From NCBI RefSeq assembly GCF_004135205.1, contig NZ_CP035490.1, positions 2,187,501 through 2,251,500 on the forward strand: a DNA stretch of 64,000 bases, given 5' to 3'. The notes beneath the pieces were generated by a model. That model did no database searches, was not told where the DNA came from, and saw nothing but the letters and a program-made list of their open reading frames with translations. Made by a program: the position numbers and the translations under genes. Each line of letters opens with the position of its first letter. Position 1 is the first letter of the stretch. Below, piece after piece: positions 1 through 64,000 of this stretch. This DNA is from Hahella sp. KA22 (GTDB lineage Bacteria > Pseudomonadota > Gammaproteobacteria > Pseudomonadales > Oleiphilaceae).

Positions 1-1547
1 ACCTTGATGCAGGCGAGGGCGTTGGCGTCTGTGCCTTCGCCAAGCGCGAATTCATCGTAAGCCTCTACTGCGATGCTGATCCGGTAGCGACTCTCCAGTG
101 CGGCGGCCACCGCCTCCACGCCGCCATGGCCTTGGCCGCGGATGCCGGAGATAATGGCGTCGTCGCCGAATTCAATTTGCACCTGCACGGCTTCGTCAGT
201 TCTATGCATATCGTAGGTGCGTAACCGCCATCCTTTGGGCGTGCTCAGGTAGCGCTCTTCAAACAGGCGATGGATGGTGCGGGAGTCAATTTCGCCGCCT
301 TCAGACTCCGCTTCATGTTGCACGACTTTCGCGAACTCGATCTGTAACCAGCGTGGCAGACTGATGTTGTAATCACGCTCCAGTACGTGCGCGACGCCGC
401 CTTTGCCGGACTGACTGTTGATGCGAACCACTTCTTCGTAGCGTCTGCCCAGGTCGAAAGGATCGATAGGCAGGTACGCCACATTCCAGACGTCGTCCTC
501 TTTACGTTTATGCAGACACTTGCGAATCGCATCCTGGTGGCTGCCTGAGAATGCGGTGAAGACCAGGTCGCCAGCGTAAGGATGGCGCGGGTGCGTGCTG
601 ATCTCAGTGCAAGCCTCGACAGTGTCGATAATCTCTGACATGTCGGACAGGTCCAACATAGGATCGATGCCCTGGGAGTACAGGTTCATGGCCATGGTGA
701 CCAAATCCATGTTGCCGGTGCGCTCGCCGTTGCCTAACAGGGTTCCCTCGATTCTGTCAGCGCCCGCCATCACCGCCAGTTCCGCCGCGGCTACGCCGCA
801 GCCGCGGTCATTGTGGGTGTGCACGCTGACAATAACGTGTTCCCGTTGATGGATGTTATCGCACATCCATTCGATCTGGTCGGCGAAGACGTTAGGAGTC
901 GCCATCTCAACCGTCGCGGGAAGGTTGATGATGACTTTGCGGCCGTTTTCCGGGCGCCATACGGCGTTCACTGCGTTGACGACTTCCAGGGCGAAGTCCA
1001 GTTCAGTACCGGTAAAGCTTTCTGGAGAATACTCAAAACTCCACTGGGTTTCCGGATGCTTTTCAGCGTGCGCCAGCACTTCCTGGGCGCCGCGCACCGC
1101 AATGGCTTTGATGCCTTCGCGATCCAACCCGAATACTTGCTCGCGTTGAACAGTGGATGTGGAGTTATAAACGTGAACGATCGCTTGTTTGACGCCCTGC
1201 AGCGCTTCATAAGTACGTGCGATCAGCTCGGGACGCGCCTGCGTCAGCACCTGAATAGTGACATCGTCCGGAATACGATTTTCTTCAATCAGTTTGCGGC
1301 AGAAATCAAAGTCAGGCTGGCTGGCGGCGGGGAAGCCGATTTCGATTTCCTTAAACCCACATTTCACCAGGAGGTCGAACAGTCGCTGCTTCTGGCTAAC
1401 GTTCATTGGCTTGATCAAAGCCTGGTTGCCGTCGCGCAGGTCAACTGCGCACCAGATGGGCGCTTGTTCGATAACCTGATCCGGCCAGCGGCGGTCCGCC
1501 TTACGGATGGGAGTGTATGGACGATATTTGCGGTGGTCGAAAGCCAT
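1..1547 (-). CDS. leuA: 2-isopropylmalate synthase, C-terminus cut by window edge
   Basis: First committed enzyme of leucine biosynthesis; it condenses acetyl-CoA with 2-oxoisovalerate in the cytoplasm. The reverse-strand reading starts at ATG 1547 (MAFDHRKYRPYTPIRKADRR) and stays open to base 1. The DRE-TIM signature is clear: VDLRDGNQALIKPM near residue 40, FKEIEIGFPAASQPDFDF, and the metal-binding HTHNDRGCGVA further on. The N-terminus and layout match the long (about 560 aa) LeuA form seen in pseudomonads; about 515 residues are present, running into the regulatory domain. The start follows AGGAAGACTTACGAGG. About 280 bp of leader separates it from the divergent Lrp-type gene. I found no convincing leucine leader peptide there. 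Confidence 0.95.
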   Translation of the reverse strand, partial: MAFDHRKYRPYTPIRKADRRWPDQVIEQAPIWCAVDLRDGNQALIKPMNVSQKQRLFDLLVKCGFKEIEIGFPAASQPDFDFCRKLIEENRIPDDVTIQVLTQARPELIARTYEALQGVKQAIVHVYNSTSTVQREQVFGLDREGIKAIAVRGAQEVLAHAEKHPETQWSFEYSPESFTGTELDFALEVVNAVNAVWRPENGRKVIINLPATVEMATPNVFADQIEWMCDNIHQREHVIVSVHTHNDRGCGVAAAELAVMAGADRIEGTLLGNGERTGNMDLVTMAMNLYSQGIDPMLDLSDMSEIIDTVEACTEISTHPRHPYAGDLVFTAFSGSHQDAIRKCLHKRKEDDVWNVAYLPIDPFDLGRRYEEVVRINSQSGKGGVAHVLERDYNISLPRWLQIEFAKVVQHEAESEGGEIDSRTIHRLFEERYLSTPKGWRLRTYDMHRTDEAVQVQIEFGDDAIISGIRGQGHGGVEAVAAALESRYRISIAVEAYDEFALGEGTDANALACIK

Positions 1548-1831
1548 GGAAATCAGCCTCGTAAGTCTTCCTGTTCGAATTGAGCGGGTGTTAGCGTTTC
1601 CCGCATCCATTTAGGTTTTGAGCGCAATGGCTCTGTTCGCTTGAGCTTGTGGCCCGTTAAGCCGCCTCGCCTTGTGAGCCAGGCCGGCTGACGTCTCGTA
1701 ATAAGGTGGGTGCGCCTTAAAGAGAAGTGCAGTCAGGAAAGCAATAATACCGAGAATGGCGCGCAATGAGTTTGCGTTGTTGACTTGATTTTAATGAAAA
1801 TTGATAGATAATTTTAAAAATAAACATTTTT

Positions 1832-2335
1832 GTGAAATTAAATATCCAAATGAAAGAGAAGCTTGTCAAAATAGATCGAATTGATCGCAAAATATTGGAA
1901 TGTTTGCAAAAGGATGGTGGGTTATCCAATCAGGAACTGGCGGAAAAAGTTGGATTATCGCCGTCGCCTTGTCTGCGCCGCGTGCGTGCGCTGGAGGAGG
2001 CCGGCATTATTCTGCGCCGGGTGACTTTATTGGAGCGTAAGAAGCTGGGGCTGTCCTTGACGGTGGTTATCCAAATCAGCATGGATCGCCACACGCCGGA
2101 ACGCTTCGAAGAGTTTGAAAATCAGGTTAAAGAGTCCCCGGAAGTTCAGGAATGCTACTTGATAACCGGGCAGGAGGCGGACTACATGCTGAAGGTAGTG
2201 GTGCCGGACATGGACGCATACCAAGTGTTCCTTTTGAATAAGATCACCCGTATTCCCGGGGTGAGCGGCGTTCACTCCAGTTTCGTCCTGCGCAGAGTGG
2301 TGGATAACACGGAGCTGCCGCTGGGCTATCTGTAG
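1832..2335 (+). CDS. Lrp/AsnC family transcriptional regulator
   Basis: DNA-binding regulator of the feast/famine family, normally controlling amino-acid metabolism. The N-terminal winged helix-turn-helix is visible (KIDRIDRKILECLQKDGG, then LSNQELAEKVGLSPSPCLRR). The C-terminal RAM ligand-binding domain follows, with the typical VQECYLITGQEADYML strand-turn. At 167 aa from a GTG at 1832, or 161 aa from ATG 1850, the length is normal; neither start has a strong ribosome-binding site, so the start is uncertain. It is divergent from leuA, so control of leucine synthesis is a reasonable inference but not shown. The upstream 100 bp is very AT-rich. Confidence 0.9.
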   Translation: MKLNIQMKEKLVKIDRIDRKILECLQKDGGLSNQELAEKVGLSPSPCLRRVRALEEAGIILRRVTLLERKKLGLSLTVVIQISMDRHTPERFEEFENQVKESPEVQECYLITGQEADYMLKVVVPDMDAYQVFLLNKITRIPGVSGVHSSFVLRRVVDNTELPLGYL

Positions 2336-2417
2336 GACGGCCGTTCACGACTCCTTCACGAGAAAGTTTCTCGGCTATTACGCATGGCTTATTAATGGCT
2401 CTGTCTTACACTAATAG

Positions 2418-2429
2418 TTAGCTAGCTAA
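2418..2429. promoter_or_regulatory. SlyA/MarR-type operator palindrome
   Basis: A perfect 12-bp palindrome TTAGCTAGCTAA sits about 30 bp before the MarR-family start. It differs by one base from the published SlyA consensus TTAGCAAGCTAA, so autoregulation by the downstream protein is likely. This is inferred from sequence only. Confidence 0.55.
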
Positions 2430-2460
2430 TTAATTTAAATTCTCTAACAAGCGAAATATC

Positions 2461-2886
2461 ATGAGCGAGTTATTTTCCTTCACATTGGCGCGTCTGAACC
2501 GACGCTGGCGAAAACTGCTGGATGATCGGCTCAGTGATTTGGGGCTGACTCAATCCCGCTGGGTGACGCTGCTTTATCTGCAAAGGCTGGGCGGCGATCT
2601 GACTCAGAAAGAACTGGCGAACGCTCTGTCCATTGAATCGCCAACCCTGGTGCGACTGCTGCATGGCCTGGAGGAATCCGGGCTGGTCACCCGCACTGGG
2701 TGTGGACAAGACGGTCGCGCCAAACGCATTCGCCTGACTCCTGCGGCGGAGAGTTATCTGGAAACGGTGAATGAGCGCGCCGCCGCATTGCGGAGCGAGA
2801 TGCTTGCTGGCGTTTCGCCACAGGATCTCGAACTGTGCCTGCAGGTTTTTGCGCGGATAGAAAAGAATGCATCGGAAATAAACTGA
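2461..2886 (+). CDS. MarR family regulator, SlyA-like
   Basis: Small dimeric winged-helix regulator of 141 aa, a normal MarR length. The recognition helix region LTQKELANALSIESPTLVRLLHGLEESGLV and wing GQDGRAKRIRLTPA are typical of the SlyA branch. It lies 76 bp upstream of a DHA2-type efflux gene in the same orientation, the usual arrangement for a regulator controlling drug or phenolic export. A palindrome close to the SlyA consensus lies just upstream. The inferred job is repression of itself and the efflux gene until a small ligand is bound. Confidence 0.88.
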   Translation: MSELFSFTLARLNRRWRKLLDDRLSDLGLTQSRWVTLLYLQRLGGDLTQKELANALSIESPTLVRLLHGLEESGLVTRTGCGQDGRAKRIRLTPAAESYLETVNERAAALRSEMLAGVSPQDLELCLQVFARIEKNASEIN

Positions 2887-2962
2887 CCGCCGCCTCGGCG
2901 ATTGGATGACGCATCGCTCACGCTTGCAAGGGGATTCCGAAGACTGATTACGGAGCATTTAC

Positions 2963-4399
2963 ATGTCTGATACGTTGTTGCAGGCTCTCTTTGATCGTCA
3001 TGGACCGGCCTATCGCTGGCTGGCCATGCTCACTGTCATGATGGGGACGGTCTCCGCCGTATTGACGTCGACTATCGTCAATGTGGCTTTGCCGGACATC
3101 ATGAACCACTTTTCCATTGGCCAGGGCGTCGCCCATTGGCTTTCCACCGGTTTTCTCGCCGCCATGACTACAACCATGCTGACCACCGCCTGGTTGACGC
3201 AACGCTTTGGTCTGCGTCACGCGCTGGGATTCGCCATGTTGCTGTTCGCTGGCGCTTCTGTATTAGGGGGCCTCGGGCCGAATGCGGAGTCTGTGATCCT
3301 GGCGCGGGTGCTGCAGGGCGCCGCCGCCGGCATGTTACAACCGATTGCGATGCATGTGTTGTTCAGGGTCTTCCCCCGTAATGAACGCGGGCGCGCTATT
3401 GGCATATACGGTATGGGCGTGATTCTGGCTCCGGCTCTGGGGCCGGTGTTGGGCGGCGTCATCGTGGACCAGCTCGACTGGCGTTATATCTTCTTTGCGC
3501 CGCTGCCTATTACCATGGCTGGCTTTCTGATGGCGCTACGCTACATGCCTCACAGGGAGCCGGAGGTTGAGCAGCATGGTTTCGATTGGATCAGTTTCTT
3601 TTATCTCTGCCTGTTTATCGGATGCGCGCTGGATGGATTGACCCGGTTACAGCATGGACTTGTGCAGCCGCTCTGGCAGTCTGTGGGAGCCTTGTTGGCG
3701 GTGTCCTCGCTCATCCTGTTTGTACGGCGGCAGCGACATAGCCGAAGCCCTCTGCTGGAGCTTGCGTTGCTGCGCGTTCCCAGCTTTCGCAGCGCATTTC
3801 TGGTGGCGTTAGGATTGGGCATGGCCTTGTTCGGCTCCACCTACATCATTCCTCTTTTTGTTCAGACTGTGCTGCACTATAGCGCGACGGAGGCGGGCAT
3901 GATGATGGCTCCGGCCGGTATTGCGCTGGGCATACTGTTTCCCTTCAGCGGACGGGCGGCGGATAAAGGCGCGCCTCATCGCCTGGTGATCGCGGGGCTT
4001 GCTTTGTTTGCCGGAGCCAGTCTGCTGTGGGTGTTTATCGGCCTGGCGCCGTCGTTTTTCTATCTGGCTGCGCTGGTGTTAGTGGGGCGTGTTGGACTGG
4101 CGTTGATGATGCCGGCGCTTAGCACCGGCGGTCTGGTGGAGGTCAGCGATGCGCAGTTAGGGCAAGCGTCGGGGATGATTAACTTCGCCAGACAATTTGG
4201 CGGCGCTATGGGCATCAATATCCTGGCGGTCATGCTGGAGTGGGGGAGTGAAGCGGGCGATGGGCGTCACGTCGCATCCATGCTGAGCTACACCGAAGCC
4301 TTTGTTCTGCTGGGCGTCATCGCCATCGCGGCTCTGTGGCCGGCGGCGCGCATCGGAAAGACTGACGCCTCTGTACAAGCCACGCCGGAAAGCGCCTGA
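2963..4399 (+). CDS. DHA2 (EmrB/QacA) family drug:H+ antiporter
   Basis: Inner-membrane major facilitator of 478 aa with repeated hydrophobic segments throughout, consistent with 12-14 transmembrane helices. Recognisable family features include the N-terminal MMGTVSAVLTSTIVNVALPDI helix, QRFGLRHALGFAML after helix 2, and the motif-C-like GMGVILAPALGPVLGG. It probably exports hydrophobic toxic compounds using the proton gradient. No EmrA-type membrane-fusion partner is adjacent. Co-oriented with the SlyA-like gene upstream and probably controlled by it. The C-terminus faces the convergent FabG-like gene with only 6 bp between stop codons. Confidence 0.9.
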   Translation: MSDTLLQALFDRHGPAYRWLAMLTVMMGTVSAVLTSTIVNVALPDIMNHFSIGQGVAHWLSTGFLAAMTTTMLTTAWLTQRFGLRHALGFAMLLFAGASVLGGLGPNAESVILARVLQGAAAGMLQPIAMHVLFRVFPRNERGRAIGIYGMGVILAPALGPVLGGVIVDQLDWRYIFFAPLPITMAGFLMALRYMPHREPEVEQHGFDWISFFYLCLFIGCALDGLTRLQHGLVQPLWQSVGALLAVSSLILFVRRQRHSRSPLLELALLRVPSFRSAFLVALGLGMALFGSTYIIPLFVQTVLHYSATEAGMMMAPAGIALGILFPFSGRAADKGAPHRLVIAGLALFAGASLLWVFIGLAPSFFYLAALVLVGRVGLALMMPALSTGGLVEVSDAQLGQASGMINFARQFGGAMGINILAVMLEWGSEAGDGRHVASMLSYTEAFVLLGVIAIAALWPAARIGKTDASVQATPESA

Positions 4400-4405
4400 G
4401 TGGTC

Positions 4406-5770
4406 CTAAGCGCCGATCAGGGCCTGCCCACACACTCTTATGGTCGCGCCGGTGATTCCATAGGCCCCGGGCGTGGCGAGGAATGCAATCAACGCTGCGA
4501 CGTCTTCGGGATGGCCGCCCTGTGATAACGAGTTCAGGCGACGACCGGCTTCCCGCATCAACAGGGGCATTTGCGCCGTCATATCCGTTTCAATAAATGC
4601 GGGCGCGACAGCATTGACAGTGACCCCTTTGGAGGCCAGCTGAGGCGCCAGCGCCGCCACGTAACCGATCAGCGCCGCTTTACTGGCCGCGTAGTTAGTC
4701 TGCCCAAAATTGCCTGCGACGCCGCTGATCGATGACAGACAAATAATGCGCCCCATAGTGCGCAGCGCCTTTGTCTTCAGCAGAGCGTCGTTAATGGCGA
4801 CGACAGCCCGAAAATTAACATCCAGCACGCGGCTCCAAGTCTCTTCTGACATCTTCGCCAGGGTTTTGTCGCGCGTGATTCCGGCGTTATGCACGAGAAT
4901 GTCGACACCGCCATATTGCTCCAGAAAGAATTGCGCGAGAGTTTGTGGCGCATCCGGTGTGGTAATGTCCATGGGTAAGGGAACGCCGTTAATATCAGTG
5001 GCGAACGTCGTCAGGGCGCGACTGGCGGAGGGTATATCCAGGCACACTACTGTAGCGCCTTCCTCGGCGAGCCTGCGCGCTGTCGCCGCACCGATGCCAC
5101 GGGACGCGCCTGTCACCAGGGCGACCTTATTCTGCAGTGGCCGGTAGGGGGTTGGCAGTGGTTGAGAAGTTGGCGCTTTCACTGCGGCGCTAAGCCTGAT
5201 CGCCTGACCGTCCACGTAGGCGCTGGTTGGGGAGCAGAAAAATGCGAGCGGCCCTGTCAGGCGGTCCTCCTGACCTGCCTCCAGATAAATCAAATTGGCG
5301 GTGGCTCCACGCTTACCCAACTCTTTGCCAAGAGAGCGGGTGAATCCTTCGACGGCTTTGGCGCATGCCGCCGCCACGGGGTCGTTCATTTGCTCGGGGG
5401 TTGACGCTAATAAAAGTGCGCGCCCATGGCGGGGAAATTGCGCCATGAGGGGATGGAAGAAACGGTATAACGCATCCAAATCCTTACTACTGCGGCAGCC
5501 GGTGGCGTTGAACAGGGCGATGATCGGCGCTGCTTCGCTTGTCCGCATGTCCTCGCATACCTGCGCTCCAAGTTCCTGTAGTCGGGCGCGCACGACATCC
5601 AATGCCCGACTTTCGGTGACGCCGCCGATCAACGCAGTAGCCCCATGCAGTGGACTGTCGGGGATCGCCTGCGTCGAGCGCTGAAGAGCAACCGGAGCGG
5701 GCAGTCCCAGTTTTTTCAGCAGTTTGTAGGCGCCTGGATGAGTGGCGAGTGTGAGCAGTAGATCAGACAT
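4406..5770 (-). CDS. High-molecular-weight 3-oxoacyl-ACP reductase (FabG-like SDR)
   Basis: NAD(P)-dependent short-chain dehydrogenase of 454 aa, about twice the length of ordinary FabG. The N-terminal ~205 residues look like a degenerate Rossmann unit. The C-terminal half is canonical: TGASRGIG cofactor loop near residue 217, NAG, catalytic Ser in LSSISG, and YAASK near residue 358. This matches the HMW FabG (FabG4-like) type. Start chosen at ATG 5770 because AAGGA lies 6-7 bp before it; the frame stays open 29 codons further upstream without a better site. It is divergent from a FabR-type repressor, so a role in acyl-chain metabolism and control by that repressor are inferred. Confidence 0.88.
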   Translation of the reverse strand: MSDLLLTLATHPGAYKLLKKLGLPAPVALQRSTQAIPDSPLHGATALIGGVTESRALDVVRARLQELGAQVCEDMRTSEAAPIIALFNATGCRSSKDLDALYRFFHPLMAQFPRHGRALLLASTPEQMNDPVAAACAKAVEGFTRSLGKELGKRGATANLIYLEAGQEDRLTGPLAFFCSPTSAYVDGQAIRLSAAVKAPTSQPLPTPYRPLQNKVALVTGASRGIGAATARRLAEEGATVVCLDIPSASRALTTFATDINGVPLPMDITTPDAPQTLAQFFLEQYGGVDILVHNAGITRDKTLAKMSEETWSRVLDVNFRAVVAINDALLKTKALRTMGRIICLSSISGVAGNFGQTNYAASKAALIGYVAALAPQLASKGVTVNAVAPAFIETDMTAQMPLLMREAGRRLNSLSQGGHPEDVAALIAFLATPGAYGITGATIRVCGQALIGA

Positions 5771-5947
5771 GACGATTTCCTTTTTCGTAATGACGAAGTG
5801 GGCGACTCTTGTTTGGCGTAGATTTAAAAGTGGCGGCGAAAACGCTCTTTTCTTCACAGAAAATCGGCGTACGGCGGCTAAAGCCTATATTCTTCGCCGC
5901 AACAAGGCTAGGATATAGCTCCTTTTCATGTCAGTAAGGGCAGTGCA

Positions 5948-6664
5948 TTGAATCAGGAGCAGAAACTTGAGTCTGTCGCAACCAGAACGCCACAGGGACG
6001 TAAGGCGGTTATCTCGCGGGAAGATGTAATTTCAGCTGCATTGAAGCTGGCCGGGCCGCATCGCAGCGTGTCCACGTTAAGTCTGCGTGAAGTCGCCCGG
6101 GAAGCGGGCATTGCGCCCAACAGTTTTTACCGGCATTTCAGAGATATTGATGAATTGGCGGTGGCTCTTATAGAACGCGCCGGAACCTCTCTCAGGAAAA
6201 TCATTGGCGAAGCCCGCAATCGCGCGCGCTCGGACACCAGTGTGGTGCGCTCTTCCGTCGAGGCCTTTGTCGAACAGCTAAGCGCCGATGAAAAATTTCT
6301 ACATATCCTGCTCCGAGAAGGCAATGTCGGCTCAGATGCATTTAAATACGCGGTAGAACGCCAACTGTGCTTCTTTGAAGAAGAGCTTTGCGTAGACTTG
6401 GTGCGCCTCGCCAAATCCAAAGGCACGGGCATTATGCAGCCGGAGCTGGTGTCCAAGGCGATCACCCGGTTGGTGTTCGCAGTGGCCGCCACCGCACTGG
6501 ATCTCCCTTTCGAAAAGCATGCCGAGATCAGCGATCAACTGGAGCGTATGATCCGGATGATTATCGTCGGGTCTCAGGTTTTGGCGGAAATCGAACCGAA
6601 TCCCGCCGTCGTCGCCACGGAATTGGCGAGCGTGAGGGCGTCTCTGGAGCGTCCTGAACTCTGA
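5948..6664 (+). CDS. fabR: TetR family repressor, FabR-like
   Basis: TetR-type repressor of 238 aa that in the FabR branch senses acyl-ACP/acyl-CoA and controls unsaturated fatty-acid genes. The HTH is clear at residues ~20-65 (ISREDVISAALKLAG, then LREVAREAGIAPNSFYRHF). The ligand domain contains LREGNVGSDAFKYAVERQL, typical of FabR. The start is TTG 5948 with only a weak AAGGGC upstream, so a few residues either way are uncertain. It diverges from the HMW FabG gene across a 177-bp promoter region. It is the last recognisable housekeeping gene before the T3SS locus. Confidence 0.82.
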   Translation: MNQEQKLESVATRTPQGRKAVISREDVISAALKLAGPHRSVSTLSLREVAREAGIAPNSFYRHFRDIDELAVALIERAGTSLRKIIGEARNRARSDTSVVRSSVEAFVEQLSADEKFLHILLREGNVGSDAFKYAVERQLCFFEEELCVDLVRLAKSKGTGIMQPELVSKAITRLVFAVAATALDLPFEKHAEISDQLERMIRMIIVGSQVLAEIEPNPAVVATELASVRASLERPEL

Positions 6665-6674
6665 GCGGATGCGC

Positions 6675-7091
6675 TTAATGCGCTTCCGCCGTCCTCAGTT
6701 CCAGCTTTAACCAATCCTGCCCATCCCGGCGTCCGTCGTCGATAGCGTTGAAATAGCGTTTATAGAACGTCAATAGTTTGTCCGGGGAGGGAACGGGACC
6801 TCCGTCTTCATGCTCTATGCGCATCGCGGTGGTGACCAGTTTTCTGATGTCCGGCGCGTGTCTGCGAATAACGTCCAGCAGCCATCTCATTTCCGCAAAT
6901 GCGTTGCCAAGACCCTTTGTGCGTTGCAGGCGTCGGTACAGAATGATCGTCAGCACGTCTTCTTCCTGGCGATAGGTGATTTCGGCGTGTTGAAAACAAG
7001 CGGTTTCGCCAATGGGGCGGGTTCCGGGCAAGAGGGAGTATGGGCGTGTAGGGATGCCCTCGCGGGCCAGTATATTCGAGAGCGGATACAT
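6675..7091 (-). CDS. LcrR-like type III secretion accessory protein
   Basis: 138-aa protein. Its middle (ILYRRLQRTKGLGNAFAEM) and tail (LLTFYKRYFNAI followed by WLKLELR) line up with what I remember of Yersinia LcrR and its Pseudomonas/Aeromonas counterparts PcrR/AcrR: VLVQRVEQRRGLKNPFAAL, then LAHFYRRW and GWFSLKV. LcrR has a poorly defined role in low-calcium-response regulation and LcrG expression. The start has AAGGTGA 6 bp upstream. In other species lcrR lies between sctV and lcrG; here it sits alone at the left edge of the T3SS locus, convergent with fabR. The assignment rests on remembered similarity, hence the moderate confidence. Confidence 0.55.
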   Translation of the reverse strand: MYPLSNILAREGIPTRPYSLLPGTRPIGETACFQHAEITYRQEEDVLTIILYRRLQRTKGLGNAFAEMRWLLDVIRRHAPDIRKLVTTAMRIEHEDGGPVPSPDKLLTFYKRYFNAIDDGRRDGQDWLKLELRTAEAH

Positions 7092-7258
7092 ATCGTCACC
7101 TTCGGCGGTTCAGGTTAACCCTGTTATTGTTGTTGGGTAACCGTTGCGCTACGAAGGTTGCGGCGATTAATTCAACGTCTCACCGACAAGTAATACTGAG
7201 ACGCAGTTGGGGGCGATTTTTATATTTATTAACTTATTAAATTTATTAACTTATCTAT

Positions 7259-9712
7259 CTACTTATTCATGCACGTCTGTGGGGCGAAGTTGGGCATATT
7301 GGGCCCCAATCCACCGTAGGGGCTGAACCCCTCCTGTCTGATATCGCATTTGGGGGGGCAATGATCGCTTTTCATGGCGGTTTTCATCGCGATTTTGCGG
7401 TATTCCTGGCTCGCCACCACATGACCTTTGCTGAGCAGTATTTCGCTGTGCAGCTCGTACAGTCTGGCGCCCAGCTCATGCTGGTGATAGCGCTCTGTCA
7501 GAATTTCCGCACAGTTCAGGGCGTGAAGAGCATCCTCAGTGCGGCCGAGCTGATAATACATCTCCGCCAGGATGCGCCAATCGTGGCTGGCGTCGCGCTC
7601 ATCCGAACAGTGATCTATGGCGGACAGAATGGCTTTGACGCCTTTATCCGTCTCTCCCAGTGACTTTAGCGCTAACGCCAGCATGCGATAGGTTTTACAT
7701 TTGCACTTGGCGTCCTGTAGAAACGGCTCGGCAAGCAGAAGCAGCTGTTTGGCCTGTTTGAAATGCTGGTCCTGAATCAGCCGCTCCGCCGCCGCCAGCA
7801 ATTCCGGCAATGCCTGATCGCTGCCGGATTTAGCGAGATGGATAGCGTATTGCACCGGGTCGCGATCACGAATCCACTCCGCCGCCATGGCGTGACGTTC
7901 GCGGCGAACCTGTTCCGGCATGGACTGGTAGACCGCTTCCCGCAACAGATTATGAGTGAAGAACCAGCGTTCGCCATGAGGGTGCAGGACACCCAGACTA
8001 AGCAGTGTCGCGAAACGCTCCAGTGGGCCGTTCATCAACTCTTCCAACTGGGGTTGCGTAAAACCGTCCTGACTGACGGAAATCAGCTCCAGCGCGCACT
8101 TGAGGCGGGCGGACAAGCGCTCGGTTTTGGCGGCGATGATGTTGGTGATGCTAAAGGGCAATTCGTCGCCTAAATGCTCGTGATTGAGTAAATCGATTAA
8201 GAATGACGGATGCCCCTGCGCTTTTAAAACACAGTGCTCGCGCCACTCTTCGCTGGCTGCGCCATGGCCGTGCGCCAGCTCTCTCGCCTGAGGTTGCGTG
8301 AGAGGGAACAGCCGGATGGTTTTGACGTCATGCTGGTCGAAGCCGGCGATGAAATCCGTATAGCTGCTGGTGATCAGCAAGAGCGGACAGTAAGGCGTCA
8401 GATTCGCCAAAGCCTCTAGAGTGAGACGCATGTCCTCGTCAAGCTGATGTATCTCTTCTATCACAACGATCAGCTCTCGTTGTCCCAGCAGTGCAATCAG
8501 CAGGGTTTCAAGGGCCTGTTGGCAACTCTTCTGGAACAGGTAAGGGGACATACTCGCCACCATCCAGTCGTTGGGATGTGGATCGTTGCGTTTGACTCCG
8601 AACAAATGATAGATGAACGGATACCAGTGGCTATCGATACAGAAATTGACCAACAGGTTCAGCAGCCTGTTTTCGTCCACCTCCTGCAAGTTCGCCAGTC
8701 GGCGGATCAACTCTGCGCCTGGATGCAGCTTGGACTTGTCATCACAGGTGTTGCGCAGAACGACGCGACTGAGATTCTGTTTGGCGGCCTCTTCCACGAA
8801 GGCTAACGCCAAGTGGGTTTTACCAATGCCCGCCACGCCGCTGATATTGCACCAGGCGCCTTCGCCCTCTGCTTTTAGCTGGGTCAGCAGGGACTGAAAA
8901 TACGCCCGTTCCTGATCGCGACCGATGGTATGCAGCACCGGCGGCGCGGATTCCGTCAGCGCATACCATGGTCCGGGCGCGTAGGCCGGATTGGATTTAT
9001 AGACAAAGCTGTATTCCAGGCGACTGCAATGAAACAACTCGCTGTGCACCAGAACCACGCCGGATAACTGCTGCTTGGCGAAGCGTTCAATGCCAAGGCG
9101 TTCGCTCATCGGCAGGCGCGCCTGGCAATGCAGGGCTCCGTGATGGCTGAATTCGGCCTGGATGGGCTTCACCAGCGCGACAATATCCGGATGGCGTCGG
9201 GCGATGGCGCGGATGACTCGCATCGCATAAGCGGTTGGCTTCTGATGGGCGTTTGCGGCGCCCAGCAGTAACACATGGAATGACGGCGAAGAATAGTGCA
9301 CAGCGACGTCCAGCTCATCCATCATGGGAGCGAGACTACTGAGGTCCAGCTCGCCCGCGAGGCACAAACCAAGCACTTTCCTGTGAATGGGCATGCTTAC
9401 TGGATCACAACTTTCACGCTGAACCACGGCTGGCGTTTCTGTGGGGGAGGCTGGCGTCTCCGGCTCAGAGGCGTCTTCCGCGACAATCAGCTCTTCCACT
9501 GGCACGTTGTAGAAGCGTGACAGGTTATGAGCTGTGCGCAGCAATACATAGCGCTGCAATTCCGCCCGCTTCAGGGATGAAACGGACACGTACAGTCTCT
9601 GCTGTTGGCATTCGTCAGCGACCTGTTCCTGACTCAGTCCCAGGCCTTGTCTAAGCTCCAACAAGCGGTTTCGATGCAAACGGACCCTGCCGGGTCTGCA
9701 ACTCTGGCGCAT
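7259..9712 (-). CDS. XRE-type HTH / STAND-like NTPase transcriptional regulator
   Basis: 817-aa multidomain regulator. The N-terminus has an XRE-like HTH (LLELRQGLGLSQEQVADECQ, residues ~15-55). An NTPase core follows: Walker A GVAGIGKT at residues ~291-298 and Walker B LIVVIEEIHQLDED near 411-424. Helical repeats of TPR type occupy the C-terminal 300 residues. Start chosen at ATG 9712, preceded by AAAGGAT at good spacing; the frame opens 33 codons earlier at 9811 without a ribosome site. It diverges from an ECF sigma gene across about 1 kb of non-coding DNA, at the left end of the T3SS genes and in the place where a dedicated regulator is expected. Direct control of the T3SS is inference. 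Confidence 0.75.
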   Translation of the reverse strand: MRQSCRPGRVRLHRNRLLELRQGLGLSQEQVADECQQQRLYVSVSSLKRAELQRYVLLRTAHNLSRFYNVPVEELIVAEDASEPETPASPTETPAVVQRESCDPVSMPIHRKVLGLCLAGELDLSSLAPMMDELDVAVHYSSPSFHVLLLGAANAHQKPTAYAMRVIRAIARRHPDIVALVKPIQAEFSHHGALHCQARLPMSERLGIERFAKQQLSGVVLVHSELFHCSRLEYSFVYKSNPAYAPGPWYALTESAPPVLHTIGRDQERAYFQSLLTQLKAEGEGAWCNISGVAGIGKTHLALAFVEEAAKQNLSRVVLRNTCDDKSKLHPGAELIRRLANLQEVDENRLLNLLVNFCIDSHWYPFIYHLFGVKRNDPHPNDWMVASMSPYLFQKSCQQALETLLIALLGQRELIVVIEEIHQLDEDMRLTLEALANLTPYCPLLLITSSYTDFIAGFDQHDVKTIRLFPLTQPQARELAHGHGAASEEWREHCVLKAQGHPSFLIDLLNHEHLGDELPFSITNIIAAKTERLSARLKCALELISVSQDGFTQPQLEELMNGPLERFATLLSLGVLHPHGERWFFTHNLLREAVYQSMPEQVRRERHAMAAEWIRDRDPVQYAIHLAKSGSDQALPELLAAAERLIQDQHFKQAKQLLLLAEPFLQDAKCKCKTYRMLALALKSLGETDKGVKAILSAIDHCSDERDASHDWRILAEMYYQLGRTEDALHALNCAEILTERYHQHELGARLYELHSEILLSKGHVVASQEYRKIAMKTAMKSDHCPPKCDIRQEGFSPYGGLGPNMPNFAPQTCMNK

Positions 9713-10301
9713 ATTGTTATCCTTTACTACGTTGAGCGCTGACGACTGCTGTTCGGTCTCTCTCCGAATCACCTCAAACGCTTCCTGTTTTTGTGAGCTT
9801 GAAATTCCCATACACCATTGTTTTCAGGGACTTTTATCCTGGCTTCCGAGCTTTTTATGAATACGCTTTCATTCGGAAGTTATCAGGGTAAGCGACACGA
9901 GAACAACAAAAACGTCATTGACTTTTCAGATGTTCTCTTTCAATAAAAACTATCAATATTTTTCAGAGTTGCGCCTCGAAATGCGCCTGTATGAGGCGCT
10001 GATAACGCTTAGCTTTCCGCTATTTTTTCTATCTGTTTTACAGAAGGCGGAGTGTGGCTGTTCCAGTGTAAAGCGACGCGAGTAATAGAGTTCCAGACAT
10101 CAACGCCGCACAGAGATCGTATGAATGCGCTCCCTGTTATCGTTCGAAACAACAGACCTTCTTTGTGTAACGAAACCTAACAGTACATCAAGTTACTTAG
10201 GATACAAAAGGCGAAAAATACGTTTTTATACGAAGTCGGCCTTACATTCCGTTACAAAGCCATAGGATTATCCCTCAGAGAGATTATTTAAATGCTTAAT
10301 T

Positions 10302-10333
10302 TGGCCTATGCAAATAGTCCACTGGTTAGGCCA
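10302..10333. repeat. Inverted repeat TGGCCTA-N18-TAGGCCA
   Basis: Perfect 7-bp arms with 18 bp between them; the flanks continue the symmetry imperfectly (TTAATT on the left, ATTTAA on the right). The size suits a dimeric regulator site or an extended cruciform. Located mid-way in the control region between the STAND regulator and the ECF sigma gene. Confidence 0.4.
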
Positions 10334-10589
10334 TTTAAGTCTATCGTACTAACCATATATCTATACGGCCCAGAAACTTCGCGGGGTTTCGCGTTACTTA
10401 AGAAATATATTAATAATATGGCGGTAATGTTTTTTCTTTTTTAATTACAAAAAGTTAAATGCATGCCGGTTTTAATTGAAGTTTGAGTTTTCGATATATT
10501 TTCTAACACTGACCGACAGTCATTTATATCTTTGCGCGCGTATATCGGATTAAGTTCATTATGTCAGGTTCACTTTTTATTGAATAAAT

Positions 10590-10613
10590 GAACCGTCAGT
10601 GTCAGATCGGTTC
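10590..10613. promoter_or_regulatory. Candidate operator GAACCG-N12-CGGTTC
   Basis: Perfect 6-bp inverted arms, 24 bp overall, located about 117 bp upstream of the ECF sigma start. The CTGACCGACAGT stretch at about 10508 and CAGTGTCAGATCGGTTCAG here share similar half-sites, suggesting more than one binding position. The cognate regulator is unknown; the divergent XRE-type protein is the obvious candidate. Confidence 0.35.
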
Positions 10614-10730
10614 AGTTCAAGGGATCAGATGCATCTGCGTCGAATCTGACGCTTATCTGAAACTGGTTCAAAAGCCCGTGTGACCGACCATCGTTTCCAT
10701 CACCCCCCGTCAACAAAAGGAATGGGAACG

Positions 10731-11288
10731 ATGGAAATAAAATACGATGAGACCAATCAGTTAGTTAGTCAGGCCAGAAGCGGTTGCCCGAATTCATTGG
10801 ATATGCTTTTTCGTGAACAGCGTCCCAAATTGCACAGATTTATCCGCAACCGGGTGTCGCGCCAGGAGGATATCGAAGATTTGGTGCAGGATACCTTCCT
10901 TTGGGCGCAGCAGGGACTCGGTTCTTTTGAAGGAAAATCCCGATTCTCCACCTGGATTTTGGGGATCGCCAACAACCTGATTCGCAATCACTACAATCGC
11001 TCTCCCGAGTACAAATATGACTTTGTTTCCGATGATGTGCTGGATCAGGCGCACAACGAATCCGACACGCCGGAAGCCAGTCTGCAGCAGGAGCATCGCA
11101 TCAAGCAGTTGGAATACAGCATTCGCATGTTGCCGAAGGACGTACAGCAGATTGTTGAATGGGTGGCGATTGAAAACTATCCCTATCAGCGCGTTGCGGA
11201 TGAACTGGGCATCACTGTTCCCAGTGTGAAAAGCCGCCTGTTTCGGGCGCGGACGTCGCTGAAGGAATCGGTAATGCCGCTAATGTAA
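10731..11288 (+). CDS. ECF-type RNA polymerase sigma factor
   Basis: Alternative sigma factor of 185 aa. Region 2 is visible (FREQRPKLHRFIRNRVSRQED, then DLVQDTFLWA and FSTWILGIANNLIRNHY). Region 4 follows (LPKDVQQIVEWVAIENYPY, then RVADELGITVPSVKSRLFRA). ATG 10731 has AAAAGG upstream; an in-frame GTG at 10680 would add 17 residues but lacks a ribosome site. No anti-sigma gene follows, so control is probably transcriptional, as for HrpL of plant-pathogen T3SS. Position at the T3SS locus suggests it transcribes injectisome or effector genes. I did not find a consistent HrpL box in front of those genes. Confidence 0.85.
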   Translation: MEIKYDETNQLVSQARSGCPNSLDMLFREQRPKLHRFIRNRVSRQEDIEDLVQDTFLWAQQGLGSFEGKSRFSTWILGIANNLIRNHYNRSPEYKYDFVSDDVLDQAHNESDTPEASLQQEHRIKQLEYSIRMLPKDVQQIVEWVAIENYPYQRVADELGITVPSVKSRLFRARTSLKESVMPLM

Positions 11289-11308
11289 GCTCCCCTTTTA
11301 GGAGACAA

Positions 11309-11338
11309 GTGATCCCGCGATCATGGGCGCGGGATCAC
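11309..11338. terminator. Strong hairpin between convergent genes
   Basis: Perfect 11-bp stem GTGATCCCGCG / CGCGGGATCAC with an 8-nt loop, midway between the stops of the ECF sigma gene and the convergent effector gene. There is no long T-run on either side, so it may act as a bidirectional hairpin rather than a classic intrinsic terminator. Confidence 0.55.
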
Positions 11339-11358
11339 CCTGTGAGACCTAAGGCGCC

Positions 11359-14300
11359 TTAACTCAATTTCTTGACTGCTTTTTCATAATCTTTCTGAAC
11401 GCCATCCTTGAAGTCATAGAGGAACAGACGGAAAGCGCTCAAAGCTTCTTTTTTCAAGTCGTCCGCTGTCGCAGATGAGCCTTCCTGCGCTCCCTGAGCC
11501 ATTTTTTCGCATGCGACAAAGAATTCATCCCGCGCCTTTTCGGCTTTTTCCATATGTTCTTTTTGAGCATGAGGCTGACAGGTTGCAAATAGCTCATCCA
11601 CCTGTTTTCGCACTTTGCTGGTGGGGGTCGCCATATTGGTCATCATGGCGTCCAGATGCCCATCAAATTTTTTCGTGAGTTCCTCCCAGCCATCGCCCGT
11701 ACGAGGCGTTTCCGCTATGGTCTTACGGCTTACCAGGCCGTCAAACTGGGTTTTGAAGTAATTGAGGTTGTCTTTGCCAATGAACTCTTTGATGGGGCGT
11801 TCGTGGGTCGCGGCGACGCTGCCGCCTACCTCCAGAGTTACCGTGTCTGTAGGAATCGTTGCTTTGCCGCCGACCTTCAGCTCGCCGCCGACCAGCACCC
11901 TCCCGAAACTCATGCCCCCGTCTTTCAGTTCAAAGTAGGCTGAAACTGTGGCGGCTCCAGAACCCGTCGCTGCGCCTGAAGCTGATTCCGCCGCGTTGGA
12001 AAGTATCTCCGTGACTTCCGCGTCTTCTAATCCTGGCGCCTTTTTACTGGCGAGCTCTTTGATTTTCTCTATAGCATCCGGGCTTACGCTGCCCTTGATG
12101 GTGATTTTTATGTCGTGAAAAGCCCCGTTGTAGTTGATATTGGCGTTATTGCGCATTTTACGACGGGTATGCTCGATTGTGGCTGTAGCAGTTGAGGCGA
12201 TGTCCAGGGTGAGGGTGGTTTTGTGGCTTGTTTCCTTTGGCTGGCTGTATTCCAGCGCACGAATTTGCGCGAAGTCGTTTTTGCTGAACTTCATTTGCGG
12301 CGTTTCCAGGTGTTTGCTGATGGTCTCAAACGCCATGATGGTTTCCGGCGCCTGTTCACGCGCTTTCTTCAGTGTAGTCTCCGGCGCTTCCCCCGCCTCC
12401 TCTCGATAAGTTTTGACGAACTCGTTGAAGATATTGGCGTGACGAACGGTTAGGCCTTCCACCAGGGAAGCTCTGCCTTTTACGCCGACTTCTTTCTCCA
12501 TCTCTCTTTTGATTGCAGATTCAAGATGCTTGGGCCCCATGCCAACCACTTTGCGCAGGTTATGCTCAACGCGTCCGAAGCCCTTGGTCAACGTGTCATG
12601 TGAGCGTGTATTTCCTTCGTACTGCAGTAATTTGTCAAAGTTTTCCAAGGCCATGTCTTTGAGTTGATCGCGAACCAGATCGATTGCTGGCCGCTCCTCT
12701 GAGCTCGCAATAGAACTGGTTTCACTGATGACCGAAGGGCCGCCCTGGCTGGCGGTGTAAAAGGACTCCCCGCTTACAACGGTTGGACTGCGATTGACGA
12801 TTACTTCGTTGTTGCTCAGCGCATCCATGGAGTTCAGCGACTCCGAGCTGGCTCTGCCGGAAAGGCTGCCCGGGGAAGGGGGCTCCTGCAACGCGGTGTG
12901 AAAGCTTTCTTCGGAGGCGGCGGAAGGGCTGCGATTCAGAGACCTTCCGAATAATTCAAGATTTGCTGCAGTGAGAGGCAGAGCGTTGACCGGGTTTTGA
13001 GTATGAGTTTCTTCTGAGGTTGTGGAAGCGTTTTCAATACGGGATATGTGCTCTTTAAGCGCGCCAAGTCGCTCAAAAAAGTCGTCTTGAGCGCGATTCT
13101 CAAACTTTTCCGTTCGGGATTTGAGTAGATCCTCGTCTTCCATCATCTTTTTGGTTAGCGAGGTCTCTCCTTTGACATGAATGTGAGTATGTTTGTGCTC
13201 ATAATTGACTTTCACATCCGCGGCCTTGAATCCAAGCTTGCCGAAGCCGCCGTAGGAGAGAGAATTGACTTTGTAAGCCGCAGAGGCGGGTATGCTGCGC
13301 GGTTCCGGCAAAGCCAGCTCGACTGATCCGTTACGCCAGTCTCGCAACTCGTCTAAATTGGATGCGCCCTCGCCGTGAGCTCTCAGGAAGTCCTGCAATT
13401 TCAGCTTCATTTGATCGCTTTGAGTGAGAATATCACTATCGCTGGCCACGGCTTTCTTGAGCGCTTTGGCTGACTTGGCCGCCCCAGGAGAACTCAAAGT
13501 GAGATCCAGCACGCTGTTAGTGAAGTGATCGACAAAGTCGCTGACGTTATCGAACCCTCTGCCTGAGGTGCGGGACAGGTTGACTGTCGCCCCGACGGAT
13601 GGACCCGCCTCAATGATTGGCAGCTTGATTTCAAATCCGAACTTGCCTGCATCGGTTCTTTCCCGCAGCACGCCAAGCGCCTGTGAGGTTTGCGCTGTCT
13701 CTTTGTGACTGAGGTTGACTGTTGCTTTGAGCGGCGTGTGCAGAATATTCACGCCCAAATCCATTTCCACCGCCAGATTGTTGCTGGCGCCGGAATTGTT
13801 GAGGTATTTCAGTTTATCCAGCACCTCTTCTTTTATTTTTTCGCGCTCTTGCTGGACGATGCGGTTGGCGACATGTTTGGCGAGTGGCTTGGTCACTGCA
13901 GCGGTTTCTACGCTGAACCTGGACGGAATGAGCTGGTTGACCTCTTTCAGCGCGAAGTTCATCTGATTCAGCACTTCCAGGTGATCCGTGGCGGTCTGGA
14001 TTTCCCGGGGAGGGTTGAACTTTTCGTTAAAGACCCTTCGCTGCGGCTCATCAAGCTTACTGGCCAAGATGTCCTGTAACGCTTGCGTGAGTTTGCCAAT
14101 TTCTTTGGGCGTGGAGAGATCCAGACCTGGGTCTGGCGTTTTGCCCATGAATTCTTGCAGATTAAGCTTTTCGAAAAGGTTCTTAACAATGGCTTCATTG
14201 CCAGCGGAGGACTTTGGTTGCTCCAGCACTTCTGCAAGATTTTTTCGCTCCAGATCCTGAATGATAATTTCGCTGTAGCGTTCTATTTTTGCCTGCGGGT

Positions 14301-14499
14301 AGCCGGTCAGGTTTAGGTCATGATTTTCCGCCCAGGCCTTGAATTTCTCTGGCGTCGTTAGAGTCGGAGCAGATTCGGCGGAGGCGGGACGAATGGTGTT
14401 TTCCCCGAGCCATACGGGGACGGAGGTGGTGTTTTGTGATGGTATCTGCTCTGGGCCAACATTCTGGGGGACGGGTACGGAGGGACGGTTGACTTCCAT
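11359..14499 (-). CDS. Putative type III secreted effector (1,046 aa)
   Basis: Large protein without a recognised enzymatic motif. Start chosen at ATG 14499, preceded by AAAGGAGCAGG. The N-terminal ~50 residues are rich in Pro/Ser/Thr/Asn without hydrophobic signal, as in secreted effectors. Three segments (~236-333, ~411-446, ~758-916) show alternating polar/apolar residues with many Gly/Thr/Val, suggesting beta-sheet or barrel-like structure. A Ser-rich linker at ~520-600 holds two related units, NRSPSAASEESFHTA and NRSPTVVSGESFYTA. Coiled-helix regions lie between and at the C-terminus. The gene directly follows a CesT-like chaperone gene, the standard effector-chaperone arrangement. The AvrE/DspE family also pairs a large effector with such a chaperone, but I cannot establish homology. 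Confidence 0.6.
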   Translation of the reverse strand: MEVNRPSVPVPQNVGPEQIPSQNTTSVPVWLGENTIRPASAESAPTLTTPEKFKAWAENHDLNLTGYPQAKIERYSEIIIQDLERKNLAEVLEQPKSSAGNEAIVKNLFEKLNLQEFMGKTPDPGLDLSTPKEIGKLTQALQDILASKLDEPQRRVFNEKFNPPREIQTATDHLEVLNQMNFALKEVNQLIPSRFSVETAAVTKPLAKHVANRIVQQEREKIKEEVLDKLKYLNNSGASNNLAVEMDLGVNILHTPLKATVNLSHKETAQTSQALGVLRERTDAGKFGFEIKLPIIEAGPSVGATVNLSRTSGRGFDNVSDFVDHFTNSVLDLTLSSPGAAKSAKALKKAVASDSDILTQSDQMKLKLQDFLRAHGEGASNLDELRDWRNGSVELALPEPRSIPASAAYKVNSLSYGGFGKLGFKAADVKVNYEHKHTHIHVKGETSLTKKMMEDEDLLKSRTEKFENRAQDDFFERLGALKEHISRIENASTTSEETHTQNPVNALPLTAANLELFGRSLNRSPSAASEESFHTALQEPPSPGSLSGRASSESLNSMDALSNNEVIVNRSPTVVSGESFYTASQGGPSVISETSSIASSEERPAIDLVRDQLKDMALENFDKLLQYEGNTRSHDTLTKGFGRVEHNLRKVVGMGPKHLESAIKREMEKEVGVKGRASLVEGLTVRHANIFNEFVKTYREEAGEAPETTLKKAREQAPETIMAFETISKHLETPQMKFSKNDFAQIRALEYSQPKETSHKTTLTLDIASTATATIEHTRRKMRNNANINYNGAFHDIKITIKGSVSPDAIEKIKELASKKAPGLEDAEVTEILSNAAESASGAATGSGAATVSAYFELKDGGMSFGRVLVGGELKVGGKATIPTDTVTLEVGGSVAATHERPIKEFIGKDNLNYFKTQFDGLVSRKTIAETPRTGDGWEELTKKFDGHLDAMMTNMATPTSKVRKQVDELFATCQPHAQKEHMEKAEKARDEFFVACEKMAQGAQEGSSATADDLKKEALSAFRLFLYDFKDGVQKDYEKAVKKLS

Positions 14500-14510
14500 T
14501 TCCTGCTCCT

Positions 14511-14993
14511 TTAACCCTGAATCCACTGTTTGTTGGCCTGAGAGTCATCGCCAGCCTGTTTGCGCGTGGGCGCCGGATCATGGCCTTTTTCCGCGAAGGC
14601 TTTCACCGTTTCAATATGCTGGAGCAGGCGTTGGCTCAACACGCCGGGAGGCGCAATGACGCTGAACGGATACTTGTCCATTAACCAGAGCCAGCCGGAA
14701 TCATTGTCCAGAGAGAGGGTTCCTCCCTCCGTCCCCTGCCAGAACAAATTGGCGCCCAGCAACATTTTCAATAGGGCGTTCTGCTTTCTTAGCGTCTCAG
14801 GTTCTTCGCTGTCGTCAGGAAGTTTGAACAAAGGGGAGAAAATGATCAGATGCTCGTCCGCCGCATGCCACTGCAGATTCACAACCAGGGTGTCGTTCAC
14901 TTCCAGAGAGAGGTAGCCATGTTCGTCCAGTTGCAGTGAATCTTCTAACTGCAGCTGTTTCGCCAGGTCGGCGATCAGAGTATCGATATTCAT
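14511..14993 (-). CDS. CesT/DspF-like type III effector chaperone
   Basis: 160-aa acidic protein with the typical CesT/SycE fold pattern: N-terminal helix NIDTLIADLAKQLQLEDSLQL, beta strands YLSLEVNDTLVVNLQW and LIIFSPLF, a helix ALLKMLLGANLF, then GTLSLDNDSGWLWLMDKYPF and a C-terminal helix. The start ATG 14993 has AAAGG 8 bp upstream. Its stop is 11 bp before the start of the 1,046-aa gene, so the two are co-transcribed and probably form a dedicated chaperone-effector pair. It would bind the effector N-terminus in the cytoplasm and deliver it to the SctN ATPase. Confidence 0.75.
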   Translation of the reverse strand: MNIDTLIADLAKQLQLEDSLQLDEHGYLSLEVNDTLVVNLQWHAADEHLIIFSPLFKLPDDSEEPETLRKQNALLKMLLGANLFWQGTEGGTLSLDNDSGWLWLMDKYPFSVIAPPGVLSQRLLQHIETVKAFAEKGHDPAPTRKQAGDDSQANKQWIQG

Positions 14994-15236
14994 AAAAGCG
15001 GCCTTTAGCAAGTAATGCCGGACCGCTGTTGCATCAAATACCTGCGGACCCGACCTGTCATGGGTTAGATATTCCGTTTGGAGTTACAACTGCTTCCGCA
15101 AGGTGAGTAACCACTGCGCCGGTGAAGTTGCGCAGAGATCAGGAAAAAGTGGTCGTGTAAAAATTTTCGCAACCGTTCGCGATTAGCCGTTACCAATCCG
15201 ATAGACCTAAGGCATCAGGCGAAACGGGACAGAACT

Positions 15237-15683
15237 ATGAGCACGACACTCAACAAACTGATTGCAGAGTTTGCGAAGAAATACGGCATGCCGGATCTGG
15301 AGCAGACTCCGGGAGGCCATTTTGAATGGTATGTGGACGCCAATCCGGTGCGGTTTTTTGAGTCCGCCGGCAAGATCTACGTCGCCGCCCAGGTGCGCAA
15401 GCTACCGGATGAAAAGCGAGAGCGCGGCGAGTGCGTCAGAACCGCATTGAAGGCGGCGCTGGCCAATGCCGACTCCCATCGTGAATCCCTCTATATCGAC
15501 GTCAATCAGGATGCGTTGTGTCTGTATCGCTGTATGGCGTCGAAAGAATTGTCCCTGTTCGATTTTGAAAAACTGCTGGAGTCCTTCATGCACGCATTGG
15601 ATTGCATGACTGAGATTACCGGCGCTATTGGCGGCTACGCTCGCCGAGATATTCCTGTGCTGGCCCCGCATACCCGGTTCTGA
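15237..15683 (+). CDS. CesT/SycE-like type III chaperone
   Basis: 148-aa protein with chaperone-like layout: N-terminal helix LNKLIAEFAKKYGMPDL, strands around FEWYVDANPVRFFESAGKIY, a helix CVRTALKAALANADSH, strands SLYIDVNQDALCLYR and a C-terminal helix FEKLLESFMHALDCM. It is divergent from the first chaperone gene across 243 bp and lies about 150 bp upstream of the secretin gene in the same direction. No effector gene follows it directly, so its client may be encoded elsewhere. The assignment is structural-pattern based. Confidence 0.6.
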   Translation: MSTTLNKLIAEFAKKYGMPDLEQTPGGHFEWYVDANPVRFFESAGKIYVAAQVRKLPDEKRERGECVRTALKAALANADSHRESLYIDVNQDALCLYRCMASKELSLFDFEKLLESFMHALDCMTEITGAIGGYARRDIPVLAPHTRF

Positions 15684-15762
15684 ATGGAATGACTTCAGAA
15701 TAATCAGGCGTATGGATGCGCCTGCGCGGCGGCTAGCCGCGGGAGACAAGGCCTGTCGTTGT

Positions 15763-15789
15763 AGACAAATAAAAGGAAGCTATTTGTCT
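15763..15789. promoter_or_regulatory. Inverted repeat AGACAAATA-N9-TATTTGTCT before sctC
   Basis: Perfect 9-bp arms with a 9-bp spacer, about 42 bp before the sctC start. The AGGAAG in the loop could be masked if it forms in RNA. It may be an operator for the sctC-L operon or an mRNA hairpin. Confidence 0.4.
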
Positions 15790-15830
15790 TCCTGAAAAAT
15801 AGTAACTAAAGACATTGATGGAAGTAAGGC

Positions 15831-17678
15831 ATGAAATTTAAAGGCTTGATCGCTCTGTTGCTGACATTGGTTTGCTCCGGCGCATTCGCCGCTGAACCCC
15901 GCTGGAACAATTCGCCTTATGAGTTGTACGCCAACGGTGAATCGCTGACGGACGTATTGAAGAACTTCGCCGCCAGTTACGGTATTCCGGTAACGGTGAG
16001 CTCCCGCATCGCAGGGACGGTTAACGGCAGTTTCAAAGGAGAGTCGCCGCGTCAGTTCCTGGACATCTTGGGCAAATCCTTTGAGTTTGAGTGGTACTAC
16101 GACGGCTCGACGCTGCACTTTTTCCGCGGTGATGAGATCGTCAGCCGCATCATTACGCTGACTAACATCAAAACGTCGCAACTACGCAGTGCGGTGGAGA
16201 AAGTCGGCATCTGGGACGAACGCTTCAGTTGGAAGGAGATGCCGGACAAAGGCATGGTCTATATCTCCGGCCCGTCCTCCATGGTGGATCTGATTCAGGA
16301 AACCGCCTCTGTGCTGGAAAGCCAGGTGGTGACGATGCCCCGTCGCGATCAGTACTCCATGCAGATGTTCCGTCTGCGCTACGCCACGGCGGCGGATCGT
16401 GTGCAAAGCTATCGCGGCAAAGAAGTGGTGGTCCCCGGGATGGCTTCCGTATTGCGGGGCGCTTTGGCCGCAGGGCAGGGTAAAAGCGGAGAAACCAGCA
16501 TTGGCGGGCCTGTTGGCGTCCTGGAAGGTAAGAGAACATCCAGCCCGGTGACGTCGGATATGCCGGGCACCGGCGAGCGCGCCTGGGTAGAGGCGGATGG
16601 CCGCACTAACTCCATCATCGTGTACGACCGTCTGGAGCGCATGCCCATGTACAAGGCTCTGGTGCGCAATCTGGATCAGCCTTCTGAACAGGTGGAAGTG
16701 AATGTCTCCATTATCAGCGTCAGCGCCACCAACCTGAAAGAGCTGGGAGTGAGCTGGCAGGCCCGCGACCGGAAGCTGGGCGAATTCGGATACGGCGGCA
16801 TCGACAAGCAGACTCCCGCGCCAAACAAAAACCAGCTGGCGATCCTGGGCGGCGCCGACGCGACTTTCTCCACGGTCTTGGATTCCGGCCTGGATTACTT
16901 CATCGCCAAGGTAAACGCCTTGGTGGAGGATGGCGATGCGCAGGTGGTGTCGAGACCCTCCGTGGTCACCAGCGAGCATTTGGAAGCGGTGCTGGACGAT
17001 AGCACGACCTTCCATGTGCGTGTGCAGGGTAATGAACAGGTCGATCTGTTTCCTGTCACGGTGGGCTCGGTTCTGCGTGTGACGCCGCATATTCAGCGTG
17101 GTGAGGAACAGAAAGGCATCAACCTGGAAGTCACCATTGAAGACGGGCAGCAAACCGGTGAAGAGGTGGATCGAATTCCCGTCATCAAGACCAGCAGCAT
17201 CAATACGCAAACCGTGGTGGGGCTGGGGCAGAGTCTGCTGATCGGCGGCTTCTTCCAGGATTATGAGAGCGAGTCCGTCGGTGGCGTGCCGTTGCTTAAG
17301 GATATCCCGCTGTTGGGCATGCTGTTCCGCACCACCAACCATAACCGCAAGAAGATGGTCAAGCTGTTCCTGATGACGCCAAAGATCATCGATATTCCTA
17401 CCGGCGGACTGGCTTCTAACGGCCGCAAGATCTACGGCTACGCCTTCCAGGTGGGCAGCTCCAACAAAGAAGGCGCGGTGGCGATTCGTGAGTACTTCGA
17501 CTCGCGCGGTTTCCCTACTCAGATGGAAGTCGAGAAAAACGGAGAAAAGCCAATTTATTCCGTCGCCATCGGAAACTATTCCCGCTGCGATGACACTCAA
17601 AGAGTAGCGAAGGCGTTCCCTGACGCATTGAAAGGCGACGCCAGCATGATTAACAGCTGCCACCCGCTGACCCGTTGA
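15831..17678 (+). CDS. sctC: Type III secretion outer-membrane secretin SctC (YscC/HrcC)
   Basis: Forms the outer-membrane ring through which the needle passes. 615 aa, close to YscC. Signal peptide at 1-20 ending GAFAA; N-domains with LTDVLKNFAASYGIPVTVS and the repeat TLTNIKTSQLRSAVEKVGIW. The C-terminal secretin core contains DGDAQVVSRPSVVTSE, VTPHIQ and VVGLGQSLLIGGFF, then VPLLKDIPLLGMLFR. It has an unusually clear C-terminal tail after the core (residues ~530-615) that may bind a pilotin; no pilotin gene is seen here. First gene of the sctC-L operon, with a 9-bp inverted repeat in front. Confidence 0.95.
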   Translation: MKFKGLIALLLTLVCSGAFAAEPRWNNSPYELYANGESLTDVLKNFAASYGIPVTVSSRIAGTVNGSFKGESPRQFLDILGKSFEFEWYYDGSTLHFFRGDEIVSRIITLTNIKTSQLRSAVEKVGIWDERFSWKEMPDKGMVYISGPSSMVDLIQETASVLESQVVTMPRRDQYSMQMFRLRYATAADRVQSYRGKEVVVPGMASVLRGALAAGQGKSGETSIGGPVGVLEGKRTSSPVTSDMPGTGERAWVEADGRTNSIIVYDRLERMPMYKALVRNLDQPSEQVEVNVSIISVSATNLKELGVSWQARDRKLGEFGYGGIDKQTPAPNKNQLAILGGADATFSTVLDSGLDYFIAKVNALVEDGDAQVVSRPSVVTSEHLEAVLDDSTTFHVRVQGNEQVDLFPVTVGSVLRVTPHIQRGEEQKGINLEVTIEDGQQTGEEVDRIPVIKTSSINTQTVVGLGQSLLIGGFFQDYESESVGGVPLLKDIPLLGMLFRTTNHNRKKMVKLFLMTPKIIDIPTGGLASNGRKIYGYAFQVGSSNKEGAVAIREYFDSRGFPTQMEVEKNGEKPIYSVAIGNYSRCDDTQRVAKAFPDALKGDASMINSCHPLTR

Positions 17679-17783
17679 TACAACGGGCGCGGCGGAACGG
17701 CGGAATGAATGAGCGATTCAACGGTTAAGTGACTGCAAGCAGTGAACTGACCGGCAACAGGTAAATAACTGGTAAGAGCGCGT

Positions 17784-18923
17784 ATGTCTGACTGGAAGCT
17801 GAAAATTCTCTCCGGAGCTCACGCAGGAAGCGAACTGGATCTGGTCGTTGGCAAGTATGTGTGTGGTAGCGACGATAACGATGATCTGGTGTTTCAGGAG
17901 CCTAACCTGCTCGCGGCGCACTTTTCACTGCAAGTCGAAGAACAGCAAATACGCCTGACTCTGCTGCAGGAGGGTAGCCGCTTGTTACTGAATGGCGAAG
18001 TGTCCGAGCAACGAGATTTGGTGGTGGAAGAAGTGACTCCGGTCGCTGTCGATGACTTCCAGTTCGCCGTCGCCAACGGTCCGGCGGAATGGCCGCAACC
18101 GTTGGTCCCCGCAGCGCCGGCGGCGCAGCCTAAGCCCGCGTCTGGCGCAGCTGCTGCGGATGCTCCCGCCAGTGCGCCAACAACGCCGCTGCCCAGTCGC
18201 AGCTGGTCGGAAACCTTCAATCGCATGAAGGTTGGGCTGGGCGTGATGGGCGCCTGCGCCGGTCTGCTGATGATGCTGGCGGTAGGCTCCATGTCCAATG
18301 CGGAGAAATCCAAAGAAGGCGTTGTCGCCGCTGACCGCGCCAACCTGCAAAGCGAGCTGTCGCAAACACTGGGATTGTCCAATGTGAAAGTTCTCGCGCT
18401 TGCGGATGGGATGAGCTGGCTGGTGGAAGGCTACGTGAACGACGCCGGAGAGTTAAATCGCTTGGCGCGCTGGCTGGAGTCGAAAAAACTACAGGCCACG
18501 CTCAAGGTGAAAGTGACCGATGAGCTGATTAAAGGCGCCGAAATTGCGCTGACCGCCCTTGGCTACTCCAACGTGTCTGTGTTCAAGGGGGACCGCCCCG
18601 GCTTTCTGGTGCTGAAAGGCAACGTGGACGATGACGTCGCGTGGAAAAAGAACCGTGGACGTTTGCAAGTGGACGTGCCAGGGGTTATCGGGTTCGAAGA
18701 CCTGGTCACCGCAGACACCAAGATGGCGCTGGCGCCGTTGCCCAATCTGGTGGTGAAAGGCATTTACATGGGCAAAACCCCGTTCTTCGTACTCAGCAAC
18801 GGGGAAAAGTACTTCGTCGGCAGCCAGCTCAACTATGGCTACCGCGTGGAGGAAATCACCCCTCATATGTTGCAGCTCCGCAGAGGAGACAAACTGATCC
18901 AATATCGATTAGGAGTGGACTAG
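17784..18923 (+). CDS. sctD: Type III secretion inner-membrane ring protein SctD (YscD)
   Basis: Bitopic protein that forms the outer of the two inner-membrane rings and links to the secretin. 379 aa, slightly shorter than YscD (about 420). Cytoplasmic FHA-like domain at residues 1-105 (WKLKILSGAHAGSELDL), a Pro/Ala-rich linker, one transmembrane segment at ~152-172 (GLGVMGACAGLLMMLAVGSM), then periplasmic BON-like ring-building domains. Follows sctC by 105 bp and precedes the YscE-like gene by 2 bp. Confidence 0.9.
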   Translation: MSDWKLKILSGAHAGSELDLVVGKYVCGSDDNDDLVFQEPNLLAAHFSLQVEEQQIRLTLLQEGSRLLLNGEVSEQRDLVVEEVTPVAVDDFQFAVANGPAEWPQPLVPAAPAAQPKPASGAAAADAPASAPTTPLPSRSWSETFNRMKVGLGVMGACAGLLMMLAVGSMSNAEKSKEGVVAADRANLQSELSQTLGLSNVKVLALADGMSWLVEGYVNDAGELNRLARWLESKKLQATLKVKVTDELIKGAEIALTALGYSNVSVFKGDRPGFLVLKGNVDDDVAWKKNRGRLQVDVPGVIGFEDLVTADTKMALAPLPNLVVKGIYMGKTPFFVLSNGEKYFVGSQLNYGYRVEEITPHMLQLRRGDKLIQYRLGVD

Positions 18924-18925
18924 GC

Positions 18926-19174
18926 ATGTTAAATCCGATGTTAAGAAATCAACCCGTAGACACCGAAATCAATGCGGAAAATATCAGTAAGGACTCTGGC
19001 GGAGTCATGCTGAGAAACGTGATCAATGAATTAACCAATGCGTCCGCCAGCGTGCGGCGCAAACTGAACTCCGGTCTGAATCAGGACGACTTCAAACGCC
19101 ACAATGCTTTTAAAGAAAGTATTGACCGCGCCATCGTCGTGCTGGAGCAGACCTGGTCCAAACTTCAGCGTTAG
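18926..19174 (+). CDS. YscE-like needle co-chaperone
   Basis: 82-aa, mostly helical cytoplasmic protein. In Ysc systems YscE pairs with YscG to keep the needle subunit YscF unpolymerised. Assignment rests on size, two predicted helices (LRNVINELTNASASVRRKLN and FKESIDRAIVVLEQTWSKL) and strict position between sctD and sctF. ATG 18926 lies just after the sctD stop, indicating translational coupling. Confidence 0.65.
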   Translation: MLNPMLRNQPVDTEINAENISKDSGGVMLRNVINELTNASASVRRKLNSGLNQDDFKRHNAFKESIDRAIVVLEQTWSKLQR

Positions 19175-19191
19175 ACGGTCTGGAAGACCGT
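19175..19191 (+). terminator. Hairpin just before sctF
   Basis: Perfect 7-bp stem ACGGTCT / AGACCGT with a 3-nt loop, followed by TTGTTG, starting immediately after the yscE-like stop. It could be a weak terminator, attenuator or processing site that sets off the needle gene from the upstream message. Confidence 0.45.
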
Positions 19192-19264
19192 TTGTTGAAG
19201 CACAAGCCCTACCGGGCGAAGAGTAATCTCGATAGAAACTTGAATATTTAGTGAGGAAAACACT

Positions 19265-19468
19265 ATGGCGGAAGTAAGCAATAACTTCACCAGCATGACT
19301 CTTGACGACGCATCCAACTTCGCTGTGCCGGATTCTCCTGAAGCGATGAACGCCATGCTGAAGGATCTGTATGCCCAGGCTGAGAAGAATGCGATGGAAA
19401 GAGAAATTCTGTCTTTGATTCACAAGCTGATCATGGACGCCATCAAAAAGATCGGTCAGGCAGCTTAA
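19265..19468 (+). CDS. sctF: Needle subunit SctF (YscF)
   Basis: Polymerises to form the extracellular needle. Only 67 aa, shorter than YscF/MxiH (about 83-87). The helix-turn-helix core is kept: a P-x-S-P turn (AVPDSPEAM), then LKDLYAQAEKNAMEREILSL and a helical C-terminus ending IKKIGQAA. GAGGAAA lies just before ATG 19265. Assigned by size, core pattern and its place between the yscE-like and sctG genes. The N-terminal helix appears abbreviated. Hairpins lie both upstream and downstream, consistent with separate, high-level expression. Confidence 0.8.
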   Translation: MAEVSNNFTSMTLDDASNFAVPDSPEAMNAMLKDLYAQAEKNAMEREILSLIHKLIMDAIKKIGQAA

Positions 19469-19482
19469 CGCTATCCGATTCT

Positions 19483-19506
19483 CGGGCCCGGCTTATTTTG
19501 GGCCCG
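19483..19506 (+). terminator. Hairpin 1 after sctF
   Basis: Stem CGGGCCC / GGGCCCG with a 10-nt loop, starting 15 bp after the sctF stop. No U-tract follows. Likely an mRNA-stabilising or partial termination structure allowing more needle product than downstream gene products. Confidence 0.5.
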
Positions 19507-19512
19507 GTTATC

Positions 19513-19547
19513 CCCGCCGCAGGCTTTCTGATGAGAGTGGCGGCGGG
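19513..19547 (+). terminator. Hairpin 2 after sctF
   Basis: Second GC-rich stem, CCCGCCGC / GCGGCGGG with a 19-nt loop, directly behind the first. No U-tract. Together the pair forms a double hairpin between sctF and sctG. Confidence 0.45.
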
Positions 19548-19576
19548 AATATCAGGAAAATTGAGAGGATTTGCTT

Positions 19577-19957
19577 ATGTTATATCCTGAAAATCTCATC
19601 AAGCGGGTGTCGGAAATCGGCGTACTGGCTTGTGAGCAGGGCAGGTTACAGGACGCTGAAGTGATTTTCGGCGGCGTGGCGGCGATCGCCGACGACGTAA
19701 CCAGTCATACTGCCGCAGGACTGGGTATGGCGGCGACCAAGATCGCCGGCGGCGATTTTGAAAGCGGCGTCAAGCTGCTGTCCGATAATCTGGCCGCGCT
19801 GGACTATGAAAACATGGATGCGCTGGCGCTGCTGGTGTTCGCCATGAAACGGTCCGGGCGCACGCAGGATGCGGAAGAGCTGATACCTCGTCTGACCTCT
19901 AACCCTGACTTCAAGGGTTCCCTGGCGGAAGAAATTCTGCTGGCGGCGGAGGGGTAA
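19577..19957 (+). CDS. sctG: Needle chaperone SctG (YscG)
   Basis: 126-aa TPR-like cytoplasmic protein; in Ysc systems it binds the C-terminal helix of the needle subunit together with YscE. Helical repeats are visible: LIKRVSEIGVLACEQGRLQDAE, then GLGMAATKIAGGDFESGVKL and ALALLVFAMKRSGRTQDAEEL. ATG 19577 is preceded by AGAGGA. Follows sctF and two hairpins; 3 bp before sctI. Confidence 0.82.
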   Translation: MLYPENLIKRVSEIGVLACEQGRLQDAEVIFGGVAAIADDVTSHTAAGLGMAATKIAGGDFESGVKLLSDNLAALDYENMDALALLVFAMKRSGRTQDAEELIPRLTSNPDFKGSLAEEILLAAEG

Positions 19958-19960
19958 GCG

Positions 19961-20380
19961 ATGGATGCAGCAATAGCCGCCGTTGCGCCGGATCAGGCGC
20001 TTCAGAAAGACTTTGCGCAACCGGTCAGCTCCGGCGCCAACGCTCATGAAATCGCCCGCTTTACAGAGGTAATGGAAGCAGGACGTCCGCATGCGGCGAG
20101 CAATGTGCAGGTGGTGCATCAAACCTATGCTACTCAGAACGCGGAAAAACCGTTCATCAGCCTGGGCGACACTATTCTGAACAAATTGCAGGCCATGGGT
20201 AAGGGTTATCAGGATCGTATTCACGCGTTGGAGCAACGTATGAATCAGCCTGTCAGCTCGCCGGCGGAAGCCAACAAGCTGTTCTTTGAAGTCAGTCAGA
20301 TTTCCATTCAGCAGCAGATGGCGTTGGCGGTGACCAGTAAGGTCAACAAAAATGCGGAAAGCCTGTTAAGAGCGCAATAG
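19961..20380 (+). CDS. sctI: Inner rod protein SctI (YscI)
   Basis: 139-aa early substrate that forms the rod/adaptor at the base of the needle. The N-terminal half is low-complexity and polar, the C-terminal half helical, ending NKLFFEVSQISIQQQMALAVTSKVNKNAESLL, which is the conserved SctI tail. Sits between sctG and sctJ as in Yersinia (no separate yscH-type gene is present here). Confidence 0.85.
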   Translation: MDAAIAAVAPDQALQKDFAQPVSSGANAHEIARFTEVMEAGRPHAASNVQVVHQTYATQNAEKPFISLGDTILNKLQAMGKGYQDRIHALEQRMNQPVSSPAEANKLFFEVSQISIQQQMALAVTSKVNKNAESLLRAQ

Positions 20381-20395
20381 ACTGAAGGGTATGCT

Positions 20396-21151
20396 ATGAA
20401 AAAGCGACAGATTTGGCGGTCCGGACTGTGTTTGCTGTTACTGCTGCTGGGCGGTTGCAAGACCGAGCTGTACAGCGGTTTGAGCCAGCAGGAAGGCAAT
20501 GAGATGTATGCGATTCTCCGTTCCACGGGATTTAACGTGGAGATGGAAGTGCTGGGCGCCGGTAAAGACCAGAACGTGCGTCTGAAGCTGCCTGAGCAGC
20601 AGGTGGCCCGCGCCATCAGCGTGTTGCAGAGACAAGGCTATCCAAAGCAGCATTTCGCCACCATGGGGGATATCTTTGCTAAAGACGGCCTGATCTCTTC
20701 GCCCACTGAAGAGAAAGCGCGCTTCATCTACGCCATTTCCCAGGAGTTGTCGCACACATTGTCGAACATCGACGGCGTGTTGGTGGCGAGGGTGCATGTG
20801 GTGATGCAGGAAGGGGATAAATTCGACAAGAATCCCAAGCCCAGCACTGCCTCGGTATTTATCAAATACGTCGAGGATGCGCCAATCGAAACCCTGACGC
20901 CGAAGATTAAGGCGCTGGTCTCCAACAGTATTCTCGGCCTGGATTACGACCAAGTCTCCGTCGCTTTGTTTCCATCGAGCCTGAAGCGGATCACGTCTCC
21001 TGAGGAAGTATCCAATGGCGGCATGATGTATTTGTGGGCGGGTATCGGCGCGTTGCTGGTGCTGCTGCTTGTCGGCGCCTTGTACTACGCGGTGAGAGCG
21101 GGTTGGATTCCTCGTAAAATTCAGACTCCGGCCATCCAGAAACTGGCATGA
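20396..21151 (+). CDS. sctJ: Inner-membrane ring lipoprotein SctJ (YscJ)
   Basis: Forms the inner of the two inner-membrane rings. 251 aa with a lipoprotein signal and lipobox (LLLLLLGGC, acylated Cys near residue 19). Ring-building domains follow with CKTELYSGLSQQEGNEMYAIL and the conserved SHTLSNIDGVLVARVHVVMQ. A C-terminal transmembrane helix sits at ~218-238 (AGIGALLVLLLVGALYYAV). Overlaps the sctK start by 4 bp. Confidence 0.95.
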   Translation: MKKRQIWRSGLCLLLLLLGGCKTELYSGLSQQEGNEMYAILRSTGFNVEMEVLGAGKDQNVRLKLPEQQVARAISVLQRQGYPKQHFATMGDIFAKDGLISSPTEEKARFIYAISQELSHTLSNIDGVLVARVHVVMQEGDKFDKNPKPSTASVFIKYVEDAPIETLTPKIKALVSNSILGLDYDQVSVALFPSSLKRITSPEEVSNGGMMYLWAGIGALLVLLLVGALYYAVRAGWIPRKIQTPAIQKLA

Positions 21152-21831
21152 TCGACCTTATTCCCACCTCGGCCCGTTACCGTAACCTGATGTTGCGACA
21201 GGTCCATGATTTTTATCGCTACCCGGCGGACTATCTGGATTCCAGTTGGCTGAGCGATGATCCGCATTGGGAAGCGATTGAGCGCCTGTGGCGGCGGCCG
21301 GACAGCCGCAAAGTTATGTCCGACTATATTCTGCAGCGTTGCGGGCTGGTCAAAACCATGGATTGTGACTTCGCCGCCTCTCATCAGAGACTGCCTTTGC
21401 TGGCGGGGGAGGCGTTGCAACGCATGATCATGCTGGGGGGCGCCTTAGCCTATTCGGCGCGCATTCCCAAACGTGCAGAAGCGGTGGCGGCGCCGACGGA
21501 ACTGCATCGTTTCGCGGTGTCGAAAGCGCCGTTTCTGGCCAGAAATGCGCCGGCCTTTTGTATTGATCTCGGGATTGCGGACTGGATGGATCAGCAAGCC
21601 GTGTCCCAAGGACTGCGCTCCGCAGGCCTGAATATGCTGGCCTGTGCGCTGACCGGCGTTCCCCAATCCGTTGTCAAACGTCTGGCGTTGAAATTACCTC
21701 ATGCAGTTAGCGGCATGTGCGACGCGGCATTCATGCGACAGGCTGCGCCTGAGCAGATTCAGGAAGCGCAACGCCTCATGCTTAAACTCTACCGGGAGAT
21801 TGACCCATCATGCTTTCTGTTATTCGATTGA
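21148..21831 (+). CDS. sctK: Sorting-platform protein SctK (YscK)
   Basis: 227-aa cytoplasmic protein that links the SctD ring to the SctQ/L/N sorting platform. Recognised by FYRYPADYLDSSWLSDDPHW near the N-terminus, QRMIMLGGALAYS in the middle, and its place between sctJ and sctL. Starts inside the end of sctJ (ATGA) and overlaps sctL by 22 bp, implying coupled translation. Confidence 0.85.
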   Translation: MIDLIPTSARYRNLMLRQVHDFYRYPADYLDSSWLSDDPHWEAIERLWRRPDSRKVMSDYILQRCGLVKTMDCDFAASHQRLPLLAGEALQRMIMLGGALAYSARIPKRAEAVAAPTELHRFAVSKAPFLARNAPAFCIDLGIADWMDQQAVSQGLRSAGLNMLACALTGVPQSVVKRLALKLPHAVSGMCDAAFMRQAAPEQIQEAQRLMLKLYREIDPSCFLLFD

Positions 21832-22436
21832 ACGACTCCCAGGCTGACTTTGGCCCCGCAGGTGTACTCAAGTCAGAGGATTATCGCCAGCTAAGAGATG
21901 CTGAGCAGACCATACTTGAGGCGCGGCATTCGGCTGACATGATTATGCAGCAGGCGCGGGAAGCCTATGAGGAAGAGAAAAAGCGAGGCTTCGAGGAAGG
22001 TCTGCGCGAGGCGCGTCATAAGCAAGTGGAGCTGATGCTCGCTAACGCCGCGCAAATCATTCACTCCTATCAGGAAATAGAGCAGACGCTGACCAATCTG
22101 GTGATTGAGTCCGTGCGCAAGATACTTAATGAATTCGACAAAGAAGAGCTTGCCTATCAGGTGGTGCGTAAAGCGCTCTACCACATTGGCGAAGGCGCGC
22201 AGGTAACGGTCAAGATCGCCACCGACGTGGCGGCGCCAGTACGCGCCAAGATCAAGGAGGCGCTGGAGTTCTACCCGGGCCTGGAAAAGTTCGAAGTCAT
22301 CGCCGACCCAAACCTGGGCGACGGCGATTGCCAGATCGAAAGCAACTTCGGCGTCATCCGCGCCAATGTGGACGATCAAATGGAAGCGCTGACTCAGGCG
22401 ATGAACAGCCGAATATTGGAAAGTCAGACTTTGTAA
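21810..22436 (+). CDS. sctL: ATPase stator SctL (YscL)
   Basis: 208-aa cytoplasmic protein homologous to FliH; dimerises, binds SctN and connects it to SctQ. N-terminal coiled coil (LEARHSADMIMQQAREAYEE, then KKRGFEEGLREARHKQVELM). The C-terminal domain contains VRKALYHIGEGAQVTVKIA and the final VIADPNLGDGDCQIESNFG. Last gene of the sctC-L operon; a terminator-like hairpin follows within 40 bp. Confidence 0.9.
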   Translation: MLSVIRLNDSQADFGPAGVLKSEDYRQLRDAEQTILEARHSADMIMQQAREAYEEEKKRGFEEGLREARHKQVELMLANAAQIIHSYQEIEQTLTNLVIESVRKILNEFDKEELAYQVVRKALYHIGEGAQVTVKIATDVAAPVRAKIKEALEFYPGLEKFEVIADPNLGDGDCQIESNFGVIRANVDDQMEALTQAMNSRILESQTL

Positions 22437-22472
22437 TCCACTTCAACGCTGAATCGAGCGTTCTTGCCCTGC

Positions 22473-22495
22473 AGCGTCGCCAAATGCGCGACGCT
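22473..22495 (+). terminator. Terminator of the sctC-L operon
   Basis: Perfect 8-bp stem AGCGTCGC / GCGACGCT with a 7-nt loop, followed by the AT-rich ATATTAAA. Located 37 bp after the sctL stop. Confidence 0.5.
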
Positions 22496-22612
22496 ATATT
22501 AAACTCCCGTCGCAATAATCATAAATTTCTGCACATGTTCCGAGCGTACAGGGTTGTATAACCTGCCGGCGATTGCGCCTGCGTTGTTTTCCACTTAATG
22601 CAATGGTTTGTT

Positions 22613-23068
22613 ATGGAAATCAGGATTGATGATCTAAGCGGCCCTGAAGTGGCTGAGTTGTTACAGGAACATCTTCGGGGAATGGCGGAGAATTCGCCGC
22701 CGGAGAGCATTCATGCGTTGGATCTGACGGGCCTTAAAAAGCCTGAGGTAACCTTCTGGACTGTCTGGGACGGCGCTGAGTTGATGGGGTGCGGAGCGCT
22801 GAAAGAGCTGGACGCGGGGCACGGCGAGTTGAAATCCATGCGCACGGCGACTACCCACCTTCGCAAAGGCGTCGCCTCTCATTTGTTGCGTCATATTCTA
22901 GACGAAGCGCGTCAGCGTAATTACCGTCGCGTCAGCCTGGAAACCGGCTCTATGGCGGCCTTTCAACCCGCCCACCAACTCTACGCGCACTATGGTTTTA
23001 CTCTGTGCGGCCCGTTTGCGGACTATATCGAAGATCCCAATAGCTTGTTTATGACGATCGAGTTGTAG
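22613..23068 (+). CDS. GNAT family N-acetyltransferase
   Basis: 151-aa acetyl-CoA-dependent acetyltransferase. Acetyl-CoA loop in motif A (LRKGVASHLLRHILDEARQR), followed by RRVSLETGSMAAFQPAHQLY and YGFTLCGPFADY, typical of the YsnE/PA4866-like small GNATs. Start taken as ATG 22613 (MEIRIDDLSGPE); an in-frame ATG at 22598 would add five residues. The substrate is unknown. It lies between the T3SS operon and the disrupted deacetylase gene and shows no sign of belonging to the T3SS. Confidence 0.88.
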   Translation: MEIRIDDLSGPEVAELLQEHLRGMAENSPPESIHALDLTGLKKPEVTFWTVWDGAELMGCGALKELDAGHGELKSMRTATTHLRKGVASHLLRHILDEARQRNYRRVSLETGSMAAFQPAHQLYAHYGFTLCGPFADYIEDPNSLFMTIEL

Positions 23069-23145
23069 GCGAAGCCGAGCCGTTGCAATGGCGGCTCATT
23101 CTCTACCTGAGCGGCGGGGGACACATTCGCCTCGCATGCGAGTCA

Positions 23146-23403
23146 TTAAGGCATTTCCAATAAGTGCTGAGCCAGATCTGCGATCAGCCGGTAAGAATCT
23201 TTGGAATAGCCGCCGCTGGTCATAATGACCGTTGGAATCTTGTGTGTGGCCAGCATGTCCAGAACGAAATGGTCCCGCGCTTTCACCCCGTTATAATCAA
23301 CGCTCAGGCCACCCAGTTTGTCGCCTTTCAATATATCCGTTCCTGCATTGTAAAAAGCCAGCTTGGGCTGTTTGACATGGTTAAAGAGACGAGGGAGTTC
23401 TTC
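23146..23403 (-). pseudogene. Histone-deacetylase-like gene, C-terminal fragment
   Basis: Encodes the C-terminal ~85 residues of an HDAC/AcuC-type zinc hydrolase: REELPRLFNHVKQPKLAFYN, then AGTDILKGDKLGGLSVD, VKARDHF and VIMTSGGYSKDS. The reading frame enters the end of an IS element at 23404, so no start exists. The matching N-terminal part lies at 29036-29445. By comparison with family members, the central ~100 residues (second metal-binding region with the Asp ligands) are missing from both fragments, so this is insertion plus deletion. Confidence 0.8.
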
Positions 23404-23407
23404 TCTC

Positions 23408-24249
23408 AGAACGTGTTCACGATCTTCTGAGTAACAAGACCAAGAACGCCAAATGGACGAACTGCAGACTGGTGTTAAGCCAGCGCTCGCAGTTTTTCCA
23501 CAGCCGCAGATTTTTGTCGGGCCAGGCAAAGCTGCGCTCTACAATCCAGCGCTTGGGCATGACTTTGAAGGTGTGTAATTCGCTGCGTTTGGCGATTTGC
23601 ACTGTGACATGCTCATCCAGTATGTCTCGTACTCCCTGGGCGAAGGGCTCCCCTGTGTAGCCGCTGTCACACAACAGACTTTGCACGCGGTTCAGACCCG
23701 GTTTGCAGCGCTCGAGCGCCTGCAACGCCCCCTTGCGGTCGGTCACCTCGGCCGTACTGATCGCCACGGCATGCGGCAGCCCTTGCATATCAACCGCAAT
23801 GTGGCGCTTGATCTCCGAAACCTTCTTGCCTGCGTCATAGCCTTTGACGGTTGTCGTGTCCGTGTTCTTCACGCTCTGCGCGTCCACGATCAAGAGCGTG
23901 CTGCAGGCGTTGCGCTCCCGTTTCTCGCCAACCTGATTTTTTTAACGCCCGCTCAAGCAGGCTCACTCCAGTTTCATCAGGTTCACTCCACTTGGCAAAG
24001 TACGAGTGCACCGTGCGCCACTTGGGGAAGTCGCTGGGCAGGGCCCTCCACTGGCAACCGGTGCGCAGCAGATACAGCACCCCACAAAACACCTCATACA
24101 AATCTATCGTTCGAGGCTTGGTTTTGCGCCGCGCCTGCTCCAGCAACGGCTGAATCTTCTCGAATTGTTCGCGACTGATGTCGCTCGGGTGTTTCTTGGT
24201 TCGCATCCGTTCATCTTCTCAGATACAAACAAGATCGTGAACACGTTCT
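23408..24249. mobile_element. IS5-family (IS427-like) insertion sequence, 842 bp
   Basis: Bounded by 19-bp perfect terminal inverted repeats AGAACGTGTTCACGATCTT (23408-23426) and its complement (24231-24249). Carries a two-frame DDE transposase on the minus strand. Outside bases are TCA on the left and TAG on the right, so there is no intact target duplication, consistent with later rearrangement. The left 34 bp (starting 4 bp outside the repeat) recurs exactly at 29002-29035. Confidence 0.88.
23417..24206 (-). CDS. IS5/IS427-type transposase, two overlapping frames
   Basis: DDE transposase made from two frames: orfA 24206-23835 (starts MRTKKHPSDISREQFEKIQP, includes LRTGCQWRALPSDFPKWRTV) and orfB ending at 23417. 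Triad residues are in orfB: Asp in LIVDAQSVKNTD, Asp in LLCDSGYTG, Glu in WIVERSFAW. The two frames join smoothly by a +1 shift at a run of seven A (T7 at 23937-23943 on the + strand): ALKK in orfA continues as QVGEKRERNACSTLLIVD in orfB. This is the layout of IS427-group elements using programmed frameshifting, so it is probably functional and not a decayed gene. Confidence 0.82.
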
Positions 24250-24505
24250 TAGGCGCAATTACCAGGGCGGGATATCCAAGGTGGGAAGCGGAGAGAAGCT
24301 TCTTTCCGTGAGTCAGTCGTTTGTGAAAGCAACGTGATTGACAGCTATTGAAGCGGAGCCATACTTGAAGATGGTAGATCGACCCTCTATAGCTTGGTTC
24401 AAAGAAGGCTGTCTGCTCACAAGGGTGGACGCTCCCTGTCTATTGCAACGCCGTTCCCGCTTGATTATGGTCTCCAGTCTCAGAATCAAGCGCCGGAACA
24501 CATAC

Positions 24506-26128
24506 GTGACAGACTCTCAACAAAAACTCATTCAAGAACTCATTTGCGATATCTTCAGAGCTTCCGCCGAGGAACAAGAAAAGGAAGGAAGCCAATACGA
24601 AATTATTCAGACGCTTCACGCGTTGGAGCAACTCGCAGACAACGAGAGGCATCTGCTTCAGGAACTGGTGGACATTTCGCTTGTAACTAATCTGCCTTAC
24701 GAAAGCGAAGCGATCGCCAATATTCTGTTCATGTCGCTTTTGGCCGTCCTGAACGTTGTGGCCGACAATTGTCCAGCCCGTGACAGATTTGTTGAGATAA
24801 ATCAATGGATTGACGGTCGCTTGATGCTCGCGCTCCAGGACGATGTTGACGTAACGCTGATTCGCAAAGTCATTCAATGCGCCACCTACGCCAGATTCGA
24901 AATAGGCGAAGAAGTCATTGCGCAATTAAACAGTAGAGTGAGCCAGGATTATCCGCCCGTCATTGGAACCCCCACTATGAAATCGCTGATCGAGGCGATG
25001 CGTATGATCATTAGGGATAATCAGTGCCAGACCGAATGGGACCTGCTGCATACGCTGACCCACTTAGGCGCTCAAATGCCGGAAGGGGCGGCGGCTCTAT
25101 ATGTGGGAGCCCTGTTGCACCTTGAAGCGCCATGGCGGGATTGCGCCGTCATGCTCACCATAGATCCCGTTCGTAAAGTTCGGGAAAGCGCCATAGGCGC
25201 ATGGCTGCAGCAGGAGTGCCAAGCGCTCGCCAACGAAGCTGATCTGGCGCGACTGGTTGCGGCTAGGAAGTGGTTGCCAGAACCTGAAAGGCAGTTTGTC
25301 GACGCCATCATCAAAGACCTGCAACGCCTGCGCATAGGCGGAATAGTCGCACAAACGACAAAGGCTCAGGTGTGCGAGTGTTACGTATCGCCATTCGACT
25401 CACTGGGTGCGTTTTATATATCGCTTGTGCTGTGGTTTGAAGGAAGCTGGAAAATCTGGAGCGCCCGTCTACAGCAGGGAGAAGGGGTCACTAAGGGCGG
25501 CTTGCTGACGTTCCCTGACCGTGAGGAATTGGACAGACAGATTGCGCATGGTATCCGCCATTTGCGTCTGGAGACGACGCCACTCAAGACGATACAAGCC
25601 GTTCTCCGTCATTTTCTGCTGTATAACAGAGAATCTGGAAGCTTACCAGCCCCTGAGCTACTTTGGTTGATCAGTCATGTAGAGGGAGAGTGGTCGTCGC
25701 CAGAGTCAATGAACTGTGAGGAGATAGCGGATGCTCTGGAAGATGTTGGAGAACTGCCCGCTGATCAGTGGGACTTCGCCAAGGATATGCGCCAGCTGGC
25801 TCATTCATGGATAAGACCCGAGTGGACCAGAGAACACCCCTCCAGCGAGGCGTTGATCGAGGAGCGCTTTGAGGCTCAGCGGGATATATGGCGGGAGCGT
25901 TTCCTATTGTCCGCGTACTTCCTTCAACAACAGTCGAAAAGTCCGAAAGAAATCGAATTGTTAAGGCAAGCCGCAGCCGGTATCGCCGCTGGCAAACCCC
26001 TAACAAGTGTTTCCTTCATCAGGGAAATGACGGAAGCAGCCTTTCATTGGGAGGGGACGCCAATTCAATGGGAAGAAATGCCTCTGGGAGAGATGGCGCG
26101 CTTCCACCGCCAGATTTATCAGGACTGA
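24506..26128 (+). CDS. Unrecognised 540-aa helical protein in IS-linked cargo
   Basis: No family recognised. Largely alpha-helical with HEAT/ARM-like alternation (LIQELICDIFRASAEEQEK, LIRKVIQCATYARFEIGEEV, MKSLIEAMRMIIRDNQ). A less repetitive C-terminal half contains FYISLVLWFEGSWKIW. There is no signal peptide or clear membrane helix. Start uncertain: GTG 24506 has CCGGAAC upstream; the frame is open to a TTG at 24338, close to the IS end. It is the first of three co-oriented cargo genes inserted in the deacetylase gene. GC content is a little below the T3SS genes. Confidence 0.6.
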   Translation: MTDSQQKLIQELICDIFRASAEEQEKEGSQYEIIQTLHALEQLADNERHLLQELVDISLVTNLPYESEAIANILFMSLLAVLNVVADNCPARDRFVEINQWIDGRLMLALQDDVDVTLIRKVIQCATYARFEIGEEVIAQLNSRVSQDYPPVIGTPTMKSLIEAMRMIIRDNQCQTEWDLLHTLTHLGAQMPEGAAALYVGALLHLEAPWRDCAVMLTIDPVRKVRESAIGAWLQQECQALANEADLARLVAARKWLPEPERQFVDAIIKDLQRLRIGGIVAQTTKAQVCECYVSPFDSLGAFYISLVLWFEGSWKIWSARLQQGEGVTKGGLLTFPDREELDRQIAHGIRHLRLETTPLKTIQAVLRHFLLYNRESGSLPAPELLWLISHVEGEWSSPESMNCEEIADALEDVGELPADQWDFAKDMRQLAHSWIRPEWTREHPSSEALIEERFEAQRDIWRERFLLSAYFLQQQSKSPKEIELLRQAAAGIAAGKPLTSVSFIREMTEAAFHWEGTPIQWEEMPLGEMARFHRQIYQD

Positions 26129-26154
26129 TGATTCAACAGTAATAATTACCCAAG

Positions 26155-26209
26155 GACTCCCCCGTAGACCACATGGCATAACCCCTCTGGCGCCTTGTGT
26201 AGGGGAGTC
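26155..26209 (+). terminator. Inverted repeat GACTCCCC / GGGGAGTC after cargo gene 1
   Basis: Perfect 8-bp arms 39 bp apart, 27 bp after the stop of the first cargo gene; GGCTTTGTTAA follows. Possibly a long-loop terminator. The remaining bases up to 26395 contain no gene, only the ribosome site AAGGATTAATT for the next one. Confidence 0.35.
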
Positions 26210-26395
26210 GGCTTTGTTAACTTTTGTTTCAGCTATAAGCAATTTTCATTGCGCACAACTCAATACTATTCGCCGCCACCATAACCTCGTCCCGGCTCTA
26301 TGCCGCTGGGTGCCCTCGCCTGTTTGCCGGAGCGGGGAGCCTGTTGGGCTGAAGACCAACTATCAATATGACACAAGGAATTTTAAGGATTAATT

Positions 26396-27706
26396 ATGAG
26401 TCAAGCCTCTTCCAACTTTACCCGGGTCGGCGTTCCTGGCGCGGGAAAACCGGTTTATGCCGTCGGGCGAGCCGCCCGTGCTTATGTTGATATACAAGAA
26501 CTGTGTAAAAAGGGCAATTACTGGGCCACCATGGTGCAGAATGAACTTGTTCGGCTGACATCCGGCAAGCTGGGACACAACCATGTTTACGTCAAGCGCC
26601 AGACTTTTCCCGGTGGAGTGGAGACCTTTTTCCTCAAGTTGCCCGGCTGTGAGGCGACGGTTAAAGAGCTTCCCGGCGGCTATTACATTGCGCATCTTGA
26701 AGTAAATGACGATTACTTTGCGCTTCAGGAAAAGGGCGCTAAGCCCGGAATGCATTATGCCTATAAAAAGCCAGACAGTACCTGGGCATTCAAGTTTCTT
26801 AATAAAGCTCAGCTCGCCATTAAGGATCGTATTTTCAATCTGCAGGCCGGATTGCCCAATTCCCATTCCATGGATGCCGCTGATAACGCCCTGGTGAGTA
26901 TTGGCGCGCCCGAAGAAGAAATTTTGACTGCGGTAGATCTGGGCTTGGCTCATATAAAGAACAGCCCTTTCAACGACAACAAGGTCGGTGACTACGGCTT
27001 CAACTTGATGTATACCCCAGGCACAGGGGACAAAGGAAAAGTGGGCGGATGCATTAGCCTCAGGGAGGCCCTGAATCCCGAGTATGTCGAGCGCCTGATG
27101 GAAACGTCCTATATACTTGCCGATGCAATGCAGCAGGCGGAAAAAGCGGGCGTCAAGGTCGCTTGGGTCTCCCACGAAGCCGGCTCGGCCTATCTCACTC
27201 AGGCCATGAGCATCGTCCGCAGTCGCGGGCTTATGTTAAGCAAGCAAACCATTTACCTGAGTCGCCCCTTGACCAACCCGGACAAAGCCTACAATTTAAG
27301 CCAGGAATTGGGCATGACGTTGAACGCCAAGCTTTCCCACAACAACTTCAATAACCTGAATGAGCTGGCGGCCGGGGCGGGAAATCTTTGGGGCGTTACC
27401 ACCAGCATCAAGCGCCTGAGGAAAGACGACAGCTACAAGGCTTTCGACTACTGTAAAGAGGTATGGGGGTCGATCGGCTCCGCCGGTAATGTGTGGAAAA
27501 TAGGCGTGGCGGTGACTTCCGGCGTCGCCGCGTACTATGGCGGCCTCTCGGCTGTCGTCACAGCCGTTGGTGCAGGCGCAGGGGTGACGGTGCCCTTCCT
27601 TGTCGACAATATGCGCTCGATGGCGCAATGGCCGAGCAATCAGGCGGCGATTGAGGGGATGGTCAAACCGAAACTGGAAGCCTGGATAGCAGGATTTAGA
27701 AAGTAA
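26396..27706 (+). CDS. Unrecognised 436-aa protein, candidate toxin/effector with C-terminal hydrophobic hairpin
   Basis: No family recognised with certainty. The central part looks enzymatic (alpha/beta pattern): ADAMQQAEKAGVKVAWVSHE followed by AGSAYLTQAMSIVRSRGL and QTIYLSRPLTNPD. A His-Glu-Ala-Gly turn stands where many hydrolases carry GxSxG, but no Ser nucleophile is there. C-terminal residues ~358-400 are Gly/Ala/Val-rich and hydrophobic (IGVAVTSGVAAYYGGLSAVV), suggesting membrane insertion. A good ribosome site (AAGGATTAATTATG) precedes it. The next gene is 35 bp downstream; the pair could be toxin and immunity, but this is only a guess from layout. Confidence 0.55.
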   Translation: MSQASSNFTRVGVPGAGKPVYAVGRAARAYVDIQELCKKGNYWATMVQNELVRLTSGKLGHNHVYVKRQTFPGGVETFFLKLPGCEATVKELPGGYYIAHLEVNDDYFALQEKGAKPGMHYAYKKPDSTWAFKFLNKAQLAIKDRIFNLQAGLPNSHSMDAADNALVSIGAPEEEILTAVDLGLAHIKNSPFNDNKVGDYGFNLMYTPGTGDKGKVGGCISLREALNPEYVERLMETSYILADAMQQAEKAGVKVAWVSHEAGSAYLTQAMSIVRSRGLMLSKQTIYLSRPLTNPDKAYNLSQELGMTLNAKLSHNNFNNLNELAAGAGNLWGVTTSIKRLRKDDSYKAFDYCKEVWGSIGSAGNVWKIGVAVTSGVAAYYGGLSAVVTAVGAGAGVTVPFLVDNMRSMAQWPSNQAAIEGMVKPKLEAWIAGFRK

Positions 27707-27740
27707 CGCCTAACGCTATGATAGGCGGGAGAATGTAACG

Positions 27741-28838
27741 ATGGGTTTTTTCAATCGGAAGCAAAAAGAAAGCGGGCCTTGTATTCCCATAGGGCCTAAT
27801 TTTAAAAGCGCGAAGCGGGAAAGCACGCTTTTGTCCGGCTCGAAGTTGTCGGTTTGCTTGAACCGGCATACGCCAATCGTGCCTTCCGAGCCACAAGTAA
27901 AGCCAAAACAGAGCTACAACATATTTACCGATGCGGCGTACAAGAAGGAAATTGCCTCTGATTTTGAATACTTTCGGCTGTTGACGTGGTGCGGGAAGTT
28001 TCGGAAGGCGGTTTTTTCCAGCTATGTTGGCCACCTGGAATTGGCGGTGACCGTCAAGAAGCGCCCCCCCTGCGCTCGGGATAAGTCGCTTTTAATTCCC
28101 TGTGCGTTTGAAAGCTATGTATTGAGTGAAATTACAAGAAATTATGGTCATGACTTTTATCACGGTAAAAGTACCTATGAAGCGCCATACAACTGGCAAG
28201 TTCACGACCATCTGCCTGTTCCCTCTATGAGTTACGAGTTGCGTCCAGTGATGGGCCCTGATCATTCTCGAAGAGTGTACTTTGAGTTTTCCCTTGATCA
28301 CGATGTTTGCGTTTTATTTAATTTCGGGTTTGGTCAGTATGAGCCCGGAAGTCTTTCTCAAAAGGACGCTGCGATTTCTCCCGAACCTCTTTACGAGTTG
28401 ACTTGGCAGATCATCAACAGCATCACCTTGGAGCCTTCTGCGTCCTTGAGGGAAGAGATCGAAAAAATAAAGCGGAGTTACCCCGACTCCAAACTGAGCC
28501 AGGATGTCAAGCCCCTGAAATGGAGTACGCCGGAGCAAGACGCCGAGTGGGAGGAATATCAAAGACAGGAAGCGGAAAGAAAGCAGCGTTTTAAGGAAAT
28601 AAGAGAGGAAGGGAACAAGCCTGAAGTGAGGGCGCTGGAAGAGAAGTTGATGAACGCCTCGGCGGAAGAGCTTACTCGACTGATGGAGCAGGCGATGGAA
28701 GAGGAGAGGAACAATCCAGATGCTAAGCCGCTTATGGTTGAATTTACCGCCGAAGAACTCGCTCAATTTATGGACGTGCCGCCGGAAGAGGAAAAGAAGC
28801 AATCCGACGCGGACGCGAAGAATAAAGACCGGGGCTAG
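27741..28838 (+). CDS. Unrecognised 365-aa cytoplasmic protein with charged C-terminal coiled region
   Basis: No family recognised. Begins MGFFNRKQKESG, has a mixed alpha/beta middle (YFEFSLDHDVCVLFNFGFGQ) and a highly charged C-terminal third (EEYQRQEAERKQRFKEIREE), ending in Asp/Lys-rich sequence. No signal peptide or membrane helix. GGGAG lies 9 bp before ATG 27741. Separated by 35 bp from the preceding 436-aa gene, so probably one transcript. Last gene of the cargo before the solitary IS end. Confidence 0.55.
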   Translation: MGFFNRKQKESGPCIPIGPNFKSAKRESTLLSGSKLSVCLNRHTPIVPSEPQVKPKQSYNIFTDAAYKKEIASDFEYFRLLTWCGKFRKAVFSSYVGHLELAVTVKKRPPCARDKSLLIPCAFESYVLSEITRNYGHDFYHGKSTYEAPYNWQVHDHLPVPSMSYELRPVMGPDHSRRVYFEFSLDHDVCVLFNFGFGQYEPGSLSQKDAAISPEPLYELTWQIINSITLEPSASLREEIEKIKRSYPDSKLSQDVKPLKWSTPEQDAEWEEYQRQEAERKQRFKEIREEGNKPEVRALEEKLMNASAEELTRLMEQAMEEERNNPDAKPLMVEFTAEELAQFMDVPPEEEKKQSDADAKNKDRG

Positions 28839-29001
28839 CCTTGTTTCCTCCCATTCGGTCTAGTCGAGTTATGGATAGGATGAACGGCAAATGCCCATCT
28901 CTGGGCTTGCCACGTTTCACCTAATATCTCTTCAATGATGCCCAACCAGTAGGACCACTCCCTGAGGCCTGTCCGGCTAACGCCGAGTACAGGCTTTATT
29001 T

Positions 29002-29035
29002 TCTCAGAACGTGTTCACGATCTTCTGAGTAACAA
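29002..29035. repeat. Solitary 34-bp IS end (direct copy of 23404-23437)
   Basis: Exact 34-bp repeat of the left end of the IS at 23404, containing the 19-bp terminal repeat, in the same orientation. Its outer side faces the cargo and its inner side abuts the deacetylase coding sequence. It is therefore the remnant of a second IS copy, or a product of IS-mediated deletion. Confidence 0.85.
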
Positions 29036-29445
29036 TCTCTGAAGGCATGGTGGAAGCCGCCTCCCAAGTTGAAAACAATTGCCTCTTCCTCAATGGCTTT
29101 ACGGGCGGCGGTGATGGTTCCCGCCACGGCGTATTTGGCGGGGGTGAGCAAGCCTTTTTGTAGTAGTGAGGCTGGCAGCCATTGCACCAGTGAACTTTCC
29201 ACCACTCTGCTGATAGCGGCTGCCTGATTCAGGGACGCCAGATATTCGTGAGAATGCGCCAGACCGAGTGTTTCCAGTGAAACCGGCGCGTTGATCTGGA
29301 GCCTGTTTCTGGCGAGATCGTCGCCGAAGCGTTGTATAAGAACGCCCCAGGCCCGGCTGTATTTTTTGACGTCAAATGGATGCAGCGCGGCGATGCCTGG
29401 GAGCTGAAAATCGTAGTGAGGGGAATAAGCGAGCAATGTTTTCAC
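29036..29445 (-). pseudogene. Histone-deacetylase-like gene, N-terminal fragment
   Basis: Encodes the first ~136 residues of an HDAC-family hydrolase: LLAYSPHYDFQLPG, then LGLAHSHEYLASLNQ, KYAVAGTITAARKAIEEEA and VFNLGGGFHHAFRD with the conserved His pair. The frame then runs into the IS remnant and is lost. Start is GTG 29445 without a strong ribosome site. The C-terminal fragment is at 23146-23403. The fragments cannot make an active enzyme because the central metal-ligand region is absent. Confidence 0.8.
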
Positions 29446-29509
29446 GAGTGCAGGACGTGTTTTTGTTGTCAGGGGCTCCTATTCTACTGTCCAGACATTT
29501 CTGCGTCGC

Positions 29510-30304
29510 TTATTCATCCCGCATGTATTTCTCCAGCAGATAATCTCCCGCTTCCTCCCGTGATTGCGCCAGAGAGTTCCAAAGGGCTTCAGCGTCCTGC
29601 CCGCGTTCTTCGTAGAATTTGTGGGAGGTGACCAGATACCAGTCGGAGATGAGAAAGGGTTCCGGGAGGGTCGTGATCGCGTCGCTGAGCCCCATGTTTC
29701 TCGCCAGGGTGCGGCCAATGGACTGGTCGATGACATAGCCGTCGAGCCGGTTACGGGTGAGAAGCTCGAAGCCGATATCTGGCGTCAGGCTGCTGGGCGC
29801 CAGAACGCCCATCTTTTCCAGCTTTTGATAAGCGACGTAGCCGACAGGCGCGCCGACGCCAAACTTGAGTCCCCGAAACTCCCCATTGCTGTATTGGAGT
29901 TTGCTGTCATTGGCGATGAAAATGGGATAGATAGAGCTCCACAGGCGTCGGTTGGCGTCCAGCTCGCCATTGATGTTGGGGTAAACGCCCCAGGCTTCCC
30001 GTTCTTTCAGCCAGATGGCGGCGAAAAGCGCATCCAGACGGTTTTCTTCCAGATCGCGAATGCAGCGCTTCCAGGGACGGCGGTAAAACTTATACTGCAG
30101 ACCGGCTCGCTCTGCAGCGAGATGAATCAGCTCCGGCAAGACGCCAGCCCGATCACGCAGGGCGTCCGCATCGGATAGAGAATAGGGGGGCATGGGATCT
30201 ATTTCATAGCAGATCCGAATGGGCGGCGGCTCCGCAAGTGCGGCTGGCGTCCACAATCCTTGTAACAGCAGCAGACCAATAGCCAGGACGGTGGACTTGG
30301 ACAT
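29510..30304 (-). CDS. Periplasmic solute-binding protein (SBP_bac_3 type)
   Basis: 264-aa exported protein. Signal peptide at 1-24 (TVLAIGLLLLQGLWTPAALA). The mature protein shows the family-3 amino-acid-binding fold: IRICYEIDPMPPYS, then LPELIHLAAERAGLQYKFYR, LEENRLDALFAAIW and NRLDGYVIDQSIG. No permease or ATPase genes are adjacent, so it may be an orphan sensor or receptor of the kind common in marine gammaproteobacteria, rather than part of an ABC importer. It lies between the broken deacetylase gene and the sctU end of the T3SS operon. Confidence 0.85.
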   Translation of the reverse strand: MSKSTVLAIGLLLLQGLWTPAALAEPPPIRICYEIDPMPPYSLSDADALRDRAGVLPELIHLAAERAGLQYKFYRRPWKRCIRDLEENRLDALFAAIWLKEREAWGVYPNINGELDANRRLWSSIYPIFIANDSKLQYSNGEFRGLKFGVGAPVGYVAYQKLEKMGVLAPSSLTPDIGFELLTRNRLDGYVIDQSIGRTLARNMGLSDAITTLPEPFLISDWYLVTSHKFYEERGQDAEALWNSLAQSREEAGDYLLEKYMRDE

Positions 30305-30415
30305 GACGCAGCTACATCAGTGAGGTTGGTTAATTAAGTTTAGAAGGAATCCTGCAAGGCGCCCAATAGTTAGGGCGTGAAAATGCATACTCAGCTGTTT
30401 TAGCTATTTCAGATA

Positions 30416-31471
30416 TCAGCGTTGCTGTTTCTGCTGATCGAGACTGTCCACCCACTGCAGTACCGCCGCAACGGCTTCAAACAGGTCAGGAGGCACGTAG
30501 TCGTTGACCTGGGCTCGTTTCCATAGTCCTCGGGCGAGCGGCACGTTTTCCATCATGGGGATGCCTTCTTCTTCGGCGATCTTACGGATGACCTTGGCCA
30601 TTTGATCCGCGCCTTTCACCATGACTTTGGGCACGTCCTCCACGCCTTTTTCATAGTAAATGCCGACGGCCAGGTGGGTGGGGTTGGTGACGATGGCGGA
30701 GCACTTCTTCACCTGCGCCGGAATAGACGTGTTCATCATTTCACGGTGAATCTGTTTGCGCTTGCCCTTGATTTCCGGGCTGCCCTCCATCTGTTTGTAT
30801 TCCCGTTTGACCTCGTCCTTACTCATTTTCTGCTGCTTGATAAACTGTTGTTTCTGGATGAAAAAGTCCGCCGCCGCGAGAGCGATGAAAGTAATGGCGG
30901 AATACAGAATGAGCTGTTTCAGCAATGTCCCGACAAAGTTCGGGATGCACTCCACTTCACAGTAGTGCAATCGGGCGGAGTCATTGAGGTTTTCCTTGAT
31001 CAGCATATAGACCAGATAGGACAACACGCCCACTTTGATCAGCGATTTGACGAACTCGATCAGGTTTTTAACGGAGAAGATTTTCTTGAAGCCTTCCACC
31101 GGATTGAGCTTCTTGAGGTCGGGCTTTAGCGACTCCACGGCGAACAGCGCGCCGACTTGCAGAAAGTTGGCCAGAATAGCGGAGACCATGACCACGCCGA
31201 TGGGCATCAGCGTCAGATAAATCAGCTCATGCAGCACATTGTCGACCACCATGGGCAGCGCTTCCAGAAATGGCCTGTCCATGTATTGCGCGGGCAGTTC
31301 GATCAGGACGCTCAAGTGCGATAGATAGGTGTCGGAGGTGGCCAGCAGCAACAGAAACATCGCGCAGATAGTGGCGGTGGACACCACGTCTTTACTATGG
31401 GCGACCTGGCCTTTTTTACGGGCGTCGCGGAGCTTTTTGGGGGTGGGCTTTTCGGTCTTTTCATCGCTCAT
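30416..31471 (-). CDS. sctU: Type III export switch protein SctU (YscU/FlhB-like)
   Basis: 351-aa export-apparatus protein with four N-terminal membrane helices and a cytoplasmic domain that autocleaves in NPTH (TNPTHLAVGIYYEKG, about residue 260) to switch substrate class from needle/rod to translocators. Starts MSDEKTEKPTPKKLRDARKK, the classic family opening. Last gene of the minus-strand sctN-U operon, 3 bp after sctT. The switching signal comes from SctP, encoded in the same operon. No clear terminator was seen downstream. Confidence 0.96.
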   Translation of the reverse strand: MSDEKTEKPTPKKLRDARKKGQVAHSKDVVSTATICAMFLLLLATSDTYLSHLSVLIELPAQYMDRPFLEALPMVVDNVLHELIYLTLMPIGVVMVSAILANFLQVGALFAVESLKPDLKKLNPVEGFKKIFSVKNLIEFVKSLIKVGVLSYLVYMLIKENLNDSARLHYCEVECIPNFVGTLLKQLILYSAITFIALAAADFFIQKQQFIKQQKMSKDEVKREYKQMEGSPEIKGKRKQIHREMMNTSIPAQVKKCSAIVTNPTHLAVGIYYEKGVEDVPKVMVKGADQMAKVIRKIAEEEGIPMMENVPLARGLWKRAQVNDYVPPDLFEAVAAVLQWVDSLDQQKQQR

Positions 31472-31474
31472 GCG

Positions 31475-32263
31475 TCATGACCCCCATAGCACGTTGAGCT
31501 GCTTGAACAGATCAAAGGTGCGCAGATAACGTTCGTCGAAAATACGCATCAACACGCCCACATAGAAAGTGAGCATCACCATGCACACCAGGCTTTTTAC
31601 CGGCATGGACAAGAAGAAAACATTGAGCTGGGGCGCGAAGCGGCTGACCAGGCCCAGGCCGAACTCCGCCAGAAACATGCAGGCGATCAGCGGGGCGGCG
31701 AACAACACCACGATACTCATGAAGTAATCCAGCTGGGCGAAGAAAAAGCCCGCCGCCGACAGCTCGATCCTTGGGAAAAATGAGAAGATCGGCCAGGCGT
31801 GATAACTGGCGTAAATAGCGCCCATCAGCGTGAGGAAGTTGCCTCCCAGAAAAAACAGGGTGGTGAAGGTCTGTACGAACAGAATGCCTACAGGGGAAGC
31901 CTGAGAACCGGTCAGCGGGTTCATGGCGCTGGCCATGGTGGAGCCGCGTTGGTTGTCGATAAAGAACCCCACCGCCTCCAGCGCCCAGAACGGCAGCGCC
32001 GCCAGCCAGCCAAGACAGAATCCGATGATCACTTCCTTGAAAATAATGAGCGCGTACATAAACGGCTCCATGGTTTCCGGCTTATAGCCTTCGTCCACTA
32101 TTGGAAACAGAAACAGGGATAAACTGAGCACTACGCCGTTGCGGATCAAGGTGCCGCCGAAGAAGCTTTTGCTCAGGAACGGCATGACCGACATGGCCGC
32201 CAGCAGACGCGGCACGGTGAACATGAACAGCGTCAGCGTGTCGCTCATCAGATGGGTCATCAT
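31475..32263 (-). CDS. sctT: Export-gate protein SctT (YscT)
   Basis: 262-aa inner-membrane component of the export gate, FliR-like, with about six to eight hydrophobic helices (LSLFLFPIVDEGY, FLGGNFLTLMGAIYASYHAWPI, LVCMVMLTFYVGVLM). The start overlaps the sctS stop by 4 bp. Confidence 0.94.
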   Translation of the reverse strand: MMTHLMSDTLTLFMFTVPRLLAAMSVMPFLSKSFFGGTLIRNGVVLSLSLFLFPIVDEGYKPETMEPFMYALIIFKEVIIGFCLGWLAALPFWALEAVGFFIDNQRGSTMASAMNPLTGSQASPVGILFVQTFTTLFFLGGNFLTLMGAIYASYHAWPIFSFFPRIELSAAGFFFAQLDYFMSIVVLFAAPLIACMFLAEFGLGLVSRFAPQLNVFFLSMPVKSLVCMVMLTFYVGVLMRIFDERYLRTFDLFKQLNVLWGS

Positions 32264-32532
32264 GAGGGGCCGATCAACTCAATGTGGTCAAGGATGTTCA
32301 TGGAAAAATGGTAGATTTCAATGCCCAGCCAGCGCGCGGTGAGCATGATGGTGATGGACACCGCAATCAGCTTGATGGCGAAGGACAGGGTCTGATCCTG
32401 AATCTGGGTCAACGACTGCACCAGGCTCACCAGCGTGCCCACCACCGCCGCGACGATGACGGTGGGCATCGACAGCACCAGCACCAACATCAGCAGCTGA
32501 CTGGCGTAATGAATGACTTCCGCTTCGCTCAT
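32260..32532 (-). CDS. sctS: Export-gate protein SctS (YscS)
   Basis: 90-aa, two-helix FliQ-like protein of the export gate: VIHYASQLLMLVLVLSMPTV, then VSLVQSLTQIQDQTLSFAIK, the conserved family core. Overlaps sctR and sctT by 4 bp each. Confidence 0.95.
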   Translation of the reverse strand: MSEAEVIHYASQLLMLVLVLSMPTVIVAAVVGTLVSLVQSLTQIQDQTLSFAIKLIAVSITIMLTARWLGIEIYHFSMNILDHIELIGPS

Positions 32533-33176
32533 TGGTAACTCAACACCAGGCCATGGGTTAATCGGGTCCAGCCGTCCAGAAGCACGAACAGGAGTAATTT
32601 AAAGGGCAGGGAGATCGTCATCGGCGACACCATCATCATCCCCATGGCCAGCAGGATGTTGGAGACGATCAGGTCGATGGCGATAAAGGGCAGGTACAGC
32701 AGAAAGCCGATTTCAAATGCGGATTTAAGCTCGCTGATGGTGAAAGACGGCACCAGCACCAGCATGCTGTTGGTGTCGAGGCGCGCCGCATATTCTTTCG
32801 GCCACAGGGTTTCCGCGCTTTCCAGAAAGAACCCGCGCTCCTTTTCGGAAGAGTGCTTGGTCAGAAAGTCGGACATGGGATTAATGGCGCTGTTGGCCAG
32901 TTCCTTGAGCGACTCCGACTGACTCATGTCGAAGCCTTTTTCTTTCACGGTGTCCGCAATCTGATAGCCCACCGGCGCCATGATGTAGATCGACAGCACA
33001 ATGGCCAGCCCGTACAGCGCCATGTTGGGTGGAATCTGCTGGATGCCGAGAGCGTTGCGCAGCAAACTGAACACGACGGCGAGCTTGATGAAGGAGGTGG
33101 TCATGATGGCGATGAACGGGATCAGCGACAGCAGGACCAGTGTCCCGATAAGAGGAATCGCCTGTATATCAGTCAT
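32529..33176 (-). CDS. sctR: Export-gate protein SctR (YscR)
   Basis: 215-aa FliP-like export-gate protein. Conserved ATSFIKLAVVFSLLRNALG-like helix (MTTSFIKLAVVFSLLRNALG), IQQIPPNMALYGLAIVLS and the C-terminal ILLAMGMMMVSPMTISLPFK. Overlaps the sctQ stop by 8 bp and sctS by 4 bp. Confidence 0.96.
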   Translation of the reverse strand: MTDIQAIPLIGTLVLLSLIPFIAIMTTSFIKLAVVFSLLRNALGIQQIPPNMALYGLAIVLSIYIMAPVGYQIADTVKEKGFDMSQSESLKELANSAINPMSDFLTKHSSEKERGFFLESAETLWPKEYAARLDTNSMLVLVPSFTISELKSAFEIGFLLYLPFIAIDLIVSNILLAMGMMMVSPMTISLPFKLLLFVLLDGWTRLTHGLVLSYQ

Positions 33177-34167
33177 GCCCGCCGACCTCGCTGTCGCCGC
33201 CGGTCAACCGTACTACGCGCGCCCCCAGACGCCCATCGATTTCCACCAGCTCGCAGCGGGCCAGGGTTTGTCCGTTAACCTTCATCGCTACTGGCGCTTC
33301 CAGGCTCAGGCCGAGATCAAAGGCGGCGCCTTCAGTCATTTGCGAAAGCTCGGCCAAGGTCAGGTTGAGAGAGCCGAGATGAAACTCCAGCTTCAATTCC
33401 AGATTGCCCAGTTCGGATGGGGCGTCGAGAGGTTCGGAAGTGTATTGTGTTTCTGAAGTCATGGGCGTCACCAGTACTAATTTGTGATCATCTAAGCGGG
33501 CGCGGCAGGCGCCGTATCCGGGCAGGCGCAGCGTCACCAGATCCGCTGACGCGCCTGGCGGCAGCATCAACACGTCTCCGGACTCCAGGCCTTTGAAGTC
33601 GTTGAGAGACATCCGGCGCTCCGCCAGCAGCAGTTGCGCCGACGCCAATGGCGTGATCGGCGCTGGCGCTGTTTCGGCGGGCAGGGTGGCGAGCAATGCA
33701 GCGATGCGTTCGGCAAGGTGCGGTGGCGGCGTCAACAGCCCCAGCCCAGTATTGCCGGGGGCGCTAATTTGCATGCCGATACGGACGCCGGCCAGAACCA
33801 TGGTGCTGTCCTGGCTGATTTCATCCAGTTCCAGCTCAGTCTGTAATACAGAGGAAAGCGCCTGCAGAGGACCATTCAGTTGCGCCGCCAGTAAGGCTGA
33901 GAGCAGGGGCTCCGGATAGACGGAGGCGTCCTGATTCTCTCCCAGCAGCGCGCTGACGGCGCGGATGTCCAAATGCAGATGGCCGCGACGCCCCTCGGCG
34001 TAAAAGGCGATGCTGGCGTAGGTCTCCAGCATCTCCAGTCGGCGCAGATTGACCTGGGCGGTATGCTCAGGCAATTGCGCCGCAAACGGGCGGCGGCGGG
34101 CGCAGATCAGGTTATCCAGATCCACCTGCGTTCGCCCCAGCCGGGGTAGCTTCAGCGGCTTAATCAT
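33169..34167 (-). CDS. sctQ: C-ring / sorting-platform protein SctQ (YscQ)
   Basis: 332-aa cytoplasmic protein; the C-terminal SpoA/FliN domain is clear at ~255-330 (LKLEFHLGSLNLTLAELSQM, then GAAFDLGLSLEAPVAMKVNG and LARCELVEIDGRLGARV). In many systems an internal start produces a separate C-terminal fragment; no obviously strong internal start was recognised here. Overlaps sctP by 4 bp. Confidence 0.9.
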   Translation of the reverse strand: MIKPLKLPRLGRTQVDLDNLICARRRPFAAQLPEHTAQVNLRRLEMLETYASIAFYAEGRRGHLHLDIRAVSALLGENQDASVYPEPLLSALLAAQLNGPLQALSSVLQTELELDEISQDSTMVLAGVRIGMQISAPGNTGLGLLTPPPHLAERIAALLATLPAETAPAPITPLASAQLLLAERRMSLNDFKGLESGDVLMLPPGASADLVTLRLPGYGACRARLDDHKLVLVTPMTSETQYTSEPLDAPSELGNLELKLEFHLGSLNLTLAELSQMTEGAAFDLGLSLEAPVAMKVNGQTLARCELVEIDGRLGARVVRLTGGDSEVGGHD

Positions 34168-37100
34168 TGCTGCTGGCCTTTGGCGCGGCGCACCGGCGCC
34201 TTACCGTATGGGCTGGCTTTTTTGCTTTCTTGAATCCTGACCTCGAAACGTTCATTAGGCAGCTTGCTCCTCAGGGATGTGCTCATCTCTCCCTTTAGTG
34301 ACACCAGGAAGGCCTGAGTTTCAGGATTAGGAGTATTAAAGCTCAGCTGAATGTCGCCATGTTTGCGCATGATGGCGATTTCCGTGCCTTTCAGCGGTCC
34401 GGAACTCAGCATCAGACGCAGCTCTTCCGGCTGCCCCGAGCCCGGTTTGCTGATCATCACGCGGCTCACGATCTGATCGACGATCTTCTGCATTTCCGCC
34501 ACTTTCTCCTGCGTGGAGACCTTGCTGGTCTCCGTTGCGCTGGCGTTGGCGACGGGGTCGCGGGACGGGTTCTGCTGTGCTGGCTGCACCTGGAAGCTTT
34601 CCACCTGACCTTCGCGACGCTCCTGTGGTTGTTCTGTTTTCTCTTTGTTTTTCTGCGGCGCTGAGGGCTTCTCGCGGCGCTCCTGATGGTCGGAGGAGGC
34701 GGAGCCCTTGCTCGTCACTTTGTTGGCGAGATGGCTGCCTGGACGCTGGAACTCGCCGGCGTGCAGCTCAGGTTTGCCTGTTTCCACTTTGCTGTGAACG
34801 CCGCCTTCCTGTCTTTTCGGCTCTGCTTTGCTCTCCGCCTGAAGCACACTGGAGTCTATGGGGGAGGCCTTGGAGTGGGGCGTCGGTTGAGTCTTGCTGG
34901 CGTGCTCGGTGGTAAGTCCGGGCTGATCCGCTTTCTGATCAACCTGATGAGGACCGGACGCAGCCGCTTTATGCGACTTATCGCCCTCTGAGCCCGGGAC
35001 TCCCGTTTTTATGACGGTTGACTGGCGCTCGGATGAATCCGGGTCGCCATGTTGAGCCCCTGACTTCGCGGCGGGCTCAAGCCCTTGGCCTGTTTTATCC
35101 ACCTTCTTCAGCGTTGACGCAGGATGCTCAGGTGGACCGTTTACAGGCTGGCGCGAAGCGCTTTTTTCTTGCGGCAGCCCGGATTTGACATGGGATTGAG
35201 GTTTGTTATGCCCATCCGGGTTGGCCTGTGATGGCGCTTGTTGTGGACGGATATGATCGACCTTGGCCTGTGTTTCCGCTTTAGATTGAAGATCGCCTTT
35301 TGACGACGAATCAGTCTTGCTCTCTGGCCTGGTTTGCGCGGGATCGTGGTTAGGCTGTGTCGGCTCTGTTTTGGCTTGGCTGTCCGTTTTAGGCTGCGTG
35401 TTTTCGGGCTTGGTTTGAGCTGGCTCTGACTTGTTGGCTACCTCAGATTTGGGCTGAGTATCCGCTTTGCTATCCGGCTTCGGTTGAGCGGGATCGCGAT
35501 TAGGCTGTGCGGGCTCAGTCTTGGCTTGGCCGTCTGTTTTAGACGGCGTGTTTTCAGGTTTGGCTTGATCAGGCGCTGATTTGTTTGTCACCTCAGGTTT
35601 AGGCTGGGTGTCTGCTTTACTTTCCGGCTTCGGCTGAACGGGGTCGCGGTTAGCCTGCGTCGGCTCAGTTTTAGCCTGGGCGTCTGTTTTAGGCGGCGTG
35701 TTCTCAGGTTTGGTTTGAGCTGGTTCTGACTTGTTGGTTACCTCAGGTTTAGTCTGAGTGTCTGCTTTGTTTTCCGGCTTCGGTTGAGCGGGATCGCGGT
35801 TAGGCTGAGTTGGCTCAGTTTTAGCCTGAACGTCTGTTTTAGGCGGCGTGTTCTCAGGCTTGGTTTGAGCAGACTCTGATTTGTTCGTTACCTCAGGTTT
35901 AGGCTGGATATCCGCCTTGTTTTCCGGCTTTGGTTGAGAGGGATCGCGGTTAGGCTGAGTCGGCTCAGTTTTAGCCTGGACCTCCGTTTTAGGCGGCGTG
36001 TTTTCAGGCTTGGTTTGAGCTGGTTCTGACTTGTTGGTTACCTCGGTTTTAGGCTGAGTGTCTGCTTTGTTTTCTGGCTTCGGTTGAGCGGGGTCGCGGT
36101 TTGGCGGCGTCGGCTCAGTTTTAGCCTGGCCGTCCGTTTTGGGTGGTGTGTTCTCAGGTTTTGTCTGAGCTGGTTCGGACTTGTTAGTCACCTCAGGTTT
36201 GGGCTGAATGTCTGTTTTGTTTTCCGGCTTTGGTTGAGCTGGATCACGGTTTGGCTGAGTGGGCTCAGTTTTAGCTTGGCCGTCCGTTTTAGGAGGCGTG
36301 TTCTCGGGCTTGGTTTGAGCTGGCTCTGACTTGTTGGTTACCTCTGATTTGGGCTGAGTATCTGCTTTGTTATCCGGCTTCGATTGAGCCGAATCACGGG
36401 TAGACTGAGTTGGCTCAGTTTTAGCCTGACCGTCCGTTTTAGGCGGCGTGTTCTCGGGCTTGGTTTGAGCTGGCTCTGACTTGTTGGCTACCTCAGGTTT
36501 AGTCTGAGTGTCTGCTTTGTTTTCCGGCTTCGGTTGAGCGGGATCGCGGTTAGGCTGAGTTGGCTCAGTTTTAGCCTGAACGTCTGTTTTAGGCGGCGTG
36601 TTCTCAGGCTTGGTTTGAGCAGACTCTGATTTGTTCGTTACCTCAGGTTTAGGCTGGATATCCGCCTTGTTTTCCGGCTTCGGTTGAGCGGTATCGCGGT
36701 TGGGCTGAGTTGGCTCAGCTGTAGCCTGGGCGTCTGTTTTAGACGGAGTGGTCTCAGGCTTGGTCTGAGCAGGTTCCGACTTGTTCGTCACCTCAGGCTT
36801 GGGCTGAGTATCTACTTTGCTTTCCGGTTTCGGCTGAGCGGGGTCGCGGTTAGCCTGCGTTGGCTCAGTTTTAGCGTGGGCGTCTGTTTTAGACGGAGTA
36901 GTCTCAGGCTTTGGCTGTGCTGGTTCCGACTTGTTCGTCACCTCAGGCTTGGGCTGAGTCTCTGCTTTGTTTTCTGGCTTCGGTTGAGCAGGGTCGTGGT
37001 TGGGCTGCGTTGGCTCAGTTTTAGCTTGGGCGTCTGCTTTGTTTTCTGGCTTCGGTTGAGTGGGATCACGGTTTGGCTGTGTCGGCTCAGTTTTAGCATG

Positions 37101-38222
37101 GGCGTCTGTTTTAGACGGAGTTGTTTCAGGCTTTGGCTGTGCTGGTTCTGACTTGTTCGTCACCTCAGGCTTGGGCTGAGTATCCGCTTTGCTATCCGGT
37201 TTCGGTTGGGCGGTATCGCGACTAGCCTGAGTAGGCTCGGTCTTGGCCTGACCGTCCGTTTTATGCGGCGTGTTCTCGGGCTTTGTCTGAGCAGGCTCTG
37301 ATTTGTTGGTTACCTCAGACTTAGGCTGGTTGTCCGCTTTGTTTTCCCTCCTGGTTGGTGATGGCTCCTTGGCGATTGGGTTTTGTTCGGCCTTGGCGTC
37401 CAGTTTGGATTGTGCGGACTCTGACTTAACCGGCTCTTCCAGCCTGGGTTGTGCTTCCGACTTCGGCGGTAGTTTGTCTGAGGCGACTTTGGGGTCATTG
37501 ATGGTCTCAAGTTTGGCTTGGACTTGGTCGCCTTCAAGCTGAGCGGGTTTGCGCCCGGATGAGTCGGGCTTGGCTTCATGCAGCGTGCTTTTGGGGGCCC
37601 GAGGTGATTCCGATATGGTTTTATCCGGGTTATTTGGTAAGGGTGAAGATTGAGCGTCAGGGTTCGACTTGGCGTACTCCGGGACGGTGGTTTCCGACTT
37701 GAGCTGACCGAACTGTTCATCGTTTTTGGGTGGGGAAAGCTCCGGTTTATCTCCAGGCAGCTTGTTCTGTAACGCGCCGAGCTGGCTGAGTTCAGCGCCA
37801 TTGTTGTCTTGGGAGGCGAAAAGGCTGAGCTCCCTTGGCGTTTGCTCTTGCGGCAATGATTGCTTGGGCTGCGCCAGCTCGGGTTTATCCAGAAGTCCGC
37901 CTTTTTCTCCGGTCGGGGATTTCTGGGCGAAAGTCTGCGTCAAAGACGGGATGGAGGTCTTGGGTTCCATCTGACCGGGCTTGGAGGGCTGCGCCAGGTT
38001 TTCCGTCGCTTTGAACGCATTTTTCACCATTTCAATCATGGCGTTGCGAACTTTATCCGGCACCGGTTTTTCCTGTGACTGCTCTTCCGTTTGCCGGAAC
38101 TTATCCGGGTTGACGGACTTGGTCTCCATTAATTTGCTGAATTGTTGCAGGGAGCTTTCCGCGACCGCTTCCGACTCTTTTTCCCTGTCTGAGGAACCTG
38201 ACGTGCGATTGGATATTCTCAT
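34164..38222 (-). CDS. sctP: Needle-length ruler SctP (YscP) with thirteen 50-residue repeats
   Basis: 1,352-aa secreted ruler and substrate-specificity switch; Yersinia YscP is about 515 aa. Residues 1-294 are polar and disordered-looking. Residues 295-968 are tandem repeats: thirteen copies of exactly 50 residues plus one 24-residue partial copy after copy 2, 674 residues in all. A unit reads KADTQPKPEVTNKSEPAQTK, then PENTPPKTDGQAKTEPTQPN and RDPAQPKPEN. Residues ~970-1235 are low-complexity. The C-terminal ~110 residues form the T3S4 switch domain (ELRLMLSSGPLKGTEIAIMR, then GDIQLSFNTPNPETQAFLV) that acts on SctU. Position between sctO and sctQ is standard. The repeats are rich in Pro, Lys and Glu. 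Confidence 0.92.
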   Translation of the reverse strand: MRISNRTSGSSDREKESEAVAESSLQQFSKLMETKSVNPDKFRQTEEQSQEKPVPDKVRNAMIEMVKNAFKATENLAQPSKPGQMEPKTSIPSLTQTFAQKSPTGEKGGLLDKPELAQPKQSLPQEQTPRELSLFASQDNNGAELSQLGALQNKLPGDKPELSPPKNDEQFGQLKSETTVPEYAKSNPDAQSSPLPNNPDKTISESPRAPKSTLHEAKPDSSGRKPAQLEGDQVQAKLETINDPKVASDKLPPKSEAQPRLEEPVKSESAQSKLDAKAEQNPIAKEPSPTRRENKADNQPKSEVTNKSEPAQTKPENTPHKTDGQAKTEPTQASRDTAQPKPDSKADTQPKPEVTNKSEPAQPKPETTPSKTDAHAKTEPTQPNRDPTQPKPENKADAQAKTEPTQPNHDPAQPKPENKAETQPKPEVTNKSEPAQPKPETTPSKTDAHAKTEPTQANRDPAQPKPESKVDTQPKPEVTNKSEPAQTKPETTPSKTDAQATAEPTQPNRDTAQPKPENKADIQPKPEVTNKSESAQTKPENTPPKTDVQAKTEPTQPNRDPAQPKPENKADTQTKPEVANKSEPAQTKPENTPPKTDGQAKTEPTQSTRDSAQSKPDNKADTQPKSEVTNKSEPAQTKPENTPPKTDGQAKTEPTQPNRDPAQPKPENKTDIQPKPEVTNKSEPAQTKPENTPPKTDGQAKTEPTPPNRDPAQPKPENKADTQPKTEVTNKSEPAQTKPENTPPKTEVQAKTEPTQPNRDPSQPKPENKADIQPKPEVTNKSESAQTKPENTPPKTDVQAKTEPTQPNRDPAQPKPENKADTQTKPEVTNKSEPAQTKPENTPPKTDAQAKTEPTQANRDPVQPKPESKADTQPKPEVTNKSAPDQAKPENTPSKTDGQAKTEPAQPNRDPAQPKPDSKADTQPKSEVANKSEPAQTKPENTQPKTDSQAKTEPTQPNHDPAQTRPESKTDSSSKGDLQSKAETQAKVDHIRPQQAPSQANPDGHNKPQSHVKSGLPQEKSASRQPVNGPPEHPASTLKKVDKTGQGLEPAAKSGAQHGDPDSSERQSTVIKTGVPGSEGDKSHKAAASGPHQVDQKADQPGLTTEHASKTQPTPHSKASPIDSSVLQAESKAEPKRQEGGVHSKVETGKPELHAGEFQRPGSHLANKVTSKGSASSDHQERREKPSAPQKNKEKTEQPQERREGQVESFQVQPAQQNPSRDPVANASATETSKVSTQEKVAEMQKIVDQIVSRVMISKPGSGQPEELRLMLSSGPLKGTEIAIMRKHGDIQLSFNTPNPETQAFLVSLKGEMSTSLRSKLPNERFEVRIQESKKASPYGKAPVRRAKGQQQ
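35319..37340 (-). repeat. Tandem 150-bp minisatellite encoding the SctP ruler repeats
   Basis: 2,022 bp: thirteen 150-bp units and one 72-bp partial unit, all in frame within sctP. Units differ by a few substitutions each. Stretches 35739-35930 and 36489-36680 are identical over about 190 bp at an offset of exactly 750 bp (five units), pointing to recent unequal exchange or conversion. Confidence 0.93.
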
Positions 38223-38243
38223 AATAATTCTGGATTTCTGTGT

Positions 38244-38717
38244 TTAGTTTTGGGGGCGTGAAAAATTGGTTTCGCTGGCTTCCTCAAGCTCGAGGTCTTC
38301 GAGTCGCTGGGCTTCCGCGTTGGCTTCGGCAGTCACCTGCTCAATAAGCATCTGACACTTTTCTACGGCTTTGCCGGCTTCCGCCAGGGCGTGCTCCGCC
38401 TGACGCAACGCCGCTTCCGCTTGTTTTTGCTCTTGTTTTGCGTTTTCTACCTGCTCCGCCAGAGAGACTTCCTTCAAGCGCAGCATGCCGATCTGATGTT
38501 TGACTTTGTCGATTTCCTTGAGGCCGACCTCCGACCCCATAATGCCGTCGTAGAGACGATGCTCTTCCTGTACTCGCCATATCTCAAACTGCTGCAGGTC
38601 GCGTGTGGCTTCCTCTACCTGCGCCTGCTTTTGCGCCAGCATTTGACGCTTTTTTAGCGCCTCCGCCTGTGCGTTGCGCTCGCGCAGCTTTTTAATGTCG
38701 GCCAGTGCTGACAGCAT
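38244..38717 (-). CDS. sctO: ATPase-complex stalk protein SctO (YscO)
   Basis: 157-aa, highly charged, almost entirely coiled-coil protein (KKLRERNAQAEALKKRQMLA, then QVENAKQEQKQAEAALRQAE), the FliJ-like stalk that sits in the SctN hexamer. Lies 3 bp after sctN and 21 bp before sctP, as in other Ysc clusters. Confidence 0.9.
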   Translation of the reverse strand: MLSALADIKKLRERNAQAEALKKRQMLAQKQAQVEEATRDLQQFEIWRVQEEHRLYDGIMGSEVGLKEIDKVKHQIGMLRLKEVSLAEQVENAKQEQKQAEAALRQAEHALAEAGKAVEKCQMLIEQVTAEANAEAQRLEDLELEEASETNFSRPQN

Positions 38718-38720
38718 GGT

Positions 38721-40040
38721 TTACACCGTTTGCGCCAGGGCGTTCAGAGTGGTTTGGAAATCGCATTTTTCATCTGTCGCCTGTTTCAGAAAGCCGCGGA
38801 TGCGGTCGATCTTGGCGATGGCCTCATCCGCCAGCGGATCGCTGCCGCGCTGGTATTCGCCGATTTTCACCAGCAGCTCCACATCCACATACTTGGCCAT
38901 CAGCTCGCGCATCTTGCCCGCCGCCTGACGGTGCTCCAGGCTGGTGATGGCGGTCATTACCCGGCTGGTGCTGGCGAGCACGTCAATGGCGGGATAATGG
39001 TTGGCTGAGGCCAGTTTGCGCGAGAGCACAATGTGGCCGTCGAGAATGGAGCGCACCTCGTCGGCGATGGGTTCGGACATATCATCCCCTTCCACCAGAA
39101 CTGTATAGAGCGCGGTAATGGAGCCCTTGTCGTTGAAGCCCACTCGTTCCAGCAGCTTGGGCAGGGTGGCGAACACGGAAGGCGGAAAACCGCGTCGGGT
39201 GGGCGGTTCGCCCGCCGCCAGACCGATTTCCCGTTGCGCCCGGGCGAAACGCGTTACTGAATCCATCAGCAACAACACTCTCTGGCCCTGGTCGCGAAAA
39301 TATTCGGCGATGGTAGTGGCTACGTAAGCGGCCTTGGCGCGCTCCATGGAAGGGCGGTCCGACGTGGAGATCACCAACACTGAACGGGCCAGACCCTCCG
39401 GCCCCAGGTTGTGTTCAATAAATTCCCGCACCTCGCGGCCCCGTTCCCCGATCAGGGCGATAACGATAACGTCCACGTCCGCCCCCATGACCAGCATGGA
39501 CAGCAACGTACTCTTACCGCCGCCAGCGGCGGCGAATACGCCCATCCGCTGGCCTTCGCCGCAGGTGAGCAAGCCGTCCAGGGCGCGCACGCCGAGGCTG
39601 AGTGGTTCGCTGATCATACGGCGCATCATGGGGGAGGGCGCATCGGCGTAGACCGGATAATGTTGCAGGTCGGATGGAAAATCCGCGTTTTTACCGTCCA
39701 TCGGATTGCCCATGCCGTCCAGTACGCGTCCCAGCAGGTGGGGGCCGACGGCGATTTGATGGGATTGTCCTGTGGTGATCACTTCTGTAGCGGTGGAGAT
39801 GCCCAGCATGTCTCCCATCGGCGTCAACAGCGCTTCTTTTTCCTGAAACCCCACCACTTCGGCGAGCAATCTCGGGGCGCCTTCGGACTCCAGATAGCAA
39901 AGCTCGCCAATTTGCGCGCCGGGAACGATCGCCCGGATGATGGTGCCGACCACGTTGGTCACCCGGCCGCGCAGGCCGACCGGTTGCACCTCGGCGATGG
40001 CCGAGCGCAGGTCTGATAACACATGGCTCAACTGGCTCAC
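38721..40040 (-). CDS. sctN: Type III secretion ATPase SctN (YscN)
   Basis: 439-aa F1-beta-like hexameric ATPase that unfolds substrates and releases chaperones. Walker [15 protein letters not shown] at ~166-179, Walker [21 protein letters not shown], and the family signature [20 protein letters not shown]. First gene of the sctN-U operon, divergent from sctW across about 105 bp. Confidence 0.97.
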
Positions 40041-40055
40041 GTTTGACTCCTTTAA

Positions 40056-40085
40056 GCGGAAATTAACTTTCGCGGAAAAACTTTC
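40056..40085. promoter_or_regulatory. Tandem direct repeat in the sctN/sctW divergent promoter
   Basis: Two adjacent near-identical units, GCGGAAATTAACTTTC and GCGGAAAAACTTTC, 16 and 14 bp, in the short region between the divergent sctN and sctW starts. They probably form a regulator site for both operons. The core CGGAAA also occurs, reversed, twice before the translocon operon. Confidence 0.4.
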
Positions 40086-40145
40086 TTCTTATGGGTGTTA
40101 CCAACAGGGAGAAAGTTGCATGTTCAATTGCCGGAGATCGCAAAC

Positions 40146-41276
40146 TTGAGTGAGCAAATCGTCAACCGAACCAGCGCTCCTGTCCTGCAGAGCGGGTCGA
40201 TGTCCACGAATGAAGCGGTTACCCGACAGGGCAAGCTGCACGGGGAAAATGTGCAGGTGAAGCAGAGCGCGTCCTCTTTATTGGAAGACGCCAAAGAGGA
40301 AGTGACCCTTCTGTTCAAGGAGCGAGCGGAGAAAACGTTGGCGCGGCGGGAAATGTCCACCGGCAAGAAAGAGAACACTCAGCAGATTCTGATCGAGAAA
40401 ATTCGGGAGATGATGGATCAGGTTCCCGACTTGCTGAAGAACGTCAAAATGAAAGTGCTCATTGAGCGCATGGCCAGTAATTTTCCTTCCACCCCACAGC
40501 AATTGATGCGGCGGCTGGAGGAGTTCTCCAAAGACCCGACATTGCAGTTCGTGGCCTTGCAGGTGTTGGAGAAAGAAGCCAAGTCCGGCGGCGCGGATAA
40601 AGCGGAGCAGTTGAAGCTGATTCAAAGCGCCGCTACTGAACTGATGAACACTAAAGGCGAGTCGGTGCGAGCGGGACTGAACGTCTCGCTCACTGCGTCT
40701 GAATTCGCCGACCGCCTGAAAACGGACGTCCAGATGCTGCGGGACGCCTATCGCGATGCGGTGTTGAACTACGGCGGCATTACCCAGACCTATCGCACCA
40801 TTGTCGAGCGTCATAAAGGGCGTCCCTTTGAAACCGTGCGCAAGTTCCTGATGAAAGCCCTGGGCGCCGATTACAACGCGCAGGGGCCTTCCATTGAACC
40901 GTCGCGCCTCAAGGCCATCATGGATGACATGTATGCGCTCAAGCTGTTGGGCGGCGTGCATGAGCAATGCTGCGACATCATGGGAACCATGCGCGATATC
41001 TACGAGCAGCGCGATTGTAAAGACGGCCAGGACCTGATGGGAAAAGTGCTGGACATCAAGGACATGGACTGGGTGCAGCCGTCCCAGATCGCCTCCATCC
41101 CGATGGAAATGAATGTGCTGGGCATTGAAAACCAGATCTACCTGTTACGGGAAGTGGACACGGTGTTTCGCGAAATTCCCGAAAAAACCTACAACGACCC
41201 CGCCGACCGGGAACGCCTGCTGGGCGTTTCCAGAGAAGCCCTTGAGCAGCTGTTTATCAAGGAGCAGGAAGAATGA
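40146..41276 (+). CDS. sctW: Gatekeeper SctW (YopN-TyeA fusion type)
   Basis: 376-aa regulator that blocks effector export until host contact. N-terminal secretion/chaperone-binding region, central YopN-like helices (LPEIANL before the start, then LEDAKEEVTLLFKERAEKTL and QQLMRRLEEFSKDPTLQFVA). The C-terminal TyeA-like domain contains LLGGVHEQCCDIMGTMRDIY, WVQPSQIASIP and IYLLREVDTVFREIPEKTY. YopN and TyeA are one polypeptide here. Start uncertain: TTG 40146 has GGAG 9 bp upstream; a GTG at 40095 would add 17 residues. First gene of the sctW-V operon. Confidence 0.88.
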   Translation: MSEQIVNRTSAPVLQSGSMSTNEAVTRQGKLHGENVQVKQSASSLLEDAKEEVTLLFKERAEKTLARREMSTGKKENTQQILIEKIREMMDQVPDLLKNVKMKVLIERMASNFPSTPQQLMRRLEEFSKDPTLQFVALQVLEKEAKSGGADKAEQLKLIQSAATELMNTKGESVRAGLNVSLTASEFADRLKTDVQMLRDAYRDAVLNYGGITQTYRTIVERHKGRPFETVRKFLMKALGADYNAQGPSIEPSRLKAIMDDMYALKLLGGVHEQCCDIMGTMRDIYEQRDCKDGQDLMGKVLDIKDMDWVQPSQIASIPMEMNVLGIENQIYLLREVDTVFREIPEKTYNDPADRERLLGVSREALEQLFIKEQEE

Positions 41277-41319
41277 GAGCGGGGCGACGATCAATTCAGA
41301 ACAGGAGTAAGTCGACATA

Positions 41320-41697
41320 ATGAATGCGATTCACAACATGTTGAACGCCTATGGTCGCAGCATGGGCGTCAATGGCGTGGGAGAAGGCGTCACCGCACTG
41401 AGCTACGAAACCGGCGAGCGCATCACCCTGGACCAGCGCGACGATTGTCTGGCGGTGTCGCTCAGTTATGAATTACCGGAGTTTGAAGTGGACGAAGTCG
41501 CCGAAAAGCTGCTGCAACTGACCCACTATCAAACGTCTACGGATTATCAGATCCAGCCTGGTCTGATGGGGGAAAGACGTCTAGTGATGACGATTTGCAT
41601 GAGTGTCTCTGAGGCGTCCATTGACTTCCTGGACGGCGCTATCCGCCGACTGCGTTATCGCTATCAGGAACTGACCGGCAAGCTGGGTAATCTCTGA
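41320..41697 (+). CDS. sycN: SctW chaperone SycN
   Basis: 125-aa CesT-like chaperone that, with YscB in Yersinia, binds YopN. The pattern matches SycN: an N-terminal helix (MNAIHNMLNAYGRSMGV), strands CLAVSLSYELPEFEVDEVAE, then GLMGERRLVMTICMSVSEAS and a C-terminal helix. The position after the YopN-TyeA gene is diagnostic. Its stop overlaps the next start (TGATG). No yscB-type partner gene is visible in the window. Confidence 0.82.
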   Translation: MNAIHNMLNAYGRSMGVNGVGEGVTALSYETGERITLDQRDDCLAVSLSYELPEFEVDEVAEKLLQLTHYQTSTDYQIQPGLMGERRLVMTICMSVSEASIDFLDGAIRRLRYRYQELTGKLGNL

Positions 41698-41993
41698 TGG
41701 ATGTCATTCTGAGCATGCCCTGGCCCCTGCGCCCAGAAGCGGAGAAAGCGTTTCTGATGCGCTGCCGCGAGCTGGCGGAGCAGGGCGAAGAGCGGGTGCT
41801 TATCCGCTGTGATGAGACGCCGCATCCTTCCACCCGGGTGCTGACGCTGCTGCTGAACATCGCCCACCTGGCGCCCTACGGGCCGCCTCAATGGCGGGTG
41901 ATCGACGCGCAGGAAAATCTGCTGGAGGCGCTCAGACTGACCGGGCTCGACCACTGGTTTAAAAACGGGACGGACGAGGAGGCTGTCGCATGA
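41697..41993 (+). CDS. Small STAS-domain protein inside the T3SS operon
   Basis: 98-aa protein resembling a stand-alone STAS (anti-anti-sigma/MlaB-like) domain: MDVILSMPWPLRPEAEKAFL, then VLIRCDETPHPSTRVLTLLL, YGPPQWRVIDAQENLLEALR and LTGLDHWF. The Ser or Thr in HPSTR sits where STAS proteins carry the phosphorylatable residue. It is coupled on both sides (TGATG with sycN, ATGA with sctX), so it belongs to the operon. Yersinia, Pseudomonas and Aeromonas have no gene at this place as far as I know. Possible roles: partner switching with an anti-sigma/kinase, or a structural adaptor. Confidence 0.65.
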   Translation: MDVILSMPWPLRPEAEKAFLMRCRELAEQGEERVLIRCDETPHPSTRVLTLLLNIAHLAPYGPPQWRVIDAQENLLEALRLTGLDHWFKNGTDEEAVA

Positions 41994-42367
41994 CCAACAT
42001 CTCTTTGCGCTCCAATATTGAAGGGCTTTCCCTTTATAACGCAGCGGACGAACGTCAGCTGCCGTCGCATAAGAAATTCACCCCCGCCGGCGGTCAGGTG
42101 GTGTCGCATCTGCGCCAGTTGTACAGCAAAGGGGAAGAATCCTCTTTATTGGATTCATTCATCCGCCCCCGGGTCAGCTCGGAAAGCCTGTTGTCGCCGG
42201 TGGATTTTGAACGTCAGTACGGGGAAGTGCGCGGGCTGTTCCAAAAGCTGGCGCAGCAGTCCCCGGAGGATCGTGAGTTGTTCAGCAAGGCGGAGAAGAT
42301 CTTGCGGGATAATCAGGACGATATCCGTTACCTCAACCAGTACCGCAATGCATTAATCGAGGCCTAG
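41990..42367 (+). CDS. sctX: SctX (YscX) export-apparatus cofactor
   Basis: 125-aa secreted early substrate needed for export-gate assembly in Ysc systems. LPSHKKFTPAGGQVVSHLRQLY aligns by eye with the family's LP-P-GHPVEPHLERLY region (LPSHKKFTPAGG, then QVVSHLRQLY). The C-terminal helix region ends NQDDIRYLNQYRNALIEA. Starts within the STAS gene's stop codon and is followed 5 bp later by sctY. Confidence 0.82.
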   Translation: MTNISLRSNIEGLSLYNAADERQLPSHKKFTPAGGQVVSHLRQLYSKGEESSLLDSFIRPRVSSESLLSPVDFERQYGEVRGLFQKLAQQSPEDRELFSKAEKILRDNQDDIRYLNQYRNALIEA

Positions 42368-42371
42368 ACGG

Positions 42372-42728
42372 ATGAGCGAGCCACTCTCCCTCAGTCCCGC
42401 CAACCGTGAATGGTTGCTGGCGCTGGCGTTCGTGTATCTCCAGCAGAATCATCACAAAAAGGCGCTGACCCTGTTGCAGGCCACCGCCAAACTTTGTCCT
42501 GAGGACGCCTATGTGACGCGCGGACTCGCTTTCGCCTGCCTGAAGGCGGCGCGTTACAAGGATGCGCTGACTCTGAGCGACCGTAGCCTGCGGGAGCTGG
42601 GCGTGAAACAGGAGACCGCGCCGTTTCTATTGATACGCAGTCACGCGCTGTGGGCGCTGGAGCGTCCGGAGGAAGCGCGTAAAAGCCTGAAGAAATATCA
42701 TCAACTAACAAGGAACTCTGTCGTATGA
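42372..42728 (+). CDS. sctY: SctX chaperone SctY (YscY)
   Basis: 118-aa TPR-type chaperone of SctX. Helical repeats: [20 protein letters not shown], then [20 protein letters not shown] and [20 protein letters not shown]. The stop overlaps the sctV start (ATGA). Confidence 0.85.
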
Positions 42729-44797
42729 GTAGAGGAGCTTCTGTCCTGAGCGCGCTCAGCCAGCGCAACGACGTGGTGCTGGCGATTTTCCTGGTGGGCA
42801 TCATCTTTATGATGATCTTGCCCATGCCTACCATGCTGGTGGATGTGATGATCGCCCTCAACATGGGGGTATCGGTGATACTTCTGATGCTGGCGCTGTA
42901 TATCAAATCGCCGCTGGATTTCTCCGTGTTTCCTTCCATGTTGCTGATCACGACCATGTTCCGGCTGGCGCTGTCGATCACCACCACGCGCTTGATTCTG
43001 CTGCAGGCGGATGCGGGGCAGATCGTTTACACCTTCGGTAACTTCGTCGTTGGCGGTAACCTGGTGGTGGGCGGCGTTATCTTCCTTATCTTGACCATCG
43101 TGCAGTTCCTGGTGATCACCAAGGGCTCCGAGCGGGTGGCGGAAGTCAGTGCGCGTTTCTCTCTGGACTCCATGCCTGGTAAACAAATGAGTATCGACGG
43201 CGACATGCGCGCCGGAGTTATCGATATGGACGAGGCGCGCATCAGACGCGCTAAAGTGGAGAAGGAGAGCCAGCTATACGGTTCCATGGATGGCGCCATG
43301 AAATTCGTTAAAGGCGACGCGATTGCGGGCTTGATCATCACCGCGGTTAACATTCTCGGCGGTATCCTGGTTGGGGTGACGCAAAATGGCCTGAGCGCCG
43401 GCGACGCCGCCGCCATCTATTCGGTGTTGACCATCGGCGATGGTCTGGTGGCGCAGATTCCTGCTCTGTTTATCTCGATCACCGCGGGCTTTATCGTCAC
43501 CCGCGTGTCCACGGACGAGTCGGAAAACCTGGGGCGCGATATCGGCGGCCAGATCGGAGCGCAGCCGAAGGCGTTATTTATCGGCGGCGCCTTGCTGCTG
43601 GGCTTCGCCATGATCCCTGGTTTCCCAACCATGACGTTCCTGGTGCTGGCGGGGCTGATCAGCTCCGTCGGCTTCATCATGAGTCGCAAAGCCAAACATT
43701 CCGAGACGGATGATGACGATATTCCCGCTATGGCGGCGGCGGGGCAGACTCGAGCTCAGAGCAAGACGCCAGAGAAGGATGACTTTTCTCCGACGGTGCC
43801 CCTGTTGCTGGACGTGGCGGCGTCCTGCCAGCAAATGCTGAAACCCTCTGAACTGAACGCTGAGCTATACAGAGTGAGGCGCGCCCTGTATCTGGATCTC
43901 GGCGTTCCGTTTCCCGGCATTCACCTGCGCTTCAACGAAAGCATGAAAGATGGCGAGTACACTATTCTGATGCACGAAGTGCCCGTGGCGCAGGGACGTT
44001 TGCCGGCGGATAAGGTCGTGGTGCTGCAGGACCAGGAGCAGTTGGACATTCTTGGCATCCCTCATCAACAGGGCGAGCTGGCGATGTCCGCCAACCCTTA
44101 CTGGGTGGAAAAGACCCATGCTCCCGCCATGGAAAACGCGGGTATTGAATACCTGGATGCGCCGCGACTGTTGATTTACCACTTGTCTTTTATTCTGAAG
44201 CGCTACGCCAGCGAATTTATCGGCTTGCAGGAGTGCCGCTATCTGTTGGATCAGATGGAAGGGCAATATGGCGATCTGGTGAAAGAGGTGCAGCGTGTGG
44301 TGCCGATTCAGCGCATTGCGGAGATCCTGCAGCGACTGGTGTCGGAAGATATCTCCATCCGTAATCTGCGCGCCATCATGGAGGCGCTGGTGGAATGGGG
44401 CCAAAAGGAAAAAGACACGGTGTTGCTGACGGAGTACGTACGCAAGAGTCTGAGCCGCTACATCAGCTATAAATTCTGCAACGGTCAGAATGTCTTGCCC
44501 GCCTATATGCTGGATCAGGATCTGGAAGAATCCATTCGCGGCGGCATCAGGCAGACCTCTTCCGGCGCTTATCTGGCCCTCGACCCGGACACCACGCAGA
44601 ATTTCATCAATGAACTGCATCGGGAAGTCGGGGACCTGGACGCATTGCCGCATAAACCGGTGTTGCTGGTGTCCATGGACATTCGACGTTATGTCAGAAA
44701 GATGATCGAGCGCGATTTCTTCGAGCTGTGCGTGCTGTCCTATCAAGAACTCACCCAGGACATCACGGTGCAACCGATCAGCCGTATTTGTCTGTAA
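42725..44797 (+). CDS. sctV: Major export-gate protein SctV (YscV/LcrD)
   Basis: 690-aa nonameric export-gate protein. Eight N-terminal membrane helices with the FHIPEP-family signature ([20 protein letters not shown], then [18 protein letters not shown] and [20 protein letters not shown]). The large cytoplasmic domain from ~residue 350 binds chaperone-substrate complexes. Last gene of the sctW-V operon; a strong terminator follows. Confidence 0.96.
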
Positions 44798-44818
44798 TCC
44801 TCCTCGAGCTGATTACCG

Positions 44819-44849
44819 AGAGCGGTGGAACTCCTCCAGCGCTCTTTTT
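44819..44849 (+). terminator. Intrinsic terminator after sctV
   Basis: Stem AGAGCG-G-TGGA / TCCA-G-CGCTCT with a 5-nt loop followed by TTTTTC and TTTCT, 20 bp after the sctV stop. Separates the export-gate operon from the translocon operon. Confidence 0.75.
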
Positions 44850-44909
44850 CTTTCTGCTTTAACCTCTCCCCACATCAACCTCTTCCCACCTCGCCCAAGC
44901 CGCGCCGCA

Positions 44910-44991
44910 ATTCCCAAATTAGACGCAAATATTCCCAAAAACAGCGACTTTTTGCGTCTTTCCGTTACTCAACTAATGATCCTTTCCGTTA
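44910..44991. promoter_or_regulatory. Repeat-rich control region of the translocon operon
   Basis: Within 82 bp: a direct repeat ATTCCCAAA at 44910 and 44931 (21-bp offset), an inverted repeat AGACGCAAA (44921-44929) / TTTGCGTCT (44951-44959), and a direct repeat CTTTCCGTTA at 44958 and 44982 (24-bp offset). The spacing near two helical turns suggests regulator sites on one face of the DNA. Lies 70-150 bp before the lcrG-like start. Confidence 0.5.
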
Positions 44992-45062
44992 GTCGCGACG
45001 GTGATCCCCAAGCGGCGTGGCGAGAGGGGTATTCATGACTAAATCAAAGTGAGGTTAAAGCT

Positions 45063-45362
45063 ATGAGCCAGACATTTACGGATGTAGAGGTGGAGAAAAC
45101 GCTGGCGGAGTCCGAAGCGTTGATCCGTAAAGCGGAAAATATGCGTGAGCAGGGAGACAAGTTGTTTCAATCCCTGGGAATTCCCCGAGGCAGCGCTCAG
45201 AAGATATTGAATCACCCATTGGCTTCCGAAGGGTTCAAGCAGCAGGGAATGGAGCAACTACAGGAATGGCGGGATGAAATTACCGAGATCATGAAGACCG
45301 GTAGCCGTACCACGACTCCCATCAAACGCAAAAAGTCCAACCGTAATTATCTGGCGATTTAG
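45063..45362 (+). CDS. LcrG-like tip-protein chaperone/regulator
   Basis: 99-aa helical protein placed where LcrG/PcrG is expected, just before the tip gene. It shares the layout: N-terminal helical region (VEKTLAESEALIRKAENMRE), then LGIPRGSAQKILNHPLASEG (compare LcrG DIGLTPEAVMKIFAG). A helix follows, then a basic tail (IKRKKSNRNYLAI). LcrG binds LcrV and blocks secretion from the cytoplasm. Assignment is by layout plus weak similarity. GAGG lies 8 bp before the ATG. Confidence 0.6.
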   Translation: MSQTFTDVEVEKTLAESEALIRKAENMREQGDKLFQSLGIPRGSAQKILNHPLASEGFKQQGMEQLQEWRDEITEIMKTGSRTTTPIKRKKSNRNYLAI

Positions 45363-45407
45363 CCCTCAGCTTTTTCGGTCTTACAAATTTAATACGAGGA
45401 AATTGAT

Positions 45408-45947
45408 ATGAGTACAGTCACCCCAAGCTACAACCCAAGCGTCAACCCATATGAGAGCGCCACGCCGACCGGCGATCCCAAGAATGCGTCTAAATTCGAC
45501 GACGCCAATATGGACCCATTTACACGAATCATGCTGCTGCAGGAAGAGCGCGTTGGTTTACTGGATGGCCAGGTTAAATCCCAAAGCGAAAAGATGCAGA
45601 GTATTAATAGCAATATTAAGGATTACGGAAGCACCATTTCCAAGGTGAATACTGAAGCAGCGAAGCTAAAGAAAGACGACAGCAAGGTCACCTTGTCGGA
45701 AGAGATGGTGACGGAACTTAAAGCGAAGGGAGTTGATGTACCCGGTAAAGAAGTTACCAAAGCGCAGCTCAACTCTTTTGCGGAAGACCTGAAACAAAAG
45801 CGGGACGGGTTCAATAACGACTCTCAGATGGAAATGATTCGCCTGCAGGGCCTGATCAACAAGCAGCAGCAGGCTTATCAGTTGATGACCAACATTCAGA
45901 AGAAAGAGCACGACACCATCATGGCGACCATCAACAAGATCAACTGA
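45408..45947 (+). CDS. Needle-tip/filament protein, EspA-like (SctA)
   Basis: 179-aa protein in the LcrV position, much shorter than LcrV (about 326 aa). The layout resembles EspA: an N-terminal helix (FTRIMLLQEERVGLLDGQVK, then SQSEKMQSINSNI), a polar middle with ELKAKGVDVPGKEVTK, and a long C-terminal helix (MEMIRLQGLINKQQQAYQLM) ending TIMATINKIN. It should sit at the needle tip and connect to the YopB/YopD-like pore. Lacks the globular insertions of LcrV. GAGGAAATTGAT precedes ATG. Confidence 0.6.
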   Translation: MSTVTPSYNPSVNPYESATPTGDPKNASKFDDANMDPFTRIMLLQEERVGLLDGQVKSQSEKMQSINSNIKDYGSTISKVNTEAAKLKKDDSKVTLSEEMVTELKAKGVDVPGKEVTKAQLNSFAEDLKQKRDGFNNDSQMEMIRLQGLINKQQQAYQLMTNIQKKEHDTIMATINKIN

Positions 45948-46000
45948 TGGCCTGAGTGTGTTCTGAACTCACAGAACTTAATCAGTAAAGGAGACATTCC

Positions 46001-46519
46001 GTGGCTGAATCAGCACAAGCAATACAACCGGACGCCGAGGCCCGTTTTGAAGCCCTGGTGGAGTCGGTGGTGCATGGTCACGCAACCTTGGGCGAGATCA
46101 AGGGGATCACCGACAATGAATTGGAGGCGGTCTACACGGTGGCGTACAACCTGTATCGACAGAATCGCAATGGGGAGTCGGAGAAATTGTTCCGTTTCCT
46201 GTGCCTGTATGGGCATTTAGACAAGCGGTTCTGGATGGGGCTGGGCGCCTGTCTGCAACAACAGCAGAAGTATGAGGAAGCTGTGCAGGCGTATTCATAC
46301 ATGGCCATTCTGGATGTAGAGAATCCTCATCCCCCTATGCATGCGGCGTTTTGCTATCTGGCTTTGAACGATCTGGAGAAGGCGGAAAGCGGTATTGAAG
46401 CCGCGTTGCATTGGGCGGGCGATAAGGAGCAATACTCCCAGGTGCGCGCCAAGGCTGAGCTTTTACGCTCGGTACTGCAACAGAAAAAGGAGGGCCTGGC
46501 CAATGGTAACGGCGGTTGA
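46001..46519 (+). CDS. sycD: Translocator chaperone SycD/LcrH (class II)
   Basis: 172-aa TPR chaperone of the two hydrophobic translocators. Three tetratricopeptide repeats are visible (AVYTVAYNLYRQNRNGESEK, then WMGLGACLQQQQKYEEAVQA and HAAFCYLALNDLEKAESGIE), the conserved core of LcrH/PcrH/IpgC. GTG start with AAAGGAG upstream. Its end overlaps the yopB-like start by 17 bp. Confidence 0.92.
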   Translation: MAESAQAIQPDAEARFEALVESVVHGHATLGEIKGITDNELEAVYTVAYNLYRQNRNGESEKLFRFLCLYGHLDKRFWMGLGACLQQQQKYEEAVQAYSYMAILDVENPHPPMHAAFCYLALNDLEKAESGIEAALHWAGDKEQYSQVRAKAELLRSVLQQKKEGLANGNGG

Positions 46520-47525
46520 AAATCAACCTTTCAATTATCCGATAGGCAACTCAGAAGATCAGGACATTCAGGGGCCTGGTCAGAAAAGGGTCGGTTCCCC
46601 GCAGGTCTCATTTAACCTGCAGGACCCGCAGTCCGGCTCAACGCAAAATACATCGGGCAAGTCTTTTGCTCCCGACCTGGAGCGGCCGCAACCCCGCTCA
46701 TCCGATGAGTTGGTGGCGTTGTTATTAACGATAAAGTCCAAATCCAGCAATGAGCAGATTGCTTCCTCCCAGCAGGATATTGAGCTGAATAGGACCAAAC
46801 AAGATCAAAAGCATGCGGATATGATGGAGCAAATTCAGAAGTCCATTGAAGCCGGTGACAAAGCCAAAAAAGGCGGTTTATTCGGCAAGATTTTCGGATG
46901 GATAGCCAACATCGCGACGGCGATCGCCGGCGCGGTCATGATCGCAACTGGGGTGGGAGCCATTGCGGGCGCAGCCATGTTGGCGTTGGCGGTGGATTCA
47001 ATGGTGGGTGCGGCCACCGGTCACAGCCTGATGGGCGAGATGACCAAAGGTATAGCCAAGGGGTTACAGGCCATGGGAATGGACGAGAGTGTCGCCAACA
47101 TTGTTGCTGGCGTCGTCACCGCGGCCGTAACGATCGCTGTCTGCGTGGGCGCCAGTATGGCGTCAGCCGCCAAAGCGGGTTCAGGGTTGATCACCAGACT
47201 GGCGTCTTCGCCGGAGCAGATGCAGAAGATTCAAGTGGCTGGGGCTCAGGTGAAGAACGTCGCCTCGGCCACCGCTGGAACTTCTGCAATCGGCGGCGGC
47301 GCGTCCCAGATAACCACTGGCGTATACAAGAAGCAGGCGACCGATGCGCGAGCCAATCAAATGGACATGAAGAAGGAACTCGCCAAACTGCAGGCCGCCA
47401 TGGAAGCGGAGCAGGATCGCTTGAAGGAAGTCATCTCCAAGCTGAATGAGGGAGTCAGTCGCATCCTGCAGATCATGGGGAACGACCACAGCACCCGCAT
47501 GCAGATCAGCAGGAATATGGTATAG
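46503..47525 (+). CDS. sctE: Major translocator SctE (YopB-like)
   Basis: 340-aa pore-forming translocator. Two hydrophobic regions in the centre: IFGWIANIATAIAGAVMIAT / GVGAIAGAAMLALAVDSMVG at ~121-160, and VAGVVTAAVTIAVCVGASMA at ~201-220. Coiled regions flank them (QKHADMMEQIQKSIEAGDKA; C-terminal KKELAKLQAAMEAEQDRLKE). ATG 46503 has AAGGAGG upstream, inside the chaperone's end; a longer open frame from 46395 lacks such a site. Inserts into host membranes with the YopD-like protein. Confidence 0.88.
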   Translation: MVTAVENQPFNYPIGNSEDQDIQGPGQKRVGSPQVSFNLQDPQSGSTQNTSGKSFAPDLERPQPRSSDELVALLLTIKSKSSNEQIASSQQDIELNRTKQDQKHADMMEQIQKSIEAGDKAKKGGLFGKIFGWIANIATAIAGAVMIATGVGAIAGAAMLALAVDSMVGAATGHSLMGEMTKGIAKGLQAMGMDESVANIVAGVVTAAVTIAVCVGASMASAAKAGSGLITRLASSPEQMQKIQVAGAQVKNVASATAGTSAIGGGASQITTGVYKKQATDARANQMDMKKELAKLQAAMEAEQDRLKEVISKLNEGVSRILQIMGNDHSTRMQISRNMV

Positions 47526-47535
47526 GAGACTTTTT

Positions 47536-48348
47536 ATGAGTGTTAACCCGATAAACGAAGCGAATAATACATTCGCTTTTTCTATTGATATGGAGGGCTC
47601 CGCTCCGGTCAAAGGTCCCAAGCAGGAAGCTTCTCTGGTGCTCAGCGACGGCAAGCATGATGTGCCGTTGATACGTTTCAGTCGCGAGACCTACCAGCCG
47701 CAACTGGAGAGTCCTGACAGCAAAGCCGGAACGCCAGGCAAGCAGTTTGACGGGAAGTTGTCGGAAGCCAAAGCGACCCTGGAAGTGGATATTTTCGCCA
47801 TCATGAGCCTGATCCACGAACTGGCGCAGACGCAGAAGAAAGGCGCCCGCGACATTCGTCACGGCGAGTATCAGCAGAAGTGGCAGTCGTTGGAAAGCGC
47901 AGGTAAGGAACTGCGCGACTCCGCCGGTAAAGAGCTGGCTGCGTCGCTGGTGCAGGGCGCATTGCAGATCGCAGGCGGCGCTGTTTCTGTAAAACTGACG
48001 ATTAAGTCGACGCAGCAGACAAGTGCGCTGATGAAAGACACCAAGCTTGATTCTGCGCAGTTACAGTTGAAACTGCAGGTGCCACAGAACCTGACTAACC
48101 TGGGACAGACCTTCACCCAGATGGCGGGTGGCGCCGGCACGCTCATTTCGGCGCCGTTGACCTATGAGTCCAAGCTTGATCTGGAGCAGCAGAAGCAGTA
48201 CGAAGCTGAATCCGAGAAGCATTCGGCGAATATCGACGAAGCCAAGGACTTCATTCAGACCATGAAAGAAATCATGGACGACGTGAGATCCAAGCTGTCC
48301 GCTATCGAGCAATCCAAGCACGAAACGCGGCAGAAGATATTCTCCTGA
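47536..48348 (+). CDS. sctB: Minor translocator SctB (YopD-like)
   Basis: 270-aa translocator. One moderately hydrophobic segment near ~143-160 (LAASLVQGALQIAGGAVSVK) and a C-terminal amphipathic/coiled helix (ANIDEAKDFIQTMKEIMDDV). Follows the yopB-like gene by 10 bp with TAGGAG before ATG 47536. Last gene of the translocon operon; an intrinsic terminator follows. Confidence 0.85.
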   Translation: MSVNPINEANNTFAFSIDMEGSAPVKGPKQEASLVLSDGKHDVPLIRFSRETYQPQLESPDSKAGTPGKQFDGKLSEAKATLEVDIFAIMSLIHELAQTQKKGARDIRHGEYQQKWQSLESAGKELRDSAGKELAASLVQGALQIAGGAVSVKLTIKSTQQTSALMKDTKLDSAQLQLKLQVPQNLTNLGQTFTQMAGGAGTLISAPLTYESKLDLEQQKQYEAESEKHSANIDEAKDFIQTMKEIMDDVRSKLSAIEQSKHETRQKIFS

Positions 48349-48367
48349 TGTTGATTGTATGGCAGTA

Positions 48368-48404
48368 ACAAAAACGGCTGATCTTCAAGATCAGCCGTTT
48401 TTGT
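48368..48404. terminator. Bidirectional terminator after the translocon operon
   Basis: Perfect long hairpin with 18-nt arms: AAAAACGGCTGATCTT, one base, AAGATCAGCCGTTTTT, with A-rich and T-rich ends so it works on both strands. Sits between the yopD-like stop and the convergent PEP-CTERM gene. Confidence 0.85.
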
Positions 48405-48441
48405 CAGGGCGTGATGAAGAAAGCGCGGAAAGGTTAAACGA

Positions 48442-49026
48442 CTAAGATTTGCGTCGCGCTCTTCCCGCCAGTCCCAAAAGCGCTGCGCCGAATAAGGCCA
48501 GAGTGGCTGGCTCGGGAACCTTTTGGATGCTGGCTATATTGAACTTCACTGTAGCAGCGCCATCAAGCGTCAAACTGCCTGAGTCGAATATGTCGATGGG
48601 TAACTGGAATAAGAGCGGAGATAGAGTTGCGCCGAAGTTAAGTTCAATGTCAGCAACATCAAAATAGAAATAAGGAATATTATCCGCAGGCACTTCATCA
48701 ATGAAACTAAAGCTATTTTTCGTGATATTGGCCTTCATTTCAAAAGCAGGGGTTGTACTCTCTCCTGACTGACCAAAAGCATAATCGCCTACCTTTAGAT
48801 TCCAGGCGCTAATCACAATTTTGCGATCTTCAGGCGGTCCTTTGAGATCATAAGTGAAGCTGCCAAGCATAGAGGTCCCAATTTTGGGAAAATCCCTTTC
48901 CGGAAAAGAAGGGTCAAATACATTACTGACGTCTTCAAGGCTTCCTAAAAACTGATAGGTAATGGGAGTGGCGCGAACCGCGGAGGAAAGCGTTAGGACG
49001 GTTAAGAAAAGCAAAACTTTCTTCAT
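48442..49026 (-). CDS. PEP-CTERM sorting-domain protein
   Basis: 194-aa exported protein: N-terminal signal peptide (VLLFLTVLTLSSAVRA, cleaved near 19-20) and a textbook C-terminal sorting tail, VPEPATLALFGAALLGLAGR, ending ARRKS. The mature part is beta-rich with no recognised domain (ITYQFLGSLEDVSNVFDP). Such proteins are processed by exosortase (EpsH/XrtA) and usually contribute to biofilm matrix. No exosortase gene lies in this window. AAGGAATTCTC precedes ATG 49026. Confidence 0.9.
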   Translation of the reverse strand: MKKVLLFLTVLTLSSAVRATPITYQFLGSLEDVSNVFDPSFPERDFPKIGTSMLGSFTYDLKGPPEDRKIVISAWNLKVGDYAFGQSGESTTPAFEMKANITKNSFSFIDEVPADNIPYFYFDVADIELNFGATLSPLLFQLPIDIFDSGSLTLDGAATVKFNIASIQKVPEPATLALFGAALLGLAGRARRKS

Positions 49027-49336
49027 GAGAATTCCTTGTAAAAAGTACCCTTTAATTCAACGTGTTACGCATAATGCGTGCCATCTTCCATATTCCCTGT
49101 CGGCATAGGCTTTATCTGTGAGGTCAATCTACAGCAACTTATATTTTTGTAAACATTGCTGACGTTTGGAGCAACTCCACGGCGTTTGCGGTTGTCTTTG
49201 CTATCTGAACCCATACCGCCGTAGTACATGTTGTCCCGACACTCAAGTAAGCGAACGTCAATTATAAATAAAAGACGCCGCATTATGTATTCATTCGTTG
49301 CTGTCTTTCTTGCGTTAAGTTTTGCTTTTGTAAAAA
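49027..49336. other. Gene-free stretch upstream of the PEP-CTERM gene
   Basis: 310 bp between two co-oriented minus-strand genes. It is AT-rich and includes a small palindrome ACGCAT-A-ATGCGT at 49067-49079, 41 bp before the PEP-CTERM start, possibly an operator. An open frame on the minus strand (about 98 codons) crosses it but has no ribosome site or recognisable family and overlaps the neighbouring gene. Confidence 0.4.
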
Positions 49337-51010
49337 TTACCGACGTAATGAGCGACATACTCCCAAGTTACAAACGCTCAGCCACATCGGAATCCGCTCT
49401 ACATTGCCTAAACGGCCGTCTTTGAACTCCAGTTGGTAAAATATGTCGCTCCAGTCGCCCGGTACGGTAAATCGGTATGCGCTGAGAATATTTCGCGGGT
49501 TTTTCTCAAAGATCTGTTTCCCGTTGATGCTCACGGGCAGGCTGTTTTCGAGTTGGTCGCTATTGGCGCTATAGCGAATCGTTTGCACGTTCGCCCAAAT
49601 CACCAGCGGGTCCTGGTCTGGCAAGGCGCAGCCGATGACATCGGCGTTGCGGTGGCAATTCAATTGTGGGCGCCCCAGGTTGGCGGCGGTTTGACGTATG
49701 ATCTGGTCCAGATTGAAGGCGTAGCTGAACTCCCTGGATTCGCCATTATGGCTGACTCGCACCTTAATCGCGTCGCCCTGAGGCGGAACGATGGCAAAGA
49801 CATTTTGCGTTTGTCCTTCCTGGGAGGTATTGATGAAACCTTTTCCATCGGAGTCGTAGGCGATCTCCAGATTGGGTCTGGAGCCATAACACTGAGCGGC
49901 GGACGCTCCCAGGAACAGCTGAAACGATCTGCCATATGCTTCGAATTTAAGCGCGGCGAATGGCGCTTTGGCGGCGTTTGCGCCTTGGGCGCGCAGCGGC
50001 GTCCAACTGGGGTCCTGATGATCGTAACTGTCTGCGTTGTAACTGACTTTGATATTGAATGGTATGGGTGCGGCGTCTGCAAAGAGGATATCGCCATACA
50101 ATTCGGCGCCGGGTTTCAGTCCGATAATGTCAAACGGCGGCGTGAGACAAAGCTCGCTGGCGCCGCCTGCCTCCACGTCGCGACAGTCAATTGACATCTG
50201 AAATAAGCGCTCCCTCGGCGTGAGGCCGAAAGCCAGCCCGGCCGCCTGGGCGTCGCAGAGTTCACGCGCATCCACCTTGCAGCCGCCCGGGGAGCACTCG
50301 AACACTCTATCCGGCCGGCGTTCCAGTTTGCTGGCAAGCCCGTTGCGGCGTACGTCGGTTTGAAACTGTTGCAGCCTGTCCTTCAACTTCATCGCGTCAG
50401 CCTGCGCACTGTTCACTGTATCGCCGGTGGCGTTGAACATTTTGGTCATATTTTCCCGCAGTGTCTCCTGCTGCTGTTCAATGTACTGGCTGGAATTCGG
50501 ATCTGGTCTGATCATTAGCTCGTTGACGGCGCTGTAGCGTTTACCGTTGGAACTGGTGGCCTCCACCACAATGCTGACCCGACTGAAGTCGGTCGCTTCA
50601 CTGATCGATACAAGGGTCAATTCCATCTGGCAATTATCCGGCGTCTGCTTCAACACTGAACCCTCTTTGCCGAGCACCTGCCAGTGGCAGGTCATCCCGC
50701 TCAGATGCTGCCGACGTTCCGCGTCCAGCTTCACCAAGACTTTTTCCCCAGGCTTGATCATCTTTTCGCCGATGATGTCGACACGATAGGAAGGCGAGTC
50801 CTCCTGGCGGATGCTGATATCTCCTCCTACATTGCCGCCGACCATAACGTTATTGTCGCCGCTGTTGTGCTGACTGGCGGTCGGGTCGCGGCTGATGCTG
50901 AAGATGATCGTCACAACGCCGGCGAGGATAGAGACGACGGTGGCGAACAATTTGATAGTTTTTGATCCAGAGAGAAACGAATGTGGTTCCGTGGGCGAAG
51001 GCTTCGACAT
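49337..51010 (-). CDS. Unrecognised 557-aa membrane-anchored protein
   Basis: No family recognised. One N-terminal transmembrane helix at ~18-40 (IKLFATVVSILAGVVTIIFS), then a large, probably periplasmic, domain with several cysteines (FECSPGGCKVDARELCD, CRDVEAGGASELCLTPP, WLSVCNLGVCRSLRR). A helical section with QQQETLRENMTKMFNATGD lies in the middle. Start ATG 51010 follows AAGGAGTGATT; the open frame extends 17 codons further. The C-terminal half looks beta-rich. Even cysteine spacing suggests disulfides, consistent with export. Confidence 0.65.
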   Translation of the reverse strand: MSKPSPTEPHSFLSGSKTIKLFATVVSILAGVVTIIFSISRDPTASQHNSGDNNVMVGGNVGGDISIRQEDSPSYRVDIIGEKMIKPGEKVLVKLDAERRQHLSGMTCHWQVLGKEGSVLKQTPDNCQMELTLVSISEATDFSRVSIVVEATSSNGKRYSAVNELMIRPDPNSSQYIEQQQETLRENMTKMFNATGDTVNSAQADAMKLKDRLQQFQTDVRRNGLASKLERRPDRVFECSPGGCKVDARELCDAQAAGLAFGLTPRERLFQMSIDCRDVEAGGASELCLTPPFDIIGLKPGAELYGDILFADAAPIPFNIKVSYNADSYDHQDPSWTPLRAQGANAAKAPFAALKFEAYGRSFQLFLGASAAQCYGSRPNLEIAYDSDGKGFINTSQEGQTQNVFAIVPPQGDAIKVRVSHNGESREFSYAFNLDQIIRQTAANLGRPQLNCHRNADVIGCALPDQDPLVIWANVQTIRYSANSDQLENSLPVSINGKQIFEKNPRNILSAYRFTVPGDWSDIFYQLEFKDGRLGNVERIPMWLSVCNLGVCRSLRR

Positions 51011-51234
51011 AATCACTCCTTCCTGTTTTAGGCGAGCCGCCAGTCCTGAATGGGGTTGCAAACGTGATTACAGCGATGAGATCAGAGTTCGATTATAAAG
51101 GAAGTGAGAGACTGTTTTGTATGCGCGGCGACTAAGCTTTGGTTTAGGCTGAGAGTTTAGAAAGTGGCTATCGTGTGGCTCTGTGGCCGACCGCAAAGAA
51201 GCAGTCGGCCTGCTATGAAGGGAAAATAGGGCGG

Positions 51235-52263
51235 TTATAGTTGTTGCACGTAACGGATCGCGTCGCGTTCGTTGGACGTGGTCCAGCCGTCTTCCAATAT
51301 CGCCGTTAGCAAGTTGCGCAGCGGCGTATGCGCTTTCAGGCTGCTTTTGATGATGGGCGTCGATCGGCGCACCCGGTTGACGTACAGCAACGCCACGTCG
51401 TCCGCATCCGAGTTGTACGCCCAGTCCAGCTCTTTGAAGACACTGTAAACTTTGTCCATTTCGTAGCTGCACTTTTCCACCAGGTCGCGGGCGATGGCTT
51501 CCTCGTCGGTGTTGAACATCTGTGTATGTTTATCCAGAAAGGTTTTCACGAACGGATCGTTGGAGGCGGCGACTTCAATGTAGGCTTCGTCTGCAACAAT
51601 GGAGCCCAGAACACCTCCGACTACGGCGCCAATGGCGACGCCCACCGGGCCCGCCCACAATCCCGCCACCGCGCCTCCCGCTGCGCCGCCGGCGAAGCCG
51701 CCGCCAAGATTGGCTGCTTCTCTGCCTGTCGCCCGGGTTTTGTCCTCGGCGGAGGCGATGTTGTAGATGGCGATCCCGGCGCTTAACAACCAGAGGGCGC
51801 GACCGGCTTTACCCAGGCGAATGGCTTTCGCCGAAACCTTGGGGTTCGCTCTGCCGGAACTTTCCACAATCTGCAGAAAGACGTGATCCTGGTCTGCTTT
51901 GCTCAGCTGCGAGAAGGATTTGCTGAACAGACGCTTGGCGTACTTGTCGCACAGCACATCCAAATCCAGACCTTTCGCTTTGAGGGCGCGGGCTTTGGCG
52001 CGTCCGATGTCGCTGGATTTGGTTCTGGCCCACTCCATGATTTCATTACGCATCTGGTTGGCGGCTTGCGCCGCTTCGCTGGGGCTCATCTGGCGACTGT
52101 TGACGAGATCTTTCAACGATTCCGCGTAGGCTTTGGTTTTCTCCATGTACATCCGGCGGACGTTGCTGTCCTGGATAAAGCGTTGCCCGAAATTGACGGC
52201 CTGGATTTCAAACTGCCTGATGGCGTCATGCGCGCTGTTATTGTTGGATTGAGTGTCCGGCAT
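51235..52263 (-). CDS. Unrecognised 342-aa protein with glycine-zipper membrane segment
   Basis: No family recognised. N-terminal half helical and charged. The centre holds a hydrophobic helix (ALWLLSAGIAIYNIA) and then a glycine-zipper pair (LGGGFAGGAAGGAVAGLWAG, then PVGVAIGAVVGGVLGSIVAD), as in pore-forming or membrane-inserting toxins and in some secretion effectors. C-terminal domain of ~120 residues (KTFLDKHTQMFNTDEEAIAR). A good AAGGAACC precedes ATG 52263. Probably co-transcribed with the 138-aa gene upstream; the two are separated by an octamer repeat array. Confidence 0.6.
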   Translation of the reverse strand: MPDTQSNNNSAHDAIRQFEIQAVNFGQRFIQDSNVRRMYMEKTKAYAESLKDLVNSRQMSPSEAAQAANQMRNEIMEWARTKSSDIGRAKARALKAKGLDLDVLCDKYAKRLFSKSFSQLSKADQDHVFLQIVESSGRANPKVSAKAIRLGKAGRALWLLSAGIAIYNIASAEDKTRATGREAANLGGGFAGGAAGGAVAGLWAGPVGVAIGAVVGGVLGSIVADEAYIEVAASNDPFVKTFLDKHTQMFNTDEEAIARDLVEKCSYEMDKVYSVFKELDWAYNSDADDVALLYVNRVRRSTPIIKSSLKAHTPLRNLLTAILEDGWTTSNERDAIRYVQQL

Positions 52264-52275
52264 ACTAGGTTCCTT

Positions 52276-52315
52276 TTAGTCGCTTAGTCGCTTAGTCGCT
52301 TAGTCGCTTAGTCGC
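52276..52315. repeat. Five tandem copies of TTAGTCGC
   Basis: A perfect 40-bp simple-sequence array lying between the stop of the 138-aa gene (whose TAA falls within the last copy on the minus strand) and the ribosome site of the 342-aa gene. Each copy supplies a potential TAA on the minus strand in one frame. Confidence 0.9.
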
Positions 52316-52724
52316 GTCGAGTAATGATTATCTGTGTGCGTCGGAAAAATTTGTCGGAGCGCTGAACTCCGGGAACCGCTTCGGCTTTCCACAAAAAGCG
52401 CGGCTCCAGTAACCACTCCGCCCGGATCTTGAGACCCGGCCAGAAGATGAAATCGATGTGATTGGCGCCTGCGTCAATGAATTGAAATACACCCCCAGTG
52501 TATTCGGCGGAGAGCGTGACTTCTTCTTTTACGTGACCGCTGCTGTCGAGGTGTTGTATATGCAGCGTTTCTTCGTAGGGGCAATCTTCGCTGAAGAAGG
52601 CCAGATATTCCTGGTCTCGGGTGAAATGCGCTTCGTAGACGAGACCTTCAGGCGTCGGGAAAGGAAAATTCGCCTTGTCTGCAAGGGTGAGGGCGTTGGT
52701 TTCTTCTTTTATCGGGGCAGTCAT
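52308..52724 (-). CDS. Unrecognised 138-aa protein
   Basis: No family recognised. Soluble, mixed beta pattern (GLVYEAHFTRDQEYLAFFSE, then GGVFQFIDAGANHIDFIFWP), ending with basic FFRRTQIIITRRD. No signal peptide. The ribosome site is weak. It precedes the glycine-zipper protein gene by 45 bp containing the octamer array, so the two might be functionally paired (for example toxin and immunity or chaperone); this is inference from layout. Confidence 0.55.
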   Translation of the reverse strand: MTAPIKEETNALTLADKANFPFPTPEGLVYEAHFTRDQEYLAFFSEDCPYEETLHIQHLDSSGHVKEEVTLSAEYTGGVFQFIDAGANHIDFIFWPGLKIRAEWLLEPRFLWKAEAVPGVQRSDKFFRRTQIIITRRD

Positions 52725-52900
52725 ACGCTTTATGCTCGTAGTGTGAGTTCAGTCCTTTAGCTCTTTGCAAAGCGTTCGCCGCTCCACCATAGCGTGGCGG
52801 GGAAGGGTTAGGCAAGTATTTGATGAAGCCCATGGGCTAGGCGTTGAGGGGGGAATGGAGCGCACGATGAAAACACGCGGTCATCGTGCGCGAAGGGCGG

Positions 52901-53332
52901 CTATTTCATGCCAATGGACTTCAAGAACTCGTCTTCCGTCATTCTTGGATGATCTCCCGCGAAGGCGTAGCCCGCAGGTTTGTGGTCAATATAAATCTCG
53001 CCCGCCATTTTGAACTGCGACTGGTCATCGAACAGACCGCTCCAGAGATACTTCTCGCCCGTTGGCTTCAGGTGATAGTACAGGTTGGTTCCGCAGTGTT
53101 TACAGAACGCCCGCTGCGCCCACTCCGATGAATCGTAAGCGGTGATGCTGTCTTCGCCTTCGAATACGGCTTCCTGCGCGGAGATCGCCATGGAAGGTCC
53201 GCCATTCCAGCGCCGACACATACCGCAATGGCAGGCATGGTATTCAGGATTAACGTTTCTCGCGGCCACTTTCACTGCGCCGCACAGGCATTGGCCGGTT
53301 AATGGTCCGGCGATAGTCTTGCTTTCGCTCAT
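52901..53332 (-). CDS. GFA/CENP-V family zinc protein
   Basis: 143-aa member of the glutathione-dependent formaldehyde-activating-like family. Zinc ligands are visible: GQCLCGAVKV, then HACHCGMCRRW and FCKHCGTNLYY. These proteins bind two zinc ions; some act with glutathione, but the substrate here is unknown. Start ATG 53332 follows AGAGGGATACTAC. Monocistronic. Confidence 0.9.
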   Translation of the reverse strand: MSESKTIAGPLTGQCLCGAVKVAARNVNPEYHACHCGMCRRWNGGPSMAISAQEAVFEGEDSITAYDSSEWAQRAFCKHCGTNLYYHLKPTGEKYLWSGLFDDQSQFKMAGEIYIDHKPAGYAFAGDHPRMTEDEFLKSIGMK

Positions 53333-53543
53333 GTAGTATCCCTCTGACTTTTACTTGGTTTTATCGTATGTTTTGCAACGGCTTTGGTTTCGTCACAGCT
53401 TTAACCCCGACACGACAATACTACCTGTCTGCTACTGACAGCATTGTGTCAGGAGCCGGCGGCCAGATTACAGTTTTCCGCCATGAAGAACAAAAGCGAG
53501 CTGCAGCTCCTTTTCTTTATCAACTGCAATGAGAGTCCCAGTC

Positions 53544-53681
53544 ATGACTGCGCGTGTGAAATGTCAAAACCTGTCCTGCGACCATATGATCTTGCCCAGC
53601 ACCGCTGAGGGGGAAGATCTGATCACTTATCCGTTAGTAGTTTGGGCGAGTCAGCGGGTTCCACTGCCTGGCGTGACTTAG
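53544..53681 (+). pseudogene. Possible remnant of a small zinc-ribbon gene
   Basis: A 45-codon frame begins MTARVKCQNLSCDHMILPST, resembling the start of small zinc-ribbon proteins that continue with a CxxC pair. The second half (after residue 22) has lost any cysteine and overlaps the end of the convergent SRAP gene. GAGAG lies 8 bp before ATG. Most likely a truncated remnant. Confidence 0.3.
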
Positions 53682-54324
53682 TTCTAACGTTATTAACAGC
53701 CCTACTCAACGGATAATACACCCAGTTTGTCAGCTCTCGCGGCGCCAGCATCGGGCGGATATCTACTAGCGGCGTGTCGGCGTTCAGCCAGGCGTTAAAC
53801 TGGTCTGGCGTCAGTAGCACGGGCATGCGGTGGTGTAATGCCTGTAACGAGGGAGAGGCTTCGGTGGTGATGATGGCGCAGGATTCGAGGTAGACGTCGC
53901 CTTTGCTCCAGATATCCCAGATGCCGCCGAAAAAGCAGCGCCCGGATTCCGGCTTGATGTAATAAGGCTGCTTGACGCCGTTTTCCAGCTTCCATTCGAT
54001 AAAACCGCTGGCGGGAATAATGGCGCGGCGGCGCTGGAATGATGTTTTGAAGGCCTTGCTGGTTTCAATGGTCTCCGCCTTGGCGTTGAACATGTTGTAC
54101 TTGGCGGTTGGCTCCGGCGCCCAGCCTGGCGTCAGCCACCAGCGCATGCCCCTGAAAAAATTCTTCAGCTCCTCCTGCACCGCCACCATCACTTCCTCAG
54201 TGGGAGCGATATTGAGCAAATCATCCTGGTAAAAATGCGACTTCAATCCGGTGGTGTCGAATCCGAGCGAGTCCATCAGGGCGATCACGACAGGGGAGTC
54301 GGTGACGTTGAATCTTCCACACAT
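53623..54324 (-). CDS. SOS-response-associated peptidase, SRAP/YedK (HMCES-like)
   Basis: 233-aa protein that forms a covalent thiazolidine link with abasic sites in single-stranded DNA. Catalytic Cys2 (MCGRFN), Asn in NIAPTEEV, Asn/Glu in YNMFNAKAETIE, Glu in IPASGFIEW and His in HHRMPVLL are all present. Start ATG 54324 with GAGG upstream. No LexA box was recognised. Confidence 0.93.
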   Translation of the reverse strand: MCGRFNVTDSPVVIALMDSLGFDTTGLKSHFYQDDLLNIAPTEEVMVAVQEELKNFFRGMRWWLTPGWAPEPTAKYNMFNAKAETIETSKAFKTSFQRRRAIIPASGFIEWKLENGVKQPYYIKPESGRCFFGGIWDIWSKGDVYLESCAIITTEASPSLQALHHRMPVLLTPDQFNAWLNADTPLVDIRPMLAPRELTNWVYYPLSRAVNNVRTKSRQAVEPADSPKLLTDK

Positions 54325-54578
54325 AGCAGCCTCAGCGTAATGGCGACGCCTATGGCAAGTTTAGACTGTAATCCAGTGGGTATTGGGTAAGTTTGGTCGG
54401 AGATGACGTGATCGTAACAAACAGCATGCAGGATATAAGCCGATTTATGTCAAATATGCGAAAACAGTGGAAATTCCCTCTTGGTAATATGACGGGCTGG
54501 CGCTTATAGTTATCCCTGCCTGTTTACCACTGGTGAGCTAGTTAAGTTTGCCGTAGCTTGATTCTCCAGAGTATTGCC

Positions 54579-56864
54579 ATGCTTGAGCCATTAAAAATTC
54601 TTAGGGAAATATTTCAGGAGGCTGCTGATTTACACGCCGCCAAAGACCTGTCTGAACTGATTGTCGACCGTGTGCAGTCCGCTATGCGGGCGGATGTATG
54701 CAGTATTTATTTGTTGGATGAAACCTCCCAGGAATTGGTGTTGATGGCGACTCGGGGGTTAGACCCTGAATCCGTGGGACGCGTGCGCCTGCCTGTCGGG
54801 CAGGGGCTGGTGGGTTATATCGCGCAGCATCAGTCTTTGATGAACGTGGACAGCGCGGAAAAGCACCCTAACTTCAAATATTTCCCGGAAACCCGCGAAG
54901 AACGCTTCTCAGCTTTTCTGGGCGCGCCGATTATCAACTTCCGTAAGAATATCGGCGTGATCGCGGTGCAAAAGAAAGAAGCCGCCTACTTCAGTGATGA
55001 GCAGGAAGCGTTCGTCGTGACGATCGCCGCCCAATTGGCCGGCCCATTAAGCCAATGGGTGCAGCAGGACGGCGTGTTTGACCGCGAAGTATGCCGTGAT
55101 AAGTTCAAAGCGAATCTGAAATTTCGTGGCGTCAAAGGCGCCGCGGGAATGGCGATTGGGCGCGTGCATTGGATTGGCAAAGGCCATGACCTGGCGTCAG
55201 CGCCGGATCGGGAAGGTAAAGACGCCGAACTGGAAATCGCCCGTTTCAGCAAGGCATTAGAGCTGGCGAAAGAGGAACTGAACGCCAGCGGCGAGCGTAT
55301 GGCGGGCACGCTGCCAAAAGATGTGCTGGCGCTGTTTGGCGTGTATCGCATGATCCTGGAAGATCAGGAGCTGACCACCGAAACCGTCAATCACATTCAC
55401 TCCGGGTTGTGCGCCTCTTCCGCCTTGCGTAAAACCGTCGAAGCGCACGCCCGCGTATTCGAGAAAATGGACGACGCCTATTTGCGCGCCAAGGCGGACG
55501 ATATCCGTCATATCGGCAATCGCATTTACGCCAACCTGCGTGGCGTCGACAGCCCGGACGTTATCGCCGTCAGCGAGCCCACTATCATCGTGGGGAACAA
55601 CCTCAGCATTACCGACGTCGCCCAGTTTCCGCCGGAATATCTGGCGGGACTGGTATGCACCAGCGGCTCTTCCTTGTCGCACATCGCGATTTTGGCGAAT
55701 GCGCTGGGGATTCCCGCCGTCATGGGGATCGGCGACATCAAGCCCGCGCTGATCGAAAACGCGGAAGCGGTGGTGGACGGCTATCGGGCCGTGGTGGTGT
55801 TCAACCCGGTGGACGCCCTGCGCAAAGAATTCAAACGCCTTGCCAAGCAAGAGAAGAAGCTGATCAAAGGGCTGGACGAGCTGCGCGATTTACCGGCGCA
55901 AACCCCGGATGGCTTTCGCGTCAAACTGTTCGCCAATACAGGGTTGCTGGCGGATATTTCCCCAGGACTTTTACGCGGCGCGGAAGGCGTGGGCCTGTAT
56001 CGCTCGGAAATTCCATTTATGGTGCACGAGTCCTTCCCCTCGGAAGAAGAACAGGTGCAGATCTATCGCAAAGTGCTGGAAGCCTACGCCCCAAGACCTG
56101 TGTACATGCGCACCCTGGATATCGGCGGCGATAAGAACCTGCCTTATTTCAGCTTTACCGAGGAAAATCCGTTTCTGGGATGGCGGGGAATCCGCTTCAC
56201 CCTGGATAACACCGGTATTTTCATCAGCCAGATTCGCGCCATGCTGAAAGCCGGGCGTTACCTCGGCAACCTGAAGATTTTGTTGCCGATGGTCAGCCGC
56301 CTGGACGAAATCGAAAGCTTCAGAAGCCTGCTGCGAGAAGCGATTGGGCAGCTCAGAGAAGCCGGCGTGGACGTCGATGAGCCGCAAGTCGGAGCTATGA
56401 TTGAAGTTCCCTCGGCCATGGTGCTGTTGGAGGATCTGACGCAGATGGTGGATTTCTTCTCCATCGGCAGTAATGACTTCACCCAGTACATGCTGGCGGT
56501 GGACCGTAACAACGCCAAAGTGTCTGACCTCTATGACTGGCTGAACCCGGCGGTGCTGCGCTCCATTGGCCGCGTAGTGAAAGTGGCGAAAAAGCACGAT
56601 ATTCCTGTCAGCGTGTGCGGCGAAATGGCGTCCGATCCTGCGGCGGTATTGTTGTTGCTGGGCATGGGGGTGGAGATGCTCAGCCTGTCCGCTTACAACC
56701 TGCCGAAAACCAAGTGGGTCATTCGCTCTGTCTCTCATCAGACGGCGGAGAAACTGTGGAAAAAGGCCTCGCGCATGCGCAATGAGAAAGAGATTCGCGC
56801 CATGTTGAATGAAGTGCTGGATCAACATGGACTGGGTGGATTAATTCGCGCAGGGTCGCAGTAG
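54579..56864 (+). CDS. ptsP: PEP-protein phosphotransferase EI-Ntr
   Basis: Enzyme I of the nitrogen-type phosphotransferase system; passes phosphate from PEP to NPr, affecting nitrogen, potassium and surface traits. 761 aa: N-terminal GAF domain (~1-165; DVCSIYLLDETSQELVLMAT), EI N-domain with active His in SSLSHIAILANALGIP near residue 367, and a PEP-binding TIM-barrel domain with GVGLYRSEIPFM, LDIGGDKNLPYF and FFSIGSNDFTQYMLAVDR. ATG 54579 chosen (MLEPLKILREIFQEA); a TTG seven codons earlier is also open. In many relatives rppH precedes ptsP; it is not here. Monocistronic. Confidence 0.95.
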   Translation: MLEPLKILREIFQEAADLHAAKDLSELIVDRVQSAMRADVCSIYLLDETSQELVLMATRGLDPESVGRVRLPVGQGLVGYIAQHQSLMNVDSAEKHPNFKYFPETREERFSAFLGAPIINFRKNIGVIAVQKKEAAYFSDEQEAFVVTIAAQLAGPLSQWVQQDGVFDREVCRDKFKANLKFRGVKGAAGMAIGRVHWIGKGHDLASAPDREGKDAELEIARFSKALELAKEELNASGERMAGTLPKDVLALFGVYRMILEDQELTTETVNHIHSGLCASSALRKTVEAHARVFEKMDDAYLRAKADDIRHIGNRIYANLRGVDSPDVIAVSEPTIIVGNNLSITDVAQFPPEYLAGLVCTSGSSLSHIAILANALGIPAVMGIGDIKPALIENAEAVVDGYRAVVVFNPVDALRKEFKRLAKQEKKLIKGLDELRDLPAQTPDGFRVKLFANTGLLADISPGLLRGAEGVGLYRSEIPFMVHESFPSEEEQVQIYRKVLEAYAPRPVYMRTLDIGGDKNLPYFSFTEENPFLGWRGIRFTLDNTGIFISQIRAMLKAGRYLGNLKILLPMVSRLDEIESFRSLLREAIGQLREAGVDVDEPQVGAMIEVPSAMVLLEDLTQMVDFFSIGSNDFTQYMLAVDRNNAKVSDLYDWLNPAVLRSIGRVVKVAKKHDIPVSVCGEMASDPAAVLLLLGMGVEMLSLSAYNLPKTKWVIRSVSHQTAEKLWKKASRMRNEKEIRAMLNEVLDQHGLGGLIRAGSQ

Positions 56865-57130
56865 CCCGGTTAAACCCGGCGCTAGGCGATATCCCGTCTG
56901 AGCCTCATGGCGGAGGGCCTCGTTCCTGAGGCTTTCCGCCAAGTATTATTCACCCAAACAGGTGATTTCAAGACTCTCCCTTCCTTGCATAATTCCCGAA
57001 GTCCATTGCGATTTTGGCTCGCGCTTCGCGGAGAACGCAGCGATGCTGAAGCGTTAACGGACTGCGGTAGACGCTGCTGCGGCGTCAATTTCCTCAAACA
57101 CTTCCATCATGTAAGACATAGTAGAAAAGC

Positions 57131-57334
57131 ATGTTGCGCAAGACTCTATATCGGGCCACGTTGGCGCTTTGTTTTATTATGCTGGCGATGGCTATTTGGT
57201 TATGGATGCATCGTTCTATGGAGCTTGAATTCAATCGCCCCGGACTGCTGTCTGGAATCAGCCCGAATGCGCCGCCAGCGCTGTATGACTTGCAGGCGGG
57301 GCAAGGCCCGCAACAAATACGTGACATGGATTAG
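57131..57334 (+). CDS. Possible small membrane protein (67 aa)
   Basis: Begins MLRKTLYRATLALCFIMLAM and continues AIWLWMHRSMELEF: a basic start followed by one transmembrane helix, then a polar tail. No family recognised and only a weak ribosome site. Lies 55 bp before the hybrid kinase gene in the same direction. The 265 bp between ptsP and this frame holds no other gene. Confidence 0.35.
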   Translation: MLRKTLYRATLALCFIMLAMAIWLWMHRSMELEFNRPGLLSGISPNAPPALYDLQAGQGPQQIRDMD

Positions 57335-57389
57335 ATAGCGTGAAAGCAAAGCTTGCTTGTTAGGAGGCTGATGTATATATCTAAAGCCC

Positions 57390-59168
57390 ATGGACGAAAA
57401 ACTGATACAACAAGAATTACAACGCGGTTTTAAGTGGCTTAAGTTCGCCCCTCCTGTGGAGGAGGCTTATCGCGCCTTCCACAATCAGCGTGTACAAGCG
57501 CGTCTGCCCCTCGTGCATGCGACGGCGCTGGCGTTCATCATCATTTATTCTTTGCTCGATTACTATCTGTTCCCTCAGCAGATCGCCAGTTGGACTATTC
57601 CCATTCGCCTGTTTCTGGTATGCCCGATTATCGCACTGGCGTTATTTGCGGGCATGCATTCCTGGCCGCGGCGTTGGTTTATGCCTCTCTATAACGGCAC
57701 TTATGCGCTGGGAGGGCTGAGCGTGGTGGCGATTATCTGGATTGCGCATTCGCAAAGCGTCATGGTGCCCTACGACGGCCTGTTCCTGGTATTGATCTAC
57801 GGTTACTTTCTTATGGCGATTCCTTTCTATGTCGCCACGACGATTTCCACGCTGATATACGGCGCCTATCTGTTAGTGGAGCTGGATGTCGGTATGGACG
57901 GCGCGACGCTAGGATTTAACGCGTTCTTTCTGTTTGGCGCCAACCTGATCGGAGCCGTGGGCTCATACATTCAGGAACATGCGCAAAGGACGCTGTTTCT
58001 GAACCTGCAGCTGGTCAAAATTGCGCAGCGCGAGGCTGAACGCGCGAATCGCTCTAAAACCCGTTTTCTGGCCGCGGCCAGTCATGACTTGCGGCAACCT
58101 CTGAACGCCATGAGTATGCTGGCGGAGAGTTTATCCGCCAAGATGGACCGCAACTCGGAAGAGGGGATTATTGTCGGCAAACTGCGTCGTTCGCTCAGTC
58201 AGTTGAGCGATTTGTTCAAATCGCTGCTGGACATGTCGCAACTCAGCATGGGGGTGGTCAAGCCGAACCCGCGTCATTTTTATCTACATGAGCTGGTGCG
58301 TCGGGTGGCGATGGAGTTTGACGCCATAGACATCCCATCATCCCGTCCGGAACGTATAGAAACGGAATGCGATGAAGAGCTGGTCGCCTATTCTGATCCT
58401 ATCCTCCTGGAGCGCATGCTGCGCAACTTGATCACTAATGCGCTGCAGCATGCCGACGCCAAAGCGATTCGGGTTAACTGCCGCCGGCTCAATAATGTGC
58501 TTGAAATCCATGTGGTTGACGATGGCGTCGGCATTCCCTCCAGAGACATCAAGCGCATATTTAAAGAGTTTCAACAGGGCGGCGATGAGGAAGGCAGACC
58601 GCGTACGGGCATTGGTCTGGGGTTAGCGATTGTGCGGCAACTGGCGGGATTGCTGGGCGGCGCGTTGTCGGTGAAGTCTTCTCCCGGCGCCGGCGCGGAT
58701 TTCAGTTTCACGATTGCGTGCGGGCGCGCCCACCTGGTGGCTCCGCAACCAGAAGCCTATCCGGAAACTCGAACTCTTGGCGGCATGTCTGTGTGGCTGG
58801 TGGAAGACGATCAACCCAGTCGGGAAGCCATGCGGCAGCTATTGGACGCCTGGGGCGTGCAGGTGGCGGCGTTCGCTGACGCCAGAACTGCGATGGGCAG
58901 GCTGCATGATGAAACGCCGGATATGATTTTGTCGGACTATCGTCTGGGCGGCGCTATTTCAGGGCTGGATGTAGTGCTGTCGTTGCGACGCCAAAGCGGG
59001 CGCGACATTCCCGCGGTGATTATTTCCGCCGATGTGGAAATGCTGCAGGTGGAGGCCGGACGTTATCCCAGCATTATTTTCGTCGCCAAGCCAGTAACAC
59101 CGGCGCGCCTGTATCTGATTCTGAGCCGGGAGTCCGCTCGCGCTGTGGTTGAGAACGCAGCGGAATAA
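57390..59168 (+). CDS. Hybrid sensor histidine kinase with C-terminal receiver
   Basis: 592-aa membrane sensor. N-terminal ~200 residues form about six or seven membrane helices (LVHATALAFIIIYSLLDYYL; GGLSVVAIIWIAHSQSVMVP). A dimerisation/phosphoacceptor domain follows with His in AAASHDLRQPLNAMSML (~232) and a HATPase with NALQHADAKAIRVNC, DDGVGIPS and RTGIGLGLAIVRQLAGLLGG. The receiver domain has phosphoacceptor Asp in DMILSDYRLGG (~516). ATG 57390 lacks a close ribosome site; an AGGAGG at 57362 is 20 bp away. Convergent with a NarL-type regulator 7 bp downstream, a likely partner. Confidence 0.9.
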   Translation: MDEKLIQQELQRGFKWLKFAPPVEEAYRAFHNQRVQARLPLVHATALAFIIIYSLLDYYLFPQQIASWTIPIRLFLVCPIIALALFAGMHSWPRRWFMPLYNGTYALGGLSVVAIIWIAHSQSVMVPYDGLFLVLIYGYFLMAIPFYVATTISTLIYGAYLLVELDVGMDGATLGFNAFFLFGANLIGAVGSYIQEHAQRTLFLNLQLVKIAQREAERANRSKTRFLAAASHDLRQPLNAMSMLAESLSAKMDRNSEEGIIVGKLRRSLSQLSDLFKSLLDMSQLSMGVVKPNPRHFYLHELVRRVAMEFDAIDIPSSRPERIETECDEELVAYSDPILLERMLRNLITNALQHADAKAIRVNCRRLNNVLEIHVVDDGVGIPSRDIKRIFKEFQQGGDEEGRPRTGIGLGLAIVRQLAGLLGGALSVKSSPGAGADFSFTIACGRAHLVAPQPEAYPETRTLGGMSVWLVEDDQPSREAMRQLLDAWGVQVAAFADARTAMGRLHDETPDMILSDYRLGGAISGLDVVLSLRRQSGRDIPAVIISADVEMLQVEAGRYPSIIFVAKPVTPARLYLILSRESARAVVENAAE

Positions 59169-59175
59169 ATACGCG

Positions 59176-59847
59176 TCAGGCGTCCACCAGATGCAGTCGC
59201 GTCGCCACGCTGACGCACTCCGTCCGATTGTGCACGTTGAGGTGCATGAACAATGCCTTTAAGTGTGATTTCACCGTGTCTTCCGTCAAGCTTAGCTCCG
59301 AACAGATCCTTTTGTTGGGTAACCCCTTGGCCAGCAATTGCAGCACTTCCATTTGCCGGGGAGTAATGGAGTCGAGACGCAACTGGCTGTCCTGAACCGG
59401 CGTTTGGTTGCGATGGATATAGAAGTTCGGCACGTATTGTTTGCCGTTGAGAATCTGACGAATCGCCAGATTGATCTCCATGGCGCTGGAGGACTTGCTG
59501 ATAAAACCAATGGCCCCGCTGCGCAGGGACAGTTCCACATCTTCGATATCCTCAGAGGCGGAAAGAATGGCCACAGGGATATAAATACGCTTACAGGTCA
59601 GGTAGCGGAGAAATTTGAATCCGCGCCCGTCGGGCAGTGAAAGATCCAGTAGTATCAGGTCAAAACTTTGGTCGGTTTCCAGCAAGGTCTGCGCCGCCTG
59701 ACAGTTGAAGGCGTTCACCAGGTCAATGGGAACCTGTTGGGCGGTGAGGGCGACGCGCAGGCCGTCGATAACAAGCTGGTGATCGTCAATCACCAGGACC
59801 CGTAGATGATTTGGTACAAATACCGCTGAAGAGGCGCTTATGCTCAC
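59176..59847 (-). CDS. NarL/LuxR family response regulator
   Basis: 223-aa two-component regulator. Receiver domain at ~15-130 with acidic DDHQ, phosphoacceptor Asp in LILLDLSLPDGRGF (~66) and Lys in FISKSSSA; LuxR-type HTH at ~160-215 (SITPRQMEVLQLLAKGLPNK, then RICSELSLTEDTVKSHLKAL). GTG start at 59847 with GGGAGAG upstream. Convergent with the hybrid kinase gene, stops 7 bp apart; partnership inferred from adjacency. Confidence 0.93.
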   Translation of the reverse strand: MSISASSAVFVPNHLRVLVIDDHQLVIDGLRVALTAQQVPIDLVNAFNCQAAQTLLETDQSFDLILLDLSLPDGRGFKFLRYLTCKRIYIPVAILSASEDIEDVELSLRSGAIGFISKSSSAMEINLAIRQILNGKQYVPNFYIHRNQTPVQDSQLRLDSITPRQMEVLQLLAKGLPNKRICSELSLTEDTVKSHLKALFMHLNVHNRTECVSVATRLHLVDA

Positions 59848-60027
59848 GTTGACTCTCCCTGCGCCGTTTGGCGCCGTTTCTTTTTGTTATGAACCAAAAA
59901 TTATACGCCGATAAAAACCCTGAACAGTGAACGATTGCTAGTTTTTGGGAACAGAATGGGATGCGGGAGAGTAGTCATTGAGCGCATCGGTTTGTGTGGC
60001 GCGCCCTGTAGGAGAAAGGACGAGGGC

Positions 60028-60054
60028 CCCAGGGCGCATAAGGCGCGCCCTGGG
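60028..60054. terminator. GC-rich hairpin after plsB
   Basis: Perfect 10-bp stem CCCAGGGCGC / GCGCCCTGGG with a 7-nt loop, 14 bp after the plsB stop (minus strand). No U-tract follows, so it may be a weak terminator or stabilising hairpin. Confidence 0.5.
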
Positions 60055-60068
60055 ATGGCGGGATGTCG

Positions 60069-62546
60069 TCAGGCGGCGGGCGCCTGAGTCGATTGTGTTT
60101 CAATGGCGACTTGCAGAATACTCTGGCGCAGCTCGGCATTCAGCACCAGGCGCGCATCTTCCGCGATATTGTCGAGGTCTTCGTCGTAAACGATATGTCC
60201 TTCTTCATCCACCTGAATGATTTCGTTGCTTTTCAGATTGTTGATGAAGTTGCGGAACAAGGCTTTATCAAAGAACTCCGGCGCGTTGAGGCCATACAGG
60301 ATGGACATGCGCTCCGCCATAGACGTGCTCTGCTCCTCCAGCGCATTGGCGGTGATCGCGCCTTTGCCATGACGACGCAGAATAGCGATGGCGATGTAGT
60401 AACGCTCCAGAGTCGGGATGATGGTTTTCGCCAGCGCGTTGAGCAGAACGAATTCGCGGGAGCCGGCCATGGGGCGATACAGGTTGTTCTTGTCTTTCAG
60501 CAGCAGGTTGCTTTCACACAACGTCTCTATCCAGCGTTCGATTTCCGGGTCCACATCATCCTTGTGCCAGCGCAGGAACAGCTCTGACTTGATGTAGGGG
60601 TAGATCGAACTCACCAGCCACACCAGCTTGGTGCGATCCATGGTGCTGTTGTTCTGGAACAAACTGGCGACCAGCGCGGGCAGCGCCAGGAAGTGCAGAA
60701 TGTTGTTGCGATAGTAGGTCAGCAAAATAGCGCTGGAGCCTTCCAGGCTGATGATGTCGCCCAGCTTTTGATTCTGACGCAGCGCCAGACCCATGCTTTC
60801 GGTGTATTTGACCCAGTCCGCGCCGCAGCCTTCCGGGAAACTCATTTCGTTGCTGTAGGGGTGCATACGCAGCAGCGACACCACCGCGTCGCAATGGTCC
60901 GCCAGCATTTTTTCGTCCATCGCCTGTTTAGGCGTGGCCAGCAACAGGGTGGCGACTATGTTAATGGGGTTGAGCGCCGCTGCGTTATTGATGCGGGTGG
61001 CCACCATTTCCGACAGTTCGTCAATCATGTGCGGCAGCCACTTGGGACGCGCTTCTTGATCGTAGGCCTGCTCGCGCCAGTGCGGCTGTACTTTATCGAG
61101 CACATCGGACAGTGCGAAGGGCTCGCCGAAGTTGACGCTGACGCGTCCAAAGGAGTTGCGCAGGTTACGCAGGGATTTGAACAGGCCGAAAATGTTTTCG
61201 TCTTTTTTCTTCTTGCCGCGCAGCTCGCCAAGATAAGAGCGCGCCTCCAGGATTTTCTCGTACCCGATATATACCGGCACGAAGGTAATCGGCTTTTTGT
61301 AGTTACGCAGATAGCTGCGCACGGTCATCATCAACATGCCTGCTTTCGGCTGCAACGTGCGCCCGGTGCGGCTGCGCCCGCCTTCCACGAAATACTCCAC
61401 TGGATGGCCGCGAGTGAACATGGAATGCATATATTCATTGAATACGGCGGTGTACAGCTTGTTGTTCTTGAAGCTGCGGCGCATGAAGAAGGCGCCGCCC
61501 CGACGCAGGATCGGTCCCACTACCGGCATGTTCAGGTTAATGCCGGCGGCGATATGGGGCACCATCAGGCCATTTCTGTACAGCACGTAAGAGAGCAATA
61601 AATAGTCGATGTGACTGCGATGGCAGGGCACATAGACTACCGCGCTGGACTTGGCGGCTTCTTTCACGGCGTCAATGTTGTTGATGTTGACGCCGTTGTA
61701 AATCTTGTTCCAGACCCAGGTCAGGATGATGTCGAGAAAACGCACCGCGGCGATGGAAACGTTGGAGGCGATTTCGTCCGCGTATTTACGCGCCCGCTCT
61801 TTCGCTTTCTGAGGGGGGATGTTTTCTTTCCGGGCGGTTTCCCGAATAGCGTCCTTGACGGCTGGGCTGCGAATCAGCGTGGACACCAGGGTGCGACGGT
61901 GAGACAGGTCAGGACCGACCACCGCCTGACGCATGCGGCGGAAGTGAACGCGCAGCAAGCGCGCCAGTTTACGGTTGGCGCGTTGCGGGTCCTGGGTGTC
62001 GTCAACGATATAGCGCAGGGAAATTGGTTTGCTGAACTGAATAAAAGTATTGCGCCCGTGAATCATAATAGTGAGGAACTGGCGCAAACGGCCGGCGATG
62101 GACCAGGTGTCCGCCAGCATCAGCTTGAACAGGGAACGCTCTTTCTCAGGCGTCCGGCCCCAGAACAGAGAGACCGGCACGATCTGCACGTCCAGTCCGG
62201 GGTCTTTCTGTGCAGCGCTTACCAATTGCTTCAGACGCTCTGTGATTATTGGGGTATGGCGACGTCGAAACATCTGCCCGCGCTTCTCATATAAAAAGAA
62301 GTGGCTGCGCGATAGGACCGCGTCCCGCAATGTCAGCGGCGCCTGGGAGGAGGGCAGGCCGGCGAGGCGGCACTCCTGCTCCAGCACCAGGCGACTGCTT
62401 AGCGAACTGTGCTGCAGGACGTAGACCACGGGTTTCTCCGGGTCCAGCCCCAACTGCTTGGCGTCGTTGCCGATAACATCCGTCCTGACCCATAAAAATA
62501 GAACTTTGCGGAGCAGGTTAAAGAAAAAAGAAGTGATTCCGAGCAT
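60069..62546 (-). CDS. plsB: Glycerol-3-phosphate acyltransferase
   Basis: 825-aa inner-membrane enzyme that adds the first acyl chain to sn-glycerol-3-phosphate in phospholipid synthesis. Length and motifs match gammaproteobacterial PlsB: HX4D block VPCHRSHIDYLLLSY (~307), GGAFFMRRSF, FVEGGRSRTGRTLQPKAGML and ITFVPVYIGYEKI. ATG 62546 (MLGITSFFFNLLRKVLFLW). Monocistronic, with a hairpin just after the stop. Confidence 0.96.
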   Translation of the reverse strand: MLGITSFFFNLLRKVLFLWVRTDVIGNDAKQLGLDPEKPVVYVLQHSSLSSRLVLEQECRLAGLPSSQAPLTLRDAVLSRSHFFLYEKRGQMFRRRHTPIITERLKQLVSAAQKDPGLDVQIVPVSLFWGRTPEKERSLFKLMLADTWSIAGRLRQFLTIMIHGRNTFIQFSKPISLRYIVDDTQDPQRANRKLARLLRVHFRRMRQAVVGPDLSHRRTLVSTLIRSPAVKDAIRETARKENIPPQKAKERARKYADEIASNVSIAAVRFLDIILTWVWNKIYNGVNINNIDAVKEAAKSSAVVYVPCHRSHIDYLLLSYVLYRNGLMVPHIAAGINLNMPVVGPILRRGGAFFMRRSFKNNKLYTAVFNEYMHSMFTRGHPVEYFVEGGRSRTGRTLQPKAGMLMMTVRSYLRNYKKPITFVPVYIGYEKILEARSYLGELRGKKKKDENIFGLFKSLRNLRNSFGRVSVNFGEPFALSDVLDKVQPHWREQAYDQEARPKWLPHMIDELSEMVATRINNAAALNPINIVATLLLATPKQAMDEKMLADHCDAVVSLLRMHPYSNEMSFPEGCGADWVKYTESMGLALRQNQKLGDIISLEGSSAILLTYYRNNILHFLALPALVASLFQNNSTMDRTKLVWLVSSIYPYIKSELFLRWHKDDVDPEIERWIETLCESNLLLKDKNNLYRPMAGSREFVLLNALAKTIIPTLERYYIAIAILRRHGKGAITANALEEQSTSMAERMSILYGLNAPEFFDKALFRNFINNLKSNEIIQVDEEGHIVYDEDLDNIAEDARLVLNAELRQSILQVAIETQSTQAPAA

Positions 62547-62907
62547 GTAAAATACCGTTTAGCCCTGGCGAAGTGCCCGCTAGTTTAACGACTCCGCCAT
62601 AGACTGGCAAAGCTCGGAAATGCTTGATTTTCAGTGGCTATATTCCGCGAGGATTGGGTTTGCGCAAACTTTCTGCAATGTAATGTAGAAGCGAAATGGG
62701 AATCTTGCAAAGCGGGATGTGACTCCTTATTCTTCTTTCTCTTTGCGTCCTCCTGTTGCGGCTTAACTTTCAAACATTTCATTTAACTTCAATCTGTTGT
62801 GAGGACTGGATTATTGGCGAATGGAATGTGGCAAGGTGTGTTTTAAACAACTTATGCGCCGCCTCTTTGGCGCTCGTTCCTTTATATAGCGAACGCGAGA
62901 CCCTTCA
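62547..62907. other. Divergent intergenic region plsB / ABC operon
   Basis: 361 bp, AT-rich on the plsB side, presumably holding both promoters. No RNA gene, repeat or operator was recognised. Confidence 0.4.
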
Positions 62908-63828
62908 ATGATAAAAATTCAGAATCTGGAAAAGAAATACGGCGATATTCAGGCCGTATCCGGCATTTCTTTTGATATTGCTCCTGGCGAAGTTTTAGGT
63001 TTTTTAGGTCCAAACGGCGCGGGCAAAACCACCACCATGCGGATGATTACCGGTTATGTGCAACCCAGCGGCGGTTCCGTCAGCGTGATGGGCGTTGATG
63101 TGGCCCAGGCGCCGCAACAGGCCCAGCGAATTATGGGCTATCTGCCGGAAGGCGCGCCCTTGTACGGGGAAATGACCGTGGCGGCCTTCTTGAATTTTGT
63201 CGGTAAGGTGCGCGGTCTGCGCGGGGCGCAGCTGAAACAGCGCATAGAGCAGGTAGTCGTTCAGGTTTCCCTTCAGCACGTCATGCAACAACCGATTGAA
63301 ACCCTGTCCAAGGGCTTCAAGCGTCGCGTCGGACTGGCGCAGGCGCTGATTCATGATCCGCAGGTGCTGATTCTTGACGAGCCCACGGACGGACTGGACC
63401 CCAACCAGAAGCACGAAGTGCGCAAACTGATCCAGAATCTCTCCAAAGACAAGATTGTGGTGATCTCCACACACATATTGGAAGAGGTCGATGCGCTGTG
63501 CTCCCGCGTGGTGATCATTTCCAAGGGTCGTATCGTCGCCAATAGCACGCCGGCCGAACTGGCCACGCAGTCCCGTTTCCACAAGGCGATATTCCTGCGC
63601 TTCTCCCAGGCCTATGAGGCGCTGGCGTCGCTGGAGGCGTTGCCGGAAGTCGGCAGTGTTGAACAGGTGGACGATGCGAGCTATCTGCTTTTCGCAGCGC
63701 CGGATAAAGCGCCGCTGCACGCCGTCAATCAGCTTATCCACTCCCGCAACTGGGATGTGGAGGAGCTTCACGTAGAACGCGGCAGACTGGATGACGTATT
63801 CCGTCGCTTGACCATGGAGGCGGCATGA
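62908..63828 (+). CDS. ABC-2 type transporter ATP-binding protein (GldA/NosF-like)
   Basis: 306-aa ATPase. Walker A GPNGAGKTTTMRMI (~33-46), signature LSKGFKRRVGLAQALIHDP, Walker B VLILDEPTDGLDP, then the switch His in VVISTHILEEV. The C-terminal ~85 residues form the accessory domain seen in GldA-like ATPases. Its stop overlaps the start of an ABC-2 permease (ATGA). The substrate is unknown; in the Gld-like family the operon continues with a second permease/auxiliary protein outside the window. Confidence 0.93.
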   Translation: MIKIQNLEKKYGDIQAVSGISFDIAPGEVLGFLGPNGAGKTTTMRMITGYVQPSGGSVSVMGVDVAQAPQQAQRIMGYLPEGAPLYGEMTVAAFLNFVGKVRGLRGAQLKQRIEQVVVQVSLQHVMQQPIETLSKGFKRRVGLAQALIHDPQVLILDEPTDGLDPNQKHEVRKLIQNLSKDKIVVISTHILEEVDALCSRVVIISKGRIVANSTPAELATQSRFHKAIFLRFSQAYEALASLEALPEVGSVEQVDDASYLLFAAPDKAPLHAVNQLIHSRNWDVEELHVERGRLDDVFRRLTMEAA

Positions 63829-64000
63829 ACGGCGTAGGCATTGTTTTCAAACGTGAGCTGCTGAGTTACGTCTCGACCTCACTGGCGTATCTGTTTACGG
63901 TCATTTTTCTGGTGTTGAGCGGCATCTTCACCTTCTATCTGGGCCACTTTTTTGAGCGCGGACAGGCGGATCTGGAAGCCTTTTTCAACTACATCCCCTG
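63825..64000 (+). CDS. ABC-2 permease, N-terminal part only
   Basis: Starts MNGVGIVFKRELLSYVSTSL with the first transmembrane helix AYLFTVIFLVLSGIFTFYLG; truncated by the window end after ~58 residues. The opening (FKRELLSYVSTSLAYLF) is typical of GldF/ABC-2 permeases paired with the upstream ATPase. Overlaps that gene's stop by 4 bp. Confidence 0.88.
   Translation, partial: MNGVGIVFKRELLSYVSTSLAYLFTVIFLVLSGIFTFYLGHFFERGQADLEAFFNYIP

What the first reader, a model, noticed from the sequence alone, without database searches (positions are those of the whole stretch)
35319..37340. SctP ruler expanded by thirteen exact 50-residue repeats
The needle-length ruler is 1,352 aa, more than twice Yersinia YscP, because 674 residues (295-968) are 150-bp tandem units kept strictly in phase. 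In Yersinia, adding or removing YscP residues changes needle length linearly. A ruler this long predicts an unusually long injectisome needle, and unit loss or gain would let the population tune needle length in 50-residue steps.
Basis: partly seen in the sequence, partly recalled or inferred. Interest (0 to 1): 0.85.

Follow-up and report, generated by a model that had tools for sequence, protein, structure and literature searches.

The report
Giant repeat-built injectisome needle ruler
A marine bacterium carries an unusually long version of the protein that is thought to set the length of its protein-injection needle, lengthened by a run of similar 50-residue units whose number differs between related species, so needle length may evolve by copying blocks of the ruler.

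Summary
The gene at 34164-38222 (-) encodes 1,352 aa. Residues 295-968 hold 13 units of 50 residues plus one 24-residue half unit. The units are not exact (mean DNA identity 82%, range 73-100%). The half unit is internal, so the 50-residue register breaks once, although the reading frame holds.

The protein is SctP. It lies in sctN-O-P-Q order, and its predicted C-terminal domain matches the PscP switch domain.

The host is a Hahella species. In four congeners the orthologue is 1,248, 1,147, 1,060 and 927 aa, the last without the array. The same genome has a second injectisome whose SctP is only 205 aa.

The units are under stronger amino-acid constraint than the other linkers. Nearest full units lie in the same genome in three genomes, and one 192-bp tract recurs exactly 750 bp away. 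The array therefore looks like selected, recombining spacer, not free length-tuning slippage. Rulers with repeats are known in Yersinia, so this is an extreme variant of a known kind. The predicted long needle is untested.

The parts
34164..38222 (-). sctP, 1,352 aa ruler/switch protein of injectisome 1
   Evidence: ORF; TIGR02514 E 6.6e-9, 36 of 76.5 bits; PF09483 23.8 bits at cut-off 23.8
37953..38222 (-). conserved N-terminal 90 residues (expected to hold the export signal; inferred)
   Evidence: 88-98% aa identity over six pairs of four Hahella genomes
37341..37952 (-). non-repeat linker 1, residues 91-294
   Evidence: 67-87% aa identity over six pairs, dN/dS 0.25-0.37; residues 254-279 resemble a decayed B half unit (38%)
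35319..37340 (-). repeat array, residues 295-968: 13 units of 50 plus one internal half unit of 24
   Evidence: no aromatic residue, 19% Pro, 105 basic and 108 acidic residues of 674
37041..37340 (-). units 1-2
36969..37040 (-). lone 72-bp half unit (A type), residues 395-418
   Evidence: TRF period 72 row 36961-37112
35319..36968 (-). units 3-13, eleven contiguous 150-bp units
36489..36680 (-). 192-bp tract identical to the one 750 bp downstream in the gene (covers unit 5)
35739..35930 (-). second copy of the 192-bp tract (covers unit 10)
34647..35318 (-). non-repeat linker 2, residues 969-1192
   Evidence: 59-87% aa identity over six pairs, dN/dS 0.30-0.33
34230..34514 (-). folded C-terminal switch (T3S4) domain, residues about 1237-1331
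   Evidence: AF2 helix-strand-strand-strand-helix-strand; best PDB match PscP SS domain 5cuk, E 1.3e-5
38244..38717 (-). sctO
   Evidence: PF07321 E 6.1e-43
38721..40040 (-). sctN ATPase
   Evidence: NF005391 784 bits, over cut-off 657
33169..34167 (-). sctQ
   Evidence: TIGR02551 E 6e-27, 95.3 bits, just below cut-off 100.8; PF01052
32529..33176 (-). sctR
   Evidence: TIGR01102 over cut-off
31475..32263 (-). sctT
   Evidence: TIGR01401 over cut-off
30416..31471 (-). sctU, expected partner of the switch domain; contains NPTH
   Evidence: TIGR01404 over cut-off; NPTH read in the translation
40095..41276 (+). sctW gatekeeper
   Evidence: TIGR02568 over cut-off
42725..44797 (+). sctV export gate
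   Evidence: TIGR01399 over cut-off
19265..19468 (+). candidate needle subunit sctF, 67 aa (by position and size only)
   Evidence: between sctD (17784-18923) and sctJ (20396-21151); no NCBIfam hit; gene-order expectation recalled

Best explanation
This is the SctP ruler and specificity-switch protein of a Ysc-type injectisome in Hahella. While the needle grows, SctP is passed through the export channel. Its C-terminal domain (about residues 1237-1331) meets SctU and switches export from needle subunits to later substrates once the chain is stretched across base and needle. The 674-residue array is a proline-rich, charge-balanced, non-aromatic spacer with no predicted fold, and it adds length to the stretched chain. 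The array came from in-frame tandem copying of an old ~25-residue element (two related half units of 24 and 26 residues). It is kept similar within each genome by recombination between units and kept at the protein level by purifying selection. Shown here: identity of the gene, anatomy, genome-specific arrays, constraint, patch-like identity between distant units. Inferred from Yersinia and FliK work: that it is secreted, that it measures, and that a longer chain gives a longer needle (roughly 200 nm if the recalled Yersinia slope of 0.19 nm per residue held so far outside its tested range).
For: Gene order N-O-P-Q and most core T3SS genes in the window. Predicted C-terminal fold matches the PscP SS domain 5cuk (E 1.3e-5, TM 0.79 by target, rmsd 2.2), the only one of 1098 matches at E <= 0.001; the FliK C-terminal domain 2rrl is second at 1.4e-3. 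Length series 1352/1248/1147/1060/927 aa in five of seven Hahella genomes; conserved ends in four of these, and the C-terminal 171 residues of CCB-MM4 are 66% identical. Unit pN/pS 0.158 (bootstrap 0.104-0.226) in the window against 0.33-0.44 in the two linkers, six pairs each (ratios from the values). Nearest full unit in the same genome for 13 of 13, 12 of 12 and 10 of 10 units. Half units A and B align better than all 2,000 shuffles. Yersinia YscP is reported to vary in repeat number, with needle length linear in its size (passages of PMC3469391).
Against: No needle has been measured. The curated TIGR02514 cut-off is not reached (36 of 76.5 bits), though 0 of 390 genomes of the order reach it either. 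No PDB sequence matched the C-terminal profile (0 at E <= 10). The second system of the same genome has a 205-aa SctP, for which the recalled Yersinia line gives about zero length, so that line cannot hold for every Hahella ruler. YscP is described as keeping helical structure while measuring (PMC5073101 section 18); this array is not predicted to be helical (one sequence, low-confidence model), so nm per residue may differ. The needle subunit of system 1 was not recognised by its family model. One study could not place the H. chejuensis T3SS in a known family (passage of PMC3734048), another counts two Ysc systems (passage of PMC3459982).
Confidence: 0.66

Rival explanations
1. Graduated ruler: the units are not inert spacer but repeated contact or pause modules for needle subunits or the channel wall, so that what is counted is the number of modules as much as the chain length.
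For: Units keep their amino acids more strictly than the linkers; 21 of 50 columns invariant across 13 units, and the unit consensus is nearly shared with G001 and G002. FliK and EscP are reported to bind hook and needle subunits (PMC6972891 passages; PMC5073101 passages).
Against: CCB-MM4 has a 927-aa SctP without such units. HN01, closest to the window by synonymous divergence, has a rearranged 101-residue unit. No binding evidence.
Confidence: 0.17
2. The protein switches export but does not set length linearly at this size; needles are of ordinary or loosely controlled length and the array has another use, such as slowing its own secretion.
For: 1,352 aa is about 2.5 times the longest YscP named in the passages read (538 aa). 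The 205-aa second SctP does not fit the Yersinia line. Inner-rod timing is an alternative length mechanism proposed for Salmonella (PMC4831731 passages).
Against: The long Hahella SctPs keep the same place, both ends and an extended middle (four genomes; CCB-MM4).
Confidence: 0.2
3. The array is a neutral by-product of slippage and unequal exchange in a tolerant linker, without function in its length or sequence.
For: Genomes differ in number and arrangement; a conversion-like 192-bp tract; linkers tolerate change.
Against: Unit pN/pS is 2-3 times lower than in the linkers, bootstrap upper bound 0.226 in the window, 0.303 in G001 and 0.221 in G002 against linker values of 0.33-0.44; reading frame and charge balance are kept.
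Confidence: 0.1
4. Assembly artefact: the unit number is wrong.
For: Only one assembly of this genome was examined.
Against: Single-contig genome; most units differ at many sites, so collapse is unlikely; open, in-frame arrays recur in three other assemblies.
Confidence: 0.03

Closest known systems
YscP of Yersinia enterocolitica
   Same: SctP ruler with in-frame repeats (14, 25 and 46 aa) whose number varies between strains; needle length reported linear in protein size (passages of PMC3469391)
   Different: 452-538 aa and a few repeats there; here 1,352 aa with 13 units and a half unit making up half of the protein, proline-rich; variation seen here only between genomes held as separate species
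PscP of Pseudomonas aeruginosa
   Same: Predicted C-terminal fold (5cuk)
   Different: No sequence match in the PDB search; the matched structure is the switch domain alone; full PscP length not looked up
FliK flagellar hook-length ruler
   Same: Ruler region plus C-terminal switch domain; fold hit 2rrl at 1.4e-3
   Different: PF02120 does not hit this protein; Salmonella FliK is 405 aa (PMC6972891 passage)
SctP of injectisome 2 in the same genome and genus
   Same: Same family, same N-O-P-Q slot; PF09483 37.9 bits, TIGR02514 55.1 bits
   Different: 205 aa, no array; it also hits PF02120 (33.1 bits, cut-off 29.8)
   Same: In-frame repeats before the switch domain: 99 bp x 4.9 and 57 bp x 2.9
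   Different: 442 aa and 285-298 aa; unit sequences differ from those of Hahella by eye

Membership tests
SctP/YscP ruler-switch proteins (T3S4) | gene between sctO and sctQ in an injectisome operon | tested here: met
SctP/YscP ruler-switch proteins (T3S4) | curated sequence model TIGR02514 at its cut-off | tested here: not met
   36 of 76.5 bits, E 6.6e-9; 0 of 390 genomes of the order reach the cut-off
SctP/YscP ruler-switch proteins (T3S4) | Pfam HpaP domain PF09483 | tested here: inconclusive
   23.8 bits at a cut-off of 23.8; 24.1, 24.6, 24.7 and 19.5 bits in four relatives
SctP/YscP ruler-switch proteins (T3S4) | C-terminal switch-domain fold | tested here: met
   5cuk E 1.3e-5, TM 0.79 by target on a model of mean pLDDT 70, 79-92 per ten-residue block in residues 61-150 of the piece
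SctP/YscP ruler-switch proteins (T3S4) | autocleaving SctU partner with NPTH | tested here: met
   NPTH present in window SctU; cleavage not tested
SctP/YscP ruler-switch proteins (T3S4) | extended, poorly folded ruler region | tested here: met
   composition; AF2 pLDDT 51.9 without secondary structure on 200 array residues, single sequence, so weak
SctP/YscP ruler-switch proteins (T3S4) | secreted, and its size sets needle length | not testable with these tools
   needs secretion assay and electron microscopy
FliK | PF02120 Flg_hook match | tested here: not met
   three PF02120 places in the genome, none in this gene (one is the second SctP); none
Repeat-tuned (contingency) locus | near-identical repeats with unit number varying between isolates of one species | tested here: inconclusive
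   units 82% alike on average; no second isolate of the same species was compared

The most novel reading that the evidence does not exclude
Hahella carries a natural series of ruler proteins (927 to 1,352 aa), four of five built from conserved 50-residue modules or their derivatives that act as graduations and not only as length, giving very long, species-specific needles beside a second injectisome with a 205-aa ruler in the same cell; rulers in several lineages evolve by the same in-frame copying.
Probability: 0.2. Interest if true: 0.78.

Novelty: new variant of a known kind. Interest (0 to 1): 0.56.

Why it matters
To my knowledge (recalled) whether needle length follows ruler length has been tested mainly by engineering one ruler over a narrow range. 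Hahella offers an unengineered series in one genus, from 927 to 1,352 aa in one system, plus a 205-aa ruler in a second system of the same genome, so electron microscopy alone could test the law well beyond its known range. The contrast between conserved residues and diverged synonymous sites also asks whether ruler spacer is truly inert. Repeats in the same place in other rulers suggest a common route by which injectisomes change reach.

Tried and rejected
'Exact repeats': rejected. Selection for codon scrambling between units to stabilise the array: not supported; same-codon use between units (0.66) is higher than in shuffles (0.44). A recent block duplication of five units: not supported; at an offset of 750 bp identity is 92-100% only around the 192-bp tract, 72-86% elsewhere in the contiguous part, and lower where the internal half unit shifts the register, which fits a conversion-like patch. 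Antisense ORFs over the array (for example 36684-37151 +) are taken as by-products of the periodic sequence (not tested further). RNA families and tRNAs: none reported in the window. PDB search by sequence profile: nothing. Strain-level variation: not testable; the genome-contig scan gave two loci, HN01 and CCB-MM4. The system-2 SctP slot of G004 was not resolved. In one search, 28 of 35 loci gave no ORF matching an SctP query, so its length range rests on 7, five of them Hahella. In one search the longest frames covering the match were printed, not always the SctP frame. SctS, SctI and SctK were not confirmed by a family hit. Literature: looked for a repeat-built or very long SctP; two searches returned no paper; of the papers listed in the others I opened PMC3469391, PMC5073101 and PMC3459982 only, so a case in an unopened paper (for example PMC10896167) or outside this open-licence library is not excluded. 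Papers opened for passages: PMC3469391, PMC4831731, PMC3542141, PMC6972891, PMC5073101 (also its section 18), PMC3734048, PMC3459982, PMC9030710. Journet 2003 and Wagner 2009 were seen only as cited; the 0.19 nm slope is recalled.
Full report
What is there. The ORF 34164-38222 (-) encodes 1,352 aa. Tandem Repeats Finder reports a 150-bp period over 35334-37040 (85% matches, 0% indels) and a 72-bp period at 36961-37112. Parsing the protein gives alternating half units B (26 aa) and A (24 aa): 13 B-A units of 50 residues, plus one extra A at residues 395-418 between units 2 and 3. The half units themselves are related (alignment score reached by 0 of 2,000 shuffles), so the unit descends from an older ~25-residue repeat.

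What is not as described. The units are not exact. Over the 78 pairs of 13 units DNA identity is 73-100%, mean 82%. One pair, units 5 and 10, is identical, inside an exact 192-bp repeat 750 bp apart; a scan of all offsets found only two other exact direct repeats of 40 bp or more in the gene, both 43 bp. At that offset identity falls to 72-86% away from the tract, in the part of the array that is in register, so it looks like a conversion patch, not a five-unit block copy. The 50-residue register breaks at the internal half unit.

What gene it is. Upstream are sctN and sctO, downstream sctQ, sctR, sctT and sctU. SctC, D, J and L lie at 15.8-22.4 kb, SctW and SctX at 40.1-42.4 kb, SctY and SctV at 42.4-44.8 kb, and translocon-like proteins at 46.4-48.3 kb. 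SctS, I, K and the needle subunit SctF were not confirmed by a family hit (SctS not looked for). The C-terminus of SctP matches TIGR02514 (E 6.6e-9, below its curated cut-off) and PF09483 at its cut-off. An AF2 model of the last 171 residues, built from three Hahella sequences (mean pLDDT 70, core blocks 79-92), has as its only PDB match at E <= 0.001 the PscP SS domain (5cuk, E 1.3e-5), with FliK's C-terminal domain next at 1.4e-3. That settles the domain well enough; function remains inferred.

Relatives. The genome is a 6.96-Mb single contig. A search of 58 genomes of relatives with the C-terminal 378 residues gave matches in 6, the window's genome included. Named relatives are Hahella sp. 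HN01 and Hahella sp. CCB-MM4. G002 has the length I recall for H. chejuensis KCTC 2396 (recalled, not checked; one search found no record). SctP lengths: window 1352, G001 1248, G002 1147, HN01 1060, CCB-MM4 927. Arrays: G001 12 units; G002 10 full units and a shortened stretch; HN01 a rearranged array with a 303-bp period; CCB-MM4 none. Two of the seven genus genomes, G003 and G006, gave no match. HN01 is closest to the window by synonymous divergence (SctN dS 0.24 against 0.41-0.44; no tree of species was built), yet its half units are less like the window's than those of G001 and G002, so arrays turn over faster than their flanks. Some authors name HN01 as H. chejuensis (passage of PMC9030710).

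Second ruler. The same genome has a second Ysc-type system whose SctP is 205 aa. Orthologues in G001, HN01, G002 and G006 are 208, 205, 222 and 237 aa; the slot in CCB-MM4 was not resolved. That H. chejuensis has two Ysc systems of unknown function is in print (passage of PMC3459982); another study could not place its T3SS in a family (passage of PMC3734048).

How unusual is the length. In 390 genomes of the order, 24 had TIGR02514 matches at E <= 1e-7, 26 matches in all; open frames ran from 235 to 493 aa apart from this gene (1,359 stop to stop), and the window's genome was the only Hahella with a listed match. In 369 genomes of the class at the looser E <= 0.001, 29 had a match, with frames up to 662 aa apart from this gene. 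Some of these frames may be flagellar FliK. In 35 T3SS loci examined downstream of SctN, 7 gave an SctP-like ORF, 205-442 aa, five of them from Hahella system 2.

Evolution of the array. Between units pN/pS is 0.158 (bootstrap 0.104-0.226) in the window, 0.183 (0.107-0.303) in G001 and 0.123 (0.062-0.221) in G002. The non-repeat linkers, compared between species in six pairs each, give 0.33-0.44; the N-terminal 90 residues give 0.10-0.30 and the C-terminal 160 give 0.08-0.16 (from the values). The units are thus more constrained in amino acids than the linkers, about as much as the ends. This compares copies within a genome with orthologues between genomes, so it is a guide, not a formal test. 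Every full unit has its nearest relative in its own genome (13 of 13, 12 of 12, 10 of 10); at half-unit level with HN01 included it is 81 of 83. In a FastTree of units the window's 13 group with 0.998 support, while G001 and G002 units mix. Mean inter-unit dS (0.70-0.95) exceeds dS between the window and three relatives in four neighbouring genes (0.15-0.45), so the array is old, with homogenisation that is slow or patchy.

Physical character. The 674 residues have no F, Y or W, 3.1% hydrophobic residues, 19% proline and 105 basic against 108 acidic residues. AF2 on 200 array residues gives pLDDT 51.9 and no secondary structure (one sequence, so weak). An extended chain is therefore likely.

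Length prediction. With 58 nm for Y. enterocolitica E40 (passage of PMC3542141), 515 aa for YscP (given for two other strains; for E40 recalled) and a slope of 0.19 nm per residue (recalled), 1,352 aa would give about 217 nm. The same line gives about zero for the 205-aa ruler, so it should not be trusted far from Yersinia. The ceiling for a fully stretched chain at 0.37 nm per residue (PMC6972891 passage) is 500 nm.

Known context. YscP of Y. enterocolitica varies in the number of 14-, 25- and 46-aa repeats (452-538 aa) and its size is reported to set needle length linearly (passages of PMC3469391). So repeat-built rulers are known; the scale, the constraint and the two-ruler genome are what is added. 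Two other lineages found here also have in-frame repeats before the switch domain: G255 (99 bp x 4.9) and G1081 (57 bp x 2.9). Of 27 TIGR02514 loci tested for repeats, these 2 had a perfect 20-residue self-match, the other 25 at most 11 of 20 in the frames printed.

Verdict. A real and striking case, an extreme variant of a known kind. The long-needle claim is plausible and testable, not shown. The 50-residue tuning claim is weakened by unit divergence and constraint, but strain-level data are missing.

Noticed in passing
window 52276-52315: Five perfect copies of the octamer TTAGTCGC between two minus-strand ORFs (51235-52263 and 52308-52724), reaching a few bases into the second: a possible slippage-prone site.
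   Followed up: no
L135 1815-3143 (G255), array 2063-2544: Another gammaproteobacterial SctP of 442 aa has 4.9 copies of a 33-residue unit at 95% match; two family relatives (338 and 398 aa) show no such repeat.
   Followed up: partly
L167 1212-1376 (G1081): SctP-like ORF with 2.9 copies of a 19-residue unit, followed by an ORF whose end resembles SctQ (by eye) and which holds its own Pro/Ala-rich repeats.
   Followed up: partly
L049 15614-16231: Second injectisome of the same genome with a 205-aa SctP; a transposase-like ORF lies near it (9262-10296, by eye).
   Followed up: partly
window 48442-49026: PEP-CTERM (exosortase-sorted) protein gene beside the translocon genes.
   Followed up: no
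window 19265-19468: 67-aa ORF in the expected sctF place without an NCBIfam hit; the needle-family search of the genome rang only outside the window, near system 2, so the needle subunit of system 1 may be divergent.
   Followed up: partly
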